Shown here piece by piece: positions 1 through 64,000 of a stretch of 64,000 nucleotides of DNA. This DNA is from Fibrobacter succinogenes (GTDB lineage Bacteria; Fibrobacterota; Fibrobacteria; Fibrobacterales; Fibrobacteraceae), in the NCBI GenBank assembly GCA_902762305.1, contig CACWNW010000017.1, positions 1 to 64,000 of the forward strand. The letters are read 5' to 3'. A model generated the notes under the pieces. It had not been told where the DNA came from, made no database searches, and worked only from the letters and a program-made list of their open reading frames with translations. Made by a program: the position numbers and the translations under genes. How positions within the stretch are numbered: the first letter of the stretch is position 1; the number at the start of each line of letters is the position of its first letter.

Positions 1-631
1 TCCAAATTAAATCAGCATTCAATCTCTTGTACGTGATTACTTTCTGAATTGTATCTAGCACCGCATACTGACAATAGTCACTTCCTAGACTATCCAAATT
101 AAAGCCATCAATATCGGGGTTCAATGTATTACCCATTACCAAGATTTTTCCATCTAACCATGGCCGTAATTTCGTAGTGTAACGAACATCAATGGAACAT
201 CCGTCAAACATTTTTTTCACATTCATTTTGCGTGGTTTTGAGCCAATTTTCCAGAATGACACCACAGATTTCGGGTCACCACCCCAGATTACGGAATCCG
301 AAAGCTGTCCCTTGACATAATTAAAGTCTTCTACATCATCATTATCCAATGTGTCCGCCCATCTGGGCCCATTCTCTTGAACCCGGTAATTAAAAACACG
401 AAGTCTCTGATGTCCCCTACCGCTTATGTCCCCATGATCCTGAATAAAACTTCCTAGGTCATGATGCCATCCCTGCGAGTCATACACAATTACCAAGGAA
501 TCATTAATAAAACCAACCACTTCGGCACCACCGAAACTATTATTCCACTCAGTCTTTCCGCTGCATCCCCACATGCATACGCAGGCAAGCACAGCCGTCA
601 CGGCCAACAACTTGTTCATTCCGTTTCTCAT
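1..631 (-). CDS. Lipoprotein, paralogue of the next gene (3' end cut by window edge)
   Basis: The frame stays open from an ATG at 631 to the window edge, so the C-terminus is missing. The start is fixed by an AGGAGG site 7 nt upstream. The N-terminus reads MRNGMNKLLAVTAVLACVC and ends in a lipobox-like MWGC, so export and lipidation are likely. The product (about 210 residues visible) is clearly paralogous to the gene at 880-1764: shared stretches include FINDSLV, NYRVQE.GPRW and DYCQYAVLDT, and the 5' leaders are almost identical. I recognise no enzyme domain; the repeated Trp/Gly/Asp pattern would suit a WD/beta-propeller-like fold, but that is a guess. Probably a surface or periplasmic lipoprotein of unknown role. 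Confidence 0.8.
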   Translation of the reverse strand, partial: MRNGMNKLLAVTAVLACVCMWGCSGKTEWNNSFGGAEVVGFINDSLVIVYDSQGWHHDLGSFIQDHGDISGRGHQRLRVFNYRVQENGPRWADTLDNDDVEDFNYVKGQLSDSVIWGGDPKSVVSFWKIGSKPRKMNVKKMFDGCSIDVRYTTKLRPWLDGKILVMGNTLNPDIDGFNLDSLGSDYCQYAVLDTIQKVITYKRLNADLIW

Positions 632-730
632 AAGGAATCCTCCTAACGCATTCCCACATCGCCCAAAGGGATGATTTTTCATGCAATTTACCAATACAAA
701 TTTACATAAACCGCAACAATAAGTGCAATC

Positions 731-758
731 AAAAAAAATCCAATCAAGGATTGGATTT
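731..758 (-). terminator. Rho-independent terminator
   Basis: A perfect 10-bp stem (736-745 with 749-758) around a 3-nt loop is followed on the minus strand by eight T residues. It lies downstream of the lipoprotein gene at 880-1764 and of the small ORF at 763-861. Confidence 0.85.
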
Positions 759-762
759 GACT

Positions 763-861
763 TCAATTATTACCCATGTAATTTTCAATAGATTCCATTG
801 GCTTGGGGATGGACCAAGCCCAAACAGAAAAAGTCACAGTAATTAACAGCAGTTTTTTCAT
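763..861 (-). CDS. Possible 32-residue exported peptide or gene remnant
   Basis: A 32-codon frame starts 18 nt after the stop of the 880-1764 lipoprotein and ends just before the terminator at 731-758. It begins MKKLLLITVTFSVWAWS, which resembles a signal peptide, and has only about 15 residues after it. The upstream GGAAA is a weak ribosome site. It could be a real small secreted peptide, but a truncated remnant of another lipoprotein gene is equally likely. No family is recognisable. Confidence 0.3.
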   Translation of the reverse strand: MKKLLLITVTFSVWAWSIPKPMESIENYMGNN

Positions 862-879
862 AGATTTCCAGTTACTTTA

Positions 880-1764
880 TCAATACTTCACAACATTCCC
901 ATAGACGTTAACAAAGGTTAAATCCGTAAGCAATCTAACATACGGATCTCTCATTATTTTATCATTTGTTATAGAACACACATAATCACCCATATGCAAC
1001 ATATTTCCAGCAAACAACGCTGGAAAAACTGCATAATTCTTATTTTCATCAAATTCAGTAGAATCAACAATAATATTGTTAACAGACAACAATACACTCC
1101 AATTCTCTCTTTTTCTCACAAGGCAATACACATCATCACCCCAAGCCCTTACATCGTCACATGTCTTAATCCACTCTAAATCTTTATCCAAGCGCTTATA
1201 GGTCAGTGTTCCCGCAACCGTATCCAAAACAGCATATTGGCAGCTATCGCCACCAATGGAAAGGTTATCACCCAATGCAATAAAGTTTCCATCCAGCCAC
1301 TGATGCATACCTTCAATTTTGGATGATTGCGAGCAGCCGTCGTTCCTTCTCGACAATTTCAATTTACGGGCAGTTTCACCCAGCTTCCACAAGAGAATAT
1401 CATTTTCCGCCCAACGCCAAAAAATGGAATCCGTCAGTTGGTACCATCGGTAGCCGCCGCTTTTGTTCGTAAGGGAATCACTCCAACGCGGTCCATCTTC
1501 CTGCACGCGGTAATTATAGACAAGCAATCGATCATGACCACAAGACGACTTTTCGCTGTACCCGTCACCGATAGACCAGGTTTCCGTAGTTTCAAGCCAT
1601 TCTCTGCAATCGTATGCTACAACTAATGAATCGTCTATGAAACCGGCGATTAACGGAGTCCCCCGACCATCACTCCATTTAAAATCCACATCCGTACACC
1701 CCCACATGCAAACACACGCAAGCACAGCCATCACGGCCAACAACTTGTTCATTCCGTTTCTCAT
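880..1764 (-). CDS. Lipoprotein, tandem paralogue
   Basis: The protein has 294 residues from the ATG at 1764, chosen because AGGAGG lies 7 nt upstream; a longer in-frame start at 1797 would put the ribosome site inside the coding region. The signal peptide is MRNGMNKLLAVMAVLACVC with lipobox MWGC. The mature part is rich in Trp, Asp and Gly and shares long stretches with the partial gene at 1-631, so the two arose by tandem duplication. No catalytic motif is evident. Two terminators bracket it, so it is probably transcribed alone or with the small ORF downstream. Confidence 0.85.
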   Translation of the reverse strand: MRNGMNKLLAVMAVLACVCMWGCTDVDFKWSDGRGTPLIAGFIDDSLVVAYDCREWLETTETWSIGDGYSEKSSCGHDRLLVYNYRVQEDGPRWSDSLTNKSGGYRWYQLTDSIFWRWAENDILLWKLGETARKLKLSRRNDGCSQSSKIEGMHQWLDGNFIALGDNLSIGGDSCQYAVLDTVAGTLTYKRLDKDLEWIKTCDDVRAWGDDVYCLVRKRENWSVLLSVNNIIVDSTEFDENKNYAVFPALFAGNMLHMGDYVCSITNDKIMRDPYVRLLTDLTFVNVYGNVVKY

Positions 1765-1800
1765 AAGGAATCCTCCTAACGCATTCACATCCCGCAAATC

Positions 1801-1828
1801 AAAAATAAAAACCCCGACTGGTCGGGGT
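1801..1828 (-). terminator. Rho-independent terminator
   Basis: The stem CCCCGAC (1812-1818) pairs with GTCGGGG (1821-1827), with a T-rich tail on the minus strand. It closes the transcript of the small lipoprotein at 1850-2206. Confidence 0.85.
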
Positions 1829-1849
1829 CAACAGACAAATTACAAAACA

Positions 1850-2206
1850 TCACTCGGCGGGAGGCATTATTTCTTCTGGCAGATCGTAAGCCGATTCAAC
1901 ATTGTCGTCTTTAAACCCGTTGAACATCCACTTGAAAAAACCTACTGTCCCGCCCAAAGCGGCGCCCACCATAAAACCGCCAGCAGCGGCGGCAATTCCC
2001 CAAAAGGCCAATTGACCCCATTCTGAATCCGGGCCTGTTTCTTCCGCCACGGCCCCGGCCACGCACAAGGCGATAAGGCCCGGACCCGACAAAGCCACAC
2101 CAGTATTCACCCCATAACGAATCATGGGATTAGGGTTCCTGCTCATGGCGCAGCCCACAAGGCTCAAGGCAAGCAATACACAAATAACAGCTTTCAACAC
2201 TCTCAT
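1850..2206 (-). CDS. Small lipoprotein with glycine-zipper membrane segments
   Basis: This 118-residue protein starts with a signal peptide (MRVLKAVICVLLALSLVG) and lipobox VGCA. Two Gly/Ala-rich hydrophobic stretches follow at about residues 37-52 and 70-90, the second with GG..GA..GG spacing typical of glycine zippers. The C-terminus is acidic. It is probably anchored in the outer or inner membrane. There is no Shine-Dalgarno site; instead TATATTAC ends 4 nt before the ATG, which suggests a leaderless transcript. No specific family is recognised. Confidence 0.75.
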   Translation of the reverse strand: MRVLKAVICVLLALSLVGCAMSRNPNPMIRYGVNTGVALSGPGLIALCVAGAVAEETGPDSEWGQLAFWGIAAAAGGFMVGAALGGTVGFFKWMFNGFKDDNVESAYDLPEEIMPPAE

Positions 2207-2210
2207 GCTC

Positions 2211-2218
2211 GTAATATA
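2211..2218 (-). promoter_or_regulatory. -10-like element abutting the start codon
   Basis: TATATTAC on the minus strand ends 4 nt before the ATG at 2206, and no ribosome site is visible. The geometry is that of a leaderless promoter. Confidence 0.45.
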
Positions 2219-2292
2219 AGGTCAAAGAATCTATTTGCCAATAACCTAATTTGCAGTTAGCGATAATCCGGCAAAAAGCAAGGATAGAATGC

Positions 2293-2316
2293 AAAAAACC
2301 CCGTGCGAGACGGGGC
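2293..2316 (-). terminator. Rho-independent terminator
   Basis: The stem CCCCGT (2299-2304) pairs with ACGGGG (2310-2315) and is followed on the minus strand by six T. It ends the GH45 transcript. Confidence 0.85.
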
Positions 2317-2337
2317 TTTATCCAAATTTTTGTCTAC

Positions 2338-3717
2338 TTACGGAGCACAGCCGGCGCTCGGATTCGTCCAGCCCTCTTCCGGGGGAGCTTCGCCCGCCTT
2401 CCAGCAATGGAGCGTGTCGAGCACGTCGCCTTCCTTGAACGTGGACCAGTCCGTCACCTTCTTGAAGTTGTTTTCCAGAGAGGTGTTGTACCGGGTCATG
2501 TAATGGTCAATCAAGTACTGCGGGCATTCCACCTCCTCGATGTAGTAGGTCGGATTGTCCGCAGCCATGTACCAGTCGGCAAACCAGTGGCAACCGCGCA
2601 AAAGGTTCGGGAGGCCGCCGTCAGCGAAAGCCGCGTCGCACATGTCCTTCACGCACGTCTGGTAACATTCCAGGGAGCCTTCGGTGCCGCAGTTCGTGTT
2701 TTTCTGGCATTCCGTAAGGAACCCGCCAAAGCCTGCGCCCCAGTTAAAGCCGGCGCCCTTGTTCACCTGGGTGGAGAGCGCATCAAAAGCACCCACGCCA
2801 CCACCCGGCACCATCAAGTCGAACTGGCCCGCAGGCAAGTTGGCATTGCCGCCCGCCACATCGTTACCGATGTTGCTGGCCATCACCACCAGGTGCTTGC
2901 CCTTGAGCGCCTTATGGGTCGCCTTGGGCGGGTTATTCTCGAACTCATCCTTAAAGTGACCGTCGTACTGCAAATGGTAGCACTTGCCGCACTTGCTATC
3001 GGCAGTGCCCGCAACGTATGCATAAGAAAGAGTGTCGTTCACGGCAATAGGCGCCATGTCGGTGCAGGTGAACACGCCCTTTTCCTTTTCGTCGCCGCAA
3101 GCGCTCCTGGTGCCTTCGTAACCGAACCAGGACTTCGTCACGTTACCCAAGGTAAAGGTAGGCACTTCGACATCGTGGATGTTGCAGTTGCGCGCAGTGG
3201 CAAAGTCGGCAAGGTACGCCTCGTTAGAAGAAGTGTCTGCACGGGTCTTGTCGTTCGAGCTTTCTTTAAGCCAGGAACAGTGTGGCTTGCAGGCGTCCCA
3301 GTAGCGGGTATTCCAGCCGCGTTTTGCCGTAGCGCTGATGTCCTTGGTGTATTCGGACGGAGGCGGGCCATAAGATTCAATAGTCGGAAATCCGTCGGGG
3401 CCAATTTCCGGTTCCTTGCTGCTGGAACTTTCGGGGACCACGCCGGCACTGGAACCCGGAACCGTGCCGCTCGATGTCGGGTCGGCAACCGTGCTGGAAC
3501 CGGGGACAACGGCGCTCGAGTTCGGGTCGACTGCCGCGCTGGAACCGGGGACGACCGCACTGGAGTTCGGGTCGACAACAGCGCTGGACGTCGGGTCGAT
3601 TACCGCGCTCGAGAGGCCGGGCTGCTGATTATCCGGAGACGACGGGTCGTCGCCACAGGCGCAAATCATGGCGACCGCACCGGCCGCAACTACCGTCTTG
3701 AACAACCTACGTTTCAT
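2338..3717 (-). CDS. GH45 endoglucanase, lipoprotein
   Basis: A 459-residue family-45 glycoside hydrolase that should cut internal beta-1,4 bonds of cellulose with inversion. Signal peptide and lipobox (ICAC, residues 18-21) give a lipid-anchored protein beginning CGDD. A linker of about 80 residues repeats SSAVVDPN and SSAVVPG units. The catalytic domain shows the GH45 signature TRYWDACKPHCSW near residue 135 (Asp is the likely base) and GQFDLMVPGGGVGAF near 297 (Asp is the likely acid), plus many Cys expected in disulfides. It lies 9 nt downstream of a second GH45 gene, has its own GAGG ribosome site, and is followed by a terminator, so the pair is an operon. The lipid anchor suggests it acts at the cell surface on bound fibre. 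Confidence 0.93.
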   Translation of the reverse strand: MKRRLFKTVVAAGAVAMICACGDDPSSPDNQQPGLSSAVIDPTSSAVVDPNSSAVVPGSSAAVDPNSSAVVPGSSTVADPTSSGTVPGSSAGVVPESSSSKEPEIGPDGFPTIESYGPPPSEYTKDISATAKRGWNTRYWDACKPHCSWLKESSNDKTRADTSSNEAYLADFATARNCNIHDVEVPTFTLGNVTKSWFGYEGTRSACGDEKEKGVFTCTDMAPIAVNDTLSYAYVAGTADSKCGKCYHLQYDGHFKDEFENNPPKATHKALKGKHLVVMASNIGNDVAGGNANLPAGQFDLMVPGGGVGAFDALSTQVNKGAGFNWGAGFGGFLTECQKNTNCGTEGSLECYQTCVKDMCDAAFADGGLPNLLRGCHWFADWYMAADNPTYYIEEVECPQYLIDHYMTRYNTSLENNFKKVTDWSTFKEGDVLDTLHCWKAGEAPPEEGWTNPSAGCAP

Positions 3718-3726
3718 AGAACCTCG

Positions 3727-5064
3727 TTACGGAGCGCAACCGGCACCCTTGCCGTTCGGATCGTTCGGATTCTCGCCGTCCTTCCAGCAATAGACCGTGT
3801 CGAGCACGTCGCCCTTCTTGTAATCGGACCAGTCGTCATGCCAGCGCCAACGGTTTTCCTTGGTCGTATTGAAGGTCGTCATGTAGTGGTCCACCAGGTA
3901 CTGCGGGCATTCCACTTCTTCCCAGTTGTAAGTCGGGTTGTCGGCGGCCATGTACCATTCGGCATACCAGCGGCAGCCGCGCAGCAGGTTCGGCCAGTCC
4001 TTGAACACTTCGTCGCACTTCTTGATAACGCATTCCTGATAGGCTTCTACGGTGTTGTCCCAGCCGAGGCTCTGCTGGCATTCGGTCATAAATCCACCGC
4101 CGTTCGCACCGAGGCCGCTAGCAGGCACGCCAATCTGCGTAGAGAGCGCGTTGAACGCACCCACGCCACCGCCCGGCACGAGCATGTCGTACTGGCCGGC
4201 TTCCACGTCGTAACCGATGTTAGACGCCATCACGATCATGTGCTTGCCCTTGAGCGCCTTGTGCGTCGCCTTCACGTCGTTCGCATGGTTGCCGCCGTTA
4301 AACTGCAAATGGAAGCACTTGCCGCATCCACCGCCGAACTGTGCGCCCGGAGCAGCAACGTAGCCGTAAGAAAGATTCTCCGTCACCTGGATCGGGGCCA
4401 TGTCGGTGCAGGTGTAGGTACCGCCGGCGTTGTTGTTGACGCAGGCGCTGTTCGTGCCCTCGTAACCCATCCAGTACTGCTGTACCGCATGACCGAGCGT
4501 AAACGCCGGGACTTCCACGTCGTGGATATTGCAGTTACGGGCGACAGTCCCACCCGCCTGATACGCGGCCTCGCTCGTAGTATCGACGCTGCTGAGCCAA
4601 GAACAGTGCGGCTTGCAGGCATCCCAATAACGGCTGCTCCATCCGGTCTTTCCGTTGCTCAAGATGTCCTTGGTGTAGGCCTCGGGAGGCGGGCCATAAG
4701 ATTCAAGAGTCGGGAAGCCGTCGGGGCCAAGTTCCGGATCGCTGGAACTGCTGACCGGGACAGTCGCGCTGGAGTTCGGGTCGACCGACGCGCTGGAACC
4801 GGGAACAGTCGCGCTGGAATTCGGGTCAACTACCGTGCTGGACGTCGGGCCAACCACGGCGCTCGAGTTCGGGTCGACAACCGTGCTGGAACCGGGGACG
4901 ACTGCACTGGAATTCGGGTCGACTACCGCGCTAGATGTGGGGTCGACTACGGCACTCGAGAGGCCGGGCTGCTGATTATCCGGAGACGACGGGTCGTCGC
5001 CACAAGCGCACACGAGCGCCATCGCGCCCGCAGCAATCATAAACTTCGTAAAACGGTTTTTCAT
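3727..5064 (-). CDS. GH45 endoglucanase, lipoprotein (first of the pair)
   Basis: The protein has 445 residues from the ATG at 5064, which is preceded by AGGAG at 4 nt; an upstream in-frame start at 5100 lacks a site. The layout matches its neighbour: lipobox VCAC, mature start CGDD, a linker of SSAVVDPN/SSTVV units, then the catalytic domain with SRYWDACKPHCSW near residue 145 and GQYDMLVPGGGVGAF near 292, which hold the two catalytic Asp residues. The two enzymes are clearly homologous along their whole length but differ in loop lengths, so this is an older tandem duplication and not a recent copy. The upstream palindrome at 5132-5149 may control both. Confidence 0.93.
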   Translation of the reverse strand: MKNRFTKFMIAAGAMALVCACGDDPSSPDNQQPGLSSAVVDPTSSAVVDPNSSAVVPGSSTVVDPNSSAVVGPTSSTVVDPNSSATVPGSSASVDPNSSATVPVSSSSDPELGPDGFPTLESYGPPPEAYTKDILSNGKTGWSSRYWDACKPHCSWLSSVDTTSEAAYQAGGTVARNCNIHDVEVPAFTLGHAVQQYWMGYEGTNSACVNNNAGGTYTCTDMAPIQVTENLSYGYVAAPGAQFGGGCGKCFHLQFNGGNHANDVKATHKALKGKHMIVMASNIGYDVEAGQYDMLVPGGGVGAFNALSTQIGVPASGLGANGGGFMTECQQSLGWDNTVEAYQECVIKKCDEVFKDWPNLLRGCRWYAEWYMAADNPTYNWEEVECPQYLVDHYMTTFNTTKENRWRWHDDWSDYKKGDVLDTVYCWKDGENPNDPNGKGAGCAP

Positions 5065-5131
5065 AAAACTCCTTTTATACGACCTTAAAAATATATTCAC
5101 GGCCTGCGTTATGCACGCAAAAAAGCAATTT

Positions 5132-5149
5132 GGAACATTATAATGTTCC
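5132..5149. promoter_or_regulatory. 18-bp perfect palindrome containing TATAAT, upstream of the GH45 operon
   Basis: GGAACATTATAATGTTCC is a perfect palindrome centred on a consensus -10 hexamer, 68 bp before the first GH45 start. A protein dimer bound here would block polymerase, so it may be an operator; no good -35 box is visible at 17 bp. Confidence 0.5.
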
Positions 5150-5249
5150 CAAAACGTCCCCGCAGGTGTCGAAACTCACAGATTTACGCAAATGTGACAC
5201 AAAACGAGGCGCCAGTGGGAAGCGCGACCGGTCAAAAAAAGGCCGCACG

Positions 5250-5282
5250 AAAAAAGGCACCACTTCGTGGACGCCTTTTTTG
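5250..5282 (-). terminator. Terminator after purM
   Basis: AAAAAAGGC pairs with GCCTTTTTT around an inner CCACTTCGTGG hairpin. Symmetry would let it act in both directions. The remaining bases up to 5401 hold short repeats of ACTAGTAACT-like sequence and no gene. Confidence 0.8.
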
Positions 5283-5401
5283 AGTTACTAGTCAATAGTT
5301 CCTAGTTACTAGAAATCTTATATCAAGAACCTTCTTGATGTCGGCAACACTAGTAACTCAGAACTTAGAACTAGGAACTGCCAATTGCACCATTGGTGCA
5401 A

Positions 5402-6427
5402 TTAGTCCCTGAACTTCACCTGCTTGGTGCCGGCGACGACTTCACCGATCTGCACCCACTTTTCGCCCTTGGCTTCGAGGTGAGCGGTGACTTCGGCCTT
5501 GTCCTTCGGGTCGATGAAGATGAGCATGCCCATACCCATGTTGAAGGTAGAGTACATCTCGTCCTTTTCGACAGAACCGGCCTGCTGGATGAGCTTGAAG
5601 ATCATCGGCGGATCCCACGTGGTGCGGTCGATGATGACGTCGACATCGTCCGGGAGGATACGCGGGATGTTGCCCTGGTAGCCCGAACCCGTAATGTGGG
5701 CGAGGCCCTGGATAATCTTCTTGTTGCAGAGGTCGATGAGACTCGGGTAGTAGCTGCGGTGCGGCACGGCGAGCGCTTCGCCGATGGTCTTGTCCATGCC
5801 GTCGACGAGGGTGTCGACCTTGTAGCCGGCCACGTCGAAGAGCACCTTACGGGCAAGCGAATAGCCGTTTGTATGCAAACCGGTAGAAGGCAGGCCGAGG
5901 ATGATGGTACCCGGCTTGATCTTCTTGCCGTCGATGATGTTCTCGCGTTCCACGACGCCGACGATGGTGCCGGAAATGTCGTAGTCGCCCGGGCCGTAGA
6001 AGCCCGGCATTTCGGCAGTTTCACCGCCGATGAGCACGAGGTCGTTCTCGCGGCAGGCCTTGGCCATACCGGCAACGAGCTTGTCCATAACGCCCGGTTC
6101 CAGGCGGCCGGTAGCCACGTAGTCCAAGAAGAACAGCGGGCGCGCGCCCTGCACGAGGATGTCGTCGCAGCAGTGGTTCACGATGTCCTGGCCCGGCAGT
6201 TCGTGCGTGCCCATCTCGATATCGACCTTGAGCTTGGTGCCCACGCCGTCGACGGAACTCACGAGGACGGGGTCCTTCATGCCGAGGTGGTTGAGCGTGA
6301 AGAGGCCGCCGAAGTTGCCGACGTCGCCCAGAACGCCCTGGTTGAATGTAGTACGTACGGATTTCTTGACACCGACCATCGCCTCGTCGGCCCTGGCCAG
6401 AGAAACTCCTGCGTCTGCGTAATTCAT
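5402..6427 (-). CDS. purM: Phosphoribosylformylglycinamidine cyclo-ligase (AIR synthetase)
   Basis: A 341-residue PurM, the usual length, which closes formylglycinamidine ribotide to aminoimidazole ribotide with ATP in purine synthesis. Signatures run in order: the N-terminal DAGV near residue 6, SVDGVGTK near 58, the GGETAEMPG nucleotide-binding loop near 137, and the C-terminal HITGSGYQGNIPR near 243. The last motif is usually HITGGG..ENIPR, so the Gly to Ser and Glu to Gly changes are family variation. AAGGAAAA precedes the ATG. It follows the cyclic-nucleotide-binding gene by 39 nt and may be co-transcribed. purF lies 8 kb away, so the pathway genes are scattered here. Confidence 0.97.
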   Translation of the reverse strand: MNYADAGVSLARADEAMVGVKKSVRTTFNQGVLGDVGNFGGLFTLNHLGMKDPVLVSSVDGVGTKLKVDIEMGTHELPGQDIVNHCCDDILVQGARPLFFLDYVATGRLEPGVMDKLVAGMAKACRENDLVLIGGETAEMPGFYGPGDYDISGTIVGVVERENIIDGKKIKPGTIILGLPSTGLHTNGYSLARKVLFDVAGYKVDTLVDGMDKTIGEALAVPHRSYYPSLIDLCNKKIIQGLAHITGSGYQGNIPRILPDDVDVIIDRTTWDPPMIFKLIQQAGSVEKDEMYSTFNMGMGMLIFIDPKDKAEVTAHLEAKGEKWVQIGEVVAGTKQVKFRD

Positions 6428-6466
6428 CTTTTTTCCTTTGCCCTTGTACGGGCACTGTGTTTTGCC

Positions 6467-7270
6467 CTAATTGCGGGCACCTTGTTTTTCGTCAATATTC
6501 CTGAGCGCATCCAATATGAGGCTCGTAGTATCGGCCATCTGGTTGATGTTGACCGTACTCGGCATCAGGTGCGTGTCGAGCTTGTACATGGAATCGTCGC
6601 CCCACGAAAGGATATCCTCGAGGGCGGCAGGGCCGGTATGCTTGCCGCACTTGGCACAGCAGATGCGGCCATCCTGGAAGGCGACAAAGCCGGAACCCAG
6701 CTGGGATTCGCAGATCACCGTACCGGTGATGCGGCTCTTTTCCATGGTCTGCGCAAAATCGATAAAGGGGAGCACCTTGCCCGAGGCAAGGAGCGAGAGG
6801 CGCTGGAACTCGTCGAACGCCTTGTTCTTGGCGCGGAGGCTGTCACAGACCACCTTGTACAGGTAGACCATGATGTTCGGGTTCTTGTCGAGGAACTTCA
6901 CGAACTCGGCCTTCGGGATAAGCAGCACCGTGCAGCCGTTTTCGGCGGCGATGATGGTATTGCTCGTAGGCTCGTTACACAGGATGGACATCTCGGCAAA
7001 GCACGCGCCACTCTCGATATAGGCGACTACGGTATAGTGTCCGTCCGGCAGAATCTGCCCGCAAACCTGTGCCCGCCCGCTCTGCATGACGCAGAAGTAC
7101 TCGCCTTCCACGCCGCCCTGCACGATGATTTCGCCAGCGTCATACTCGCGAATCTGCGCATTCAGCAGTAAATAGTTAGCACAATCTCGCGGCACCTGCT
7201 GCAAGAACGGAACACTCGCTTCGTAGCTGGAGGCAATCCATTCACCAATACCAGTAGTCGACTTCATCAT
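6467..7270 (-). CDS. Cyclic-nucleotide-binding domain protein with DUF4388 (PATAN-like) domain
   Basis: A 267-residue cytoplasmic protein. Residues about 20-150 form a cyclic-nucleotide-binding fold (EYDAGEIIVQGGVEGEYFCVMQSG, with GACFAEMSIL as the phosphate-binding cassette). Residues about 160-267 match the DUF4388/PATAN type of domain seen in two-component and gliding-motility regulators. There is no helix-turn-helix, so it is more likely a signalling adaptor than a CRP-type repressor. The ATG overlaps the stop of the substrate-binding gene (ATGA), so translation is coupled. The PATAN assignment rests on pattern memory. Confidence 0.8.
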   Translation of the reverse strand: MMKSTTGIGEWIASSYEASVPFLQQVPRDCANYLLLNAQIREYDAGEIIVQGGVEGEYFCVMQSGRAQVCGQILPDGHYTVVAYIESGACFAEMSILCNEPTSNTIIAAENGCTVLLIPKAEFVKFLDKNPNIMVYLYKVVCDSLRAKNKAFDEFQRLSLLASGKVLPFIDFAQTMEKSRITGTVICESQLGSGFVAFQDGRICCAKCGKHTGPAALEDILSWGDDSMYKLDTHLMPSTVNINQMADTTSLILDALRNIDEKQGARN

Positions 7271-8568
7271 AATGCAAAATTATAAATATTTCTATACCAT
7301 TTGTAGGGCGGGTCCTCCGAGATGGTGCCGGATTCGCCCTCTTTTATGCCGAAAACGCATTCGTGGAGATTCCGGACCAGTTCCACCGGCCTCGAGACCG
7401 CGCTCTCGAAGAAGTCGTTGCCGCCGCCCGCGCTCTTGCGGGCATCGTTCTGGCACACGCGTTTCTCCCTGAACGGCCTGATGCGACCGAGCCTCGGTTC
7501 TGCCGCAAGGATATCCTCGGGCGTCGCGTAGATACCCGGGTTCACCCACACGTCGGCGCTGTCGGCCACCGCGAATATCTCCTCGAGCGAGAACTTCATC
7601 TCGCGGGTCGTATCGGAGGCCCACAGGTAGCAGCCGCCCGCCTGCCTTATGAGGCTCGCGGTGTAGCTCCTGCCGCCGGGCGCATACCACACGCCGCCGT
7701 ACGCCATGCCCGCGATTACGCGCGGGCCGTTCTCCCTGCAGGCGCCCATCGGGTCGGATTCCTTCGCCGCCATGCGGGAAAGTTCCTCGCCGTAGCCCGC
7801 GGCAATCTCCTGCGCACGCGCCTCCACCCCGAAGAGTTTTGCAAACAAACTAATCCACTCGAATTTCGCGAGGGGCGATTCCTCCTGCCATTCGGAGGTC
7901 AGCATGAGCGGAATCTCGAGGGTCGAAAGCCTGTCGTAGTCATCGTACGCGCCGCCCGTCGCAAAAGTCATCACCAGGTCGGGCCTAAGCGACACCACCT
8001 TCTCGAGCGAGATTTCGGGCCCGTTGCCCACCTGCAGGACCTTGCCCGTGGTAACACTTGCGGCAAGCGCGCTATCCACGATGTAGGCGCCGGCGCCCAC
8101 ACCCACGATGCGGTCTTCGACACCGAGCCGCAGCATGAACCCTATCTGCGCCGACGAGAGCACCACCGCCCGCGCCACAGGCACCCGCAGCACAATCGCG
8201 CCCTTCCACGCTCCGTCCGGAATCGCGCCCGCCGAACCCGCGGCGCCACCCGCGGAATCGAGCAGCACGAACCGCTTCACCAGCGTGTCGCGCCCCACGA
8301 CCGAGCGGATTTCCGCCACGTCGGCCCCGCAGGCCTTGCCCATGCGCAGCATCCTGCTGTATTCCATCGGCGAAAACACTGCGGAATCCGCGCAGACCCA
8401 CCCCGAACCGGACTTTGCCGTGCCGGCATCCCCGCGGGAATCACCGCCTCCGCAGGCGCAAACCGCGAGGCAAATTGCCGCCGGGAGCGCTCCCCGGACC
8501 GCAAATCCGCCCAACCGCCCCCCCAGGAACGGCCTCAAAAATGTGCGTAAATCGTTGATTTTTAACAT
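7267..8568 (-). CDS. ABC-transporter substrate-binding lipoprotein (iron-siderophore/cobalamin type)
   Basis: The protein has 433 residues from the ATG at 8568; another start at 8592 is possible, and a longer frame to 8688 would run into the divergent gene. The signal peptide ends at lipobox VCAC. The mature part has the BtuF/FepB layout: a first lobe with VEDRIVGVGAGAYIVDS and GPEISLEKVVSLRPDLVMTF, a long helix, and a second lobe with GGCYLWASDTTREMKFSLEE and ADVWVNPG. This class delivers ferric chelates, haem or B12 to an inner-membrane permease. No permease or ATPase gene adjoins it, so it must work with components encoded elsewhere. The ligand cannot be told from sequence. Confidence 0.85.
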   Translation of the reverse strand: MLKINDLRTFLRPFLGGRLGGFAVRGALPAAICLAVCACGGGDSRGDAGTAKSGSGWVCADSAVFSPMEYSRMLRMGKACGADVAEIRSVVGRDTLVKRFVLLDSAGGAAGSAGAIPDGAWKGAIVLRVPVARAVVLSSAQIGFMLRLGVEDRIVGVGAGAYIVDSALAASVTTGKVLQVGNGPEISLEKVVSLRPDLVMTFATGGAYDDYDRLSTLEIPLMLTSEWQEESPLAKFEWISLFAKLFGVEARAQEIAAGYGEELSRMAAKESDPMGACRENGPRVIAGMAYGGVWYAPGGRSYTASLIRQAGGCYLWASDTTREMKFSLEEIFAVADSADVWVNPGIYATPEDILAAEPRLGRIRPFREKRVCQNDARKSAGGGNDFFESAVSRPVELVRNLHECVFGIKEGESGTISEDPPYKWYRNIYNFAL

Positions 8569-8645
8569 CTTATGAAAAATTTCGGTGCACATTCGCAAAA
8601 CATAATGTATTTTATACATCGTCAATTCCTTATACGGAGTCTTGT

Positions 8646-9494
8646 ATGAAGACAAAAATAGTTTACCTGGTCTCGCTCCTGTGCGCACTCACATTCGCAA
8701 CAAGCGCCTTCGCAGATTCGGAATCTGGATTCTACGAAAAAGACCATGTCCGTGGATTCATCTCCGTCGGTGCCGATTACCGCGGCATGTTCGAAGGGTT
8801 CAGCAACTACGTGAACACCATCGCGTTCCTCAACCCGGGCCATGTCATCAAGAGCGAAACCTCGGGCAGCGAGGAATTCTACGCGGGCAACATGAGCTAC
8901 AGCAAGTTCGACGACTACTACCTTTCGTTCAACTTGAACATCGGTGCGCAGTACAAGCAGTTCCTCACCTGGTTCAACATCAACGTCATGCCGACCCAGA
9001 TTTCCGAACGCCCCGCCGAGACCTACGTCGTGTCGTCCGAGAGCGGCGAATCGCAAAAAGCCCCGCTGTTCGACGTCAAGTGGTTCACCTACGGCGTCGA
9101 CTGGATGTTCGGCTGGAAGCTCTTCGGCGAAAACACCGTCATCAACCTGATCCCCGCCGTCGGTGTCGGCTTCAACCTCATCAACTTCCACTTCGCCTCG
9201 CTCTTCTGCGTAGGCGATGTCGGCGACTACGTGCAGATGCGTGACCGCTACTACAGCACCATGGACCCGACGTTCACCGCCGAACTCGAATTCCGCCTGG
9301 AAATCAACCCCATCGCAATCGGCATCTACGGCGGCTACCGCCATGTGGATTACAGCGACCTCGAAGTCGAAGGCGACATCATCGTGCGCCACGCGAACGA
9401 CACCGACAACGACGGCGACACCTGGTTTGTGGGTGTGCGCGCCACCTGGACGTTCATGAGCGACTGGCAGCGCAAGCAGGCTGATAAATTGTAA
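8646..9494 (+). CDS. Outer-membrane beta-barrel protein
   Basis: A 282-residue protein with a cleavable signal peptide (MKTKIVYLVSLLCALTFATSAFA). The mature part alternates aromatic and polar residues in strands such as FISVGADYRGMF, YYLSFNLNIGAQY and FTAELEFRLEINPIAIGIYGGYRHV, and ends in a strand with WFVGVRATWTFM, as expected of a barrel. GGAG sits 6 nt before the ATG. It is divergent from the substrate-binding lipoprotein with under 80 bp between starts, so the two may share control and perhaps a transport role. Two terminator hairpins follow. Family unknown. Confidence 0.75.
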   Translation: MKTKIVYLVSLLCALTFATSAFADSESGFYEKDHVRGFISVGADYRGMFEGFSNYVNTIAFLNPGHVIKSETSGSEEFYAGNMSYSKFDDYYLSFNLNIGAQYKQFLTWFNINVMPTQISERPAETYVVSSESGESQKAPLFDVKWFTYGVDWMFGWKLFGENTVINLIPAVGVGFNLINFHFASLFCVGDVGDYVQMRDRYYSTMDPTFTAELEFRLEINPIAIGIYGGYRHVDYSDLEVEGDIIVRHANDTDNDGDTWFVGVRATWTFMSDWQRKQADKL

Positions 9495-9555
9495 AAGACC
9501 GTTCGTTCGACATTTCGAGTGAAGAACCTACGGTTTCTCACTCACTCTCGCAACC

Positions 9556-9583
9556 ACGCCTCGTCAATACGAGGCGTTTGTTG
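9556..9583 (+). terminator. Terminator after the outer-membrane protein
   Basis: A perfect 9-bp stem (9556-9564 with 9569-9577), loop CAAT, then TTGTTG. Confidence 0.7.
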
Positions 9584-9625
9584 CTCACAGAAGACCGCGC
9601 GCGCCAAACCGCAAGTTTTAAACCG

Positions 9626-9656
9626 CCCCAGTTTAACAACTGGGGGTTTGTTGTTT
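9626..9656 (+). terminator. Second terminator-like hairpin
   Basis: CCCCAGTT (9626-9633) pairs with AACTGGGG (9638-9645) around TAAC and is followed by GTTTGTTGTTT. It could serve as a back-up terminator before the convergent gene. Confidence 0.6.
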
Positions 9657-9676
9657 CAGGGAAAACCGTTCGCGGA

Positions 9677-10108
9677 TTATTGCAATAACTTAACCACTTG
9701 AACCGCAAGGTGAATTATATCATAATAAAAGGAACGCAGGTACAAAAAAGCAAATATAATAAAGACTATTGGCATCCACTGACTTTTAGTATATATAATA
9801 TTTCCCGTCTTATCCGTATAATTTCCTCTACTGATTTTATAAGTATCAATCAAATTACATATTATCTGAATAAACATCAGAGAATACGCAATAAAATAAA
9901 ACCACACTGGGCCCGACTTATTCATCAACCCATTAAGACATGCAAAGGGCACTCCACCCATAAGAAAATATACGCACGCCCTGCGGTATCGACGGGCAAT
10001 AACACAATGCAGGCCAAGCCATCCGCCAACTATCGATGCAAAGAAAATCACATACCCCGAAATCTTTATTTTTGACACCTCTTCCATCTCATTTTTTTGA
10101 TCCTTCAT
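9677..10108 (-). CDS. TM2-like membrane protein
   Basis: A 143-residue protein with about four hydrophobic segments. The second half of the first hairpin (VGGWLGLHCVIARRYRRAC) resembles the TM2 domain pattern GG.G.H.FY.GR, though the aromatic before GR is replaced. A short charged N-terminus (MKDQKNEMEEVSK) is cytosolic. The base composition is more AT-rich than in neighbouring genes, suggesting recent acquisition. The ribosome site is weak (GGAATAG). TM2 proteins have no agreed biochemical role; the assignment is tentative. Confidence 0.6.
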   Translation of the reverse strand: MKDQKNEMEEVSKIKISGYVIFFASIVGGWLGLHCVIARRYRRACVYFLMGGVPFACLNGLMNKSGPVWFYFIAYSLMFIQIICNLIDTYKISRGNYTDKTGNIIYTKSQWMPIVFIIFAFLYLRSFYYDIIHLAVQVVKLLQ

Positions 10109-10201
10109 ATTTTCACTATTCCAATTCGTTAAAAAATCATCCCCCCTTCATAATAATCAAAAGTACAAATATCAATTAAACCCTATAGCGCCTCGACGCT
10201 C

Positions 10202-10813
10202 CTATCCGTCGCAGAACAGGCCGCCGTCGGCAGCGCTGACACCCCTTTCGGCGACGCGGTCCATCGCCACGTAGAAGGTGGCAAGCTGCTGCAGGTACGG
10301 GTCCGTCTTCCAGCACACCTGCCGGTTCTTCTTCGCGTACGAGAACTGCCAGCCCAGCAAAAGCGTGGGGAGGCCCATCATGCGCAGCCTGTCGGGCAGC
10401 GGCGCGTACTGCCCCTGCGTACTGAGCAGCACCACCGCGTCCATCTTGCGGTAGCTCGCGAACAGCAGCGCGTCTTCGAGCAGGGCCATGTTCGGCCTAA
10501 CGCCCTCGGGCCCCACCTGGTCGCAGTAGTGGATCTGGTAGCCCGCGAACCGCAGCTCGCGCTCGAAGCACGAGAAACCCCAGGTTCCGCCGTACATGTG
10601 CGGATCCTTGTACGGGTGATAGTAATGGCAGTCCATCACCGCGTAGGTGCTACCGGGCGCGAATACGCGCAGGGCCTCATGGCGCGCCCAGTTCTTGAGC
10701 GAGCGGAAATCGATTCGCGAGTGGTAAGGGTGGTGAAACCTGTAGAATTCGTTCACCTTCTTCAGCGTATAGCCGTCCACAAAGAAGAACAGCCTCAGCG
10801 GACTTTTTTTCAT
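10202..10813 (-). CDS. NYN/PIN-like protein with altered acidic motif
   Basis: A 203-residue cytosolic protein with a good GGAG site 5 nt before its ATG. The layout follows the NYN (LabA/DUF88) nuclease-like fold: LFFFVDGYTLKKV at the N-terminus gives the first Asp, then LLEDALLFASYRKMDAVVLLSTQGQYAPLPDRLRMMGLPTLLLGW matches the second half. In active members the last segment usually reads SGDSDF.PL; here the acidic residues are Gln and Gly (STQGQYAPL), so metal binding may be lost. A binding rather than a cutting role is therefore possible. The family call is an inference from pattern. Confidence 0.6.
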   Translation of the reverse strand: MKKSPLRLFFFVDGYTLKKVNEFYRFHHPYHSRIDFRSLKNWARHEALRVFAPGSTYAVMDCHYYHPYKDPHMYGGTWGFSCFERELRFAGYQIHYCDQVGPEGVRPNMALLEDALLFASYRKMDAVVLLSTQGQYAPLPDRLRMMGLPTLLLGWQFSYAKKNRQVCWKTDPYLQQLATFYVAMDRVAERGVSAADGGLFCDG

Positions 10814-10906
10814 GGGTACTCCGTTTTAAAGTGTCTCTATCCTTAAAACGGATTTGCCCCCCAAAATAAGCCGTAAAATTTTAGTTTACATGCAGTTTTT
10901 ACAAAA

Positions 10907-11851
10907 CTAGTCCAGCAAGTCCCTGCTTTCGAGATCGTCCATGAGCGATTCCGGCATGCAGCGCTTGAGCCTCTTGTAATCCGGATCGTCGAGCGACTTC
11001 TTCCAGCGCGCCGCCTTCTCCTTGTCGCCCATGTCGGTGTAGATGCGCACCAGGTTGAGCGCCGAGCACCAGTAACGGATGGACTTCCCGGTACGTGCAA
11101 GGTAATCGGAGGCGCTCTTCTCGTAGATTTCAGCAGCTTCCTTGTAGCGCTTGAGCTTGTAGAGCATGTCGGCCTTGAGCTGCAAAAGCACCGGATGGTT
11201 CGGCGCCTTAGAGAACCCCACCTTCAGAATCCTGAGCCCCGCGTTGTAATCGCCCTTGTCGTAGTACATCCAGGCGAGCGAGGTAAGGAAAAGCGGCCAG
11301 AACTGCTTCGATACCGAGGCGGCGGAATCCACCACGGCGAGGTATTCGATGCGGCGGTCCGACTTGAAAGGCAGCCAGCTGAAGCTCTTGTCCATGTAGT
11401 AGGCGTAGAGGGCGTAGAACGCCTGCGCGTCGAGTTCGGGCGAATCCTCGAAAAGCTTGGCGCCCGAGCGGGTCGTCATGGCGCCCTTCACCGAATGTCC
11501 CTGCTCTATCTGCACGTAGCCGAGCTCGAACTTGCGCACGGCTTCCCAGAGCCCGGTGGAGGCGCACTTCTCAAGGTTCTTCTCCGCCGACGCGAGCGCG
11601 GCCGTATCTCCCAGGTCGTCGTAGCGGCTCACGAGCACAACGTTCTCGAGCACGCAGCCCACTCCCTTGTCCTTCGCGCGCACCTGTTTCGCGAGCGCGA
11701 ATGCGCTGTCGTAGTCGAGCGCCATGTTACGTTCGGTCACCTGTTCCGCAAGCGCCGCGATGGGCGCAGGGAGCGAAAGGGTGGGCGTCTGCGACCCGCC
11801 AAAGGCGAGCGCCGCGAAGGTCAGAGCAGCAAGAATTATACGGTACGGCAT
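10907..11851 (-). CDS. Exported tetratricopeptide-repeat protein
   Basis: The protein has 314 residues from the ATG at 11851, where MPYRIILAALTFAALAFG forms a signal peptide; the longer frame to 11926 would hide it. The rest is helical with TPR-like pairs, clearest at WMYYDKGDYNAGLRILKVGFSKAPNHPVLLQLKADMLYKLKRYKEAAEIYEKSA. The protein probably sits in the periplasm as a scaffold. TATATTTG lies about 30 nt upstream of the start and may be its -10 element. There is no clear Shine-Dalgarno site. Confidence 0.75.
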   Translation of the reverse strand: MPYRIILAALTFAALAFGGSQTPTLSLPAPIAALAEQVTERNMALDYDSAFALAKQVRAKDKGVGCVLENVVLVSRYDDLGDTAALASAEKNLEKCASTGLWEAVRKFELGYVQIEQGHSVKGAMTTRSGAKLFEDSPELDAQAFYALYAYYMDKSFSWLPFKSDRRIEYLAVVDSAASVSKQFWPLFLTSLAWMYYDKGDYNAGLRILKVGFSKAPNHPVLLQLKADMLYKLKRYKEAAEIYEKSASDYLARTGKSIRYWCSALNLVRIYTDMGDKEKAARWKKSLDDPDYKRLKRCMPESLMDDLESRDLLD

Positions 11852-12122
11852 GGCAATCAATCCACAATGATTCAACGCCCCCAAATATACAAAAGAGCCG
11901 CGCGCGGCGGCCAAAAGGGCGCGCAAAACCCCGAAATATTAATCCAAGGTGGAATACGCGTTTCACCTCATATATTACAAACAAACTAGCAAAATGCGGG
12001 ATATGTATCGCGTTGATGTTCACCATGTTAGGCACACGCATTTTCTGCCGTTCCCGCACGAAAACCGCACTATTTGCGTCACAGCGCGGAATATTACAAA
12101 TACGCTACTTGACAGCCGTCAC
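11852..12122. other. Intergenic region, no gene seen
   Basis: The sequence separates two divergent genes. It contains the TATATTTG-like element for the minus-strand TPR gene and AT-rich DNA leading to the plus-strand promoter at 12123. I see no conserved RNA or ORF with a ribosome site. Confidence 0.5.
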
Positions 12123-12152
12123 TTGTCTAGAAGGGGTTGCAAAAAGTATAAT
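12123..12152 (+). promoter_or_regulatory. Sigma70-type promoter
   Basis: TTGTCT (12123-12128), an 18-bp spacer, then TATAAT (12147-12152). Transcription would start near 12159 and leave a leader of about 100 nt before the small gene at 12262. Confidence 0.6.
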
Positions 12153-12261
12153 AGAAACAGGTAATCAACACTCTTTTAACAGCCGCGCCACCAACAGCCA
12201 CGGCAGAGCTAGACCGGCGCAGCAAACCCGTAGAACATTGCGATCCAATATGGGGGAAAAC

Positions 12262-12501
12262 ATGAAACCGATCCATAAGACATCCGCGATATCTTTCTAC
12301 CTGATCAACTCCGGGTTCCAGGCATTCAAGAACCGCATCCGCGAGGAACTGGGAGCCATCAGCAGCATCTCGCTCGAGTCGCTCATAGACGACACGAGCC
12401 TGCAGTCCTTGTACCGTTCGGGAGAATCAGCCGAATTCGTGGCCGCAAGCATCGCGGGCCCGAACATCGACTTCGATGACGATTACGCCGACGCCGGATA
12501 G
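12262..12501 (+). CDS. Hypothetical 79-residue protein
   Basis: A small protein with no signal peptide and a strongly acidic C-terminus (IDFDDDYADAG). GGGGG lies 4 nt ahead of the ATG; an in-frame ATG at 12250 is an alternative that would give four more residues. A sigma70-like promoter lies 110 bp upstream. The middle part (FQAFKNRIREELGAIS) is probably helical. It converges on the binding-protein gene with 10 bp between stops. No family is recognised; a short adaptor or regulator is possible. Confidence 0.6.
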   Translation: MKPIHKTSAISFYLINSGFQAFKNRIREELGAISSISLESLIDDTSLQSLYRSGESAEFVAASIAGPNIDFDDDYADAG

Positions 12502-12511
12502 GCGCCCGGCG

Positions 12512-14365
12512 CTATTTCTTGGATGACTTCTTGTCGTCCTTCTTCTTGTCGTCGGAGGGGAGCGCAGTCGACGGAAGGTTGCAGCCTTCCATTACATAGA
12601 ACTTGCCCTTACGTACGGTCACCACCTTGGTGTTCGTGTTCGCGCCGCGCGTGAACTTGATTTCGCCGTACACGCTCTGGAAGACGGACGTGTTGTTGAG
12701 GTACTTCGTAAGGCTCTCGACCTTCTTCGCAATGCCGGAGAACACGATGTTCGCGGCATCGTAGCTGAGGCCGCTCACCTTGTCTTCGGCCGGAGACTCG
12801 CCCCACTTTTCCTTGAACGCCTTCGCGAAGCTCTCGTAGGCATCCTTGTTGCCCGAGAGGTCCAGGCCCGGCACGCTGAAGTAGGTGCTGTCCACCAGGT
12901 GCTTGCCCTGGATGAGCAGCTCGCGGCCGTACCAGCCCGAAGTACCGAGCATCGTTCCCTTGATCTTGTTGTAGGCGACCTGCCCGACCATGAGGCCCGC
13001 ATCGCCCGGGTTGGTGGCCGGGATGAAGATGCCGGGGATTTCCATGGTGGAATCGGCGAGGTAGTCGCGGCGTTCGCGGGCGCCCACGGCGTCGAGGTCG
13101 CTAGCCCCGCGGGCGATATTGCGCCTGCGGTTTTCCTGCTTGAAGCGCACGTCGCGCAAAAGCTTGAACTCGGTAGAGTAATCCGGGCGGCCCTCGATGT
13201 AGTTCCTGAAGGCCGAAATCTTGCCGCCGCGGCGTTCCACCGCGCGGGTGAAGCTCTGGGCCATCGACGAGCCGTAATCCCCGATGGGGCTCAATACCGC
13301 GAACTCGCGGATGTCGAGGCACTTCGTGGCGAAGTCCGCAATCTTGTGGGCGAGGTTATCCATGGTGATGTTCACCTGGAAGATGTTCGGGCCCATCTTC
13401 GCGATGCCGTCGTCGGTCGCGGTGGGCGTGAGCATCGGGATATTCTGGAAGTTGCTGCCGAGCCAGGCGGCAACGGTCGCCGCGGGGGCGCTCATGATGG
13501 GGCCGATCACGGCCACGATGCTATCCTGGTTCACCGCCTGCTGCGTGCGCATGAGAGCGATAGAAGCGTCGGCGCGGGTATCGGCGGTGCGGATGCGCAC
13601 CTTGCCCGCAAGGCCCGCCTGTTCGTGCGCGAGGTAGACGCCCTGCACTGCGGCCGTACCGAATTCGGCGAAGTCGCCCGAAAGCGGGGCGAGCACGAGC
13701 ACGGTCGGCATACCGGCGCCGAGGCCCTCGATAGATTCCAGGCCCTGCTGTGCGGTCGCGGAAAGGTTCTCGGCCACGCCGCCGTTTAGCACCTTCTTGT
13801 ACCAGTAGCGGGCGGCGCGGTAGCGCTTCACGTTCTGGCATTCGCGGCCCATCTGCAGCTGGATCCAGCCCACCACGTCCTTGTCCACCGGGTACTTCTC
13901 CAGGAGCGCCTGGAGCTGGTCGGCATTCAGGAGGCTCGCGGCGAGCGTCTGGATGGCGACTTCCTTGGTGTGGCCCTTGGCGGCCGGGTTCTTGGTATAG
14001 GCCAGCACGCGCAGCATGGCCTCGACACCCTCGTACACGGAGCCCTTCTCCACGAGCGCGATGGCGCGGGCGAGTTCCATACGTTCGCGGTATTCCGAAC
14101 CCAGATGGTATTCCAGGAACTTGGAGGCAAGCTTCAGGGCGTCGTCACGCCTGTGCTCGCGCAGGTAGCATTCCGTAAGGAGCACCGACGCCTGGGCGCC
14201 GTCGTGCTTGCGGAAGTTCTTGGAATCGGCGATTTTCTGGAGGGGGGCGATGGCTTCGGCACACCTGCCGTCGCGAATCATGGCCTTGGCCCTGGAAATA
14301 TCGTCCTGGGCGAAAACCGCACCCGAAAGCGCACACACTAGTAGGAGGGATGTGAGTCGATTCAT
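12512..14365 (-). CDS. TPR plus periplasmic-binding-protein (LivK/LppC-like) protein
   Basis: A 617-residue exported protein (signal MNRLTSLLLVCALSGAVFA). Residues about 20-215 are TPR-like helices. Residues about 225-590 form a type-1 periplasmic binding fold: VLVLAPLSGDFAEFGTAAVQGVYLA, VIGPIMSAPAATVAAWLGSNFQNIPMLTPTATDDGI and FAVLSPIGDYGSSMAQSFTRAVERRGG are the branched-chain amino-acid receptor motifs. The order TPR then binding fold is that of LpoA-type penicillin-binding-protein activators (LppC), so an envelope role is possible, but a solute receptor is not excluded. A Lys-rich tail ends the protein. It starts 5 nt after the nucleotidyltransferase-like gene, so they form an operon. Confidence 0.8.
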   Translation of the reverse strand: MNRLTSLLLVCALSGAVFAQDDISRAKAMIRDGRCAEAIAPLQKIADSKNFRKHDGAQASVLLTECYLREHRRDDALKLASKFLEYHLGSEYRERMELARAIALVEKGSVYEGVEAMLRVLAYTKNPAAKGHTKEVAIQTLAASLLNADQLQALLEKYPVDKDVVGWIQLQMGRECQNVKRYRAARYWYKKVLNGGVAENLSATAQQGLESIEGLGAGMPTVLVLAPLSGDFAEFGTAAVQGVYLAHEQAGLAGKVRIRTADTRADASIALMRTQQAVNQDSIVAVIGPIMSAPAATVAAWLGSNFQNIPMLTPTATDDGIAKMGPNIFQVNITMDNLAHKIADFATKCLDIREFAVLSPIGDYGSSMAQSFTRAVERRGGKISAFRNYIEGRPDYSTEFKLLRDVRFKQENRRRNIARGASDLDAVGARERRDYLADSTMEIPGIFIPATNPGDAGLMVGQVAYNKIKGTMLGTSGWYGRELLIQGKHLVDSTYFSVPGLDLSGNKDAYESFAKAFKEKWGESPAEDKVSGLSYDAANIVFSGIAKKVESLTKYLNNTSVFQSVYGEIKFTRGANTNTKVVTVRKGKFYVMEGCNLPSTALPSDDKKKDDKKSSKK

Positions 14366-14370
14366 AATAA

Positions 14371-14691
14371 CTACCGAGCTTCTTCGTCAGCGGTCTGGAC
14401 CACTTCGTGTTCTTTCTTGATTTTCTTCTGCATGGATTCCGGGAGCTTGACCCAGTCGATGACATCTACACGGAACGGGAGCCCGCTCTCGGCAAACGCC
14501 TTTTCCACTGCAGTCATGGCTTCAAACGACAAGGGACGCTCGGCGATAACCGCAAGGTCCAATTCCGTATCGGGAGTCAAATCCACGCCCGTGAGCCGGG
14601 GGCCGTAGGCCCAGACTTCCAGCCCATCGAAATGGAGGGCGAGAATCCGCTGGATGGTTTCCAGCTGTTCAGTTTCTAAGCATAGTGCCAT
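14371..14691 (-). CDS. Nucleotidyltransferase-like (MNT fold) protein with altered active site
   Basis: The protein has 106 residues from the ATG at 14691; upstream in-frame codons to 14784 lack any ribosome site. The fold follows minimal nucleotidyltransferases: VWAYGPRLTG replaces the usual GSR..G, DTELDLAVIAE replaces SD.DLAV, and FRVDVIDW supplies the third acidic residue. The Ser to Pro and first Asp to Glu changes may weaken catalysis. No HepT partner is adjacent. There is no Shine-Dalgarno site, but TATATTTG ends 7 nt before the start. The coding sequence leads into the binding-protein gene 5 nt later. Confidence 0.7.
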   Translation of the reverse strand: MALCLETEQLETIQRILALHFDGLEVWAYGPRLTGVDLTPDTELDLAVIAERPLSFEAMTAVEKAFAESGLPFRVDVIDWVKLPESMQKKIKKEHEVVQTADEEAR

Positions 14692-14698
14692 AGTGTGC

Positions 14699-14706
14699 CA
14701 AATATA
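14699..14706 (-). promoter_or_regulatory. TATATTTG element close to the start codon
   Basis: An exact TAnnTTTG match on the minus strand ends 7 nt before the ATG at 14691. It predicts a near-leaderless mRNA. Confidence 0.5.
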
Positions 14707-14782
14707 GTTAAAAAGGGTGAGGCGGTCGCCCCGGCAGGGCAAACGCACCGCAGGCGCCACAGGCAATCCGCAATATATGCAC

Positions 14783-14821
14783 AAAAAAATGCATCCGGGG
14801 CGTGCGTCACCTCGGATGCAT
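14783..14821 (-). terminator. Terminator after purF
   Basis: ATGCATCCG (14789-14797) pairs with CGGATGCAT (14813-14821), with seven T following on the minus strand. Confidence 0.8.
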
Positions 14822-14845
14822 TCTTAAAAAACTATGTCGAAGGCC

Positions 14846-16318
14846 TTACTTGTCCTTTTCCTTGCCGTGGCACTCTTCGCAGGGGCAGTGGTAGCAGTCG
14901 CCCGTCTCGGCGTAGTCCTTGCCGCTCCAGCAGTAGGTGCAGAGCTGTTCGGCAGGGAGCCCGATGGCGTGTACCAGGTCGTCGATGCGCTGGAACGCGA
15001 GCGTGGTGAGGTTCAGGTTCTTGCGGATGTATTCGACCATTCCCTTGTATGCTTCGCTATCCGGGTCGGTGTACTTCTCGATATCGGCGTTCTCGCCTTC
15101 CTTTTCGCGGATGTAGCGGCGCGTGATGAGGTCGTACACGCTCTTGGAACGGGAGAAGTTGATGAACTTGCACGGATAAACTAACGGCGGGCAGGCGATG
15201 CGCATGTGCGTCTCCTTGCAGCCGAGGGAGTAGAGCTTGGCGGCCTGCTTGCCGAGCTGGGTACCGCGCACGATGGAGTCGTCGCAAAACACGAGACGGC
15301 GGTCGCGGATGAGCCCCGGAACCGGGATGAGCTTCATGGAAGCCACATGCTCGCGCTGGCGCTGGTCCTGCGGCATAAACGAGCGGGCCCACGTGGGCGT
15401 GTACTTCACGAACGGGCGGGCGAACTTCACGCCGGCCTCGTGCGCATAACCGAGGGCATGGGACGTGCCGGAATCCGGAATACCGCAGGCGGCGTCGGCC
15501 TCGGTCGGGGTGCGCTTCGCGAGCGCGGAACCACAGCGGTAGCGCGTCATCTCGACGTTGCGGCCCTCGTAGCTCGACGCCGGGTAACCGTAGTAGACCC
15601 AGAGGAACGAGCAGATGGCCATCTTCTTGCGCGGTTCAACAAGGCAGATATCCTTTTCGGGAGTGAGCTCGACAACCTCGCCCGGGCCCAGGTCGCGCAC
15701 GTACTCGTAACCGAGGTTCGGGAGCGCGCAGCTCTCCTGCACGGCAATCATCGAGCCTTCCTTCTTGCCGAGGATAATCGGCGTGCGGCCCCACTTGTCG
15801 CGGCTCGCGTAGAAGCGGCCCGTGCTATCCATGAGCAGCACAGAGCAGCTGCCCTTCACCTTCTCGTGCACGTACTTGAGGCCATCGACGATGGAGGCCT
15901 GCGTGGCGATAAGCGCGGAGACGACTTCCGTCGGGCCGACCATCCCGCTCGTGGTGGAGTACTGCAGCTGCATGCAGTTGTTGTGGAAGAGTTCTTCCTT
16001 GAGTTCCTCGATGTTCGCGATGAGGCCGACAGTCACAATCCCGAAGGTACCGAGCTTGGTGCTCATCACCAGCGGCTGCGGGTCGGTATCGGAGATGACG
16101 CCGATGCCGACGTTACCGGCGAAGGTCGCCAGATCGTGTTCGAACTTGCTACGGAACGGCGTGTTCTGGATGTTGTGAATCGAACGGTGAAAATTTCCGT
16201 CCGACTTCAGGACGGCCATACCGCCGCGGTGTGTTCCGAGATGAGAATGGTAGTCGGTACCGAAAAAAAGATCGCATACGCAATCTGATTTGGAGATGAC
16301 ACCACAAAAGCCGCCCAT
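14846..16318 (-). CDS. purF: Amidophosphoribosyltransferase
   Basis: A 490-residue PurF that transfers glutamine nitrogen to PRPP, the first step of purine synthesis. The N-terminus is MGGFCGVIS: the nucleophilic Cys is residue 5, so a four-residue leader would have to be removed, unlike enzymes that begin MCG. The glutaminase part shows GTHRGGMAVL and RDKWGRTPI; the phosphoribosyltransferase part has the PRPP loop LVFCDDSIVRGTQ near residue 345. The C-terminus is Cys-rich (CTYCWSG...CYHCPCEECHG), which could bind metal. AAGGAG lies 5 nt before the ATG and a terminator follows. Confidence 0.96.
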   Translation of the reverse strand: MGGFCGVISKSDCVCDLFFGTDYHSHLGTHRGGMAVLKSDGNFHRSIHNIQNTPFRSKFEHDLATFAGNVGIGVISDTDPQPLVMSTKLGTFGIVTVGLIANIEELKEELFHNNCMQLQYSTTSGMVGPTEVVSALIATQASIVDGLKYVHEKVKGSCSVLLMDSTGRFYASRDKWGRTPIILGKKEGSMIAVQESCALPNLGYEYVRDLGPGEVVELTPEKDICLVEPRKKMAICSFLWVYYGYPASSYEGRNVEMTRYRCGSALAKRTPTEADAACGIPDSGTSHALGYAHEAGVKFARPFVKYTPTWARSFMPQDQRQREHVASMKLIPVPGLIRDRRLVFCDDSIVRGTQLGKQAAKLYSLGCKETHMRIACPPLVYPCKFINFSRSKSVYDLITRRYIREKEGENADIEKYTDPDSEAYKGMVEYIRKNLNLTTLAFQRIDDLVHAIGLPAEQLCTYCWSGKDYAETGDCYHCPCEECHGKEKDK

Positions 16319-16375
16319 AAAAGCTCCTTGAAAGGGTATGTTCTACGGGGCGAAAAATAGAAATTTCCTTTTAAA

Positions 16376-16407
16376 TTGAAAAGGGGCGACGCGCAGAGGC
16401 GTCACCC
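16376..16407 (-). terminator. Terminator after lysA
   Basis: GGGCGACGC (16384-16392) pairs with GCGTCACCC (16399-16407) with one mismatch; a T-rich tail follows on the minus strand. Confidence 0.7.
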
Positions 16408-16429
16408 TATTTTCTAAGCTATGCGAAGT

Positions 16430-17689
16430 TTATAAATCAATAACGCGGTCGTTCTGGAGGAGTTGTTCGAAAGTCTGACGTTCGCGAATGACCTTCAACT
16501 CGCCGTTCGTGTACATCGTCTCGGCGGCATAGCGGCGGCTGTTGTAGTTGCTGCTCATGGCCGCACCGTAGGCACCGGCATCATGGAGAATCAGCAAGTC
16601 GCCGACCTTGGCCTTCGGGAGCTTGCGGGTCACGACGAATCCGCCTTCTTCCTGCGTGAACACGTCACCGGATTCGCAGAGCGGGCCTGCCACAACGGCG
16701 TCAACTGTTTCGTTCAATTCACGACCGTCGCGGGCGATGATGGAAATGCCGTGATAACTGCCGTAGAAACTCGGGCGCACGAGGTCAGTAAAGCCAGCGT
16801 CCACCAGATAGAACAGGTTGTCGCCCTGCTTTTTGACGGCGCGGATTTCGGCCATCAGGTAGCCGCTCTCGGCCACCAGGTAGCGTCCCGGTTCGACTTC
16901 CAGGTGAACATCGTGGCCGATGCTCTGCTGGATGTTCTTGCGAGCCTTGTCCCACAGGTCGTAGTAAGCCTTCACGTCGATGCGGTTGCCCTTTTCTTCT
17001 TCGTGGTACGGAATCGGGAGGCCGCCCCCTGCACTGATGGTACGGAGGTGAGAGCCCAGGCGGCGGCTAGCGTCCACCATCGCATCGCAAACCTGAGCGA
17101 GGTGTTCGAAGTCCGTGCCGGAACCGATATGCATGTGGAGTCCTGTAATCCACATGCCGTTTGCCTGCGCGAGCTTGATGCAATCCTTGATCTGTTCGTG
17201 CCAGATGCCATGCTTGCTGAGGTCGCCACCGGTGTTGGTCTTGCGGGAGTGCCCGTGGCCAAAGCCCGGGTTCACGCGGATGGTGAGTTCCGACTTCACG
17301 CCGAAATCAGCAAGCTGCTGGATCATGTCGGGAGAACCGACGTTCACGGCGATGTTGTGTTCCTTGACAAGTTCAAGAGCGTCCTTGTCGAAGATGTCTG
17401 CGGTGTAGACGATTTCAGGAGCCTTGCCCTTTTGGACTCCGCCCTTGAAACCCGCCTTCAATGCGCGGACGATCTCGCCGGCAGAAACGGCATCGACCAC
17501 GCCGCCAAGCTTACGGATGAGCGAGACGATGGAGAGGTTCGGGCATGCCTTCTGGGCAAAACGCACGGTGTCGAAAACTTGGGTCTCCTTCACGCGCTTC
17601 TCGATGGTGGCGCGGTCATAGAGCCAGAGGGGGGTGCCGTACTGTTCGGCAGCCTTCACAAAAACTTCTTGAGGGATGGAATAATTCAT
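16430..17689 (-). CDS. lysA: Diaminopimelate decarboxylase
   Basis: A 419-residue PLP enzyme making lysine from meso-diaminopimelate. The PLP lysine lies in RFAQKACPNLSI near residue 45; GLHMHIGSGT near 190 and SAGGGLPIPY near 222 bind substrate and phosphate; EPGRYLVAESG near 265 and GPLCESGDVF near 335 complete the active site. The usual YAVKAN motif is FAQKAC here. The ATG at 17689 is preferred over a TTG at 17716 because family N-termini begin near here. There is no Shine-Dalgarno site; TATCTTTG ends 5 nt before the ATG. Confidence 0.95.
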   Translation of the reverse strand: MNYSIPQEVFVKAAEQYGTPLWLYDRATIEKRVKETQVFDTVRFAQKACPNLSIVSLIRKLGGVVDAVSAGEIVRALKAGFKGGVQKGKAPEIVYTADIFDKDALELVKEHNIAVNVGSPDMIQQLADFGVKSELTIRVNPGFGHGHSRKTNTGGDLSKHGIWHEQIKDCIKLAQANGMWITGLHMHIGSGTDFEHLAQVCDAMVDASRRLGSHLRTISAGGGLPIPYHEEEKGNRIDVKAYYDLWDKARKNIQQSIGHDVHLEVEPGRYLVAESGYLMAEIRAVKKQGDNLFYLVDAGFTDLVRPSFYGSYHGISIIARDGRELNETVDAVVAGPLCESGDVFTQEEGGFVVTRKLPKAKVGDLLILHDAGAYGAAMSSNYNSRRYAAETMYTNGELKVIRERQTFEQLLQNDRVIDL

Positions 17690-17694
17690 GGGGA

Positions 17695-17702
17695 CAAAGA
17701 TA
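17695..17702 (-). promoter_or_regulatory. TATCTTTG element abutting the lysA start
   Basis: An exact TAnnTTTG match ends 5 nt before the ATG at 17689 on the minus strand. Confidence 0.5.
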
Positions 17703-17800
17703 GAAAATAGTTCCAAGTTCTTAGTTCCCAGTTACTAGAGAATTTCAGGAAGGGCCCGCACGATTTGCTGGCCCGCGCCAGTCTTTACACAAAATGAAAA

Positions 17801-17822
17801 ACGCCGAGCGATTGGCCCGGCG
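17801..17822 (-). terminator. Probable terminator after the CBM48 gene
   Basis: CGCCG (17802-17806) pairs with CGGCG (17818-17822), with inner GC/GC pairs, and TTTTTC follows on the minus strand. Confidence 0.6.
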
Positions 17823-17834
17823 CAGCTTTTACAT

Positions 17835-17867
17835 GGATTCTATCGCGCTTCGCGCTCCAGAATGACA
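17835..17867 (-). repeat. Dispersed intergenic repeat, copy 1
   Basis: On the minus strand it reads TGTCATTCTGGAGCGCGAA and then GCGCGATAGAATCC. Five related copies lie at 23804, 25640, 27135, 33778 and 46780. Confidence 0.7.
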
Positions 17868-17878
17868 AAGAAGGTTAA

Positions 17879-18274
17879 TTAGACGTGCTTGATCTTGTTG
17901 TCGCCCGCGTCCCAGTTCTTGCCGTCGCACACGAACTTGTATTCGTAGTCGCCAGCGGCGAGGGACATCTTGGCAGTCCAAAGACCGGTCTTCTTGTCCT
18001 TCTTGAGCATGTCCTTGTCGACAGCCCAGTTGTTGAAGGTGCCTGCGACAGAGACGGTCGTTGCGAGCGGGCAGTCGGCGATAAATTCAACCGTGACCTT
18101 CTTCGCAGCAGCCTTCGGAGCCGGGGCCTTCTTCTCGGCAGCGGCCTTCGGGGCAGCCTTCTTTGCGGCGGGCTTTGCACAAGCCTTGGTGCAAGCCTTC
18201 TTTTCGGCGGCCGGCTTGGCGGCGGCCTTCTTCACCGGGGCCTTAGCGGCCTTGTTTGTTGTTGTCTTAGCCAT
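17879..18274 (-). CDS. Lys/Ala-rich tail fused to a glycogen-binding (CBM48-like) domain
   Basis: A 131-residue cytosolic protein. Residues 1-59 are almost entirely Lys, Ala and Pro with a few Cys (KKAAAKPAAEKKACTKAC), resembling histone H1-like DNA-binding tails. Residues 60-131 form a small beta-domain (FIADCPLATTVSVAGTFNN, then DYEYKFVCDGKNW) matching the CBM48/AMPK-beta glycogen-binding pattern, including the two Trp expected to contact sugar. AGGAG lies 7 nt before the ATG. It may tether glycogen or bind both DNA and polysaccharide; neither is shown. It starts about 190 bp from lysA and diverges from rpe. Confidence 0.8.
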   Translation of the reverse strand: MAKTTTNKAAKAPVKKAAAKPAAEKKACTKACAKPAAKKAAPKAAAEKKAPAPKAAAKKVTVEFIADCPLATTVSVAGTFNNWAVDKDMLKKDKKTGLWTAKMSLAAGDYEYKFVCDGKNWDAGDNKIKHV

Positions 18275-18351
18275 TTTTCATCTCCTGCTAATAATAACTC
18301 GAATAAAGTTAGTAAAAAATAAGTTTCGTGGCTAGATGTAAATTTTTTTGC

Positions 18352-18359
18352 TATTTTTG
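18352..18359 (+). promoter_or_regulatory. TATTTTTG element abutting the rpe start
   Basis: An exact TAnnTTTG match ends 4 nt before the ATG at 18364; there is no ribosome site. Confidence 0.5.
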
Positions 18360-18363
18360 CGAC

Positions 18364-19014
18364 ATGTTGAAGCAAATCATCGCCCCCAGCGTACTAAACG
18401 CGAACTTTCTGGAACTCGGTAACGGCGTCAAAGCCATAGAAAAAGGCGGCGCAGGACTCGTCCACCTCGACATCATGGACGGGCACTTTGTACCAAATAT
18501 CAGCTTCGGCCCGGGCATCTCGGCATGCATCGGCAAGGGAACGAGCCTCCCGCTCGATTGCCACCTGATGATCGAGAATCCCGAGAACTACGTCGGTGAA
18601 TTCGCGAAGGCAGGCGCCAGCGTCATCAGCGTGCACGCCGAAACCACGAACCACCTCGACCGCCTGCTGCACCAGATCAGGGAACTCGGCGTGAAGCCCG
18701 CGGTGGCTATCAACCCGGCGACCCCGCTCGAAAGCATCAAGTACGTGCTCGACATCGTCGACATGGTGCTCATCATGTCGGTGAACCCCGGATTCGGCGG
18801 CCAGAGCCTTATCCCGTACTGCCTCGACAAGATCCGCGAACTGCGCCAGCTTAAGCCGGAACTGGATATCCAGATTGACGGCGGCGTGAAGCTCGACAAC
18901 ATCCTCGACTGCAAGGAAGCGGGCGCGAACGTGTTCGTCGTGGGCTCCGCGATTTTCGGCAAGAGCGACCCCGAGGCCGTGTGCCGCGAGTTCGTCAAAC
19001 TGGTGAACGGCTAG
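18364..19014 (+). CDS. rpe: Ribulose-phosphate 3-epimerase
   Basis: A 216-residue TIM-barrel enzyme that interconverts ribulose 5-phosphate and xylulose 5-phosphate in the pentose phosphate pathway. Motifs: IAPSVLNANF at the N-terminus, VHLDIMDGHFVPNISFGP near 32 (metal ligands), LDCHLMIENPENY near 64, VNPGFGGQ near 140 and IDGGVKLDN near 172 (phosphate and metal). The length is normal. The ATG at 18364 is chosen because the family begins here; an upstream GTG at 18328 adds an unlikely Cys-rich extension. Confidence 0.97.
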   Translation: MLKQIIAPSVLNANFLELGNGVKAIEKGGAGLVHLDIMDGHFVPNISFGPGISACIGKGTSLPLDCHLMIENPENYVGEFAKAGASVISVHAETTNHLDRLLHQIRELGVKPAVAINPATPLESIKYVLDIVDMVLIMSVNPGFGGQSLIPYCLDKIRELRQLKPELDIQIDGGVKLDNILDCKEAGANVFVVGSAIFGKSDPEAVCREFVKLVNG

Positions 19015-19043
19015 CCAATAGTTATTAATTGATAGTTTATGCG

Positions 19044-19080
19044 GGTTGCGGGATGTTTATCTCGCAACCTTAATTGTTTA
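19044..19080 (+). terminator. Probable terminator after rpe
   Basis: GGTTGCG (19044-19050) pairs with CGCAACC (19063-19069), followed by TTAATTGTTTATT. Confidence 0.55.
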
Positions 19081-19127
19081 TTCCGCGGCGTTAATTGTTT
19101 ATCGCGGCGTTAAATGTTTATTTCGGG
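19070..19127. repeat. Three short tandem repeats
   Basis: The unit TTAATTGTTTATnCGCGGCG occurs three times in succession with small changes. Related CCGCGATAAACAATAAC units occur near 63754 and 63787, in the opposite orientation. Confidence 0.6.
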
Positions 19128-19142
19128 TCGCGGAGGCGGGGC

Positions 19143-20204
19143 TTAAACCGCTATTTTAAACGCATTGAGGGGCGTCGACTTCGGGAGTTTCCGCTGGCTC
19201 TGCAGGCGCGAAACGATGAGCCCCGGGCGCACGTGGAACACGCCCGAGAAATAGTCTATGCAGCGCTTCTCCTCGAAACGACCGCAGCAGATTATCTCGC
19301 ATTCTTCCGCCTCGGTGAGCAAAAGACTTTCGGCGAGCCGCACCGCCGGGGCAGCGGCGGCAGGAGCATCTGTAATCACCCTGTCCGCACAAACGATGCA
19401 CGAATGCCTACACGCGGGCATAATGACGTGCGCCGCCGCGAGGTAAAGCGATTCCATGAACGTGGAATCTTCCATGCGGTTGCCGGTAAGCATCAGCACG
19501 GGGCGCGCACCTCTCCAGAAGCTTGCCGCGCGCGGGGCCGGAGCCGTGAGGAACGCGGGCACCTGCAATACGGCCACGTCGCAATCCCGCAACATGCCCA
19601 GCAGGGCAGCCCGCAGGCCATGCCTGAAGGTGACCGCATTGTTCCGCAAGAAGGCCAGGTTTTTCTGGATGGCGTCGCGATCGATTTCGAAATCTGCGGA
19701 CGGGCGCTCCACCTGCAGCTCGCCGAGGCGCACCCACGCGGAATAGGCGTGCGGGTTTGCGCTCCCCCGCACAAAGGCATACTGCTTTTCCCAGCCGGCG
19801 ACGCTCGCGACTCCCATGAACTTCATGATTTCGCGCGGGACATGGCCCGACTCGTAGCGCTGCGCATGCGTCGTGCCCGCAGTGGCCGCGATATGGCCCG
19901 CCTGCTCAAGTTCGCGTACCGGGAAGCGGCGCGCCCACTCGATTGCCGCCTGCGAATAGAAACGGCGGTTGAACTGCCGGCGGCCAGCCTGCAATGCACG
20001 CAATTCGCCCTTCCGGATGTTCCACAGTTCCTTCGCAGGGACGTCGAGCAGGAACTCGATGGCGCATGCCACCTCCATGCCGAACGACGCCACCACCGAG
20101 CGGCGCGAACACCCGAGACGCGCGCAGAGTTCCTCCTGCGTGTAGCCCTTCGCGGCCATCGCTCGGCAAACCGCCGGAGTGAAAACATCCGTTGAAATCG
20201 CCAT
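19143..20204 (-). CDS. HigA-like XRE regulator with degenerate ImmA/IrrE domain
   Basis: The protein has 353 residues from the ATG at 20204. Residues about 12-60 hold a helix-turn-helix (GYTQEELCARLGCSRRSVVASF) followed by LLDVPAKELW, as in HigA-type antitoxins. The middle (FPVRELEQAGHI, then SAWVRLGE and DCDVAVLQVPAF) and end (WRGARPVLMLTGNR, then FHVRPGLIVSRLQSQRKLP) match the ImmA/IrrE peptidase domain of such fusions. The expected FHE.GH zinc motif reads LYLAAAHVIM: the first His and the catalytic Glu are missing, so protease activity is unlikely. No toxin gene is adjacent. There is no Shine-Dalgarno site; TATCTTTA ends 4 nt before the ATG. Probably a DNA-binding regulator. Confidence 0.7.
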   Translation of the reverse strand: MAISTDVFTPAVCRAMAAKGYTQEELCARLGCSRRSVVASFGMEVACAIEFLLDVPAKELWNIRKGELRALQAGRRQFNRRFYSQAAIEWARRFPVRELEQAGHIAATAGTTHAQRYESGHVPREIMKFMGVASVAGWEKQYAFVRGSANPHAYSAWVRLGELQVERPSADFEIDRDAIQKNLAFLRNNAVTFRHGLRAALLGMLRDCDVAVLQVPAFLTAPAPRAASFWRGARPVLMLTGNRMEDSTFMESLYLAAAHVIMPACRHSCIVCADRVITDAPAAAAPAVRLAESLLLTEAEECEIICCGRFEEKRCIDYFSGVFHVRPGLIVSRLQSQRKLPKSTPLNAFKIAV

Positions 20205-20208
20205 GCCG

Positions 20209-20216
20209 TAAAGATA
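20209..20216 (-). promoter_or_regulatory. TATCTTTA element abutting the start
   Basis: It lies 4 nt before the ATG at 20204 on the minus strand; there is no ribosome site. Confidence 0.45.
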
Positions 20217-20250
20217 TAAAAAAACGCAAGCGCGATGCAAAACAAAGTAT

Positions 20251-20258
20251 TATATTTT
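20251..20258 (+). promoter_or_regulatory. TATATTTT element abutting the start
   Basis: It lies 4 nt before the ATG at 20263. Only 46 bp separate the divergent starts here, so both promoters overlap. Confidence 0.5.
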
Positions 20259-20262
20259 ACAC

Positions 20263-21966
20263 ATGATACTTACAGCAATCAAAAATTACCCGAGTCAAAT
20301 CTCGACGGCGTTTAAGCGGTTTCCGCTTGCAGTGGCGTTTGCCATTTTTACGACCATCGCATTTATCTACGTTTTTGAAGGCCACGGTTCGCTACATTAT
20401 AGCAAATTAACTTATTGGCTGTCCATTTATCCGATTGCGGCCACGATGATAGCCATCACGATTTCACTGGTCCAAGAATCCCGAAAAAAATTCAGTGCGA
20501 TTCCCCACGTCGTCGCCGGTGTCTCATGGTTCGTCATCTCCATCGCACTAGTCTTTTGTCGTTGTTCAACCGACTTCCACATCGACTCTGCTTATGTCAA
20601 GGCAACATTAAAATTTATCTATACAACAATATTCTTGAGCTTGTTCATCGCTCCGTTTTTCAAGCAAAAAGACGAAAACGGATTCTGGGTATTCTTGATG
20701 AAAAATGCAAAAGCCGCCGTCATCGCTATAGCCATTTCTGTAGTCCTGCTCGCCGCCATTGAAGGTCTCCTATTCGGATTCTTCAACCTGTTCGACATTG
20801 AGGTCTCAGACAGCCCTTTTGTCTATTCGGCGATTACCAGTTTATTTACCATATTCCCCATCTTGTTTTTCTCTGGCATTCCCTCCATTGATGAATGCCT
20901 GCAAGAAGCACCTGCTTTGAACAAATTCCAAACCAGTGCGAACAAGTTCCTGTTCTTGCCGGTGCTTTTACTTTATATCTTCCTTCTAGACGCCTACATC
21001 GCAAAAATCATCATCCAGTGGGAAATGCCCAAAGGAATGGTTTCCTACCTCGTTTCGGCATCCATGATGCTCATGCTTCTGCGAGTCACGCTGATGCTCC
21101 CCGAACGCATCAATCCCAAACCATCTTTCGAAAAGAAACTCCTGAAAATTCTCCCCACCGCCTGCATCCCCCTCGTCATCCTGATGTCCGTCGGCATCTT
21201 GCGCAGAATCTCCGATTACGGGATTTCAGAAGACCGCTATTACATTGCAGCCATCAACATCTTCTATTACGTCATTATCGCCATTTTGCTTATAGACAAA
21301 ATCAAGTGCAAATCCAGGGTCATCGCCATCGTTTTTTGCAGCATGTTCTTTATCCTCACGAATGGTCCCCTGAGCGCCATTAACGTCACGCACCGCGTCT
21401 GGATGGATAGTATCAAGACTGCACTTGTCGAGCAGGGCTACAACAAATTTCCGTTAAGCAAAGAAGATACCCAAAAATTCATCGAACAATTGAAAACTAA
21501 TAAAAGCCACCAATCAAAAATAGCCCTCTCGCGAATACAAGAAATAGGTATAGGATATAAAGACAATAATCTCACCCGAGATCTCGCTCAGTACATCAAT
21601 AAAGGATCCGCTTACGGGCAAATTTCTAAAATAAAATTTGAGAAAAACGCCCCCATTATCAATAAAAACATAGTCAACAACAGTGTTTTCGACATTCCTC
21701 AGAATGCAACCAAAGCAAACCACTTCTATAGGAAATTCAGTAAAAAAGAATACGAGTTTCGCAACGACACCCTGTTCTTCAAATTCCAATTCTATGAAAA
21801 GACGTATGATTTCTTTATTACCAAGCAAGCTTTGGAACAAGAAGACGTAAAAACATTCAAAGCCAAAGGTGTCCAAATCAATGTCGAAACTTTGGACATA
21901 AAAATAAGAAAAAATCCAGAAGGCGATAATTTCTTTCAAATGAACGGCATCATCTTCTTGGAGTAA
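20263..21966 (+). CDS. DUF4153-like multi-pass membrane protein, copy 1 of 3
   Basis: A 567-residue protein with about 12 hydrophobic segments over residues 20-375, then a soluble C-terminal part of about 190 residues. The N-terminal signature NYPSQISTAFKRFPLAVAFA recurs in the next two genes. Within the membrane part FSGIPSIDECLQEAPALNKF and the RRISDYGIS loop are shared. The C-terminal part holds VEQGYNKFPLSKEDTQKF and ends MNGIIFLE. The layout resembles DUF4153 proteins, which have no known biochemical role. No ribosome site is present, while the following gene has one, so the cluster is probably one transcript starting here. Confidence 0.75.
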   Translation: MILTAIKNYPSQISTAFKRFPLAVAFAIFTTIAFIYVFEGHGSLHYSKLTYWLSIYPIAATMIAITISLVQESRKKFSAIPHVVAGVSWFVISIALVFCRCSTDFHIDSAYVKATLKFIYTTIFLSLFIAPFFKQKDENGFWVFLMKNAKAAVIAIAISVVLLAAIEGLLFGFFNLFDIEVSDSPFVYSAITSLFTIFPILFFSGIPSIDECLQEAPALNKFQTSANKFLFLPVLLLYIFLLDAYIAKIIIQWEMPKGMVSYLVSASMMLMLLRVTLMLPERINPKPSFEKKLLKILPTACIPLVILMSVGILRRISDYGISEDRYYIAAINIFYYVIIAILLIDKIKCKSRVIAIVFCSMFFILTNGPLSAINVTHRVWMDSIKTALVEQGYNKFPLSKEDTQKFIEQLKTNKSHQSKIALSRIQEIGIGYKDNNLTRDLAQYINKGSAYGQISKIKFEKNAPIINKNIVNNSVFDIPQNATKANHFYRKFSKKEYEFRNDTLFFKFQFYEKTYDFFITKQALEQEDVKTFKAKGVQINVETLDIKIRKNPEGDNFFQMNGIIFLE

Positions 21967-21969
21967 TTT

Positions 21970-23796
21970 ATGGACTTTGCTAAAATCAAGAAATACCCGA
22001 GTCAAATCTCGACGGCGTTCAAGCGGTTTCCGCTCGCATCGGCGCTCGCCTTCTTCACATTCTTCGCGCTTGTTTACAGCACGGAACATACAGAAATCTT
22101 TGAAAGACTCGCCGGAATGAGATTCCTCGCGTGGCTCGGCATCTACCCTATCGCAGCGATGCTCATTTCCCTCACGACATCGCTCGTGCAGGAATCCCTG
22201 AAAAACGAAAGCAAGTTGCCGCAGGCAATCTCGGGCGCAGCATGGCTCGTATTCTCGCTATTCCTGACTTTCGCCTTCTCGATGGATGTTTCCTGGGCGA
22301 ACTACTACCTTGTCGCGACCGCCAGCTTCATCTATATAACCGCCACGTTCGGCATATTTATCGCCCCGTTCTGGAAAGACAGGGACGAGAACGCATTCTG
22401 GATTTTCCTGTTCAGGAACCTCAAGGCGCTAGTTGTCGCCGCGCTCGTCACAGCACTCCTGCTCGCATCCGTAGAAGCGCTCGTCTTCTGTTTTGGCGCA
22501 CTTTTCGAACATGAATTCAACGAGATGGTGTATCTCTACATTGTCTACTTCTGCGCGAGCGTCGTATTCCCCATACTCTACTTCAGCGGCATCCCCGCCA
22601 TCGAGGAATGCCACAGGGAAACTCCCGCGCTGAACAAGTTCGCCACGAGCACTATCCGGTTCCTCTTCGTGCCGGTACTTTCACTCGCCATACTCCTCTT
22701 TTACGCCTACATCGCCAAGTTCATCCTGCTGTGGGACATGCCGCAGGGAATGGTGTCGTACTTTGTTTCGGGCTTCATGCTGTACATGCTCGCGCTCGTC
22801 ACCGTCCTTTACCCCGCGCGGCTCAGCCCCGGTTCCACCTTCGAAAAGAAGCTCCTGAAAATTTTCCCCACCGCATGCATCCCTCTCGTGGCCATGATGT
22901 CCGTCGGCCTCGTCCGCAGAATCAGCGACTACGGCATCTCGCCATGGCGCCTCTACGTCGTCGGCATCAACATCTTCTTCTACATCATCATCGCAATTTT
23001 CCTCATCGACAAAATCAAGTGCAAGTCGCGCTACATCGCCGTCATATTCTGCGCGATATTCTTCGTCATCACCGACACGCCGCTGAACGCGTCCAACATT
23101 TCACATCGCGTCTGGATGGGGAGCATCAAGGCTGCGCTTGTCGAACAGGGCTACACCGAGTTCCCGCTAAACGACAAGGATACCAGGGAATTCTTGCAAA
23201 AGCTCAAGGACAAGGATGACAAGAATGCAAAACTCGTCATCACACGATTAGTTTCTATCGGGGATTCACCCTTAAATAATCCGACGTATTATTCCTTGGC
23301 CAACTACCTATCCACAAAAGACAGGTCCCTATTCAGCCTTTTACAGATTTATGGGGTAAACAATCTAGACTGCACCGATGATGATATAATCTGTGACAAA
23401 GACAGCATTGACAAAGAGCCGTTCGAAAGCTTCGAGGTCAGCATAGAGTACCCCGACAAGGCGCTACTCCAGGTGCCCCGCGGCACAAAGGGCGCCGTCG
23501 CCATAGACCATTACTTCAACAACGACGAGTTCGAATTCACGGGCGACACGCTCACCTTCCGGATTTCGCTGAAAGAAGACAGCGGCTGCAGTTGCCAAAG
23601 CGACTCGACCGACGCCTGCAAAGAAGCGCCCGCGCCCGTCTACAGCTTTACCGTCGACAGGCAGACGCTCAAGCAGGACTCCGTAAGGCAAATCAAGGCC
23701 GACGGGGCTGCAATCGCGATAAGCTACCTGCATGCGGAAGAAGAGTCGAAGAACAGCAAGACGCTACGCATCCGCGGAATATTGTTTACGGAATAA
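21970..23796 (+). CDS. DUF4153-like multi-pass membrane protein, copy 2 of 3
   Basis: A 608-residue paralogue starting 3 nt after the previous stop, with GGAG 6 nt before its ATG. It shares the KKYPSQISTAFKRFPLASAL start, FSGIPAIEECHRETPALNKF, the RRISDYGIS loop and VEQGYTEFPLNDKDT. It is noticeably more GC-rich than copy 1, especially in the first two thirds, so the copies differ in age or history. The C-terminal domain has an extra Cys-containing insert (SGCSCQSDSTDACKE). Export topology would place this domain outside the cytoplasm or in the periplasm, but the orientation is not certain. Confidence 0.75.
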   Translation: MDFAKIKKYPSQISTAFKRFPLASALAFFTFFALVYSTEHTEIFERLAGMRFLAWLGIYPIAAMLISLTTSLVQESLKNESKLPQAISGAAWLVFSLFLTFAFSMDVSWANYYLVATASFIYITATFGIFIAPFWKDRDENAFWIFLFRNLKALVVAALVTALLLASVEALVFCFGALFEHEFNEMVYLYIVYFCASVVFPILYFSGIPAIEECHRETPALNKFATSTIRFLFVPVLSLAILLFYAYIAKFILLWDMPQGMVSYFVSGFMLYMLALVTVLYPARLSPGSTFEKKLLKIFPTACIPLVAMMSVGLVRRISDYGISPWRLYVVGINIFFYIIIAIFLIDKIKCKSRYIAVIFCAIFFVITDTPLNASNISHRVWMGSIKAALVEQGYTEFPLNDKDTREFLQKLKDKDDKNAKLVITRLVSIGDSPLNNPTYYSLANYLSTKDRSLFSLLQIYGVNNLDCTDDDIICDKDSIDKEPFESFEVSIEYPDKALLQVPRGTKGAVAIDHYFNNDEFEFTGDTLTFRISLKEDSGCSCQSDSTDACKEAPAPVYSFTVDRQTLKQDSVRQIKADGAAIAISYLHAEEESKNSKTLRIRGILFTE

Positions 23797-23803
23797 GTCC
23801 TCC

Positions 23804-23834
23804 TGTCACCCTGGAGCCGAAGGCGATAGGGTCC
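23804..23834 (+). repeat. Dispersed intergenic repeat, copy 2
   Basis: TGTCACCCTGGAGCCGAAGG followed by CGATAGGGTCC, in the 90-bp gap between paralogues 2 and 3. Confidence 0.7.
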
Positions 23835-23886
23835 ATGTCCACATATCTATAGTTGACGCGCACCGAAGAATTCAAAGAGGAAAATC

Positions 23887-25638
23887 ATGGTACTTGACAC
23901 ATTCAAAAAATACCCAAGCTTGATTTTGGCCGCGTTCAAGCGGTTCCCCCTCGCCATCGCGTTTGCGTTCTTGACATCAGTTGCGTTCATATTCTGCGTT
24001 GATGGGTTACCCAAGGTATTCCCCACAAGAACGACCTTTAGCCGAATCCTTGATATATGGTTACTTATTTACCCTGTCGCAGCCATGCTCATCGCTCTTG
24101 CAACATCGCTCATCCAGGAATCTCGAAAAAGCACACGCAAGATGCCGCAAATTCTTACGAGCGTGAGTTGGCTAGTCATTTCGGTGACACTCAGCCTTTG
24201 TTTTATCTCTGCAGACAACTGGGGTGATAAAGAATCCATAGGGCATATAACCATCTGCATTTACAGCTTTATTGGAATCGCCTTGATTTACGGACCATTC
24301 TGGAATCAAAAGAACGACAACGCTTTATGGGTATTTTACAACAAAACAAGCAATTCAATCTTCACATCTTTTTTTATTGTAATTTTATTTAGCATCGCAT
24401 CATATGCACTCCTAGCTGCAATCAACGCCATATCAAACAATACAGACTCCAGTTTCTCCCTGTTTTGGTTTATAATCGTTTTCACAATATTCCCCATCCT
24501 ATGCATGGCGGGCATCCCGTCCATCGACAAATGCACCGAAGAAACGCCCACGTTAAAGAATTCTGTAACCACCATAAAATTGAAGATAAAATCAAGGCAG
24601 TTCAGTTTTTCTTTCGACAGCATCAAACACATATTTTTACCGCTTTACACCATTTTCGTCATCATCGTCCATATTTACGACATCACAGCCCTGTTGCAAT
24701 GGGAGTTACCAACAAAAACAACCTTTTTCCTTGCAGTCGGCGCCTTAACTTGCGTACTCATCATCCAAAACAAATATTATCCAGCTATTATACAACCCGA
24801 ACATTCTTCCGAAAAGACAATCGCAAGGGCCCTTTCCTACACTTGCATTTTCCCCATCTTTACGGCAACCATCGCGATTATCCAAAGAATTTCTGAACAC
24901 GGCATTACGGCAAGCCTATATGTTACATTAGGCTTTTGTATCTTCTCATGCATATTCGTTATACTCAACTGCATCCCCAAAATCATTCTAACTAAATATG
25001 TTATCATCATTTTCTGTGCGATACTTACGGTATCCCTGATAGGCCCCTTCAGCGCAACAAGCATCACCCGCAACGCCTGGCTCAAGAACATCGAGAAAAC
25101 ACTCGTCAGCGAAGGCTACACTGCATACCCGCTCAGCGAAAAAGACGCAAAAAAATTTTTCTCGGACCTTTGGGATAAAGACGGGCACAAGGCAAGCATC
25201 GTCGCCTACCAAGTAAAAGCACTCCATGCAAGATCTATCGAAAAACTTTACCAGTACTTCCCCGAAAATAGCGACCTTGCGGACATTTCCAAAAAATACC
25301 CTACAATTACCAAGACTATTAAAAACGACAAAATCCACACGATGCCCGAAAATTTCAGCAAATTCGCATTCGTGGTTTACACTTTCAAACACGAAGACCT
25401 CGCGACGCGAAACGACACGCTGTTTTTCGATTACCCGCTCAAGGACATCGACTCGACAAGCAGCAAGGTTCTCAGTTTCTACATACCAAAGCAAAGTTGG
25501 CTTGATAAGGACATAAAGGTCCTCGAAACCGAGGGCGCCAGATTCGAAGTGGAAGACATAAGATTCCGCCAATGGGAAAACGAAAAGCACCAACGCGAAA
25601 GAGACCTGCGCCTCGTCGGGATGCTGTTCATGGAGTGA
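23887..25638 (+). CDS. DUF4153-like multi-pass membrane protein, copy 3 of 3
   Basis: A 583-residue third paralogue, the most divergent. It keeps KKYPSLILAAFKRFPLAIAF at the N-terminus, MAGIPSIDKCTEETPTLKN in the membrane part, QRISEHGI in the conserved loop and VSEGYTAYPLSEKDAKKF ahead of the soluble domain, which ends LVGMLFME. AGAGG lies 6 nt before the ATG. A 90-bp gap holding a dispersed repeat separates it from copy 2. Three different copies in a row suggest either a hetero-oligomer or variation of an outward-facing domain; both are inference. Confidence 0.75.
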   Translation: MVLDTFKKYPSLILAAFKRFPLAIAFAFLTSVAFIFCVDGLPKVFPTRTTFSRILDIWLLIYPVAAMLIALATSLIQESRKSTRKMPQILTSVSWLVISVTLSLCFISADNWGDKESIGHITICIYSFIGIALIYGPFWNQKNDNALWVFYNKTSNSIFTSFFIVILFSIASYALLAAINAISNNTDSSFSLFWFIIVFTIFPILCMAGIPSIDKCTEETPTLKNSVTTIKLKIKSRQFSFSFDSIKHIFLPLYTIFVIIVHIYDITALLQWELPTKTTFFLAVGALTCVLIIQNKYYPAIIQPEHSSEKTIARALSYTCIFPIFTATIAIIQRISEHGITASLYVTLGFCIFSCIFVILNCIPKIILTKYVIIIFCAILTVSLIGPFSATSITRNAWLKNIEKTLVSEGYTAYPLSEKDAKKFFSDLWDKDGHKASIVAYQVKALHARSIEKLYQYFPENSDLADISKKYPTITKTIKNDKIHTMPENFSKFAFVVYTFKHEDLATRNDTLFFDYPLKDIDSTSSKVLSFYIPKQSWLDKDIKVLETEGARFEVEDIRFRQWENEKHQRERDLRLVGMLFME

Positions 25639-25639
25639 A

Positions 25640-25667
25640 GTCATCCTCGACCAACGGGAGGGGATCC
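25640..25667 (+). repeat. Dispersed intergenic repeat, copy 3 (degenerate)
   Basis: GTCATCCTCGACCAACGGGA followed by GGGGATCC. Similarity is confined to the two ends. Confidence 0.45.
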
Positions 25668-25752
25668 ATACACCCCATATTACATTTTGGGCTTGACCAT
25701 ATTTATGCATATAACTATATTTACGCATAAATAGAATTTTAAAGGAATTACT

Positions 25753-27130
25753 ATGGAATACAAAATTAAGGATATCAACCTCGCGATCGAAGGCCGCAAG
25801 GAACTCGAGCCTCCACATGACCGTGCAGACCGCCATCCTCATCGAGACGCTCGTGGACCTCGGTGCCGACGTGCGCTGGGTCAGCTGCAACATCTTCAGC
25901 ACGCAGGACAACGCTGCCGCCGCCGTCGTGGTCGGCAAGAAGGGCACTGTGGAAAACCCGCAGGGCGTGCCCGTGTTCGCCTGGAAGGGAGAATCCTTGG
26001 AAGAATACTGGGAAAACACCGCCCGTGCCCTCGTGTGGCCCGACGGCAAGACCGCAGACCTCATCGTGGATGACGGCGGCGACGCCACCATGCTCGTGAC
26101 CTGCGGCGCCGAATTCGAAGACGCCGGCAAGGTGCCCGAATTCAATCCCGAAAAGGACAGCGAAGAATGGGGCGTGTTCCTCGCCACGTGCAAGAAGATT
26201 TTCGAGAAGGACCCGAAGCAGTGGACCCGCGCCCGCGAAGCTCTCCGCGGCGTTTCCGAAGAAACCACGACCGGTGTGCATCGCCTGTACCAGATGGCCC
26301 AGGCCGGCCGCCTCAAGTTCCCGGCAATCAACGTGAACGATTCCGTGACCAAGTCCAAGTTCGACAACCTCTACGGCTGCCGCCACTCCTTGATCGACGG
26401 CATCAACCGCGCCACCGACGTGATGATGGCCGGCAAGATTGCAGTCGTGTGTGGCTACGGCGACGTGGGTAAGGGCTGCGCTCAGTCCCTCCGCGGCCAG
26501 GGCGCCCGCGTGATCATCACCGAAATCGACCCGATTTGCGCACTCCAGGCCGTGATGGAAGGCTACGAAGTCAAGACCCTCGACGAAGTCGTTGGCTACG
26601 CCGATATCTTCGTGACCACCACCGGCAACACCGGCATCATCTCCGCCGCTCAGATGAGCAAGATGAAGCACCGCGCCATCGTCGGTAACATCGGCCACTT
26701 CGACAACGAAATCGACATGGCCGGCCTCAAGAAGATTCCGGGCATCGTCCGCAACGAAATCAAGCCGCAGTACGACGAATGGATTTTCCCCGACGGCCAC
26801 AGCATCCTCATCCTTATCCTCGCCGAAGGCCGCCTGCTCAACCTCGGCTGCGCCACCGGTCACCCGAGCTTCGTGATGAGCGCAAGCTTCACGAACCAGA
26901 CCATCGCGCAGATCGACCTCTGGCTCAACGCCCAGGGCAAGCAGACCGTCGCCGGCATCAAGTACGAAAGCGGTGTCGTGTACACGCTCCCGAAGATCCT
27001 CGACGAGAAGGTCGCACGCCTCCACTTGGAAAAGCTCGGCGTCCACCTGACCACGCTCACCAAGGCCCAGGCCGACTACATCGGCGTGCCTGTGGAAGGC
27101 CCGTACAAGGCGGATCACTACAGGTACTAA
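25753..27130 (+). pseudogene. ahcY: Adenosylhomocysteinase with 5' internal deletion and frame change
   Basis: AhcY splits S-adenosylhomocysteine into adenosine and homocysteine with tightly bound NAD. The frame starts properly at 25753 (AAAGGA site; [18 protein letters not shown]), then switches at about 25810 to another frame that resumes at [15 protein letters not shown]. Family members have about 29 more residues between these points, so roughly 89 bp are missing. From 25817 on, the 437 codons are intact and well conserved: [21 protein letters not shown], the NAD loop [10 protein letters not shown] and the C-terminal [10 protein letters not shown]. Translation from the internal ATG at 25817 would lose the adenosine-contacting His just before it. 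Either a recent lesion or an assembly error. Confidence 0.85.
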
Positions 27131-27134
27131 CCGC

Positions 27135-27166
27135 GTCATCCTGAGCCACGTAGTGGCGAAGGACCC
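27135..27166 (+). repeat. Dispersed intergenic repeat, copy 4
   Basis: GTCATCCTGAGCCACGTAGT followed by GGCGAAGGACCC, directly after ahcY. Confidence 0.6.
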
Positions 27167-27180
27167 AGACCCGAATATCA

Positions 27181-27214
27181 AAATCCCCCGGCACCTGCCG
27201 AGGGATTTTTTTTT
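27181..27214 (+). terminator. Terminator after ahcY
   Basis: AAATCCC and CGGCA pair with TGCCG and GGGATTT around a short loop, followed by nine T. Confidence 0.85.
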
Positions 27215-27349
27215 GCGCGATACGAAATTAGAAATCTATTCCATAATGGCGTCCTTTTACCTTTCTTGGAACATATTCTTCGTGGTCTGCGCCGCGATAG
27301 TTTTCATTGATACTTATATTTACCATACAAGCCCAAAATGGAGGAAGAA

Positions 27350-28714
27350 ATGCAAATTTCCAAAATCATGGCCATTGCCGCAGCCTTCTGTCTCTGTTCC
27401 TGCCAAGATTCCAAGCAAGAACACCAAGAAAAAGAAGAACAACTTGCAGTCGCAAAAATCTATTCTATCGGTAGTGTCGGAAGCCATCTAACACCTCAAG
27501 CGGGCAACACGTACAATCCAGAAAATCTTATTGACCACGATACCGCAACTACCTGGGCACTACCATTCAAAGAAAACGGCAGCGTCATCCTGGATTTTCA
27601 TATAAGCGCTGAAAAAATTAAATATATAGAAGTATTCAATGGCTACGGAAAGAGTCTATTAAGGCACGGGCAAAACAGCCGCGCAAAACAGGTCAGTATT
27701 TATGCTGATCGTGTAAACACGGCAAATATCATTTGGAAGGGCGAACTAAAGGACACGCTCGGTTTTCAAAAAATCATTCTAGACAATCAACCGAAAAACA
27801 CTTCCCATATTTTCTTAAAAATAAATTCCGTCTATCCTGGCAATAAATGGAACGATCTTTGCATTTCTGAAATCAAGTTCTTTGGCCAAAGCGCATCCGT
27901 AAAAGACTCCGAAATAAAAGCCGACAATACGGAGAACTCCAAACCAGCAGAACAGCCCGCCCCGCAAGAATCGAGCAACAATGATTCTACAGATGATTCT
28001 AAGACAAAGGATGCAGCAAGCGATAGCCCAATAGATTCTACAAATGCGCAGGAACCCCCTGCAACACAAGACACCCTCGCTGAACAAGACGACGAGACCT
28101 TGCCCGAAATAATAGGAGAATCGGACTGGAGAATCAATACCACAAAGATTCACATCAACGAATCCCAAATAGAAACAATGTCCAAACAGCGTTACGTGGT
28201 CTTAACCGAATCGCAGAAAAAGGAACTCTCTGATTATTGGACCTACGATACACTTTTTGCCATCTCCGAAAACTGGAATGACTGTACATGCATGATGATT
28301 TATTGCTACTGGATCGCACGCGACACCATCTCTGTAGAAAAAGGATTGATTCCTGCATCCGCATCGATTGTTTCGGAATCAAATGATGACGATGTTGACG
28401 GCGATGTTGATGACGATGCTTATTTGACCATGGGTGATTTCTTCGGCAGCTTGGATTATGTCATTGTCGGTCTCGACGGAAACCTTTATAGGAAAGGCGT
28501 TCCCGTCAGCATCGAAGAACTTCGCGCCGAACAGGCCGCCAAAGGAATCAATGTCGAAACAACAATGTCCCCCGATTCCATAAAGGGATATGGATGTCAT
28601 GAGAATAAATTAGACATCAATATTCCCAGTATGTTGGTAATGCCCAAAAGAACCAGCAAACCCATTATCAGGAACCTGATTTCCTCGGGTTTGAAATTCT
28701 GCATTTCAGGGTAA
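27350..28714 (+). CDS. Lipoprotein with discoidin-like (carbohydrate-binding) domain
   Basis: The protein has 454 residues from the ATG at 27350, which has GGAGG 5 nt upstream. The signal peptide ends in lipobox CSCQ. Residues about 45-185 look like a discoidin/F5-8C or NADase-type glycan-binding domain: NPENLIDHDTATTWALPFKENGSV at its start and NDLCISEIKFFG at its end are typical. An acidic low-complexity linker (about 190-260; Asp, Ser, Thr, Pro, Glu) separates it from a C-terminal part of about 190 residues with several Cys (NDCTCMMIYCYW) that I do not recognise. Low GC suggests acquisition. Confidence 0.75.
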   Translation: MQISKIMAIAAAFCLCSCQDSKQEHQEKEEQLAVAKIYSIGSVGSHLTPQAGNTYNPENLIDHDTATTWALPFKENGSVILDFHISAEKIKYIEVFNGYGKSLLRHGQNSRAKQVSIYADRVNTANIIWKGELKDTLGFQKIILDNQPKNTSHIFLKINSVYPGNKWNDLCISEIKFFGQSASVKDSEIKADNTENSKPAEQPAPQESSNNDSTDDSKTKDAASDSPIDSTNAQEPPATQDTLAEQDDETLPEIIGESDWRINTTKIHINESQIETMSKQRYVVLTESQKKELSDYWTYDTLFAISENWNDCTCMMIYCYWIARDTISVEKGLIPASASIVSESNDDDVDGDVDDDAYLTMGDFFGSLDYVIVGLDGNLYRKGVPVSIEELRAEQAAKGINVETTMSPDSIKGYGCHENKLDINIPSMLVMPKRTSKPIIRNLISSGLKFCISG

Positions 28715-28730
28715 GACAAAATCTCGGGTT

Positions 28731-28946
28731 TTACCGGTTCCAGCCGTTATGCCCGTCGCCGTAATACAGTGCGGCATCTTCGGGCCCAAAGTCGTCTGGC
28801 CCTGTATCGCGTGGAGAAAGCCACCCGCGCATCTTCTTGATGCGAGCCTTGCGCTCTTCTGCAGCACGGTCTGCGGCAGCCTTTTGCATATCAGGGGTCG
28901 CGGCCTTGGCTGCGCCCTGTTCTTCGGGAGAGGGAGTCTTGAGCAT
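28731..28946 (-). CDS. Hypothetical 71-residue charged protein
   Basis: The ATG at 28946 has GGAGG 5 nt upstream; the longer frame to 29009 has no ribosome site. The sequence is rich in Ala, Lys, Arg and Glu over residues 1-45 (probably one helix) and ends DDFGPEDAALYYGDGHNGWNR. It converges on the lipoprotein gene with 16 bp between stops. A TATATTTA element lies about 30 nt upstream of its ribosome site. Function unknown. Confidence 0.65.
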   Translation of the reverse strand: MLKTPSPEEQGAAKAATPDMQKAAADRAAEERKARIKKMRGWLSPRDTGPDDFGPEDAALYYGDGHNGWNR

Positions 28947-29078
28947 AGGAGCCTCCTGGCTGAAGGATGCTTTATAAATATATATAAATTCACGCCAAAA
29001 CACACGCATATTGCCCCGAAAACATATTTCGCATTCATAATCTTATCTGTAATATTCTGTGTAGTCGTTGAGGCCTTT

Positions 29079-29832
29079 TTACTTCCCGTTCCGGGCAGCG
29101 GCAATCTCGGCATTGATTTCGTCGAGTGTCATTTCGGCGGAACCAGCCTTCTTGGCGTCGGCGGAAAGTTGCTGCATGAGAACCTTCCAATAACCTTCTT
29201 TTCTCCCACCAATTCGTTTTAACAGTCTCTTCTTTTGCAAACTTGAAAGGTGGTATTTTATGCCGTCAGGAGTGATGTCTCCGATAGCCTCGGCAATTTC
29301 ATTACGAGAAAAACCGCTATTTTCCTTAATCACTTCAAGAATTTTCAACTCCATTTCGGATATCTTTTGGGTAGTCTTTTGGGCAGTCTTTTGGGTAGTC
29401 TTTTGGGTAGTCCCCTCTTCCAATACAAGGTTATCCTGAAATCCCCATGAAAATCCTGCATGACGGGTTCCGGCAAGTAGACATGCCTTCGCGCATCTTT
29501 TCCAAGGTGATGTCCCTGCAAAGCGTCCCTGGGGACGTCACTTCCAGGCGGTCATCATACAACGCCACCTGCACCTTGCGAGGGATTAGGTAACTGCGAT
29601 GTTTTCGCCTTCAAGAACTGGCTCCTTGAGCATGTAACGTTCAGCCTCGCGGGTCGTTGCCGCCACGCGAACAAAAGTGCCCTCGGTTATCGTCCACGCC
29701 AAAAACGATCATGCCACCCTTGCCATTGGCAAAAGCTACAACAGTCTTGATAAACTTGATACTCTGTTCAGGAACATCTCTCTTGAACTCAAGCACCTCT
29801 GATTCGCCAGCTAAAATTTCTTCCTTGGTCAT
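29079..29832 (-). pseudogene. Broken AlbA_2/Schlafen-type ATP-binding regulator, chimeric 3' end
   Basis: Pieces of one gene are recognisable in order on the minus strand. 29832-29641 encodes an AlbA_2 N-terminus (SEVLEFKRDVPEQSIKFIKT, then AFANGKGGMIVFGVDD). A frame-disrupted stretch near 29600-29450 encodes VQVALYDDRLEVTSPGT, part of the HATPase-like domain. 29423-29079 encodes a TTQKTTQKTAQKTTQK linker and winged helix (FSRNEIAEAIGDITPDGIKYH). The last 33 codons (QQLSADAKKAGSAEMTLDEI onward) match the tail of the separate gene at 32263-32460, so the 3' end was joined by recombination. The intact relative is at 29930-31399. Most of the central domain is deleted. Confidence 0.8.
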
Positions 29833-29845
29833 GAAGGTCTCCCTT

Positions 29846-29947
29846 AATAATCCTCTAGCCCGCTCGGCATGAGCGAACGTTAAAAACGGTTTTAATTGCG
29901 CCTACTCTGAAGGCACAATTTGGGTTTGTTTATGTTTTGGGATGCTC
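29846..29947. repeat. ~100-bp direct repeat, copy A
   Basis: About 100 bp nearly identical to 31933-32033. On the minus strand it holds the last codons of an AlbA_2 gene (Glu-His-Pro-Lys-Thr-stop), a hairpin AATTGTGCC...GGCGCAATT with a T-rich tail, and the leader up to about 14 bp before the next gene's start. Confidence 0.8.
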
Positions 29948-31399
29948 CACGTCGTGCACCTCCCAGTGGCCACCGCGATCTCCGCCAATACGAGCTATGC
30001 GCCCAGACTTTGTGAGATTTCTCAATTGCCATTTTACGCCGTCAGCAGTTATTCCACAAATTTCTGATAACTCCAACCTAGTCACATTAGGATTGTTTGA
30101 TATCGCATCAAGTATTTTCTGGGTAGTTTTCTGGGTAGTTTTCTGGGCAGTTTTCTGGGTAGTTTCCGAGTCTTCATTCTGACCACCTTTCTGACTACCA
30201 GCCTCATTTTCCGCATCAAACGAATAATTTTCGTTCAGCGGTTGAATGATACGGAAAACATCATCTTCAAAAAACTCAGGTTCAACACCGGAATAAAGCT
30301 TCCCGTACTTGAACATTTTCCGGGCACCAGAACCGAGCTTTTCCGAATAGCCGATATTGCGAAAAAAGCTTGCGATAAGCGGATTCTTTGGGAACGGCTC
30401 AAGATTCCTCAGCGTTATCGGACCGTTGAACCGAGCCCTGTTCGCATTTTCCACATACATTCTGTCCTGTTCTATCACAAACTTCGCCTGATACGAACTT
30501 GAATACTCCCGATGCATCAGTGTGTTTACCAACATTTCACGAGCCACAATATTCCGAAGAGATTTGCGTTCGGCCCCTTCCACATAGAATTTATCGGGCA
30601 GGTGCAACGCCGCGAATTTAAAAAGCTGTTCAAAACTTTCGACCAAGTTCGTAACTACCGTCAAACGGTCATCATAACGATCAACATTCACCTTGCGGAC
30701 AAGGGCATCCGTCTGGTAAGCAGGACAAATATCGCGAATAACTTCGTCGCGACCAAGAAGCATCACCGCGGCAAGATTGAACCCATTTTTGCCGGTAACA
30801 TGATCCTCGGCATAAAGCCCTGCACTTTTCAACAAATCCCTGTTCGAAAGTTTTTCCCAAAGGTGGCTACCGCCAGCGTTGTTCTTGGCCAGAATCCGTA
30901 TCATCGGCAGTAAATCCCAGCGCAAGTCTTTCAACTTTACGTACGGATACACCCTGCGTTCTGTGTAGATTTCTTGCTTGCGGATAAACATCTGCGCAAT
31001 TTTTGCTGTCGCAGTCACCTTGACATCCGCCTCGTCTACGCGGTCATAAATCCGTTTCTTGAACGAATGTACCTCGCCGCTCGAAGGGACATGGATATGA
31101 ATCAAGGTTTTCTTGCGGTACTTGAAAATTTCCGGTTCAAGGTAAAGCGTGGGGCTGAACAAGTCCGGATTACCGATGGCACTGATAAAGTTTTTCACCA
31201 TCGGCTGGGCTGCATTTTCAGGAACGCCAACAACAGTCCCATTGTCAAGCACCCCCAGGTAAATATCTCCTCCGAATCGGTTCGAAAACGAGCAGACCGT
31301 TTCAAAGGTGTCCATTTCAATGGTGCCACCAGCCCGTTTGAACTCTATGGCCGCAGTTTCCCCAATCTTCAGGGCATTCTCAAATTTTGCAAGATTCAT
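29930..31399 (-). CDS. AlbA_2/Schlafen-type ATP-binding transcriptional regulator
   Basis: A 489-residue protein. Residues about 10-130 are the AlbA_2 (Schlafen-AAA_4) domain (GETAAIEFKRAGG, then FSNRFGGDIYLGV). Residues about 270-380 are HATPase-like (REMLVNTLMHREYSSS, ENANRARF, GYSEKLGSGARKM). A repeat linker TTQKTAQKTTQKTTQK near 416-432 is encoded by 12-bp tandem units, and a winged helix ends the protein. Such proteins often sit in defence and mobile regions; the substrate is unknown. The ATG overlaps the stop of the ORF6N gene (TAATG), so translation is coupled. The 3' end lies in direct repeat copy A. Confidence 0.85.
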   Translation of the reverse strand: MNLAKFENALKIGETAAIEFKRAGGTIEMDTFETVCSFSNRFGGDIYLGVLDNGTVVGVPENAAQPMVKNFISAIGNPDLFSPTLYLEPEIFKYRKKTLIHIHVPSSGEVHSFKKRIYDRVDEADVKVTATAKIAQMFIRKQEIYTERRVYPYVKLKDLRWDLLPMIRILAKNNAGGSHLWEKLSNRDLLKSAGLYAEDHVTGKNGFNLAAVMLLGRDEVIRDICPAYQTDALVRKVNVDRYDDRLTVVTNLVESFEQLFKFAALHLPDKFYVEGAERKSLRNIVAREMLVNTLMHREYSSSYQAKFVIEQDRMYVENANRARFNGPITLRNLEPFPKNPLIASFFRNIGYSEKLGSGARKMFKYGKLYSGVEPEFFEDDVFRIIQPLNENYSFDAENEAGSQKGGQNEDSETTQKTAQKTTQKTTQKILDAISNNPNVTRLELSEICGITADGVKWQLRNLTKSGRIARIGGDRGGHWEVHDVEHPKT

Positions 31400-31932
31400 T
31401 ACGTGGCCTCCCTATTAGCGGCTGCTTGATCTTGATGTTGGCTCATAAATTCAATATGCCCAACTATTGATTCTAAGAGTTCTTTGGGCAACTCATCAAC
31501 CCCAATCAACTGTTGGTTCTCCACAATGCAGTCCTTCATCTGCTTGAAAAGGCGAATCAAAGCCTTGCTTTGGGCGGTAGCCCGTTCGCCCTTGAGCACC
31601 GTCATGAGCATGTAGATACCCTGTTCGGTGAATGCGTAGGGTGCATATTTTATGTTAGTCCCTCGTCGACTATTGTTCAAGGACGAAATTTTCGACCTTG
31701 AACATGTTTCCGCCTCCTTTAAAGTTAATTGGAAACGAAAATCTTCATCGAATTTTTCGATATTATTTTTCACCTGTTCGTTAAATCTCTTTGTCGTATA
31801 CCCATAAATCTCAGCCAGGTCGGCATCGAGCATCACCTTGACCCCGCGGATGGTATATATCCGCGATTTCAGCAGGGCTTCGTCGATGAGCGGAAACTCC
31901 GCGACAGCCAATTTACCAGTTTTTCTTGCCAT
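31399..31932 (-). CDS. ORF6N-domain protein
   Basis: A 177-residue protein with the ORF6N domain at residues about 15-105: IYTIRGVKVMLDADLAEIYGYTTKRFNEQVKNNIEKFDEDFRFQL and then KYAPYAFTEQGIYMLMTVLKGERA. This domain is found in phage antirepressor-like and KilA-type proteins and is presumed to bind DNA. The C-terminal helix (SIVGHIEFMSQHQDQAAAN) may mediate pairing. It is the first gene of a two-gene operon with the AlbA_2 protein. Its leader lies in direct repeat copy B. Confidence 0.9.
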   Translation of the reverse strand: MARKTGKLAVAEFPLIDEALLKSRIYTIRGVKVMLDADLAEIYGYTTKRFNEQVKNNIEKFDEDFRFQLTLKEAETCSRSKISSLNNSRRGTNIKYAPYAFTEQGIYMLMTVLKGERATAQSKALIRLFKQMKDCIVENQQLIGVDELPKELLESIVGHIEFMSQHQDQAAANREAT

Positions 31933-32033
31933 AATAATCCTCTAGCCCGCACGGCATATGCGAACATTAAAAACGATTTTAATTGCGTCTGCACTGCGGA
32001 CGCAATTTGAGTTTGTTATGTTTTGGGATGCTC
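31933..32033. repeat. ~100-bp direct repeat, copy B
   Basis: Second copy of the repeat at 29846-29947. On the minus strand the codons Glu-His-Pro-Lys-Thr-stop are preserved although no AlbA_2 gene precedes them, showing that a gene was lost upstream. The arms AATTGCGTC (31981-31989) and GACGCAATT (31999-32007) form a terminator-like hairpin. Confidence 0.8.
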
Positions 32034-32262
32034 TTGCGGTGCTGTTGGCGAGGGTCTTCCTCGGCGTTACCTAGCGCGGCTTTCGCCACACACTCGAATA
32101 GGTCGTGTTCCTATCAGCTATCCAACAACATCAACAAGAAGGTTGATGAGCCCCACCGCGGATGCACGTACGGGCCGCAAGGCCTATGCCGACTGTCGCA
32201 GGGATTGTCGTAATACAGGGATAAATATACAAACAGGCCAGCGGGAAGTCAACACCCGCGCG
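32034..32262. other. Non-coding remnant
   Basis: No supported gene. The stretch probably descends from the lost AlbA_2 gene and its neighbours, given the preserved stop region in repeat copy B. Only short frames remain. Confidence 0.4.
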
Positions 32263-32460
32263 TTACTTCCCGCTCCTGGCTGCGGCGATTTCGGCGTTGA
32301 TTTCGTCGAGTGTCATTTCGGCGGAACCAGCCTTCTTGGCGTCGGCGGAAAGCAGCTGCATGGTCCGGAGCATACCGCGCTGGGCCTGCCCGCGCAATTC
32401 CAAGATGGCATTCCATCCAGTATTATCTTTCTTGTTCTCTTCTTCTGATTTTTTCTTCAT
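32263..32460 (-). CDS. Small antitoxin-like protein
   Basis: A 65-residue protein with GGAG 7 nt before its ATG. The N-terminus is highly charged (MKKKSEEENKKD) and the C-terminus MTLDEINAEIAAARSGK resembles tails of RelB/Phd-type antitoxins, which fold around a toxin. The same tail is attached to the broken AlbA_2 gene at 29079. It follows the YhcG nuclease gene by 46 nt and could form a pair with it, but this pairing is an inference and the family match is weak. Confidence 0.5.
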   Translation of the reverse strand: MKKKSEEENKKDNTGWNAILELRGQAQRGMLRTMQLLSADAKKAGSAEMTLDEINAEIAAARSGK

Positions 32461-32506
32461 CGTATTTCTCCTTTAATTGGTTGAAGGGCGCATCTTCACA
32501 ATACTC

Positions 32507-33568
32507 TTATCTTGCATTTTCAAATTCATTTACCCACTCCTTGACCTTCGCCTGCAATAGTTTCTTGTCCGGCAGGTACAGCTCATAGGCGGAGGCGTAA
32601 ATATTCGCATCTTCGGGCAAAGTCAGCCTTACAAGGGTATCCTTCTTCTCCTTGCAAAGCAAAATGCCGATAGTCGGCTTTTCGAAATCCTGCTTTACAT
32701 ACCGGTCGTAGTAGTTTACGTACATCTGCATCTGGCCGAGATCCTGATGGGTCAACTTATCGACCTTCAAGTCAACGAGCACATAGCACTGCAACAGACG
32801 ATTGTACAAGACCAAGTCCACATAGTAGTTGTCCTCGTCAAAGGAGAAACGCTTCTGACGCGCTTCGAACAGGAATCCTTTCCCCAGTTCAAGCAGGAAA
32901 TCTTGCAATTTTCCGATGATAGCAGATTCCAGTTTCGATTCCGTATACGACATATCTGGTTTTAAGCCAACGAACTCCAGCGTCACCGGATTCTTGATGA
33001 TATCCTCCGGCTTTTCCACCACGTTGCCAACCCGTGCCAAACGGGCAACCTGCTCCTTGTCCCGGCTCAGCGCAAGACGCTCATACAGGCTTGAACCATA
33101 CTGCCGCTGCAACTCGCGAAAAGACCAGTTCCCGGAAGTGGCCTCTATCTCGTAAAAACGGCGTTCATCGGCATTTTTGATACGCATGAGCACCAGGTAA
33201 TGGGACCACGAAAGGGTGAATTCTGGCAAAACTTCAGATTGGGGCAACACTGTTGCCCCAATTTGCTGGGGACAATAAATACGATAAAAGAAGCGGCAAC
33301 GCTTGAGCGTATCAACAGTCCAGCCGCCTTCATAGCGCGAAATCAGTCGTTCAGAAAGATTCAACAGAATCTGCTTGCCATATTCCGCTCGATACTGACC
33401 TTTTTGCTCATCTTCTACGATTAATCGCCCAATCTGGTACTTCGTGTAAACCTCGGCGACATTCATTGCCGTGGCCACTCGCACGCGGGCCTGTTCAATC
33501 AAGTTCGAGACCTTGTTGAACAACGATTCCACCGCTTTTGCGGGGACATTCTCTTTCTTTTTAGCCAT
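32507..33568 (-). CDS. YhcG-type (DUF1016) PD-(D/E)XK nuclease
   Basis: The protein has 353 residues from the ATG at 33568, set by GGAGG 5 nt upstream. The N-terminal DUF1016 helical domain includes YTKYQIGRLIVEDEQKG and LNLSERLISRYEGGW; the C-terminal nuclease domain has FLFEARQKRFSFDEDNYYVDLVLYNRLLQCYVLVDLKVDKL. The catalytic pattern is Asp near residue 250 and D-x-K in VDLK near 267, where most relatives have ELK. YhcG proteins are linked with restriction systems and mobile elements; the target here is unknown. The neighbouring small gene may be co-transcribed. Confidence 0.9.
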   Translation of the reverse strand: MAKKKENVPAKAVESLFNKVSNLIEQARVRVATAMNVAEVYTKYQIGRLIVEDEQKGQYRAEYGKQILLNLSERLISRYEGGWTVDTLKRCRFFYRIYCPQQIGATVLPQSEVLPEFTLSWSHYLVLMRIKNADERRFYEIEATSGNWSFRELQRQYGSSLYERLALSRDKEQVARLARVGNVVEKPEDIIKNPVTLEFVGLKPDMSYTESKLESAIIGKLQDFLLELGKGFLFEARQKRFSFDEDNYYVDLVLYNRLLQCYVLVDLKVDKLTHQDLGQMQMYVNYYDRYVKQDFEKPTIGILLCKEKKDTLVRLTLPEDANIYASAYELYLPDKKLLQAKVKEWVNEFENAR

Positions 33569-33969
33569 TTTAGCCTCCATTTGCCGCATATTGCGGCTTG
33601 TTGATGTTAGAGGCGTCCCCTTTACTCCGAAATCCCGGAATAAAAAAAGACGCATTTCTCCATTAGACGGAAAAACACGTCGGGCATTAATGTACCTAAT
33701 ACCCCTAAAATTGGCAAGAGGGGCAAGAAAATTTTACAAGGCGTTCCCCGGCTCGGTTGGTCCCTGTCACCCTAGACTGTCATTCTGGAGCGTAGCGATA
33801 GAATCACGATAGCCCCCCCCTCTTCGCCGGGTCAGGCTATATTCTAGGGGCAATCGCCTACGCTTTCGCTTGCCGCTCGCCTCCTAGAACCAAGCCTCGC
33901 TACGCGAGTCTTGTCCCCAAGGGGTCACGCTTCGCAGGCTCACTATCCCTAACGCGAATGCGGGGATGA
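33569..33969. other. Structured non-coding region at the edge of the restriction operon
   Basis: 400 bp with no gene. It holds dispersed repeat copy 5, a run of eight C near 33812, an inverted pair TTCTAGG/CCTAGAA spanning about 33840-33890, and several short GC-rich inverted repeats up to about 33960. It looks like a patchwork left by insertions. Confidence 0.5.
33778..33807 (+). repeat. Dispersed intergenic repeat, copy 5
   Basis: TGTCATTCTGGAGCGTAGCG followed by ATAGAATCACG. Confidence 0.7.
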
Positions 33970-36159
33970 TTATTCTTTGCATGGAAGGTAATAGTATTCG
34001 TCTAATGGCGACTTCTGGATTCCTATTCGTTCTATGTCGCAATCGCCTAGAATGGCTCCGGTCAATTTCCTTCCATTGATAGTTCTCGGCAATTTGTGCG
34101 TTCTCCCGATCCCTTTAAATTCTAATACATCTCGTTTTACGGGATACGCAAAAAACCACTCATTGAACGCTTCAATCTCGTTATCTGTAAAAGTCGCCTC
34201 AGGCAGGTTGGCGATATTAATCGGGAAAATATCATTAGGGGTGATGTGAAAATATTCGCAATCCTGATTGATTTTGCTGAATAAATCCTCATCATAACAT
34301 CTAGATGAATCTGCAGGGTTACTTGAATCCCTTTCCAACGCCAAAATCAGGCATTGAACATCATGAGGTTTAAAAATTTTCCCTGCCAATGTGCGAAAAT
34401 GCTTGTTGACGAACAACTCTTCCGCTTCTTTGTAATTATGCGCATCGGCAAAACTATCCTTTTTAGGCCACACCGCCCAAAACACATATTTTTCATCAAG
34501 CAGTTTCAGAAAATTATCGCGGAACATTTTGCGAGCATTTGTTTTGAACTCTTCTCGGAGTCCGGAATACTTGCTGGTGTATGCTTTCAGCACATACAAG
34601 AAATTAACGTTATAGACTTGCAGCAAAAGCGTATCGCGGTCAAAAAGACGATTCTTGAAATGACGATTGCGATTTTTCCAAAGTTGTTTCTTGATATTCT
34701 TATTGCATTTTTCGTCATCATCATAGAATTCATCGGAATCTTTTACTTCCGCAATTAAATTATTCCGTTCGTTATCGGTGGCGCAGAAATAGTCATCTTC
34801 ATATTGCGATGGATTATCGTTGTAATCAGGCAAGTCACCACGAATAAAGAAGTTTGGCGTAACGCTATAGCCCTCCGTCAATTTATCACGATATCGAATA
34901 CCGTGATGATTTTTTTCGGGACTGTCGTAAAAATTATTTTCAACGTTAACATTGTTATTTTCGTTATCAACATATTCGGGACTAAAGAAATCTTGTATTA
35001 CATTCTTGGCATACGTGAACTGTTTTGCAATTGATTGACCCTTGATATCGTTTGGATCTTGATAATACTTACTGTCACCTATGTGCCAAATCTGTTCAGA
35101 ATTTTCACTCGCAAAAATCAACGACTTTTCTTTATAGAGGTGGTCAATGATTTTTCCGTCACTATTCTTTTTTAATTTCGCAGCTTCAGGATCGCCAATC
35201 AATTCGTCAATCATCGCTTCAAATACGTTATTGAACGAATTGGCAATCAGGTATTCCTGAACATTATTGTTCTTGTTTTTGTAGCAAGCCCCCCAACGGA
35301 AAAACGCTTCCATAATGTTGTATAGTTTAAGGAGCCTATCTTCAAAATACTTGTACTTGATTTTCTTGAGTTCGCGCAGCCCTCGTTCGTTTTCTAGAAG
35401 GCGTTCCATCTCGTTCATCTTGAGCGGCTGATAGAACTCGCTTTGCGGCATTGTATAGCCGAATTTATCCTGGATGAACCTCATCGCAGAGAAATACAAG
35501 ACCAAGAGGCGATCGTCTAAATCAAACACCTTGGCCTTTTTTACAAGGTCCATGTATATCGGCACTCCATCTTGAATAAACGGGATTTTTTTATTTACCG
35601 TACGTTGCCAATTTATCTTGTGATTCCCGCTATGTTTATTTTTCGCAACAAAGACAAAAAGAGATTGATTCTTTTTATAGAAAAGCTCCATACTACTCAT
35701 AATATCAAGTAGCGTGGCATAACGGTCATTTTTCTTGAAATTTCGGGATTCCGATTGTGGCGGTGTTGCCACCCCGTTATCTTTTTTGCTATCACTATTT
35801 TTATTGTACTTGTCTATGGCAGAATAAAGCCAAAGCGAAATGGACGAAAAGAATTTTCGCTGTATACCGCTGATGCTTAGATCTTCTTCTTTTTGATTAC
35901 CAAAACAATCTTCCCCTTTGGGGTCAATTTCTTCACCAAAGGCCTTTTTCCCATTCTCATCTAAGAACACCTTGGGCAGCACAAAGACGGGTTGGCCATT
36001 GTAAAAGCAATAACCAACGCCGTTAATCTTTACGCCATCTTTCGTCGTTTCTGTATTGAAGCCACTTTTGCTACGGTATTTTAATTCACCTTCGCCATGT
36101 CCAATGACTTTTTTCAGAAATTTGAAATCGTAGGGATGTTCTTCGAAAAGAAAAATCAT
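33970..36159 (-). CDS. LlaJI-type restriction subunit with PD-(D/E)XK nuclease (McrC position)
   Basis: A 729-residue protein, the last gene of the restriction operon, starting 21 nt after the McrB-like gene. Residues about 335-385 carry a PD-(D/E)XK-like core: IIDHLYKEK gives the first Asp and QIWHIGDSKYYQ gives D-x-K, followed by QSIAKQFTYAKNVI, a pattern I associate with LlaJI-family nucleases. YRDKLTEGYSVTPNFFIRGDLP is a second conserved stretch. The C-terminal 200 residues are not recognised. By analogy with McrBC, this subunit cuts DNA while the McrB-like motor translocates. Very AT-rich. Confidence 0.8.
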   Translation of the reverse strand: MIFLFEEHPYDFKFLKKVIGHGEGELKYRSKSGFNTETTKDGVKINGVGYCFYNGQPVFVLPKVFLDENGKKAFGEEIDPKGEDCFGNQKEEDLSISGIQRKFFSSISLWLYSAIDKYNKNSDSKKDNGVATPPQSESRNFKKNDRYATLLDIMSSMELFYKKNQSLFVFVAKNKHSGNHKINWQRTVNKKIPFIQDGVPIYMDLVKKAKVFDLDDRLLVLYFSAMRFIQDKFGYTMPQSEFYQPLKMNEMERLLENERGLRELKKIKYKYFEDRLLKLYNIMEAFFRWGACYKNKNNNVQEYLIANSFNNVFEAMIDELIGDPEAAKLKKNSDGKIIDHLYKEKSLIFASENSEQIWHIGDSKYYQDPNDIKGQSIAKQFTYAKNVIQDFFSPEYVDNENNNVNVENNFYDSPEKNHHGIRYRDKLTEGYSVTPNFFIRGDLPDYNDNPSQYEDDYFCATDNERNNLIAEVKDSDEFYDDDEKCNKNIKKQLWKNRNRHFKNRLFDRDTLLLQVYNVNFLYVLKAYTSKYSGLREEFKTNARKMFRDNFLKLLDEKYVFWAVWPKKDSFADAHNYKEAEELFVNKHFRTLAGKIFKPHDVQCLILALERDSSNPADSSRCYDEDLFSKINQDCEYFHITPNDIFPINIANLPEATFTDNEIEAFNEWFFAYPVKRDVLEFKGIGRTHKLPRTINGRKLTGAILGDCDIERIGIQKSPLDEYYYLPCKE

Positions 36160-36180
36160 GCAACAAGCCTATCGTAATGC

Positions 36181-38184
36181 TTATTGTGCTGGGTTCGGTT
36201 CTTCCGCAGGAGCGGGCTCGGCAGCGGCAGCATTAGCACCCTGTTCACCTTGCTGAGGAGGAGGAGCATTCTGGTCTACAACGTCCAGATTAGACATGAT
36301 TTTTGCTATACGGTCTTTTTGGTCAACTTCACTTCCTTCAAAAAGCATTTGGAAGGTCAACGTTTTATCTTGATTTCCTTCAAGTTTGAAATGGAACACC
36401 TTTTCTGCGTCTTTATTACCTTCTTCATCTTTGTATACGGAATCCCAAAGGTAGAACAGAACCTTGGAGCGGAATTCCTTATAATCCACAGAATGCTTAA
36501 TGAAGAATTCGCCCATCTGCTTGTCTTCACTTCTAGTCACTTTGCTGATATTTGCATTTACGGCTTTCAAGAAGTCAAGCCACATATAGCGGAAATTTCC
36601 TACAGAAATATCAAATTGATCGGCGTTCCATTCTGCACCACATGTCGCATCTCTTTCGTATTTGATCGGGACATACTCCCAGTCAAAGCGACGCTTGAAC
36701 GCACTGTCCATGGGAAATAGCGACTGATCGCTAGTATTCATTGTAGCGAGTATGTTGAAGTTCGGAGGAAGTGCAATTTTGCAGAAATCATCGTCCGTGT
36801 GTTCTTCTCCTTGCACTGAACTATCCCATTCCTGAATTCTATTCTTGTATTTATTCCAAGCATCCTCTACGTCTGTATTATTTTTCAATTCATTTTCAAT
36901 GTATTTTGCAAAGTCCGAGTCAACATCTATCGGGTATGCGGAATGACCGCATTCTCTATCAAGTAGCTGGAATATGTCGCCAAAAATCTGGGCACAATTT
37001 CCTCGATTTATTTCTTCAATTACCAAATAAACCTTTTCCCCTATAGCATTTCGATCCTGAGCGGTCGCGATAAGATACTCGACCCATGCCTTTACATAGG
37101 CTTTTGCAAAAAACTGTGGAGCAAATTTATAAGTAATGACAATTCTATCGTTTTCGTCCTCTACAGGGGGATGCTCAGTTTCGTTGAGATGATTGGAATG
37201 AGGCATCGGCTTGTAAGCACCTACGAATTGTGCATAATCATAATCAGGATGGAATGTCGTGCGAAATTTAAATTCCTTGTTTACGTTTTTCAAACCACAT
37301 CCATTTTCAGGATCATCAATTTTATAAGATTTGCCTGTGCCGGGAGCGCCATAGAAAATTTTTTGCATAATATTGCCTACCACGTCTTCGTTTTCTTCAG
37401 ATTCTTCAATTTCTACCGGAAGATTTTCCGTTATAGGATTTTCGTGTGTAACTTTATAGATTAAGTAATCTCTAAATTGCTTTAAAGCCCTAGATCTAAA
37501 TCCTACATTATCTGTATTGTTTCGGTAAAGAAATTCCTGATCTTCAAGAAGCGTTGTTAAAAGATTGTTTATTTCTTCTATACTTGTAATGTCATAAATG
37601 CTTTCAATATGAGTCCATCTATCTGGAGCATAATCAAATAAGCGATCACATCTTATAAAATTCAAATAATTAGCAATAGCTCCAGTTGTTAGCCTGGCAC
37701 CAGTTCTTACACTTCGGGCGACATTGGTAAGATAAGTTCTATAATCTTCTTTGACGGCGTTTCGATTGTGCTCTCTTTGTTGTCGTTTAATTTCGTTAAT
37801 TTCTTCTTCTGTAATAGGCGTTAATTCACCAAGTGCGTGATTTCGCATAGAAAGCAAAACAATATGCTTTCTATTGCGAACTCTTGTATAAAAAATAGAA
37901 GGTGTTAAACACAAAAGGGATTCTATTACAGAACGAGTACTTCCGCTACCACCCAAAGTCGACTCGATATCTAAGGGCTCAATATCTTGCAATGCATCTA
38001 GAATTCTTTTTATATGATTGATTGATACAGGGACTTCATTATTGTCTCTTAAGACTTTGATTTCATCATTAGTGACGTTTAATAATGTATATGAACCTGT
38101 CGGTGTTGTTGCTGAGGGCACATATGAATATTGCCTATTAGTTTCTAATTGTGCCAACTGTTGAATAAATTCCTCGTAGGTCAT
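36181..38184 (-). CDS. McrB-like AAA+ motor subunit (LlaJI R1 type)
   Basis: A 667-residue protein. The N-terminal 270 residues are expected to recognise DNA but match no domain I can name. The AAA+ core has Walker A FYGAPGTGKSY near residue 281, Walker B VYLVIEEINRGNCAQIFGDIFQLLDR near 388, and the McrB-type sensor ATMNTSDQSLFPMDSAFKRRFD near 483. McrB-class motors use GTP or ATP to drive a partner nuclease. A Pro/Ala/Gln-rich tail ends the protein. The ATG overlaps the stop of the second methyltransferase (ATGA) and has GGAGG 4 nt upstream, so translation is tightly coupled. Confidence 0.9.
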   Translation of the reverse strand: MTYEEFIQQLAQLETNRQYSYVPSATTPTGSYTLLNVTNDEIKVLRDNNEVPVSINHIKRILDALQDIEPLDIESTLGGSGSTRSVIESLLCLTPSIFYTRVRNRKHIVLLSMRNHALGELTPITEEEINEIKRQQREHNRNAVKEDYRTYLTNVARSVRTGARLTTGAIANYLNFIRCDRLFDYAPDRWTHIESIYDITSIEEINNLLTTLLEDQEFLYRNNTDNVGFRSRALKQFRDYLIYKVTHENPITENLPVEIEESEENEDVVGNIMQKIFYGAPGTGKSYKIDDPENGCGLKNVNKEFKFRTTFHPDYDYAQFVGAYKPMPHSNHLNETEHPPVEDENDRIVITYKFAPQFFAKAYVKAWVEYLIATAQDRNAIGEKVYLVIEEINRGNCAQIFGDIFQLLDRECGHSAYPIDVDSDFAKYIENELKNNTDVEDAWNKYKNRIQEWDSSVQGEEHTDDDFCKIALPPNFNILATMNTSDQSLFPMDSAFKRRFDWEYVPIKYERDATCGAEWNADQFDISVGNFRYMWLDFLKAVNANISKVTRSEDKQMGEFFIKHSVDYKEFRSKVLFYLWDSVYKDEEGNKDAEKVFHFKLEGNQDKTLTFQMLFEGSEVDQKDRIAKIMSNLDVVDQNAPPPQQGEQGANAAAAEPAPAEEPNPAQ

Positions 38185-39284
38185 AAGTCCTCCAAAAATT
38201 CTTTAATTGTTTCTGCCATTCCCTTACCCATTAGATAAGGAACGCCATTCCCAACAGTTTTGAATTTTGCCGTTAAGGTCATTTCAGGAGGCAATGCAAA
38301 TTCCTTAGGCAGAGACTGTATCGCCAATGTTTCTGCAACAGAAAGGCGCCGTTCTTTATAAGGATGAAGATGAACTTCATTATTGCCATATGCAGCCGTA
38401 GGCGAATATCTCCATCGATGTAAGCGTTTATAGCATTTCTTGGAAACATCACCCTCTTTTATCACTTTCATTTTTGCTAAACCAGCTTTAGGCTGAAGGA
38501 ATTCATCCCCATTGGGGTGGTTCAATACATCATTTTTCTTAAACCAATACTCTACCGTTAGTTCTGGAATGATATTCTTTGGCTGATTGAGCTTTCCATC
38601 TTTTTGAAAAATATCTTCCGTAGGCCATTTGCATTTTTGAATATCTTCCATCGAATAAATCAATTTCGATTCCCATGGGAAATTCAAAATTTCATTTCCT
38701 TTTTTATTTTTCGATTGCAAAAATTTTTTTTTCATCCCAAAAAGAAGGATTCTATCTCTGTCTTGCGGCGCCCCAAATTCTAACGAATTTGTAAGTCGCT
38801 CTGTCGTGCAATATCCCGCAGCATGCAATATCTTTTTTAAGTCCTCAAAATAGGCCCTATGACGAGCCGTCCGCCAAAGTCCTTTCACGTTTTCAAACAA
38901 AAAGAAATCTGGATTAAATGTCACAATAGAATTCACATAGGACAAAGATAATTTACCGTTATCTCCTTCTTTTCCTTTGTTTTTTCCTGCAACAGAAAAA
39001 TCGGGGCATGGCGGGCCTCCAACAAATCCTGTCAAGGCATCCTTTTTACTTACGCATACAAAATCCTTTAGTTCCTTTTTCCGATTGTCGAGAAAATCAT
39101 TGATGTCGTTGTTCTGATAACCGAATTCTGGCTTGTCTAATTTCATTTGCTCGCGAGAATACTGATACGCATTCATAAATGACGGCAAATATTCGTTGAC
39201 AAACTTTATATCATAACCCGATTGTTCAAAACCGAGATCAAGAAAACCAGAACCAGCAAAGAAGGAGAAAATATTTGGCTTCAT
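38181..39284 (-). CDS. DNA C5-cytosine methyltransferase 2
   Basis: The protein has 367 residues from the ATG at 39284; the frame extends to 39368 but those codons overlap the ATPase gene. Motif I is FSFFAGSGFLDLGFE at the N-terminus, motif IV GGPPCPDFS near 91 (catalytic Cys), motif VI FENVKG near 130, motif VIII FGAPQDRDRILLFG, and motif X VGNGVPYLMG at the end. The target-recognition part lies between VIII and IX. Paired with methyltransferase 1, it would protect the second strand of an asymmetric site, as in LlaJI. Confidence 0.93.
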   Translation of the reverse strand: MKPNIFSFFAGSGFLDLGFEQSGYDIKFVNEYLPSFMNAYQYSREQMKLDKPEFGYQNNDINDFLDNRKKELKDFVCVSKKDALTGFVGGPPCPDFSVAGKNKGKEGDNGKLSLSYVNSIVTFNPDFFLFENVKGLWRTARHRAYFEDLKKILHAAGYCTTERLTNSLEFGAPQDRDRILLFGMKKKFLQSKNKKGNEILNFPWESKLIYSMEDIQKCKWPTEDIFQKDGKLNQPKNIIPELTVEYWFKKNDVLNHPNGDEFLQPKAGLAKMKVIKEGDVSKKCYKRLHRWRYSPTAAYGNNEVHLHPYKERRLSVAETLAIQSLPKEFALPPEMTLTAKFKTVGNGVPYLMGKGMAETIKEFLEDL

Positions 39285-39295
39285 ATAATTTTTCA

Positions 39296-41080
39296 CTAAC
39301 CTACAATTCCCTTTAAAATAGTAACTATTTCCTGCATTATTGCATTCGATTCTGGAATTGCATTGCAAAGTTTCTTATGATAGGAGAATATATCATTGGC
39401 AGAAACCTCGCCCCCGATATCCTCTTTTGCCCAATCTGCAATAGCTTTCTTGTATGGGTCCTTTTTTGATTCATCTATTTCAGTATGAGGTGATTTTTCA
39501 GAACATTTCCAGAGAATTTCTTCAGGAGTTCTCATCGGAAGAAATTTGCAATTAGATTTCAGGAAATCTAAAAATTTCTTTTTTTCTATAGTTAACTGCT
39601 CGTTTTCTTTGCCTGAATCAGCGACAAAACCTAAATCCTTTGATTTTACTCCCGTAATATCTAAAATAATCTGGTCTAATTCACTTTCAGCGACATCTTT
39701 GCCAGCTGGCATGTCTCTTTTTTGATCACCATCTAAGACTAGATATGTTTTTGAAACATTTAATCGAGAAAGAACTACTGCTTCCTGAAAAATGTTCTTT
39801 GCACCACCGGGATGAGAAATAACGTTAAGAGAGGCTGCTGCTCGGGTATTATATATTTTCAACGCCTTTTCTACTAATAGGCTAGCTGATCGATCTTCAA
39901 CGACTATTTTTTTCTTTTCTGTATTTGTGTGACCAATATATTGGAAGGCAATACTTGCAGGAACATCTTGAATAGGAATGAACTTATTTTGAGCCGTTTG
40001 ATTCATAACCACAATGGCTTCAGGGGGCAACTCTTCAACTATCGCCGGGCTATGAGTGCTAATAACTACTTGCAGACCCTTTTCACGAACTTTTTCCAAT
40101 ATATAGTTCAATAATCTTTTTTGAGCACCAGGATGTAACGAGACCTCTGGTTCGTCAAGAAGCAGTAAAGTTCCTGGTTGCGCTTCGAATATCTTGTGAA
40201 CAAGTTTTGCTACAGCCGATTCTCCACTACCAGCAAAAGCTTCGGAATAGTTTCCCGAAAATAATTCATCACCTACTCCTTGTGAAAAATAAACACTTGT
40301 TCCCCATTTGCCATAGAATTGATGCTCTATAATCTTGACAGAACTGTATTGCTTGTCAAGGATATCCGACAAAATTAAAAGCTCTGCATCTGTTAAATTA
40401 ATAGGGGACTTAAACTTAATTTGTCCTCTATACTTAAAACTTGGGTCTAGCGAGCCGTTTAACGCATCTTTCAAATACCTAGAATAAAAACGAATGTAAT
40501 CTTGCTTTGTTTTTAATTTTCTTCCCCAGGGAGCATCTTCGAAATAGAAATATTTGTCAAATGCGGATATTTCTTCACGAAAATCAATATACTCAACTTT
40601 TCGGGTCGTACCTGGCCATCGAGTCTTATATTTGCTCTTCTGTCCTGGATCTGAAAATTTTTTCATGCCATGGCGAAGTACTGGACGAGAAGGTTCCCAA
40701 TAATCAGGCCCCTTACTATTAGAGCGAACATTTAGCACTTCTACTAATTCTGAAATATCGCTATTATAATAGCTATACCAGAAAGAGGGCATGTTACCCT
40801 TTGAATCCTTTTCTTTTATAGGATCAACACTTGTAGAAAACCATCGCTGAGAAAGAGATTCTCCTTCAGAAACTTTTTCTAAGGCTTGCAAAACAGAACT
40901 TTTACCACAACCATTTTCACCTACCAAAACAGTCAACGGAAATTTAAACTCTATTTTAGATGCGGGGAATAACCCTTTAAAATAGGGAAAATGAATATCT
41001 GTAATGTAATCTTTAAAAAGATTGTACCTAATTTCTTCTTTGAAGAGTCCCTTTATATTCTGAATCAATTTACTGTTCAC
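39296..41080 (-). CDS. OLD-like ATPase with Toprim-type region, inside the restriction operon
   Basis: A 594-residue protein starting at a GTG (41080) with a strong GGAGGTGA site that lies inside the end of methyltransferase 1; the genes overlap by 11 bp. The N-terminal ABC-type ATPase has Walker A VLVGENGCGKSS near 53, Walker B LLLLDEPEVSLHPGAQ near 305 and a conserved His in STHSPAIVEELPP. From about 395 a Toprim-like nuclease region follows (IVVEDRSASLLVEKAL, then YLVLDGDQK near 445). This is the OLD-family layout known from overcoming-lysogenisation-defect nucleases and GajA. Its position between two methyltransferases is unusual. It may sense damage or act as a second nuclease. Confidence 0.85.
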   Translation of the reverse strand: MNSKLIQNIKGLFKEEIRYNLFKDYITDIHFPYFKGLFPASKIEFKFPLTVLVGENGCGKSSVLQALEKVSEGESLSQRWFSTSVDPIKEKDSKGNMPSFWYSYYNSDISELVEVLNVRSNSKGPDYWEPSRPVLRHGMKKFSDPGQKSKYKTRWPGTTRKVEYIDFREEISAFDKYFYFEDAPWGRKLKTKQDYIRFYSRYLKDALNGSLDPSFKYRGQIKFKSPINLTDAELLILSDILDKQYSSVKIIEHQFYGKWGTSVYFSQGVGDELFSGNYSEAFAGSGESAVAKLVHKIFEAQPGTLLLLDEPEVSLHPGAQKRLLNYILEKVREKGLQVVISTHSPAIVEELPPEAIVVMNQTAQNKFIPIQDVPASIAFQYIGHTNTEKKKIVVEDRSASLLVEKALKIYNTRAAASLNVISHPGGAKNIFQEAVVLSRLNVSKTYLVLDGDQKRDMPAGKDVAESELDQIILDITGVKSKDLGFVADSGKENEQLTIEKKKFLDFLKSNCKFLPMRTPEEILWKCSEKSPHTEIDESKKDPYKKAIADWAKEDIGGEVSANDIFSYHKKLCNAIPESNAIMQEIVTILKGIVG

Positions 41081-42110
41081 AAATCACCTCCCCAATTTTT
41101 TTTGCAAACGCAGGAGGAACGGCATTGCCGATAAGTTTTGCCGCGGTAACAATGCTTGTTGTGCAGAATTTATAATTTGAGGGGAACGATTGAAGTGTAG
41201 CGCCTTCGCGAATAGAAAGGCCTCGATTTTCTTGAGGATGTGCAAAACGCCCGTTTGAAATGCTATAGAACTTTGTCGTGATTGTTGGCGCAGGCTTATC
41301 CCAATACATGCGTCCGTAAACATCTAGGAAGGAAGAGTCTTTTCCCTTATAGCAAGGCAACTGCAGATCTGGGTCATCTTTCCAACAAAGTCGTGTTCCG
41401 CCATTCTTTTTAGTCTTTGCAAGGCGTTTGAGATTTTTTTCGCTCAATTTCATTGTAGAATGGAACCGTTCAGTAGAATCAACAAATCCGGCAGGGATTT
41501 CTTTGAACCCGTGTTCTGATCCCAGAACATCGCGGACGTTCAATGCATTCTCAACATGTTCCGGCAAATGCAATTTCCTCTCAAGGCGTGTGGCAATCAA
41601 CGAAAAACGACGACGATTTTGCGGAACACCATAGTCCTTCATGTTCACAACTTCCTTAACAATGTTTGTATAGCCTTTTTTGCGTAATCTGCGCAAAAAT
41701 TCAGGCAGCACTGTTTTCTTGTTGTCAAGAATGCCCGGAACATTTTCAACAAGGACGAACCCCGGATTGTAGTAGTCGATAAACTTCCAGAACTTGAGTA
41801 AAAGTCCCTTGGATTTTTTAGACTTTTCCTTGGAAGAGCGAATAAGACTGTAGTATTGGCAAGGGCTGCATCCCACCAAAATCAGATGGTCATCATCTTT
41901 TTGGACACCTAGTTCTGTTTCGAAATAGGATTCATCCAATTTGCCAACATCTGCATTGATAAACTTTGTCTTGGGATTGTTTGCAACGTAGGTCGCTTCG
42001 GCATCTGGGTCAAAATCGACCCCTGCGACAACATCAATACCCGCCTGACGAAGGCCGTATGTCATGCCACCTCCGCCGCAAAAAAAGTCGATTGCGCGAT
42101 ACTTTGCCAT
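41070..42110 (-). CDS. DNA C5-cytosine methyltransferase 1
   Basis: The protein has 346 residues from the ATG at 42110 (AGGA 6 nt upstream), where the family start AKYRAIDFFCGGGGMTYGL lies; the frame reaches 42167 but has no good site there. Motif IV VGCSPCQYYS near 82 holds the catalytic Cys, motif VI VLVENVPG near 123, motif VIII DYGVPQNRRRFSLIA, motif IX TITTKFYSISNGRFAHP and motif X IGNAVPPAFAKKIG at the end. It is not closely similar to methyltransferase 2, as expected if the two strands of the site differ. It is the first gene of the operon. Confidence 0.95.
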   Translation of the reverse strand: MAKYRAIDFFCGGGGMTYGLRQAGIDVVAGVDFDPDAEATYVANNPKTKFINADVGKLDESYFETELGVQKDDDHLILVGCSPCQYYSLIRSSKEKSKKSKGLLLKFWKFIDYYNPGFVLVENVPGILDNKKTVLPEFLRRLRKKGYTNIVKEVVNMKDYGVPQNRRRFSLIATRLERKLHLPEHVENALNVRDVLGSEHGFKEIPAGFVDSTERFHSTMKLSEKNLKRLAKTKKNGGTRLCWKDDPDLQLPCYKGKDSSFLDVYGRMYWDKPAPTITTKFYSISNGRFAHPQENRGLSIREGATLQSFPSNYKFCTTSIVTAAKLIGNAVPPAFAKKIGEVICEQ

Positions 42111-42522
42111 TGATATTCCTGTTCTTGAGTTAATATAGTTTTTTTTCATTTTCAAATCTAATTTCATGCTACACTCAAGTCAATATATCCGTCTTTTCCA
42201 TAATTTCATCCATTTTTCCATTCCACACGACATTCTCTGGCTATGGGGTGCAGTTTGAACGAATGTTATAGAAGATTATTTGATTATACAAGCATACGGT
42301 AAAATATAGATTCATCACAATGTCAATTTATGACATATTGCAAAAATCAAGAAATCTTTTTACCTTGTAGACAAAACGACATTACAATTTGAAACACTTT
42401 GTAAATCACCCCGAAAAGCCTAAAAACGCAAAACGAGTTGTTTTTGGTTCCGCCTAATGACTTTGGATAAATCTTAATATATATTTACTTCAAAGGCTTA
42501 AAGGTAAAGGAAGTATAGAGAA
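42111..42522. other. Divergent promoter region between two defence operons
   Basis: About 410 AT-rich bases. A short inverted repeat TGTCA-ATTTA-TGACA lies near 42327. A TATATTTA element near 42481 could serve the plus-strand NTPase gene, and AACTATATTAAC near 42135 the restriction operon. No gene is seen. Confidence 0.5.
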
Positions 42523-45500
42523 ATGAGTTTCGGTAACAAAAAAGAACAAATGGGAAAGTATAAAGAGATTCCTTTCCAGCATTTGGCGCCGATTGACACG
42601 GTGAATGACAAAACCACATTCGACGCCCTTGATTACGCATTATCTCAAGAAAATATCCATAACGTCGCTTTGACAGGTAACTATGGATCTGGAAAGAGTT
42701 CTATTTTAGAAAGTTACATTAAACAGAAAAATAAATGCTCTTTTTTTAAAGGACTTTTGAATCGATTAACAAAAAAGAATGCGAATTTTTTAAAAATATC
42801 TCTAGCCACCTTCGCTATAGAAAATGAAACCGATGATTCGGAAAAGCAGAATGAAAAACTTCCGCAGACAACGGCACAAGAAATAGAAAAAAGTATATTG
42901 CAACAGATTTTTTATCGTAAATCAGGCCGAAAATTTCCTTATTCTCATTTTAGCCGAATAAAGAAAATTGGATTTCTTCGCAAATTGCTAACAGAAATAG
43001 TTGTATTACTTTTGCTATTTGCTCCTGTTTACGTTATAAAAAATGATTTATGGAAAAATATTACAGACCCATTTTTTAAAGATGGTCTAACATTCTTTTT
43101 TGCGGTTTCTTTTGCCATAGCCTTTTGCATGGCTCTATACAAAATTATATCATTAACCTATAAATTTCGACTTGCGAAATTATCCTTTCAAGATGCGGAA
43201 ATTGAATTTGATGAAAACGGAAGAGACGAATCTTTGCTTAATAAATATTTAGATGAACTTCTTTATTTCTTTGAGGTCACCAATTTTAATATTGTCATCT
43301 TTGAAGATTTAGATCGATTTAGAAATACAGAAATATTCATAAAACTTCGTGAATTAAATACTCTTCTTAATAACTATGAAAAAATTCATCGCAGGATAGT
43401 GTTTGTTTATGCCTTGCGAGATGAAGTTTTTAAGGATAGTTCCCGAACAAAATTCTTCGATTTCATTATTCCTGTTATCCCTATAATAAATAATCAGAAT
43501 TCTAGCGATATGTTGATAAATCAATGGAGCGAAAACAAAGATAGTCCATTGGGTAAAATTGACGAATCATTCTTGCAAGATATCAGTTTATTTGTTGACG
43601 ATATGCGATTGCTAAAAAATAGCATCAATGAATTCAAGATATATGATCAAAAAGTAAATGCAGATGATTATATAGAAAACGATATTGAAACTGAGCATAG
43701 AATTTGTCGAGATAGAAATAAAATTTTTGCATTGATTTTATACAAAAACTTGTATCCAAGTGATTTCGCTTTGCTAGCACAAAATAAAGGCGAATTATAT
43801 AGCATTTTCCAGAAAAAAAAAGATGTTGTCGACGCCGAAATTCCTAAGATAGAGAACAGTATAACACAATTAGAAAAACAAATAGAAACAATTGAAAAAC
43901 AAATTACATTCGACATAAAAGAATTACGAACCATATATATTGCTGAGGTTTTCTCAAAGAAACCTAAAAACAACAATATGTATATTTTAAATGACATATC
44001 AGATTTTCTTTCGGATGAAGGATTTGAAAAAATACATTTAGGAAATTCTTTACCTTGCGGCTCATATTATGGTGGTCGAGGTTCTTTTAATTATGATTTC
44101 TTTGCAATAGAAAAAGAAGTTAACTCTTTATATTCTTATAAAGAGCGCGAGGATATGCTAAAGAAGAAAATTAATGGAGAATTAGAAACGCTAAAAAGAC
44201 AGATTGCCGAAAAAAGGGCCTCCATGTCTAATATCCGGCAGATGTCAATCGCCGAAATGCTTGATGAATTTTCTCCAGAACAATTTGTAGCGGATGTAAA
44301 GACGATAAACAAGGATTTTGTAATATACCTTCTGCGTTATAGTTATATCGATGAAAATTATTTTGAATACATCTCTTACTTCTATGCAAATTCTTTGAGT
44401 GTTCAAGAAAAGCAATATTTACTCTTAATCAAAAATAAACAGCAACCCAACTTTGACTTGCTGATAAATAATCCTAATTTCGGGAATATTTCATCAAGAA
44501 TAAAGGATGTTGAATGGAAACTACCCGCAGTTTTAAACTACTCAATGCTGTTTTGTGTATTGACATTCGATGACATTCACATTGACGATTTCTTGAATGC
44601 GCTTTGGAACTACAAGGTGTTTAACCGAAACAATATTTTCCTAAGTAAATTTAATGGTGGCACAAATATTCAATCGAAATTGTATCGAAGGTTGTATGAT
44701 TTGTTTGGGAAAAAGAGTAATTGGATTGACATTCTTTTTAGTAACGAAGAAATAAATGTTGTTTATAATTTCTTTTTGTATGTTAATTTTGAAAAAACAG
44801 AAAAAGATGCAATCGCATTCCTAACGAACGATATGTCCTACCTACATCGTCAAGATATTGACAAAAATACTGTTGCTAGTATAATTCGCTATTACGATTT
44901 AAAATTTAATCTTTTAGACGATTCCGTAAAGTATCCAATTTACAATATCATATTGGATAACAATGCTTATATAATATCAAAACAAAATTTTGACATCATA
45001 ATCAAAAATGCATTTGCTGATGCCGCTAAAAATCCAATTATGGATTATTACACTTGTGTGTCTAAATTGCAAAACAAAAACATAAAAGCGAACGTTGATC
45101 AAAATATCCAACTTTTTGTAAATGATATTGTGCTTTTAGCGGATAACTCAATAACCGAATCTGAAGAAGCATTTGTAGAATTACTGAATAACAATACATT
45201 GCTGACGGAAACAAAAGTTGAATTAATAGAAAAGAATGACTGCGTAATTTCCGATATAACAAAAATCAAGTTGGCTGAAATAAAACTTGCTGACGGCAAT
45301 GAAAAGCTAGTAGACATCCGAAATTTGTTGTATAAGCATAAAAAGATAAGCCCAGCATGGTCTAATGTGTTTGAAAATTTCAGGTTTAATGGAAATAAAT
45401 TAGACACCTGTTTGGTTGATTACCTGAACGATAAGCAAATAGTTGTAGAATTGGTAAAAGAAAAGCCTCTGACAGAAGAAGAATTAAAAAATGAAAGCGG

Positions 45501-46245
45501 AAATTATAGCATTGTCTCCTCATTTTATGATGTCATTTCTGTTTCAAATGTTTTATCGATCGACAGCTTCTCAAAATTAATGAATGTTTGTCCTTGGCAT
45601 TATGACAAAATGGAAAGATACGACATTGGCTCGAAAGAAATGGATGTTCTAATAGGGCAAAAGAAGATTACACTTACATCGGAAAATTATTTGGGGATTA
45701 AACAAAATCACACAGATTTGCTTTCAAAATATATTGCTGTATGGTTTGATGATTTTGTGGATAATTGGAGCGAATTAAAGTTAGCAGTGACTTTTGATGA
45801 CATGAAGTTACTTTTGGAATCTGTCAACTTGAACAAAGATCAAAAATCTCAGCTTTTATCAAGAGATTTTAGTGTATGGCAAGGCATAAATCAGAAAGAA
45901 CACCTTGTTTGGATCGGAAAGACGATAATTGAATTGAATTTCTCAGTACAATTAAAAGCACCTATCGCCGTAGTTATCCGAAATCTAGATAACGAAGACG
46001 ATTTGATAAAAATTATAGCTTTGCAGGGACGATATTTAAAAGAAGCCGAAATTAAGAATGTGATTAACAATAAAATGAGCGACGCCTATAAATCTTGTAT
46101 TGAGAATAATGGAAAGAAACGAGAATTAGAGAACAACTCAAGTAATTTATTATTTATGGGTATTTTGAAAGAAAAGGGCATAATATCAAGTTTCAAGGAA
46201 AACGGTGATAAAATAAGGGTATATCAGAAAAGAGCAAACGCTTAA
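42523..46245 (+). CDS. YobI-type membrane P-loop NTPase
   Basis: A 1240-residue protein. The N-terminus carries Walker A VALTGNYGSGKSS near 50-60; two membrane segments follow near 155-172 and 188-210; Walker B NIVIFEDLDRFRN near 256-268 is of the KAP/STAND kind. A coiled coil (about 440-480; ITQLEKQIETIEKQI) precedes a long region of about 700 residues without recognisable motifs, probably helical and the likely sensor or effector. The layout fits YobI-family NTPases, which recur in defence islands but whose trigger is not established. Strongly AT-rich. The ASCH gene follows 14 nt later. Confidence 0.8.
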   Translation: MSFGNKKEQMGKYKEIPFQHLAPIDTVNDKTTFDALDYALSQENIHNVALTGNYGSGKSSILESYIKQKNKCSFFKGLLNRLTKKNANFLKISLATFAIENETDDSEKQNEKLPQTTAQEIEKSILQQIFYRKSGRKFPYSHFSRIKKIGFLRKLLTEIVVLLLLFAPVYVIKNDLWKNITDPFFKDGLTFFFAVSFAIAFCMALYKIISLTYKFRLAKLSFQDAEIEFDENGRDESLLNKYLDELLYFFEVTNFNIVIFEDLDRFRNTEIFIKLRELNTLLNNYEKIHRRIVFVYALRDEVFKDSSRTKFFDFIIPVIPIINNQNSSDMLINQWSENKDSPLGKIDESFLQDISLFVDDMRLLKNSINEFKIYDQKVNADDYIENDIETEHRICRDRNKIFALILYKNLYPSDFALLAQNKGELYSIFQKKKDVVDAEIPKIENSITQLEKQIETIEKQITFDIKELRTIYIAEVFSKKPKNNNMYILNDISDFLSDEGFEKIHLGNSLPCGSYYGGRGSFNYDFFAIEKEVNSLYSYKEREDMLKKKINGELETLKRQIAEKRASMSNIRQMSIAEMLDEFSPEQFVADVKTINKDFVIYLLRYSYIDENYFEYISYFYANSLSVQEKQYLLLIKNKQQPNFDLLINNPNFGNISSRIKDVEWKLPAVLNYSMLFCVLTFDDIHIDDFLNALWNYKVFNRNNIFLSKFNGGTNIQSKLYRRLYDLFGKKSNWIDILFSNEEINVVYNFFLYVNFEKTEKDAIAFLTNDMSYLHRQDIDKNTVASIIRYYDLKFNLLDDSVKYPIYNIILDNNAYIISKQNFDIIIKNAFADAAKNPIMDYYTCVSKLQNKNIKANVDQNIQLFVNDIVLLADNSITESEEAFVELLNNNTLLTETKVELIEKNDCVISDITKIKLAEIKLADGNEKLVDIRNLLYKHKKISPAWSNVFENFRFNGNKLDTCLVDYLNDKQIVVELVKEKPLTEEELKNESGNYSIVSSFYDVISVSNVLSIDSFSKLMNVCPWHYDKMERYDIGSKEMDVLIGQKKITLTSENYLGIKQNHTDLLSKYIAVWFDDFVDNWSELKLAVTFDDMKLLLESVNLNKDQKSQLLSRDFSVWQGINQKEHLVWIGKTIIELNFSVQLKAPIAVVIRNLDNEDDLIKIIALQGRYLKEAEIKNVINNKMSDAYKSCIENNGKKRELENNSSNLLFMGILKEKGIISSFKENGDKIRVYQKRANA

Positions 46246-46259
46246 TGATTTTCTGAAAA

Positions 46260-46637
46260 ATGTGTATGTCAACAATTCTTCTTTCCATTAAACCTGAATA
46301 TGTTCGCAGGATTCTTGAAGGCTCCAAGAGATTCGAATTCCGCAGGCAGATGGCAAAACGTAAAGTGGAGCGAATTCTGATTTATTCGACCGCCCCCGAA
46401 ATGAAAGTTGTGGCGTCGGTAGAAGTTCTCGGCGTGTTAAAAGATTCTCCGAAAAAACTTTGGGAAATAACCCATACATATGCAGGAATTTCTCGCCAAA
46501 AATTTATGGGCTACTTTTCCAATAGAATGGTGGCATATGCTTACCGATTAGGAAAATTGCAAAAATTCGATACGCCTAAAAAGCTTGCTGAATACGGTAT
46601 TACTGCGGCACCACAGTCTTTTGTGTATATTGAATAA
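46260..46637 (+). CDS. ASCH-domain (PUA-like) protein
   Basis: A 125-residue protein beginning MCMSTILLSIKPEYVRRILEGSKRFEFRRQ, the typical ASCH start in which the loop after LSIKPEY and the Lys/Arg residues would contact nucleic acid or a nucleotide; MKVVASVEVLGVLKDSP supplies the central strands. ASCH proteins bind RNA or modified bases, and some are nucleases. An ATG at 46266 is an alternative start. The 14-nt gap to the YobI-type gene suggests one operon, so it may be its sensor or partner. Confidence 0.8.
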   Translation: MCMSTILLSIKPEYVRRILEGSKRFEFRRQMAKRKVERILIYSTAPEMKVVASVEVLGVLKDSPKKLWEITHTYAGISRQKFMGYFSNRMVAYAYRLGKLQKFDTPKKLAEYGITAAPQSFVYIE

Positions 46638-46726
46638 TAGTAGCATCAACACGCAAAAATGTTAACTACAGTATTTTTGACCTATATAATGAAATATCTA
46701 CATTCATACTTCTCTTTTGGTTTTCC

Positions 46727-46760
46727 GGGGTTTTAGGGGCGGAGCCCTTAGGAGAGGGGG
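46727..46760 (+). repeat. Direct repeat, left copy, flanking the helicase gene
   Basis: GGGGTTTTAGGGGCGGAGCC followed by CTTAGGAGAGGGGG. The second copy is at 52035-52070 in the same orientation. Confidence 0.7.
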
Positions 46761-46779
46761 TGTCCGTAAAACTTGCCCT

Positions 46780-46807
46780 GGACCCTATCGCTGCGCTCCA
46801 AGGTGAC
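46780..46807 (-). repeat. Dispersed intergenic repeat, copy 6
   Basis: On the minus strand: TGTCACCTTGGAGCGCAGCG then ATAGGGTCC. It seems to be inserted within the left flanking repeat. Confidence 0.7.
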
Positions 46808-46848
46808 AGAAGGGCAAGGCTGCAGGCAGGGGGAGGCTTCCCCCTCCA

Positions 46849-47061
46849 TCAAGATGACATGAGCTGTATGATGTCGCCCGTGCCCGACTGAACTTTCAGG
46901 AAAGCATTCTTGCCCTTGACCCACGATAATGATGCACCGAACATATCCACCTCTTTTTTAATCTGTGGATGAAATTTAATTCCTCCGCATTTTAAATGCA
47001 ATAGATGAGGTTTTCCTGTAAAATCGGAGTATAAATGAAAAGCTACCCTCTTCTTTCCATC
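46849..47061 (-). other. Out-of-frame C-terminal tail of the helicase fusion
   Basis: A 70-codon open stretch directly continues the helicase in a frame shifted by one base; it starts after an in-frame stop at 47062-47064 and overlaps the helicase stop at 47043-47045. It encodes protein-like sequence (KKRVAFHLYSDFTGKPHLLH, then GGIKFHPQIKKEVDMFGASL, then WVKGKNAFLKVQSGTGDIIQ) and ends at 46849. An internal ATG at about 46944 with AGAGG upstream could start a 31-residue peptide, but a frameshifted helicase tail is the simpler reading. Confidence 0.65.
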
Positions 47062-50000
47062 TCAATTTCTGGCAATATGATGGGAGTTTCGTCTTCGCGT
47101 TCTTTATTATTCCAAGCGACAATATAACGGACTCTAGCATTCTTCACAAAATAACCGAGTTCTTCAAGATGCTTTATTTTTGCTTTTGCATCCTTCGACA
47201 AAACAGCAATCGCATTTTTGGACGAAGACAAATCATACAGACAACCACCCCTAAATCGCAACGGCATTCCCGCACATAGCGAGAAAATCCTTTTCTTCAG
47301 TTCAGGACCTTCACCCGATGCCTCACCATAGAAATAATCAAGCCACATGTCCTTATGGCCGAACTGGCAAATAATTTCCGCCGGTTCTGGATACTTGGTG
47401 TTGTCTATTAATTTTTCAGGTGCATACTTTTCTAGGAATGGACAGCAATGAAAAACATACAACTGATTCTTCGCGCGAGTAAATCCAACATACAAAACAC
47501 GCCTATCCTGTTCTGTATTTCTCCTCGGATTCTTCACCATCACATAGACACGATCAAATTCTCTACCTTTGGCCTTATGAATTGTCGATACAACAACTTC
47601 TTTCTTCGTTCCACGATCAAAATCCGAAATTTTTGATTCCATCAGAAATAGTTTAAAATCATTTCGGTAAAGGCGATCACTCTGATTCTTGTAGACATCA
47701 AGAGCTCTTAAGCACAAGGCGAGTATGGAACTTCTTTGGTATTTTGCTTTTAATTTTTCTACAGCCCCGTTCCAGTCTTCTGAGCTAATAATAGGTTCAT
47801 TTTCTTTCTGAATCCACTTCAAGAAACTTCTGAATTCCATCAAATCACGTAAGGCAAAACCATCGCTGTCCTGGATTAACTTTGCCTTTATCTTTTCGTG
47901 ATTCAAGAGAGCCATGACCTTCAGCGCATCATCATTGGTTTGTGTCAAGACGCCAACAGTCCCAGCAGGGGGATATTTCTTTATGTGGTTTAATATCGGA
48001 TACTCAAGACTCGTAGACGCGAATCTTCTAATTCTCACAGCGCCAGTGCCTTCTTTTACAGAAACAATGGGTTTTTCTTTCAAGCGGTTTGGAATATCCT
48101 GCACAAAATGATTGCTAAAATCTACCACAGACTTTATGCTGCGATAATTTTCCACAAGTTCGTATTTCTTAGCCCTGTATGTTTCCATAAACCTATTCAA
48201 ATTCACAGAACCAGAACCATTTTTCTTATGGATTTCCTCAAAAATGTTCTGGTCATCATCACCAACAGCAATTACGCGCATGTCGTCATTTTCTTCAATC
48301 AGCGCTTGTACAAGGGCAAATTGGTGTTCGTCCATGTCTTGAGCTTCATCGATGACAAGAACTTTCTTCGTTATCTTGCTATGCTCAATTTCTCCTTCGC
48401 GAATCATCCGTACGGCAGTTTCAATAACGGAATCGGACTCATTCAGGTCGCCCATTTTTCCAAGCAAATCAAAGGCATAGGAATGGAAAGTCTTTGCCGT
48501 CAAGAATGCTGCAGCAGGTCCAATCAACTTGCGCAATTTTTCCTTAAAATCAATTGCAGCACTACGCGAGAAAGTCAGCATCAGCAGTTGCTCGTGCTTC
48601 ACATCTTCCAGCAACATCAACGAGGCTAGTTTATGTACCAGCACCCGTGTTTTTCCGCTACCTGGGCCAGCTGCAACCATTATGTATTGACTGTCCTTGT
48701 CTTCTATTATTTCCCTTTGCCGAGGCGAAAGCTCGTCAACAATTTCGTGATATTTCTGCGGAGTAATGTTATGATTGATCTCGTCTTGTCTATTTCCCTT
48801 GAAATACTTATTCAAGAACATCTTGTATTCCAAAGAGAAATAGTCGCTCACAAATGTCAACGCCTGCTTGCTATCGCGGACCATCATGTTAGCATATTCA
48901 CCGACAATGTGAATCTGCTGCATTTTCATCTTGTAGAAATTATTCAGTTTTTCATAATCATCAATCTTATACTTTATCAAATTGCTCTTTTCAATTCTAT
49001 GTATTTCTAGAGCATTATACAAGACCAAGAATCCATCTTCCAGCTGCAAGGAATTAATCTTGGAAAGATAAAGCAACGTCCGTTCCAACTCCTTATAAGA
49101 AACGGATTCCTTTGAGAAAAGTGAAATCTGATTTTCGTAAGCGTTCAGCAATTCTTTTTCAGAAAATTGAATCAACGCTTCTTCGCGATTATTTGCTTTT
49201 GCATCCAGATTTGTCTGATAGAGATAATCTATCACAAATTGCGATAATTGTATTCGATGCTTAAAGTCTTCCTTTAGGGAATCTAGAGAAACCTTCAATT
49301 CAACTTTCGTACTGATGTCAGAACAATAATTCTTTTCGATAAAATTATTGATTATCCAGAAGAACAATATTGTCTTAAAATCCTTTACACTAGATTTCTT
49401 TATTCCCTGCTTCATGGCTTCTTCATTCAATTCTTTCAGGTTAAAAATCGTTTTCCCTGTCGCCAATTTTGAAAGAAGAAGTTCTTCCATTTTACTAAAG
49501 CGATTGATGACGGCTTTGGACTTATTCTCGCTTTCAGATTTCTTGATATATGCAGTCAAATCCTTCGTATCCGCAAGGATGTTTTCCGCGCGTAACAATT
49601 GGACGGATTCCTGAACCGCGCTACACTCTAGGCCTAAGATATCGGCAATATAGTCTATCCTAGATTCAGCCTCGTCGCTAGTTGATTTTGAAATACTCCT
49701 TTCGGAAATCAAGAGGCTCATGATTCTACGAGCAGTTTCTTTTTGTGTATCGTCAAAAAGCGTAGATGCATCAATCTTGCTGCGAGCCTCATCCATATTC
49801 TGAACCATAATACCGGTCGCGAACACTCGGGGGCAATTTTGCTTACGCTCGATATAACCCGCTTCTTCCAGAGCCAGAATTGCAGTTTTTACGCGCGTTT
49901 CCACATCCCCATTAGGGTCATCAAAACCCGCTTCTCTAGCAATTTCCAATGGGGAGCGCTTTAGTATCGTCCGATTCTTGGTAAAACTCTTAATGGCCTT

Positions 50001-51887
50001 CCAAACTTGCTGAATCTCGCTCAAACTAAGTTTGGTTTGGTTCAACAACAGAAAATGCTTATCCAAATCCTTTTCGTTGAAAAGGACATAGCAATCGGCT
50101 TCTAGGCTTTGATTTCGACCTGCGCGGCCAGCTTCCTGGACATAATTCTCTAGCGAATCAGAAATTTCATAATGAACAACTAGCTGAACATCGGACTTAT
50201 CCACGCCCATGCCAAAGGCGGACGTTGCGACGATAATCTGCACATCTCCATGAATAAATGCTTCCTGGTTTTCCACCTTTTCACGGCTATCCATCTTGCC
50301 GTTGAATGCACGTGCAACAAAACCGTCCTGATTCAGCTTTTCGGCAAGTACCGCGGTAGTCTTCGTTCTAGAAACATAAACAATTGTGGGGCAATTCTTT
50401 TCTTCTATCAAGGACCTTAGCGTCTTGTATTTCTGATCGTCATCTTCTTGGTAGATGACATGATACATCAAGTTGGCACGTGTCGCCTTTGTCGCATATA
50501 TCTTGAGGTCAAGATTCAGTTTCCGCTTGAAGTAGTCGCAGATGTCCTGAACCACTTTCTGCTTTGCTGTCGCCGTAAAGCAAGAAACCGGAATTTTATT
50601 CGTACCGACTTTTTGCTCTTGTATTTTCTTGATGAAATCACCTATATAGAGGTAATCTACGCGGAAATCATGTCCCCAGCTAGAAAAACAATGCGCCTCA
50701 TCAATAACAAAACGGGCAATTTGCCTCGATAGCAATAGCTTTTCAATAGTTTTAGAGCGCAGAGATTCTGGCGAAATGTACAGAAGTGAAGCCAAGCCCG
50801 ATTCGACACGCCTAATGGATTCCGCACGTTCAATTGGATCCAGCAAACCGTTTATAGTGACAGCATCCACAATCCCTTTGCTACTCAGGTTATCCACCTG
50901 GTCTTTCATCAAAGATTGCAAAGGGGAAATGACGACTGTCAAACCCTTGTAGTTTTCGCCAGCCATCAATGCGGGCAATTGGAACGTAATTGACTTACCA
51001 CCACCCGTCGGGAAAATCGCAAGCAAGGAATCGTTGTTTACCGCAGCAGCGGCCGCCTGTTCTTGTAGCGGTTCACCATCATACGTTCTGAAATTATCAT
51101 AGTTGAAAATTTCCTTGAGTTTTTTACGAACATCGAGTTTGCTCTCGCAATATGCGCATGCCTTGTGACAAGGATTGTTGCGCAACAAGAAAAGGATGTT
51201 TTCAACATTGGGGTAATTTTTCAGAACCCATGCCGGTGTTATGGAACGTTTATCCTTTAAGTTGATTACCGCTAAGGCGTAGGCGAGTTCTATAGGGTAA
51301 TATTCAATAAACCTATCAATTTCGGCATTATCGCAAATTGAGCCTTCAAATCTCTCTTTGATTAGTTTCGCGGTATTCTTATTCTCTGAATTCCCCTGAA
51401 AAATGCGCAATAATCCCTTTGTCGGAATGACATACCCAAGGAATTCAAAAAATCCCTTAAATTCAGCAGAATCTTTTAGGAGATTGAAATATATCGCCTT
51501 TAAATCTTCATCTAAGGCCTTAAATGCATTAACCTCGTCATAGAAAAGGTCCCTGGACTTTTGAGCATCAAGCAGGGGGTTGTTCAATGCATCACTGAGG
51601 ATTTTTTCGTCTTTCAGAAGCTTGTGACTGGGCCTCATGGGGAACATTAAAGGCGACAAATAAAGGGTGTCTATCGCCTTCTTCTTCTCCAGGCCCAGAT
51701 GCGCCAAATACTTCAAATCATGGTTTAAAATATTGTGACCGCCGATGAATTCAGCGTCTTTTACGAAATTAAAGAAGTCTCCTTGACTAGAGGTATGGAT
51801 TTCTGCATCAAAATCATTAACAGCACCAAGGTCCAAAATCTTGTTGCTAGATGTAGAAACCTCTATATCAAGAAAAACAATACTCAC
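47043..51887 (-). CDS. Exonuclease-RecQ-UvrD helicase fusion (frameshifted near the C-terminus)
   Basis: The protein has 1614 residues from a GTG at 51887; a TTG at 51938 would add a hydrophobic extension. Residues 1-110 resemble a DEDD 3'-5' exonuclease (VFLDIE with Asp7 and Glu9, then GGHNILNHDLKYL). About 280-640 is a RecQ helicase: FPTGGGKS near 295, VIDEAHCFSSWGHDF near 395, and VHYEISDSLENYVQEAGRAGR. About 1050-1490 is a UvrD/Rep helicase: AAGPGSGKTRV near 1075, VLVIDEAQDMDE near 1180, VVSTIHKAKG near 1436 and VLYVGFTRAK. The protein ends at EMERRG, but about 70 further codons lie in another frame. Direct repeats flank the locus. Confidence 0.88.
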   Translation of the reverse strand: MSIVFLDIEVSTSSNKILDLGAVNDFDAEIHTSSQGDFFNFVKDAEFIGGHNILNHDLKYLAHLGLEKKKAIDTLYLSPLMFPMRPSHKLLKDEKILSDALNNPLLDAQKSRDLFYDEVNAFKALDEDLKAIYFNLLKDSAEFKGFFEFLGYVIPTKGLLRIFQGNSENKNTAKLIKERFEGSICDNAEIDRFIEYYPIELAYALAVINLKDKRSITPAWVLKNYPNVENILFLLRNNPCHKACAYCESKLDVRKKLKEIFNYDNFRTYDGEPLQEQAAAAAVNNDSLLAIFPTGGGKSITFQLPALMAGENYKGLTVVISPLQSLMKDQVDNLSSKGIVDAVTINGLLDPIERAESIRRVESGLASLLYISPESLRSKTIEKLLLSRQIARFVIDEAHCFSSWGHDFRVDYLYIGDFIKKIQEQKVGTNKIPVSCFTATAKQKVVQDICDYFKRKLNLDLKIYATKATRANLMYHVIYQEDDDQKYKTLRSLIEEKNCPTIVYVSRTKTTAVLAEKLNQDGFVARAFNGKMDSREKVENQEAFIHGDVQIIVATSAFGMGVDKSDVQLVVHYEISDSLENYVQEAGRAGRNQSLEADCYVLFNEKDLDKHFLLLNQTKLSLSEIQQVWKAIKSFTKNRTILKRSPLEIAREAGFDDPNGDVETRVKTAILALEEAGYIERKQNCPRVFATGIMVQNMDEARSKIDASTLFDDTQKETARRIMSLLISERSISKSTSDEAESRIDYIADILGLECSAVQESVQLLRAENILADTKDLTAYIKKSESENKSKAVINRFSKMEELLLSKLATGKTIFNLKELNEEAMKQGIKKSSVKDFKTILFFWIINNFIEKNYCSDISTKVELKVSLDSLKEDFKHRIQLSQFVIDYLYQTNLDAKANNREEALIQFSEKELLNAYENQISLFSKESVSYKELERTLLYLSKINSLQLEDGFLVLYNALEIHRIEKSNLIKYKIDDYEKLNNFYKMKMQQIHIVGEYANMMVRDSKQALTFVSDYFSLEYKMFLNKYFKGNRQDEINHNITPQKYHEIVDELSPRQREIIEDKDSQYIMVAAGPGSGKTRVLVHKLASLMLLEDVKHEQLLMLTFSRSAAIDFKEKLRKLIGPAAAFLTAKTFHSYAFDLLGKMGDLNESDSVIETAVRMIREGEIEHSKITKKVLVIDEAQDMDEHQFALVQALIEENDDMRVIAVGDDDQNIFEEIHKKNGSGSVNLNRFMETYRAKKYELVENYRSIKSVVDFSNHFVQDIPNRLKEKPIVSVKEGTGAVRIRRFASTSLEYPILNHIKKYPPAGTVGVLTQTNDDALKVMALLNHEKIKAKLIQDSDGFALRDLMEFRSFLKWIQKENEPIISSEDWNGAVEKLKAKYQRSSILALCLRALDVYKNQSDRLYRNDFKLFLMESKISDFDRGTKKEVVVSTIHKAKGREFDRVYVMVKNPRRNTEQDRRVLYVGFTRAKNQLYVFHCCPFLEKYAPEKLIDNTKYPEPAEIICQFGHKDMWLDYFYGEASGEGPELKKRIFSLCAGMPLRFRGGCLYDLSSSKNAIAVLSKDAKAKIKHLEELGYFVKNARVRYIVAWNNKEREDETPIILPEIEMERRG

Positions 51888-51966
51888 TGACGTGAAAACT
51901 ATATAAAAACACACGCTAAAGAGTGCCGCAAAAGCCAAATTGTATAAGTTATCACAGAATTTGAAG

Positions 51967-51993
51967 CAACTCCTCGAAATTATTGAGGAGTTG
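51967..51993. promoter_or_regulatory. Inverted repeat upstream of the helicase fusion
   Basis: CAACTCCTC (51967-51975) and GAGGAGTTG (51985-51993) form perfect 9-bp arms about 80 bp before the GTG at 51887. There is no T-run after it, so an operator is more likely than a terminator. Confidence 0.5.
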
Positions 51994-52034
51994 AGTTGTC
52001 AAGGAATCCTTAACAGCATAAAATGCTGGGCATC

Positions 52035-52084
52035 CCCAGGTCTTAGGGGCGGAGCTCTTAAGCGAGGGGGACTCTTCCCCCGCT
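52035..52084 (+). repeat. Direct repeat, right copy, flanking the helicase gene
   Basis: CCCCAGGTCTTAGGGGCGGA followed by GCTCTTAAGCGAGGGGG, then a GGGGGACTCTTCCCCC hairpin. The left copy has the same order, interrupted by dispersed repeat copy 6. Confidence 0.7.
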
Positions 52085-52135
52085 CGACCTTTAAATAAAA
52101 AACTATTTTTTGATTGTTAAAAAAAAAGAAAATTT

Positions 52136-53353
52136 ATGGAAAAGAATTTCACGAAATGGGTCGCATGCTGGGGCAACGCCACCTCCATCACCGACCGCAA
52201 GGAAGCGACCTACGCGAAGGACTTGACGCTCCGCTACCCGATTCGCGCGTGTTTTTCGGGCAGCAAGCTGCGGTTCCATTTTTCGAACCTCACCGGCACG
52301 GAGCCCGTGACGATTTCCGAGGCGTACGTCGCGAAGTCCACTGCCAGCGAAGCAACCCCCGCGCAGTCTGATTCCGCGCAATCTATAAACGGCGCGCAGC
52401 CGGAATATGCGCCGACTAAAGATGCGCCGACCCCCATCACGTTCGGCGGCCGCACCTGTGGCACTATCCCCGCAGGCGAAGAAATCCTGAGCGACGAAAT
52501 CGCATTCGACGTGACCGCAGGGGAAACTTTCGACGTGAGCCTGTACTTCGCGGGCTTCACGCAGATGAACGCGGGCACGGCAATCACGGGCCCGCTCTCT
52601 GGCGGCAAGTACAGCTACGGCAACTTCGCGAAGGCGGCGAGCCTCCCCGACGACCTCACGCGCAAAACGAACTGGATTTACTTCCTCAATACCATCGACA
52701 TCCTTACCGAAGAGAAGAACTTCGCGCTCGTGTGCTTCGGCGATTCCATCACGGCTCAGGACTGGCCCGACTACCTCACGCTTCGTTGCGCCCGCGAGGG
52801 GTTCGGGAGCGTCGCCATCATCCGGCGCGCAGTGAGCGGCACGCGCATCTTGCGGGAATACAGCTGCATCACGTACGCGGCATACGGCCTGAAGGGGGCC
52901 ACCCGCTTCCCCATCGAGATGAACGTCGCCGGCGCCCGTGCCGTCATTGTGCAGCACGGCATAAACGACATCATCCACCCGGTCGGTGTCGAGGTGAACA
53001 GGTTCCGCCCCTGGAGCGACATGCCCACGGCAGACGACCTCATCAACGGGGTGCGCTCGCTCTACATCACGCATGCGCGCAAGCTCGGGCTGAAAGTTTA
53101 CAGCGGCACGCTCCTGCCCATATACGGCTGGCGCACCTACAACGAGAACCGCGACTTTATCCGCATGGCGTTCAACACGTGGCTCAGGACTGCACCGGAT
53201 TTCGACGGCTGCGTGGATTTCGACAAGGCGGTGCGCAGCATGGAAAATCCGCGCAAGTTCGGCGACGGTTTCGATTCGGGCGATCACCTGCACCCGAGCG
53301 CCAAGGCGTACGAGGCCATGGCCGAGTGCGTCCCCGAAGAACTCCTCAAATAA
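52136..53353 (+). CDS. SGNH/GDSL-type hydrolase
   Basis: A 405-residue protein. Residues about 1-180 form a beta-rich N-terminal domain with an Ala/Ser/Thr-rich insert (about 68-90). The hydrolase part has VCFGDSIT near 202 (nucleophile Ser), an Arg-rich second block, QHGINDI near 278 (Asn) and GDHLHPS near 383 (Asp-x-x-His). It is expected to be an esterase or deacetylase, perhaps removing acetyl groups from plant polysaccharide. No signal peptide is seen (start MEKNFTKWVACWGNA), which is odd if the substrate is outside. The ribosome site is weak. The DUF3392 gene starts 18 nt after. Confidence 0.85.
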   Translation: MEKNFTKWVACWGNATSITDRKEATYAKDLTLRYPIRACFSGSKLRFHFSNLTGTEPVTISEAYVAKSTASEATPAQSDSAQSINGAQPEYAPTKDAPTPITFGGRTCGTIPAGEEILSDEIAFDVTAGETFDVSLYFAGFTQMNAGTAITGPLSGGKYSYGNFAKAASLPDDLTRKTNWIYFLNTIDILTEEKNFALVCFGDSITAQDWPDYLTLRCAREGFGSVAIIRRAVSGTRILREYSCITYAAYGLKGATRFPIEMNVAGARAVIVQHGINDIIHPVGVEVNRFRPWSDMPTADDLINGVRSLYITHARKLGLKVYSGTLLPIYGWRTYNENRDFIRMAFNTWLRTAPDFDGCVDFDKAVRSMENPRKFGDGFDSGDHLHPSAKAYEAMAECVPEELLK

Positions 53354-53359
53354 ACTATT

Positions 53360-53367
53360 TATATTTT
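53360..53367 (+). promoter_or_regulatory. TATATTTT element abutting the DUF3392 start
   Basis: It ends 4 nt before the ATG at 53372; no ribosome site is present. Confidence 0.45.
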
Positions 53368-53371
53368 CCGC

Positions 53372-53695
53372 ATGCAGCCCTACATTCACCAGTTCGCGAA
53401 CTTCTTGCGCCTCCACATGGATTCCATATCGGTGGGGCTTGTCGCCACCCTGCTCATCATCTACGGCGAGCACATCAACGGCTATTTCAAGAAGATTACG
53501 AAGAGTCTGCCCTTCCTCGGGCGTTTTGCGCTGTTCGTGCTGCTATGCAGCGCGGGTTACGCATTCCTCTCGTCGCAGCTGGTGAAACTGCTCAAGTACT
53601 TTCTGCACGGGCAGCCCGACCTGGTGCTCATCGGGATTATCGCAGCCGCGTTCATCGTACTCGCGTTCTGCGCCCGCAGCGGCAAGGACATCTGA
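53372..53695 (+). CDS. DUF3392-like small membrane protein
   Basis: A 107-residue inner-membrane protein with three hydrophobic segments (about 20-36, 48-66 and 82-100). SISVGLVATLLIIYGEHINGYFKK is the characteristic DUF3392 stretch, followed by a second helix with FVLLCSAGYAFLSSQLV. The family has no known function. It converges on sbcC with 6 bp between the stops. It is preceded by a -10-like element and not by a ribosome site. Confidence 0.8.
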   Translation: MQPYIHQFANFLRLHMDSISVGLVATLLIIYGEHINGYFKKITKSLPFLGRFALFVLLCSAGYAFLSSQLVKLLKYFLHGQPDLVLIGIIAAAFIVLAFCARSGKDI

Positions 53696-53701
53696 GTCCC
53701 G

Positions 53702-56521
53702 CTACACTTCGATTTTCACGCGGCTGATATTGTTCGCGTCTTTCTGCACGCGCACGTTCTTGTCTATCCTGTTCTCGAGACCTTCCACGTGGCTGATGAT
53801 GCCCACGAGGCGGTTGCTGCCGGCCAGGTTCTGCAGCGTGTCGATGGCGACCCTCAGGATTTCTTCGTCGAGCGAACCGAAACCTTCGTCGATAAACATC
53901 GTGTCGAGTTCGATTCCGCCCGCGGAACTCTGCACCTCGTCGGCAAGGCCGAGCGCAAGCGATAGCGATGCCAAGAAGCTCTCGCCACCGCTGAGCGTTT
54001 TCACTTCGCGCTGCTTGCCGCAGGTATGGTCGATTACGTTCAGGTCGAGCCCGCTCTGGCTGCGCTTATTGGAAGCCTGCCCGCGACGCACCAGTTCGTA
54101 TTTCCCGTTGGAGAGCCGCAAGAACCGCGTGTTCGCCTTGCGCAAGATGCGGTCCAGGTACGCGCCCTGCACGTAAGTTTCGAGCATCATCTTGTCCTTG
54201 CCGGAGAGCGTGCCGTTCACCGTATTGGAGAGGTTGTCGACCCATGCGCGCTTCTTCAGGAGCGTGCCCAGCTTTTCGGCAACCCCGCGAATTTCCGTGA
54301 GCGCGCGCCGGTTCTGTTCGAGCCTTCCCGAAACCGTTTTCCAGGACCCCGTGAGTGCCTGCTGCTCATCGGAAATCGCCTTGCACCTGCTTTCCAGTTC
54401 CTCGAGGTTGTACTGCGGGGCATCCTTCAGCTGGCCTTCGAGCGATTTCACCTGTCCTTCGAGTTCCTTCAGGTTTTCCTTGCACCCGTTCAGCTTTTCG
54501 GTCGCAAGCTTGATTGCGCTTTGAATGCCGGCAACTGCGTCCTGCTTTTCGCGGATGACCTTCTCCGCGTCGGCCTTGCCCGCATACGGGAGCTTTTTCG
54601 CCGCATCTTCGGCGTTCTTCTTCAACACATCGAGTTCCGCCTCGGCAGCCGAAATCTTATTCGTGAGAGTATCTATCTCGCCACGGTTCTTCTCGTGCAG
54701 CTCCTTCATTTCGGGCAGCGTTCTTTCCAGCTCTTCCTTGCGGGCGGCCCGCCTGTTTTCACCGTCGAGCTTTCCTTTGAGGGCCTGCAACTGCGTTTTC
54801 ACGCTGTCGAATTCCGCACGGATTTTTTCCTTGCATTCTTCCACGGAGCATTCACCGAAAAGTTCCGCAAGTTTTTTTCCGAGTTCTTCACGCTTGGCAT
54901 CGCGCGCGGCTTTCGCCTTGGAGGCTTTGCCCGCCTTGTCGTTCCATGCCTTAAGCAGGCCTGCAACATTGCGCTTGAGCTCTTCGAGTTCCGCCTGCGT
55001 CGGCGCTTCTACCGACTTGCAAGCCTTATGCGGGTGCGCCGTAGACCCACAAACCGGGCAGGGAGCGCCATCTTCGAGCGTTTCGGCCAGGATGCCCGCC
55101 TGCTCGTTCAGGAACGCGCGATTTTTCGCTTCGTAATTGTCGTTACTTTGTCTATACTTCTTGTCGGCATCGAGGTATTCATTTTGGGCATCGCGGAGAG
55201 TTGTTTCGGTATCATCGAGTTCCTTTACCGTACCGCCCACCTGCACGAGCTGTTTTTTGCGGGTCTCGAGAGATTCCTGTTGCGCATCAAGTTTCGCCTT
55301 GTTCTCGCCCGCATCCGAAAGCCTCTTGAATTCCTCTTCGAGCTTCTGGATTTCGCCATTCCTTTTTTCGAAATCCTTCTTCTTCAAATCAAGCGATTCC
55401 TTGCTCACCGCAAGTTCACGTTCCTTGCCCTTTATAATACCGCGGGCTTCTTCGAGCAGGCCGTATTCCGGCAACAAGTTCCTTAAGGTCGTGACCTCTT
55501 CCTGCAATTTTTCGCATTCGGGCCTACGCGCCTCTGCCGCCGCCACCGCTGCCGTAAGCGGCTCAAGATCCGGCAAACGCCTGGCATGGTTCTTCTTCGC
55601 CTCGTCAAGCGACTTGCGCGCAGTCTCTATGTTCTTCGCCCTGCCGAGTTCCTGGTTCATCGCGGTCATACGCGCCGCGTAACCGTCAAGCCCATTCTTC
55701 ATCGAATCGACAGCAGCGGAATCTTCGTTCACGACCTTCTCGAGCAAATCGCAGAATTCGCCCCAGTCGGCAATACGCCTTTCCGCAGCGAGATTCCTGG
55801 CGGACTCAATGTTAGCCGCAAAAGCAGACTTCTCGTCGCATGATACGTGCGATACCGCCACACAGGCGAACGATTCGCTTTCGCCGCACATGTTCTTCAA
55901 TTCCAGGGACTGCTTCTTGATGGCTTCCTGCAATTTCTCGAACTTGTCTGTCTTGAAAAGCTGGCGGAAAATATCGATGCGTTCGTCCGTCGTCGTGAGC
56001 AGCAACTTCAAGAAGTCGCCCTGCGCAATCATCGCAATTTGCGAGAACTGCTCGGCATTCACCCTGATGATATCGCGCACCGCGTTCGTCACCGCAGTGT
56101 CTCCGCTTACCGTACGGCTCGCGGGGCCAACCTTGCCGCTACCCTCGGGGTAATAGAAAGTCGCCGACGCATTTTCCTTCGTCATGCCATCGCCGCGCAT
56201 CTTGGGCCGTTCGTATTCCGGATTGCGAACCACGCGGTATTCCCTACCCGCATAGGCGAACGTCAGGTCCACAAACGTCGGGGTATCGGGCGTCGCGTTC
56301 AGGCAGCGGAAATGCTTGGCGTAGTCACCACTCGCATTGCGGCTGCTCCCGCTCGCCGTCCCGAAAAGCGCGAAAGAAATCGCATCGAAAATCGTCGTCT
56401 TGCCGGCACCCGTGTCGCCCGAAATCAAGAAGAGCCCGCTCGTCCCGAGCTTATCCAGTTCGATCACGGTCTTTTCGGCATACGGGCCGAACGCAGAAAT
56501 CACAAGCCTGGTAGGTCTCAT
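53702..56521 (-). CDS. sbcC: Exonuclease SbcC (Rad50-like ATPase)
   Basis: A 939-residue SMC-like ATPase that with SbcD opens hairpins and trims blocked DNA ends. Residues 1-180 hold Walker A GDTGAGKTTIFDAI near 35; two long coiled-coil arms (about 190-480 and 520-790) flank the zinc hook CPVCGSTAHPH near 498; the C-terminal ATPase half has the signature LSGGESFLASLSLALGLADEVQ and Walker B FIDEGFGSLDEE. The ATG overlaps the stop of sbcD (ATGA), so both are translated together. The ends and length fit a normal SbcC. Confidence 0.96.
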   Translation of the reverse strand: MRPTRLVISAFGPYAEKTVIELDKLGTSGLFLISGDTGAGKTTIFDAISFALFGTASGSSRNASGDYAKHFRCLNATPDTPTFVDLTFAYAGREYRVVRNPEYERPKMRGDGMTKENASATFYYPEGSGKVGPASRTVSGDTAVTNAVRDIIRVNAEQFSQIAMIAQGDFLKLLLTTTDERIDIFRQLFKTDKFEKLQEAIKKQSLELKNMCGESESFACVAVSHVSCDEKSAFAANIESARNLAAERRIADWGEFCDLLEKVVNEDSAAVDSMKNGLDGYAARMTAMNQELGRAKNIETARKSLDEAKKNHARRLPDLEPLTAAVAAAEARRPECEKLQEEVTTLRNLLPEYGLLEEARGIIKGKERELAVSKESLDLKKKDFEKRNGEIQKLEEEFKRLSDAGENKAKLDAQQESLETRKKQLVQVGGTVKELDDTETTLRDAQNEYLDADKKYRQSNDNYEAKNRAFLNEQAGILAETLEDGAPCPVCGSTAHPHKACKSVEAPTQAELEELKRNVAGLLKAWNDKAGKASKAKAARDAKREELGKKLAELFGECSVEECKEKIRAEFDSVKTQLQALKGKLDGENRRAARKEELERTLPEMKELHEKNRGEIDTLTNKISAAEAELDVLKKNAEDAAKKLPYAGKADAEKVIREKQDAVAGIQSAIKLATEKLNGCKENLKELEGQVKSLEGQLKDAPQYNLEELESRCKAISDEQQALTGSWKTVSGRLEQNRRALTEIRGVAEKLGTLLKKRAWVDNLSNTVNGTLSGKDKMMLETYVQGAYLDRILRKANTRFLRLSNGKYELVRRGQASNKRSQSGLDLNVIDHTCGKQREVKTLSGGESFLASLSLALGLADEVQSSAGGIELDTMFIDEGFGSLDEEILRVAIDTLQNLAGSNRLVGIISHVEGLENRIDKNVRVQKDANNISRVKIEV

Positions 56522-57744
56522 CCGTTGTCCCCCCAGATGCCGTTGATCAAGTCCTGCACAAATTCACTTTCTTCCGGCTTCATCGGACGACCATTGCGGC
56601 CCTCGAAAAACTCGCCGAACAGTTCCATAGGCTTCTTTTCGTCGACAGCTTCCGCAACGCCGACATCCGCCTGGTTGCGCGTGCGCTCGTTATCGTAGGC
56701 GAGCATCATCAAGTTCGGGTAAATACCGCGAAGCTTCTGCGCCGCATCGGGAACGTCGTTCTCGTCGGTGAGTTTTATGTACACGAAATCGTCAAGTTTG
56801 TTGCCCGCGGCAACCTGCGCATTCCGGAATTCCGGCGAGATTATTTCGGCAAAAGTCCCGCGGATTTCACGCACATCATGCAACGGCACCAGCGGGATTT
56901 CTCGAATCTGCAAGGCCGCGCGCATTTCACTGCCAGCAAACAAATCGCCGGCAGCAGCGCCAGCATTCCCGGCCGCGCCCAGTTCCACCACCGTGAGCGA
57001 CTTCTTGTGCACCGCCTCCGAAAGCGAATACTTGAGCGGAGTGCCGCTGTAACGCGCACGCACCGTACCGTCGTCGCCCTTCAGCACATTCTGCGGCTTG
57101 TGTATATGCCCGAGCGCCACGTAATCGAACGCGGCAAAAACCGTAGCGTTCACATTGTCGAGCCCGCCCACGTTCTCCTCGGACTCGCTGCGTTCCGCGC
57201 CCGTCACGAACTGGTGGGCAATCAGCACGTTCCTGCGCCCCGGCGTAAAGTGCATCCGCGCAAGCGCCGCCTTCACGGCCGACGTGTAATCCTTCACCGC
57301 GTCGCGCTCGTCGTCGCCCGCGAGGCAGGCCCTGACATTTACAGGCCGCACGAACGGCAACATCCAAACGTCCACCTCGCCTTCACTGTCGCTGAGCGTG
57401 ACCGGCACAAATTTCCCGTCGTAAACCTGAGACACGTGTACGCCGCTCTTTTCCATGAGCCGGCCACCGAAGGCGATACGTTCCGCCGAATCATGGTTCC
57501 CGCTCAGCACGAACGTGCGCACCTTCCTCGCGGCAAGTTCCACCAGAAAATCGTCAAGCACCGCGACCGCCTCGGCCGACGGCACCGGCTTGTCGTAAAC
57601 GTCGCCCGCGATCAGCACCGCATCGGGCTTTTCGCGCTCCACAGCCTCCAAAATGCGCGCCAGTATATACCGCTGCTCGCCGAGCATCGAATGCTCGCAC
57701 ACAATTTTACCAATGTGCAGGTCGGCCGTGTGGATAAATTTCAT
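56518..57744 (-). CDS. sbcD: Exonuclease SbcD (Mre11-like nuclease)
   Basis: A 408-residue metallophosphatase-fold nuclease. All metal-binding motifs are present: DLHIGK at the N-terminus, GDVYDKPVPS near 47, SGNHDSAER near 80, HQFV near 172 and GHIHKPQ near 209. The C-terminal capping domain is normal. The gene overlaps sbcC by 4 bp and starts 12 bp from the lipoprotein stop at 57757, so those three genes may form one transcript. The ribosome site is poor. Confidence 0.96.
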   Translation of the reverse strand: MKFIHTADLHIGKIVCEHSMLGEQRYILARILEAVEREKPDAVLIAGDVYDKPVPSAEAVAVLDDFLVELAARKVRTFVLSGNHDSAERIAFGGRLMEKSGVHVSQVYDGKFVPVTLSDSEGEVDVWMLPFVRPVNVRACLAGDDERDAVKDYTSAVKAALARMHFTPGRRNVLIAHQFVTGAERSESEENVGGLDNVNATVFAAFDYVALGHIHKPQNVLKGDDGTVRARYSGTPLKYSLSEAVHKKSLTVVELGAAGNAGAAAGDLFAGSEMRAALQIREIPLVPLHDVREIRGTFAEIISPEFRNAQVAAGNKLDDFVYIKLTDENDVPDAAQKLRGIYPNLMMLAYDNERTRNQADVGVAEAVDEKKPMELFGEFFEGRNGRPMKPEESEFVQDLINGIWGDNG

Positions 57745-57756
57745 CGAAACAAAAGC

Positions 57757-58563
57757 CTACTTCAGGTAGAACGACGCGCCCACATTCCCGGCAAAATGGC
57801 GGTAGTCCGGGTCCACGAACGACATGATTATGCCCGCACTCACCTCCCAGTGCTTGGTGATGCGGTAGCCGGCCTTTAAGTAGTGCGAATAGATATCCGG
57901 AGTGCTTACGCTTTCGCCGCCGCCCTCCACACTCGGGCTATAGATGCTCAAGCTGTAGCTCATGAAGAAGTCATCGATGAAGAAGCTCGCAAACGCGCCA
58001 TAGTGTATGGTCGTAAAAAATTCCGTCTTGGTGTCACTCATGGAATCCCAGTTGTCGCCACGTTCGTCGCAGGGCCATGTGTCGCACGTGCTGCCGCTGA
58101 CGTGCATCGTGGTATACTGGTGGAACAGACCAAAGAACACGCCACCCTCCACGACGGGGGTATTGAAGCCCAGTTTGAGGTGGTGGAAAATCCCGTCGTC
58201 ATAACCGACGCCGAAACCGAAAAGCATAAAGGCCGCCTTGCCGAACCAGTCGAACGACGCGTTCATATCGGTGCCGCCGAATTCGTAGACACCTGTCGTA
58301 TGGAACGAGCGGCTATCCTGCAGCAGGGAATCGGAACTGTAGTTAGAATAACTCCCGCTCACCGCCATGTCCTTCTTGGGGCTTACGGTCACGGAGCCGG
58401 AAAACCGGTAGCTCATGGAACGCGATTCCATGTACCCATGTGCACCGCTCACTTCGGGGGCTTCCGGGGTCTCGACACTGAAACTGTTGATACGGGTACG
58501 CGTGCATCCCGCAAATAGGAGGCACAGGGCTAGGCAGAATGATATGTATGCAAATCGCTTCAT
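57757..58563 (-). CDS. Outer-membrane barrel-like lipoprotein
   Basis: A 268-residue protein with signal peptide and lipobox FAGC (residue 20). The mature part alternates in amphipathic strands (SYRFSGSVTVSPKKDMAVSG, then HHLKLGFNTPVVEGGVFFGL, then HYLKAGYRITKHWEVSAGII) and ends FAGNVGASFYLK with an aromatic near the end, which suits a small beta-barrel. GAGGAGCC sits 4 nt before the ATG, and TATAAT lies just upstream (about 58591). A Cys pair (STCDTWPC) may form a disulfide. Role unknown. Confidence 0.75.
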   Translation of the reverse strand: MKRFAYISFCLALCLLFAGCTRTRINSFSVETPEAPEVSGAHGYMESRSMSYRFSGSVTVSPKKDMAVSGSYSNYSSDSLLQDSRSFHTTGVYEFGGTDMNASFDWFGKAAFMLFGFGVGYDDGIFHHLKLGFNTPVVEGGVFFGLFHQYTTMHVSGSTCDTWPCDERGDNWDSMSDTKTEFFTTIHYGAFASFFIDDFFMSYSLSIYSPSVEGGGESVSTPDIYSHYLKAGYRITKHWEVSAGIIMSFVDPDYRHFAGNVGASFYLK

Positions 58564-58641
58564 GGAAGGCTCCTCATGAAATTATATATTTTTTTTTCGA
58601 TATTGGATAGGGCATGCACATTTTCTATATTCTAAATCACT

Positions 58642-59658
58642 ATGACCGCGGACGAACTTTTCAACAGACTGAACAAGATCCAGCCGGGCGCCGTGCTCTG
58701 CCACTACACCCGTGAAAAAGTCGAACAGATGCTCCCGCTGATCAACGAGATCAACGAGCGCAAAAAAGACCAGGATACTGTCATCCTCGCGCACAGCTAC
58801 TGCGCACCCGAAATCGTGCTCGGCGTCGCCGACTACACGGGCGACAGCTACAAGCTCAGCGAAGACGCCACGAAGGTCCCGCAAAAGACCATCCTGTTCT
58901 CCGCAGTCCGCTTCATGGGCGAAACGGCCAAGATTTTGAGCCCCGAAAAGGACGTGCTCATCCCGGGCAAGCTCACGGGCTGCAGCCTCGCCGACTCCAT
59001 TACCGGCAAGGACGTGCAGGCGCTCCGCGAAAAGTACCCGGAACACGCCTTCATCTGCTACATCAACACCACGGCCGACGTGAAGGCCGCCTGCGACGTG
59101 TGCGTCACTAGCGGCAACGTGATGAAGATCGTGGAAGCCTACCCGAACGACAAGATTTGCTTCGTGCCCGACAAGCTCATGGGCCAGAACATCAAGAACG
59201 AGATGGAGAGCCGCGGCGTCAAGAAAGATATCGTGCTGTACAACGGAAGCTGCTACGTGCACGAGACGTACGATGCCGAACTCATCCAATTCTTCCGCAG
59301 CCAGAACCCGGGCCTGAAGGTGGTGAGCCACCCCGAATGCAACCCCTCTGCGGCGTTCTACAGCGATTTCGTGGGCAGTACCGGCCAGATGGTCAAGTAC
59401 ATCGCTGATCTCCCCTCCAAGAGCAAGGTGCTGCTCCTTACGGAATGCGGCCTGAATGCGCGCATGCACTACGAGCACCCCGACATGGAATTCATCGGCA
59501 GCTGCAGCATGTGCAAGTACATGAAGTCTAACTCCCTCGAGAACATCCTCGAGACGCTCAGGCACCCCGAACAGGCTAACCGCGTGGAACTCGACGAAGA
59601 TACCCGCGTGAAGGCCAAGAAGTGCATCGACGCGATGTTCCACTACGCGAACCTCTAG
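58642..59658 (+). CDS. nadA: Quinolinate synthase
   Basis: A 338-residue [4Fe-4S] enzyme that condenses iminoaspartate with dihydroxyacetone phosphate to quinolinate for NAD synthesis. The three cluster Cys are in LTGCSLADS near 113, YNGSCYVHE near 204 and IGSCSMCKYMKSN near 289. The substrate motifs AHSYCAPEIVLGVADYTGDS near 50 and SHPECNPSAA near 233 are in place. nadB and nadC are not adjacent. No Shine-Dalgarno site is seen; TATATTCT lies 8 nt before the ATG. mnmA follows 46 nt downstream. Confidence 0.97.
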   Translation: MTADELFNRLNKIQPGAVLCHYTREKVEQMLPLINEINERKKDQDTVILAHSYCAPEIVLGVADYTGDSYKLSEDATKVPQKTILFSAVRFMGETAKILSPEKDVLIPGKLTGCSLADSITGKDVQALREKYPEHAFICYINTTADVKAACDVCVTSGNVMKIVEAYPNDKICFVPDKLMGQNIKNEMESRGVKKDIVLYNGSCYVHETYDAELIQFFRSQNPGLKVVSHPECNPSAAFYSDFVGSTGQMVKYIADLPSKSKVLLLTECGLNARMHYEHPDMEFIGSCSMCKYMKSNSLENILETLRHPEQANRVELDEDTRVKAKKCIDAMFHYANL

Positions 59659-59704
59659 CGCGCATCCAGAACCCCGAAAAGCGACAAACGAAACAGGCAC
59701 GCAT

Positions 59705-60817
59705 ATGGCAAAGAAGGTAGCAGTCGGACTTTCCGGCGGAGTAGATTCCGCCCTCGCCGCTTTCCTACTAAAGCAGCAGGGTTACGAGGTCATCGGCATG
59801 ACGATGGCCACGTGGGACGGCTCCATCAACATGCCGCACGTGGAAGGCCGCGAGGGCTGCTTCGGCCCGGGCGAAGACGTGAGCATCGCCGAAGCGAAGA
59901 CGGTAGCCGACCGCCTCGGGATCCCGCACTACGTGGTGCGCATCTCCGAAGACTACAAGCGCCAGGTGCTCGACTACTTCCGCGCCGAATACCGTGCCGG
60001 CCGCACCCCGAACCCGTGCGTGCGGTGCAACCAGTTCATCAAGTTCGGCGCGCTCCAGACGGCGGCCCGCCGCATGGGAATCGAGTTCGACTACTTCGCC
60101 ACCGGGCACTACGCCCGACTCGAGTTCAAGAATCCCGACGTCCCCTTCCTGTACGCGGCGCTCGACCACGGCAAGGACCAGACGTACTTCCTCTCGCGCC
60201 TCACCGCAGAGCAGCTCTCGACGGTCATGTTCCCGCTGGGCGGCATGACGAAGGTCGAGGTGAAGGAACTCGCCAAGCAGATCGGCTGGGTGGACTTCGC
60301 CACCAAGAAGGAAAGCATGGACTTCCTCGAATGCGGGGACTATTCCGTGCTGTTCGACGAGTCCGACAACGTCCCGGGCGACTTCGTGGACCTGCAGGGG
60401 AAGGTACTCGGCCAGCATAAGGGCATCATCCACTATACCATCGGGCAGCGCAAGGGCCTGAATATCGGCGGGCAGCCCGAGCCGCTGTTCGTGGTGGCGA
60501 TAGACGTGAAGAAGAACCAGGTGGTTCTCGGGCCCCGCAGCACGCTGAACTGCACCGAGGTAGAGGGTACGGAACTCAACCTGATGGTATCCGAAAGCTC
60601 GCCGCTCCTGAAGGGCGAACTGACGGCGCACATCAGGCTCGGCCACAGGGGCGCCGTCGCGCGGATTGTCGCGCTCGACACTGCCGCCGGTACAATCCGC
60701 GTGCGGTTCGACGAACCGCAGTTCGCCTCCGCTCCCGGCCAGATTCTCGTGCTCTACGCCGACGCGGGCGTGGTCGCCTCCGCAATCATCGCGAAGCACG
60801 AGCCCGAACAGGCATAA
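59705..60817 (+). CDS. mnmA: tRNA-specific 2-thiouridylase
   Basis: A 370-residue enzyme that puts sulfur on the wobble uridine of several tRNAs. The PP-loop ATP site is VGLSGGVDSALAA at residues 8-20; the first catalytic Cys is in NPCVRCNQFIKFGAL near 100; the RNA-binding TIGQRKGL motif lies near 247. The second catalytic Cys normally sits in KKxSxxICF; here the segment reads KKESMDFLECGDYS, so the Cys is displaced by about two residues. That may be a subfamily feature. The gene probably shares a transcript with nadA and ends in a clear terminator. Confidence 0.93.
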   Translation: MAKKVAVGLSGGVDSALAAFLLKQQGYEVIGMTMATWDGSINMPHVEGREGCFGPGEDVSIAEAKTVADRLGIPHYVVRISEDYKRQVLDYFRAEYRAGRTPNPCVRCNQFIKFGALQTAARRMGIEFDYFATGHYARLEFKNPDVPFLYAALDHGKDQTYFLSRLTAEQLSTVMFPLGGMTKVEVKELAKQIGWVDFATKKESMDFLECGDYSVLFDESDNVPGDFVDLQGKVLGQHKGIIHYTIGQRKGLNIGGQPEPLFVVAIDVKKNQVVLGPRSTLNCTEVEGTELNLMVSESSPLLKGELTAHIRLGHRGAVARIVALDTAAGTIRVRFDEPQFASAPGQILVLYADAGVVASAIIAKHEPEQA

Positions 60818-60851
60818 ACAAGCCCCACAGGGCGGGAAAATCGCCCGTATG

Positions 60852-60893
60852 CAGAAAAAACCGCGCGAAAATCGCAGTTTTCTGTTTTTTTTC
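60852..60893 (+). terminator. Terminator after mnmA
   Basis: CAGAAAA (60852-60858) pairs with TTTTCTG (60878-60884), followed by eight T. Confidence 0.8.
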
Positions 60894-60916
60894 ATACTTT
60901 TTGGGTAAATTCATAA

Positions 60917-60924
60917 TAAATTTG
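60917..60924 (+). promoter_or_regulatory. TAAATTTG element upstream of the HD-GYP gene
   Basis: An exact TAnnTTTG match, 59 bp before the ATG at 60984. In contrast to the leaderless cases this gene has a leader and an AGAGG site. Confidence 0.4.
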
Positions 60925-60983
60925 ATACGAAGGGATTTTCTGCACAGGATTTCCCGTAGAGGTGTATTCAAGAGGTTCTTTCG

Positions 60984-63161
60984 ATGGTATGGACATCGAT
61001 TTCTAAATCAAGGAAGATTCTGTGGGCCGCAGGACTCATGTGCGCCGGAATCCTCATCAATCTCATACTATCGAAGCTGGTCATCTATTTCGAAATTCCG
61101 GTCTACGCGGACTGCATCGGGACCATCATCGCCGCCATGCTGGGCGGCACGCTCCCCGCCGTCGTCATCGGGTTCTTCTCCAACGCAATCAACGGCATTT
61201 CCGACCTCACCACGCTCTACTACGGCATCATCAGCATCCTAATCGGTGTCGCCGCAGCGCTATTCCAGCAAAACGGGTTCTTCCGCAGCGCACTGAAGGC
61301 GTGCTTCGCCGTACTCACGTTCGCGTTCCTCGGCGGCGTACTCGGCTCCATCCTCACTTACTTCCTCTACGGCTACGACTTCGGCGAAGGCATCTCCGCG
61401 CCGTTCTCCCTCGCCATCTACAACCACTTCGGGTTCTCCAAGTTCTTCTCGCAGCTCTCGGCCGACTTCATCCTCGACATCATCGACAAGTCCATCGTCG
61501 TCGCCATCGCCATCATCGCCCACAGGCTGATCCCGCCCAAAATCAAGCACCTCTACAGCCACGTATTCCTTTTCGACCCGAACCTCTCCGAGCACACGCG
61601 CCAGTTCGGCAACTACCAGATCAAGCGCTCGCTCCTGCGTAAGGTCGTCGTCATCGTCATCATCGCCGAAATCCTCCTGGGCGCCCTCGCGAGCGTTACC
61701 GGGTTCGTGCTGTACCGCCAGGTATCGATAGGCAAGTTCACCGACATCGCACACGGCCTTACCGAAGCCGCCGCAGTCGCCATCGACGCCGACCGCGTCG
61801 ACGAGTTCATCGCGAAAGGCGAAAAAGCCGAGGGTTACCAAAAAACAGAGGCGAACCTGTACAAGATACGCAACGGGTTCCAGCAGGCGATGTACCTGTA
61901 TGTGTATAAAATTCTCGACGACGGCTGCCACGTGGTGTTCGACCTCGACGCCGAAGACGGGGAAGAAGGCAGCGATCCGGGCACAACCATCCCGTTCGAC
62001 CCGTCGTTCGAGCCCTACCTGCCCAAGCTGCTCAAGGGCGAACCCATCGAGCCCATCATCTCCGACGACAAGTACGGCTGGCTCCTGACCGTGTACAAGC
62101 CGCTCCACAATTCCGAAGGCAAGACCGTCGCCTACGTCGCCGCCGACATCTCCATGGGCGAAATCCTCATCGACCAGGCGAAGTTCTTCATCAAGCTCCT
62201 GTCGATGTTCTTCGGGCTTTCCATCATCATCATGAGCATCGTGCTCGAGTTCGTGAACCGCGGCATCGTGAACCCCGTGAACCGCATGGCATCGGGCGCC
62301 ATCCACTTCGCCTACAACCTGGAACAGAGCCGCGTGAGCAGCATCCAGGAACTCGACTCCCTCAATATCAAGACCTTCGACGAAATCGAATACCTGTACA
62401 TAGCGCTCACCAAGACCTGCAAGGACTCGGTGGATTTCATCACGAGACTCGAGAAGGCGGCGGAACGCATCACGCTCATGCAGGATGAAATTATTATCAA
62501 CTTCGCAGAGATGGTCGAAGCGCGCGACACCAGCACGGGCGACCACATCAAGAAGACAGCCCACTATGTCGAAGCGATTGCGAAGGAACTGCAGCGCGAG
62601 GGCAAGTTTAGCGAAGTGCTCGACGACGCCTACATCGCAAAGCTCAAACGTTCGGCGCCTCTGCACGACATCGGCAAGATCGCGGTGTCCGACCTCATAT
62701 TGAACAAGCCGGGCAAGCTCACCGACGAAGAATTCGCCATCATGAAGAGCCATACGACCGAGGGCCGGAACATCCTCGCGAAAATCGAGGAGAACGCAAG
62801 CGACTCGATGGACGACGATTACCTCAAGGAAGCAATCGAGATGGCGCACTACCATCACGAGAAGTGGGACGGCAGCGGGTACCCCACAAGGCTCAAGGGC
62901 GAAAACATCCCGCTGTCGGCGCGCATCATGGCCGTTGCCGACGTGTTCGACGCGCTTGTGGCCGAACGCATCTACAAGAAGCCGTTCAGCTACGAGAAGG
63001 CGATGTCCATAATCACCGAGGGCGCCGGCAAGCACTTCGACCCGGTGGTGGTCGAGGCATTCTGCCGCATATCCGAGGAACTCTACAAGAACCGCACCGT
63101 GCTCAACAAGAAGCACGAACAGAGCGGGGATGGCGCGCCACATCCCGCGCAGGCAAGCTAG
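60984..63161 (+). CDS. Membrane-bound HD-GYP cyclic-di-GMP phosphodiesterase-like protein
   Basis: A 725-residue protein. Residues about 10-190 form a five- or six-helix membrane domain (GTIIAAMLGGTLPAVVIGFF) reminiscent of ECF-transporter S components or a MASE-type sensor. After a helix near 220-245 comes an extracytoplasmic part (about 250-395), then a membrane helix near 405-430, a HAMP-like linker and a coiled coil. The HD-GYP domain (about 500-710) has HD in APLHDIGK near 560 and HHEKWDGSGYP near 625, the full signature. It should hydrolyse cyclic di-GMP. AGAGG lies 8 nt before the ATG. Confidence 0.9.
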   Translation: MVWTSISKSRKILWAAGLMCAGILINLILSKLVIYFEIPVYADCIGTIIAAMLGGTLPAVVIGFFSNAINGISDLTTLYYGIISILIGVAAALFQQNGFFRSALKACFAVLTFAFLGGVLGSILTYFLYGYDFGEGISAPFSLAIYNHFGFSKFFSQLSADFILDIIDKSIVVAIAIIAHRLIPPKIKHLYSHVFLFDPNLSEHTRQFGNYQIKRSLLRKVVVIVIIAEILLGALASVTGFVLYRQVSIGKFTDIAHGLTEAAAVAIDADRVDEFIAKGEKAEGYQKTEANLYKIRNGFQQAMYLYVYKILDDGCHVVFDLDAEDGEEGSDPGTTIPFDPSFEPYLPKLLKGEPIEPIISDDKYGWLLTVYKPLHNSEGKTVAYVAADISMGEILIDQAKFFIKLLSMFFGLSIIIMSIVLEFVNRGIVNPVNRMASGAIHFAYNLEQSRVSSIQELDSLNIKTFDEIEYLYIALTKTCKDSVDFITRLEKAAERITLMQDEIIINFAEMVEARDTSTGDHIKKTAHYVEAIAKELQREGKFSEVLDDAYIAKLKRSAPLHDIGKIAVSDLILNKPGKLTDEEFAIMKSHTTEGRNILAKIEENASDSMDDDYLKEAIEMAHYHHEKWDGSGYPTRLKGENIPLSARIMAVADVFDALVAERIYKKPFSYEKAMSIITEGAGKHFDPVVVEAFCRISEELYKNRTVLNKKHEQSGDGAPHPAQAS

Positions 63162-63415
63162 CGCGCGAACCGCGGGAACGCCGCATGCCGCTAGATGAAG
63201 TCGCGGGGGAGGCACGCCCGCGAACTGCAGGATAATTGCGAGTCGCTGGAATAGCGCCTTCGGGTTACAGGATACGCGCGTGGTGCGGGGGAGGCATGCC
63301 CGCAGGTCGCGGAACGCGGGTGCATCGCATTCGGGTCACGAGAATTCCACATGCAGGCCGCAAGATGCGCGAGCCGCGGGCATAATGCAAATTGAAAGCG
63401 GGAATGCGGCATTTT

Positions 63416-63453
63416 GGCGGACTAAACTCCGATTTTTCGCATTTTAGTCTGCC
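63416..63453. repeat. 38-bp hairpin repeat, copy 1
   Basis: GGCGGACTAAA (63416-63426) faces TTTAGTCTGCC (63443-63453) with one mismatch. Confidence 0.75.
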
Positions 63454-63500
63454 AGAAATTAACTTGTATGTAACGTCATACGCAGTTTGCCGCGCCACCT

Positions 63501-63538
63501 GGCTGACTAAAACCACAAATTCCGCATTTTGGTCTGCC
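63501..63538. repeat. 38-bp hairpin repeat, copy 2
   Basis: GGCTGACTAAAA (63501-63512) faces TTTTGGTCTGCC (63527-63538), with two mismatches. Confidence 0.75.
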
Positions 63539-63606
63539 GCAAAACCCCAAAACCGCCAGCCGCGTTCCCCAAAAGTCTCTATTTCGTGTTACTTTATCTG
63601 TAAAAC

Positions 63607-63644
63607 GGCAGACCAAAAACCAGTTTTTCGCAATTTAGTCAGCC
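63607..63644. repeat. 38-bp hairpin repeat, copy 3
   Basis: GGCAGACCAAA (63607-63617) faces TTTAGTCAGCC (63634-63644), with mismatches. Confidence 0.75.
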
Positions 63645-63811
63645 AAAACACCGAAATTCAACCCGCAAAACGCCATAATCGCCCCGCAGACAGTCCGAAA
63701 CACGCCCGCGGCACAGCACCTGCCTGCAATAAGCAGCACCACCCCGCGATAAACAATAACTACCCGCAACAAGCAACACTCACCCGCGATAAACATCCGC
63801 GCGGCGCCCAC

Positions 63812-63840
63812 AAAAAAAAAGCCCCGGATTATCCGGAGCC
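63812..63840 (-). terminator. Terminator of the gene at the right edge
   Basis: GGCTCCGGAT and ATCCGGGGC form a stem on the minus strand, followed by nine T. Confidence 0.8.
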
Positions 63841-63864
63841 CTTTATGCGTAAAAAACTATCCCG

Positions 63865-64000
63865 CTACCTGAACTCATACACCTTGGTCGCAAGCACGGT
63901 CTCGCCGCTCAGCATGTTGACCTTGATCTTCACCGTGGTCATCTTGCCGCGCGGAATCTGCACCGTGGCGCTGTACCCGATGCCGACCTCCGAAGGAATG
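63865..64000 (-). CDS. 3' end of a gene running off the window (C-terminal 44 residues)
   Basis: On the minus strand an open frame enters at the window edge and ends at the TAG at 63865-63867. The visible part reads VGIGYSATVQIPRGKMTTVK and ends LATKVYEFR, which looks like a small beta-domain at the C-terminus of an exported protein. A terminator follows. Too little is visible to name it. Confidence 0.7.
   Translation of the reverse strand, partial: IPSEVGIGYSATVQIPRGKMTTVKIKVNMLSGETVLATKVYEFR

Follow-up and report, generated by a model that had tools for sequence, protein, structure and literature searches.

The gene considered here lies on the minus strand of a 64,000-nucleotide stretch of Fibrobacter succinogenes DNA (the window). 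It begins with a GTG codon at position 51887 and ends with a stop codon at 47043, and the frame between them encodes 1614 residues without an internal stop. An earlier account made from the letters alone (the sequence-only reading) had proposed that one polypeptide joins an exonuclease-like part to RecQ and UvrD parts. The single uninterrupted frame bears this out, as do 95 relatives with a common layout. The three-part arrangement is not due to chance, because so many relatives share it. The left end proposed at the time, 46849, overshoots the stop codon by about 200 bases, and positions 46849-47042 are outside the frame. The residue numbers agree with the GTG start, but the strand had been left unstated. 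The main features are:

27212..52135, no strand: low-GC variable island between ahcY and a GDSL lipase gene (GC 0.40 vs 0.55 and 0.58 in the flanks)
33970..42167, minus: restriction-modification (R-M) operon with an LlaJI-like endonuclease, an AAA_5 protein, two C5 methyltransferases and an AAA ATPase
42523..46245, plus: YobI-type P-loop NTPase (PADLOC Tmn, E 2e-84; Pfam PF20693, 1.8e-112)
47043..51887, minus: whole gene of the exonuclease-like/RecQ/UvrD fusion (stop included)
51513..51887, minus: DEDD-exonuclease-like domain, residues 1-125 (acidic D7, E9, D57, D107; N102 where DEDDh has His)
51147..51170, minus: conserved Cys240, Cys244 and Cys247 between the exonuclease-like part and RecQ (83-85 of 87 members)
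49983..51134, minus: RecQ helicase core, residues 252-635 (TIGR00614, structure match)
48768..49967, minus: conserved linker of about 400 residues, 641-1040 (repeated strand-helix-helix-strand-strand units)
47448..48749, minus: UvrD-type SF1A helicase, residues 1047-1480 (Pfam, VIA)
47046..47405, minus: small conserved C-terminal domain, residues 1495-1614 (confidently modelled)

The island, about 25 kb long, carries the fusion together with R-M genes, Tmn and genes for a YhcG-type nuclease, an AAA ATPase and an ASCH protein. The gene had been described as standing alone beside a restriction operon and a YobI NTPase, and this is what is found. In the operon the two C5 methyltransferases differ from each other, an AAA_15/AAA_21 ATPase lies between them, and reading frames overlap. 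At the left edge of the island (27338-28714) is a gene for an NAD glycohydrolase translocation F5/8 type C domain protein (PF25302, E 1.2e-17). Across the genus, the interval between ahcY and the lipase gene seems to serve as a site for variable cargo. The lipase gene is present in 22 other genomes of the genus. In one of them (G005) about 1 kb and a single unrelated gene separate the two flanks; in two (G033 and G018) the gap is 5-6 kb and contains other cargo. Upstream of the same lipase, G014 has type I R-M genes, and G029 has PLD-helicase and AbiLi-like genes. Location in such an island does not by itself prove a role in defence.

The ASCH gene (46260-46637) was considered as a partner of the fusion and rejected. 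Of 61 genus genomes, 16 carry this gene, and some of these (e.g., G036 and G004) have no fusion; G009 and G031, the holders of the closest orthologues, do not carry it. The window's ASCH protein and one in G036 (L236), a genome of another species of the genus, share 100% identity, which suggests recent transfer.

Parts of the fusion protein

The N-terminal domain has no match in a Pfam search with the single fusion sequence. When a family profile is compared with DEDD exonucleases by hhalign, the probability is 96.5 (E 8e-10, 124 columns, motifs aligned), with a target set consisting mainly of the host's own DEDDh proteins. Matches of the profile to the PDB are weak (exodeoxyribonucleases at E 1e-3, other DEDD proteins up to E 1). 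The predicted structure of residues 1-125, with pLDDT mostly above 90 and lower at 81-100, has a DnaQ-like order of elements: three strands, a helix, a strand, a helix, a strand, a helix and a long helix from residue 104. It is this order and the profile comparison on which the fold assignment rests, the structure-search matches being dominated by the RecQ core. Both point to a segment that folds as a DEDD nuclease.

Asp7, Glu9 and the GHN and NHD motifs are where the sequence-only reading had placed them, and the domain is real. The four acidic residues of ExoI, ExoII and ExoIII are all present in the DnaQ-like fold. In an alignment of 87 rows, from which all conservation counts come, Asp7, Glu9 and Asp57 are each found in 87 of 87 members and Asp107 in 86 of 87. 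What the domain does not have is the DEDDh His or DEDDy Tyr before the last Asp, which is replaced by Asn or Ser in 86 of the 87 members (position 102: Asn 69, Ser 17, Lys 1). The next residue, position 103, is Asn in 51, Asp in 33, His in 2 and Lys in 1. DNA degradation by this domain is therefore not assured, and it may bind DNA instead of cutting it. Nuclease activity is predicted as likely. What if another residue has taken over the missing role? His88 and Lys92 are nearly invariant in the family and could conceivably substitute for the catalytic base. If the proposed role is confirmed, this raises a question of enzymology, namely how DEDD catalysis might proceed without the usual His or Tyr.

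The RecQ part has a complete helicase core, which agrees with the earlier claim of a RecQ helicase. It scores 268 bits against NCBIfam TIGR00614 (cut-off 219.8) and matches RecQ structures (Foldseek E 5.6e-27; VIA Z 27), and motifs I, II and VI of this SF2 core are invariant or nearly so in the 87 members. The models of classical RecQ, a protein with RQC zinc and winged-helix parts and an HRDC domain (TIGR01389 and NF008279), match the core only, below cut-off. The claim of a complete UvrD-type helicase is well founded. Pfam detects UvrD-helicase (PF00580, 2e-24) and UvrD_C (PF13361, 3e-19), the VIA alignment with Deinococcus radiodurans UvrD reaches Z 36.6 over 430 residues (rmsd 4.5), and the motifs of the UvrD/PcrA/Rep (SF1A) group are invariant or nearly so in the 87 members. 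Of the proposed self-contained machine for unwinding and degrading DNA, the unwinding half is supported by two complete motors; the degrading half is less certain, given the Asn or Ser described above.

The remaining regions are conserved too. The Cys240, Cys244 and Cys247 cluster is a possible metal site. Judging from predicted secondary structure, the linker between RecQ and UvrD resembles about four tandem winged helices, which would be an unusual array. The C-terminal 120 residues have no match in Pfam.

One earlier claim has to be given up. The two helicases had been said to have opposite usual polarity, whereas RecQ and UvrD are both established 3'-to-5' motors. In E. coli both act on substrates with 3' overhangs (PMC1684258). 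Two motors of the same polarity must either share one strand and work in tandem or occupy two strands and move in opposite directions. The tandem arrangement would suit a 3'-5' exonuclease.

Spread and neighbours of the family

The 95 relatives, counted as those with more than 900 residues matched among genus genomes, plasmids, GTDB genomes and IMG/VR contigs, come from about nine phyla, as read from record titles. They belong to Bacteroidota, Clostridia, Campylobacterota, Pseudomonadota, Desulfobacterota, Cyanobacteria, Verrucomicrobia and Acidimicrobiia, in addition to the window's own phylum, Fibrobacterota. Divergence of the three parts is correlated (r 0.87-0.95), as expected of a single old fusion. 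The distribution is patchy: phylum-wide, 32 of 168 genomes carry the fusion, one copy each. Members are also found on plasmids and integrative elements. An IMG/VR scan with the single protein gave no match, but an alignment-based scan did find members.

Two genomes, G009 and G031, have the closest orthologues. In G009 the gene is directly downstream of PsyrTA (E 1.2e-244 and 4.1e-94) and a type III restriction enzyme, and in G031 it adjoins a methyltransferase gene. Six more distant members in the genus are at different sites, with only one pair sharing flanks. Could the fusion have a partner, such as the PsyrA antitoxin? PsyrA in G009 adjoins its own PsyrT, and there is no recurrent partner gene among 74 loci. 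At L228:4735-15875 the type III restriction enzyme, PsyrT, PsyrA and the fusion are consecutive on one strand, forming a compact defence cluster.

A survey of neighbourhoods showed a moderate enrichment of defence genes near the fusion. At a threshold of 1e-15, neighbours within two genes of the fusion matched 173 PADLOC models and neighbours of ordinary RecQ genes matched one. At least 14 of 122 fusion neighbours (within two genes, at most 55 loci) match defence genes, compared with 1 of 75 proteins near ordinary RecQ genes (within three genes, at most 24 loci; p 0.006), these counts being lower bounds from family tallies and the control genes differing in taxa and distance. The enrichment that the sequence-only reading had suggested looking for is thus present by this count, but under the strictest counting it becomes 8 of 122 vs 1 of 75 (p 0.08). 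Homologues might instead have been found consistently beside housekeeping repair genes, and no consistent repair neighbours emerged from the survey.

Several matches among the neighbours were set aside. Those to CARF/RtcR have XylR_N/V4R domains, suggesting ordinary regulators of aromatic catabolism; those to DpdF and PsyrT are likely fragments of frame-broken family members (L056:7605-8792 is one such); and a response-regulator/kinase cluster was judged unrelated.

The company kept on mobile elements is mixed. The fusion's most frequent neighbours at IMG/VR loci are serine recombinases, DNA methylases and ResIII proteins, and Abi_2 and AlwI are also seen. Integrative elements thus carry at least some members of the family. 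Some plasmid copies are beside hsdRMS or near CRISPR genes, and many plasmid neighbourhoods have no recognisable defence gene.

What the fusion might do

The likely explanation for these observations, to which we give a probability of about 60%, is that the fusion is a single-polypeptide helicase-nuclease protecting against invading or abnormally replicating DNA of phages or plasmids. The anti-phage or anti-plasmid role that had been suggested from the sequence is supported as likely by the island, the defence-gene company and the patchy, mobile spread. We infer function here from context, and the same applies to the defence role, the nuclease activity, the tandem arrangement and the trigger. 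At forks, breaks or recombination intermediates, the protein would load onto 3'-ended single strands of DNA. RecQ and UvrD, both moving 3'-to-5', would then unwind the duplex in tandem while the winged-helix-like linker holds or splits the fork. The N-terminal DEDD-type domain would engage the 3' end and remove nucleotides 3'-to-5', and the DNA would be destroyed or its replication stalled. A bolder version can be put forward only tentatively: the family might be a new class of one-gene immune machine in which two 3'-to-5' motors are combined with a DEDD domain that uses another base (perhaps His88/Lys92) or serves as a 3'-end clamp, motors and end-sensor together recognising foreign replication intermediates.

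Annotated members usually carry just the label 'RecQ family ATP-dependent DNA helicase', a housekeeping name that conceals what is likely to be a single-gene immune system. In PADLOC-DB 2.0 the best 25 of 57 families match the RecQ or UvrD part alone, and none of these 25 matches the full length. In the open-access literature, to which the search was mostly confined, no description of RecQ-UvrD or exonuclease-RecQ fusions in defence was found. The family was thus not found described in either source, and a subscription paper or later catalogue could describe it. If confirmed, the defence role would add a new architecture to helicase-nuclease immunity and provide a compact dual-motor machine for study.

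One variant of the defence explanation, compatible with its defence part, is that the N-terminal domain is a catalytically dead sensor or clamp for 3' ends. In this scenario the two motors alone act, for example by blocking replication or triggering abortive infection. The replacement of the catalytic His/Tyr in nearly every member would suit such a domain. However, four metal-binding acidic residues that are invariant or nearly so over about nine phyla would be unusual for a dead domain, and His88 and Lys92 could replace the missing base. A dead domain is a possibility, and a doubtful one.

Another explanation is that the fusion is an accessory genome-maintenance enzyme, processing forks and recombination intermediates as WRN does and spreading horizontally while serving repair. 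Domains of the RecQ, UvrD and DEDD types are commonly those of repair proteins, and in human WRN a single chain has a DEDD exonuclease fold followed by a RecQ core (the RecQ parts are 28-31% identical in structure alignments), although the fusion adds a complete UvrD helicase and does not have the DEDDy Tyr. Bacillus subtilis DinG, similarly, is a DEDD exonuclease fused to a helicase that acts in replication stress (PMC12525004), but this helicase is of the XPD type and there is no UvrD. Against a repair role, the family is patchy, has no consistent repair neighbours and is mostly at different sites even within the genus; it is found in islands with R-M, Tmn or PsyrTA; and three separate RecQ-like genes, along with several UvrD-like matches, are present in the host. 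A repair enzyme is thus an unlikely answer. Least likely is that the fusion serves the carrier elements in their replication, stability or transfer instead of host-side defence, an idea that draws on the frequent plasmid location (in one case flanked by par genes and a gene for a T4SS coupling protein) and the serine recombinases on IMG/VR contigs, but chromosomal islands without the same mobile genes also carry the fusion, no partner recurs among 74 loci, and a full-length copy is absent from 50,697 phage records. Both of these explanations are weaker than one-gene defence.

By analogy, the defence protein proposed here would most likely work like Hna or Hachiman while belonging to neither, since its domains differ. 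Hna is a helicase-nuclease that acts by abortive infection, a 3'-5' ssDNA exonuclease stimulated by phage SSB (PMC13381803). It too is a single protein with an SF2 helicase and a nuclease and a broad but patchy spread, and its exonuclease activity is the one that the fusion might have. However, in Hna the SF2 helicase is N-terminal and a PD-(D/E)XK nuclease makes up the C-terminal part, whereas the fusion has its DEDD-like domain at the N-terminus and UvrD as a second motor; Pfam finds no PD-(D/E)XK nuclease in the full chain or the C-terminal 120 residues. Hachiman (HamAB; PMC12278908) and Gabija (GajAB) also direct a helicase and a nuclease against abnormal or foreign DNA, but they consist of two genes and have other nuclease folds (DUF1837 in HamA, OLD/Toprim in GajA). 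GajB is a UvrD-like helicase, and the UvrD part of the fusion matches GajB models (E 4e-40). The RecQ core matches the model of PsyrT, a RecQ-like helicase, at 3e-80 over 380 residues. Nevertheless, PsyrT is about 690 residues long, has neither an exonuclease nor a UvrD part and has an antitoxin partner, which the fusion does not.

The last comparison is with RecBCD, AddAB and AdnAB, in which UvrD-type motors are coupled to a nuclease. In RecBCD the motors have opposite polarity. These are multi-subunit enzymes with a RecB-type nuclease and no RecQ, but the UvrD part of the fusion aligns with their structures at Z 22-31.
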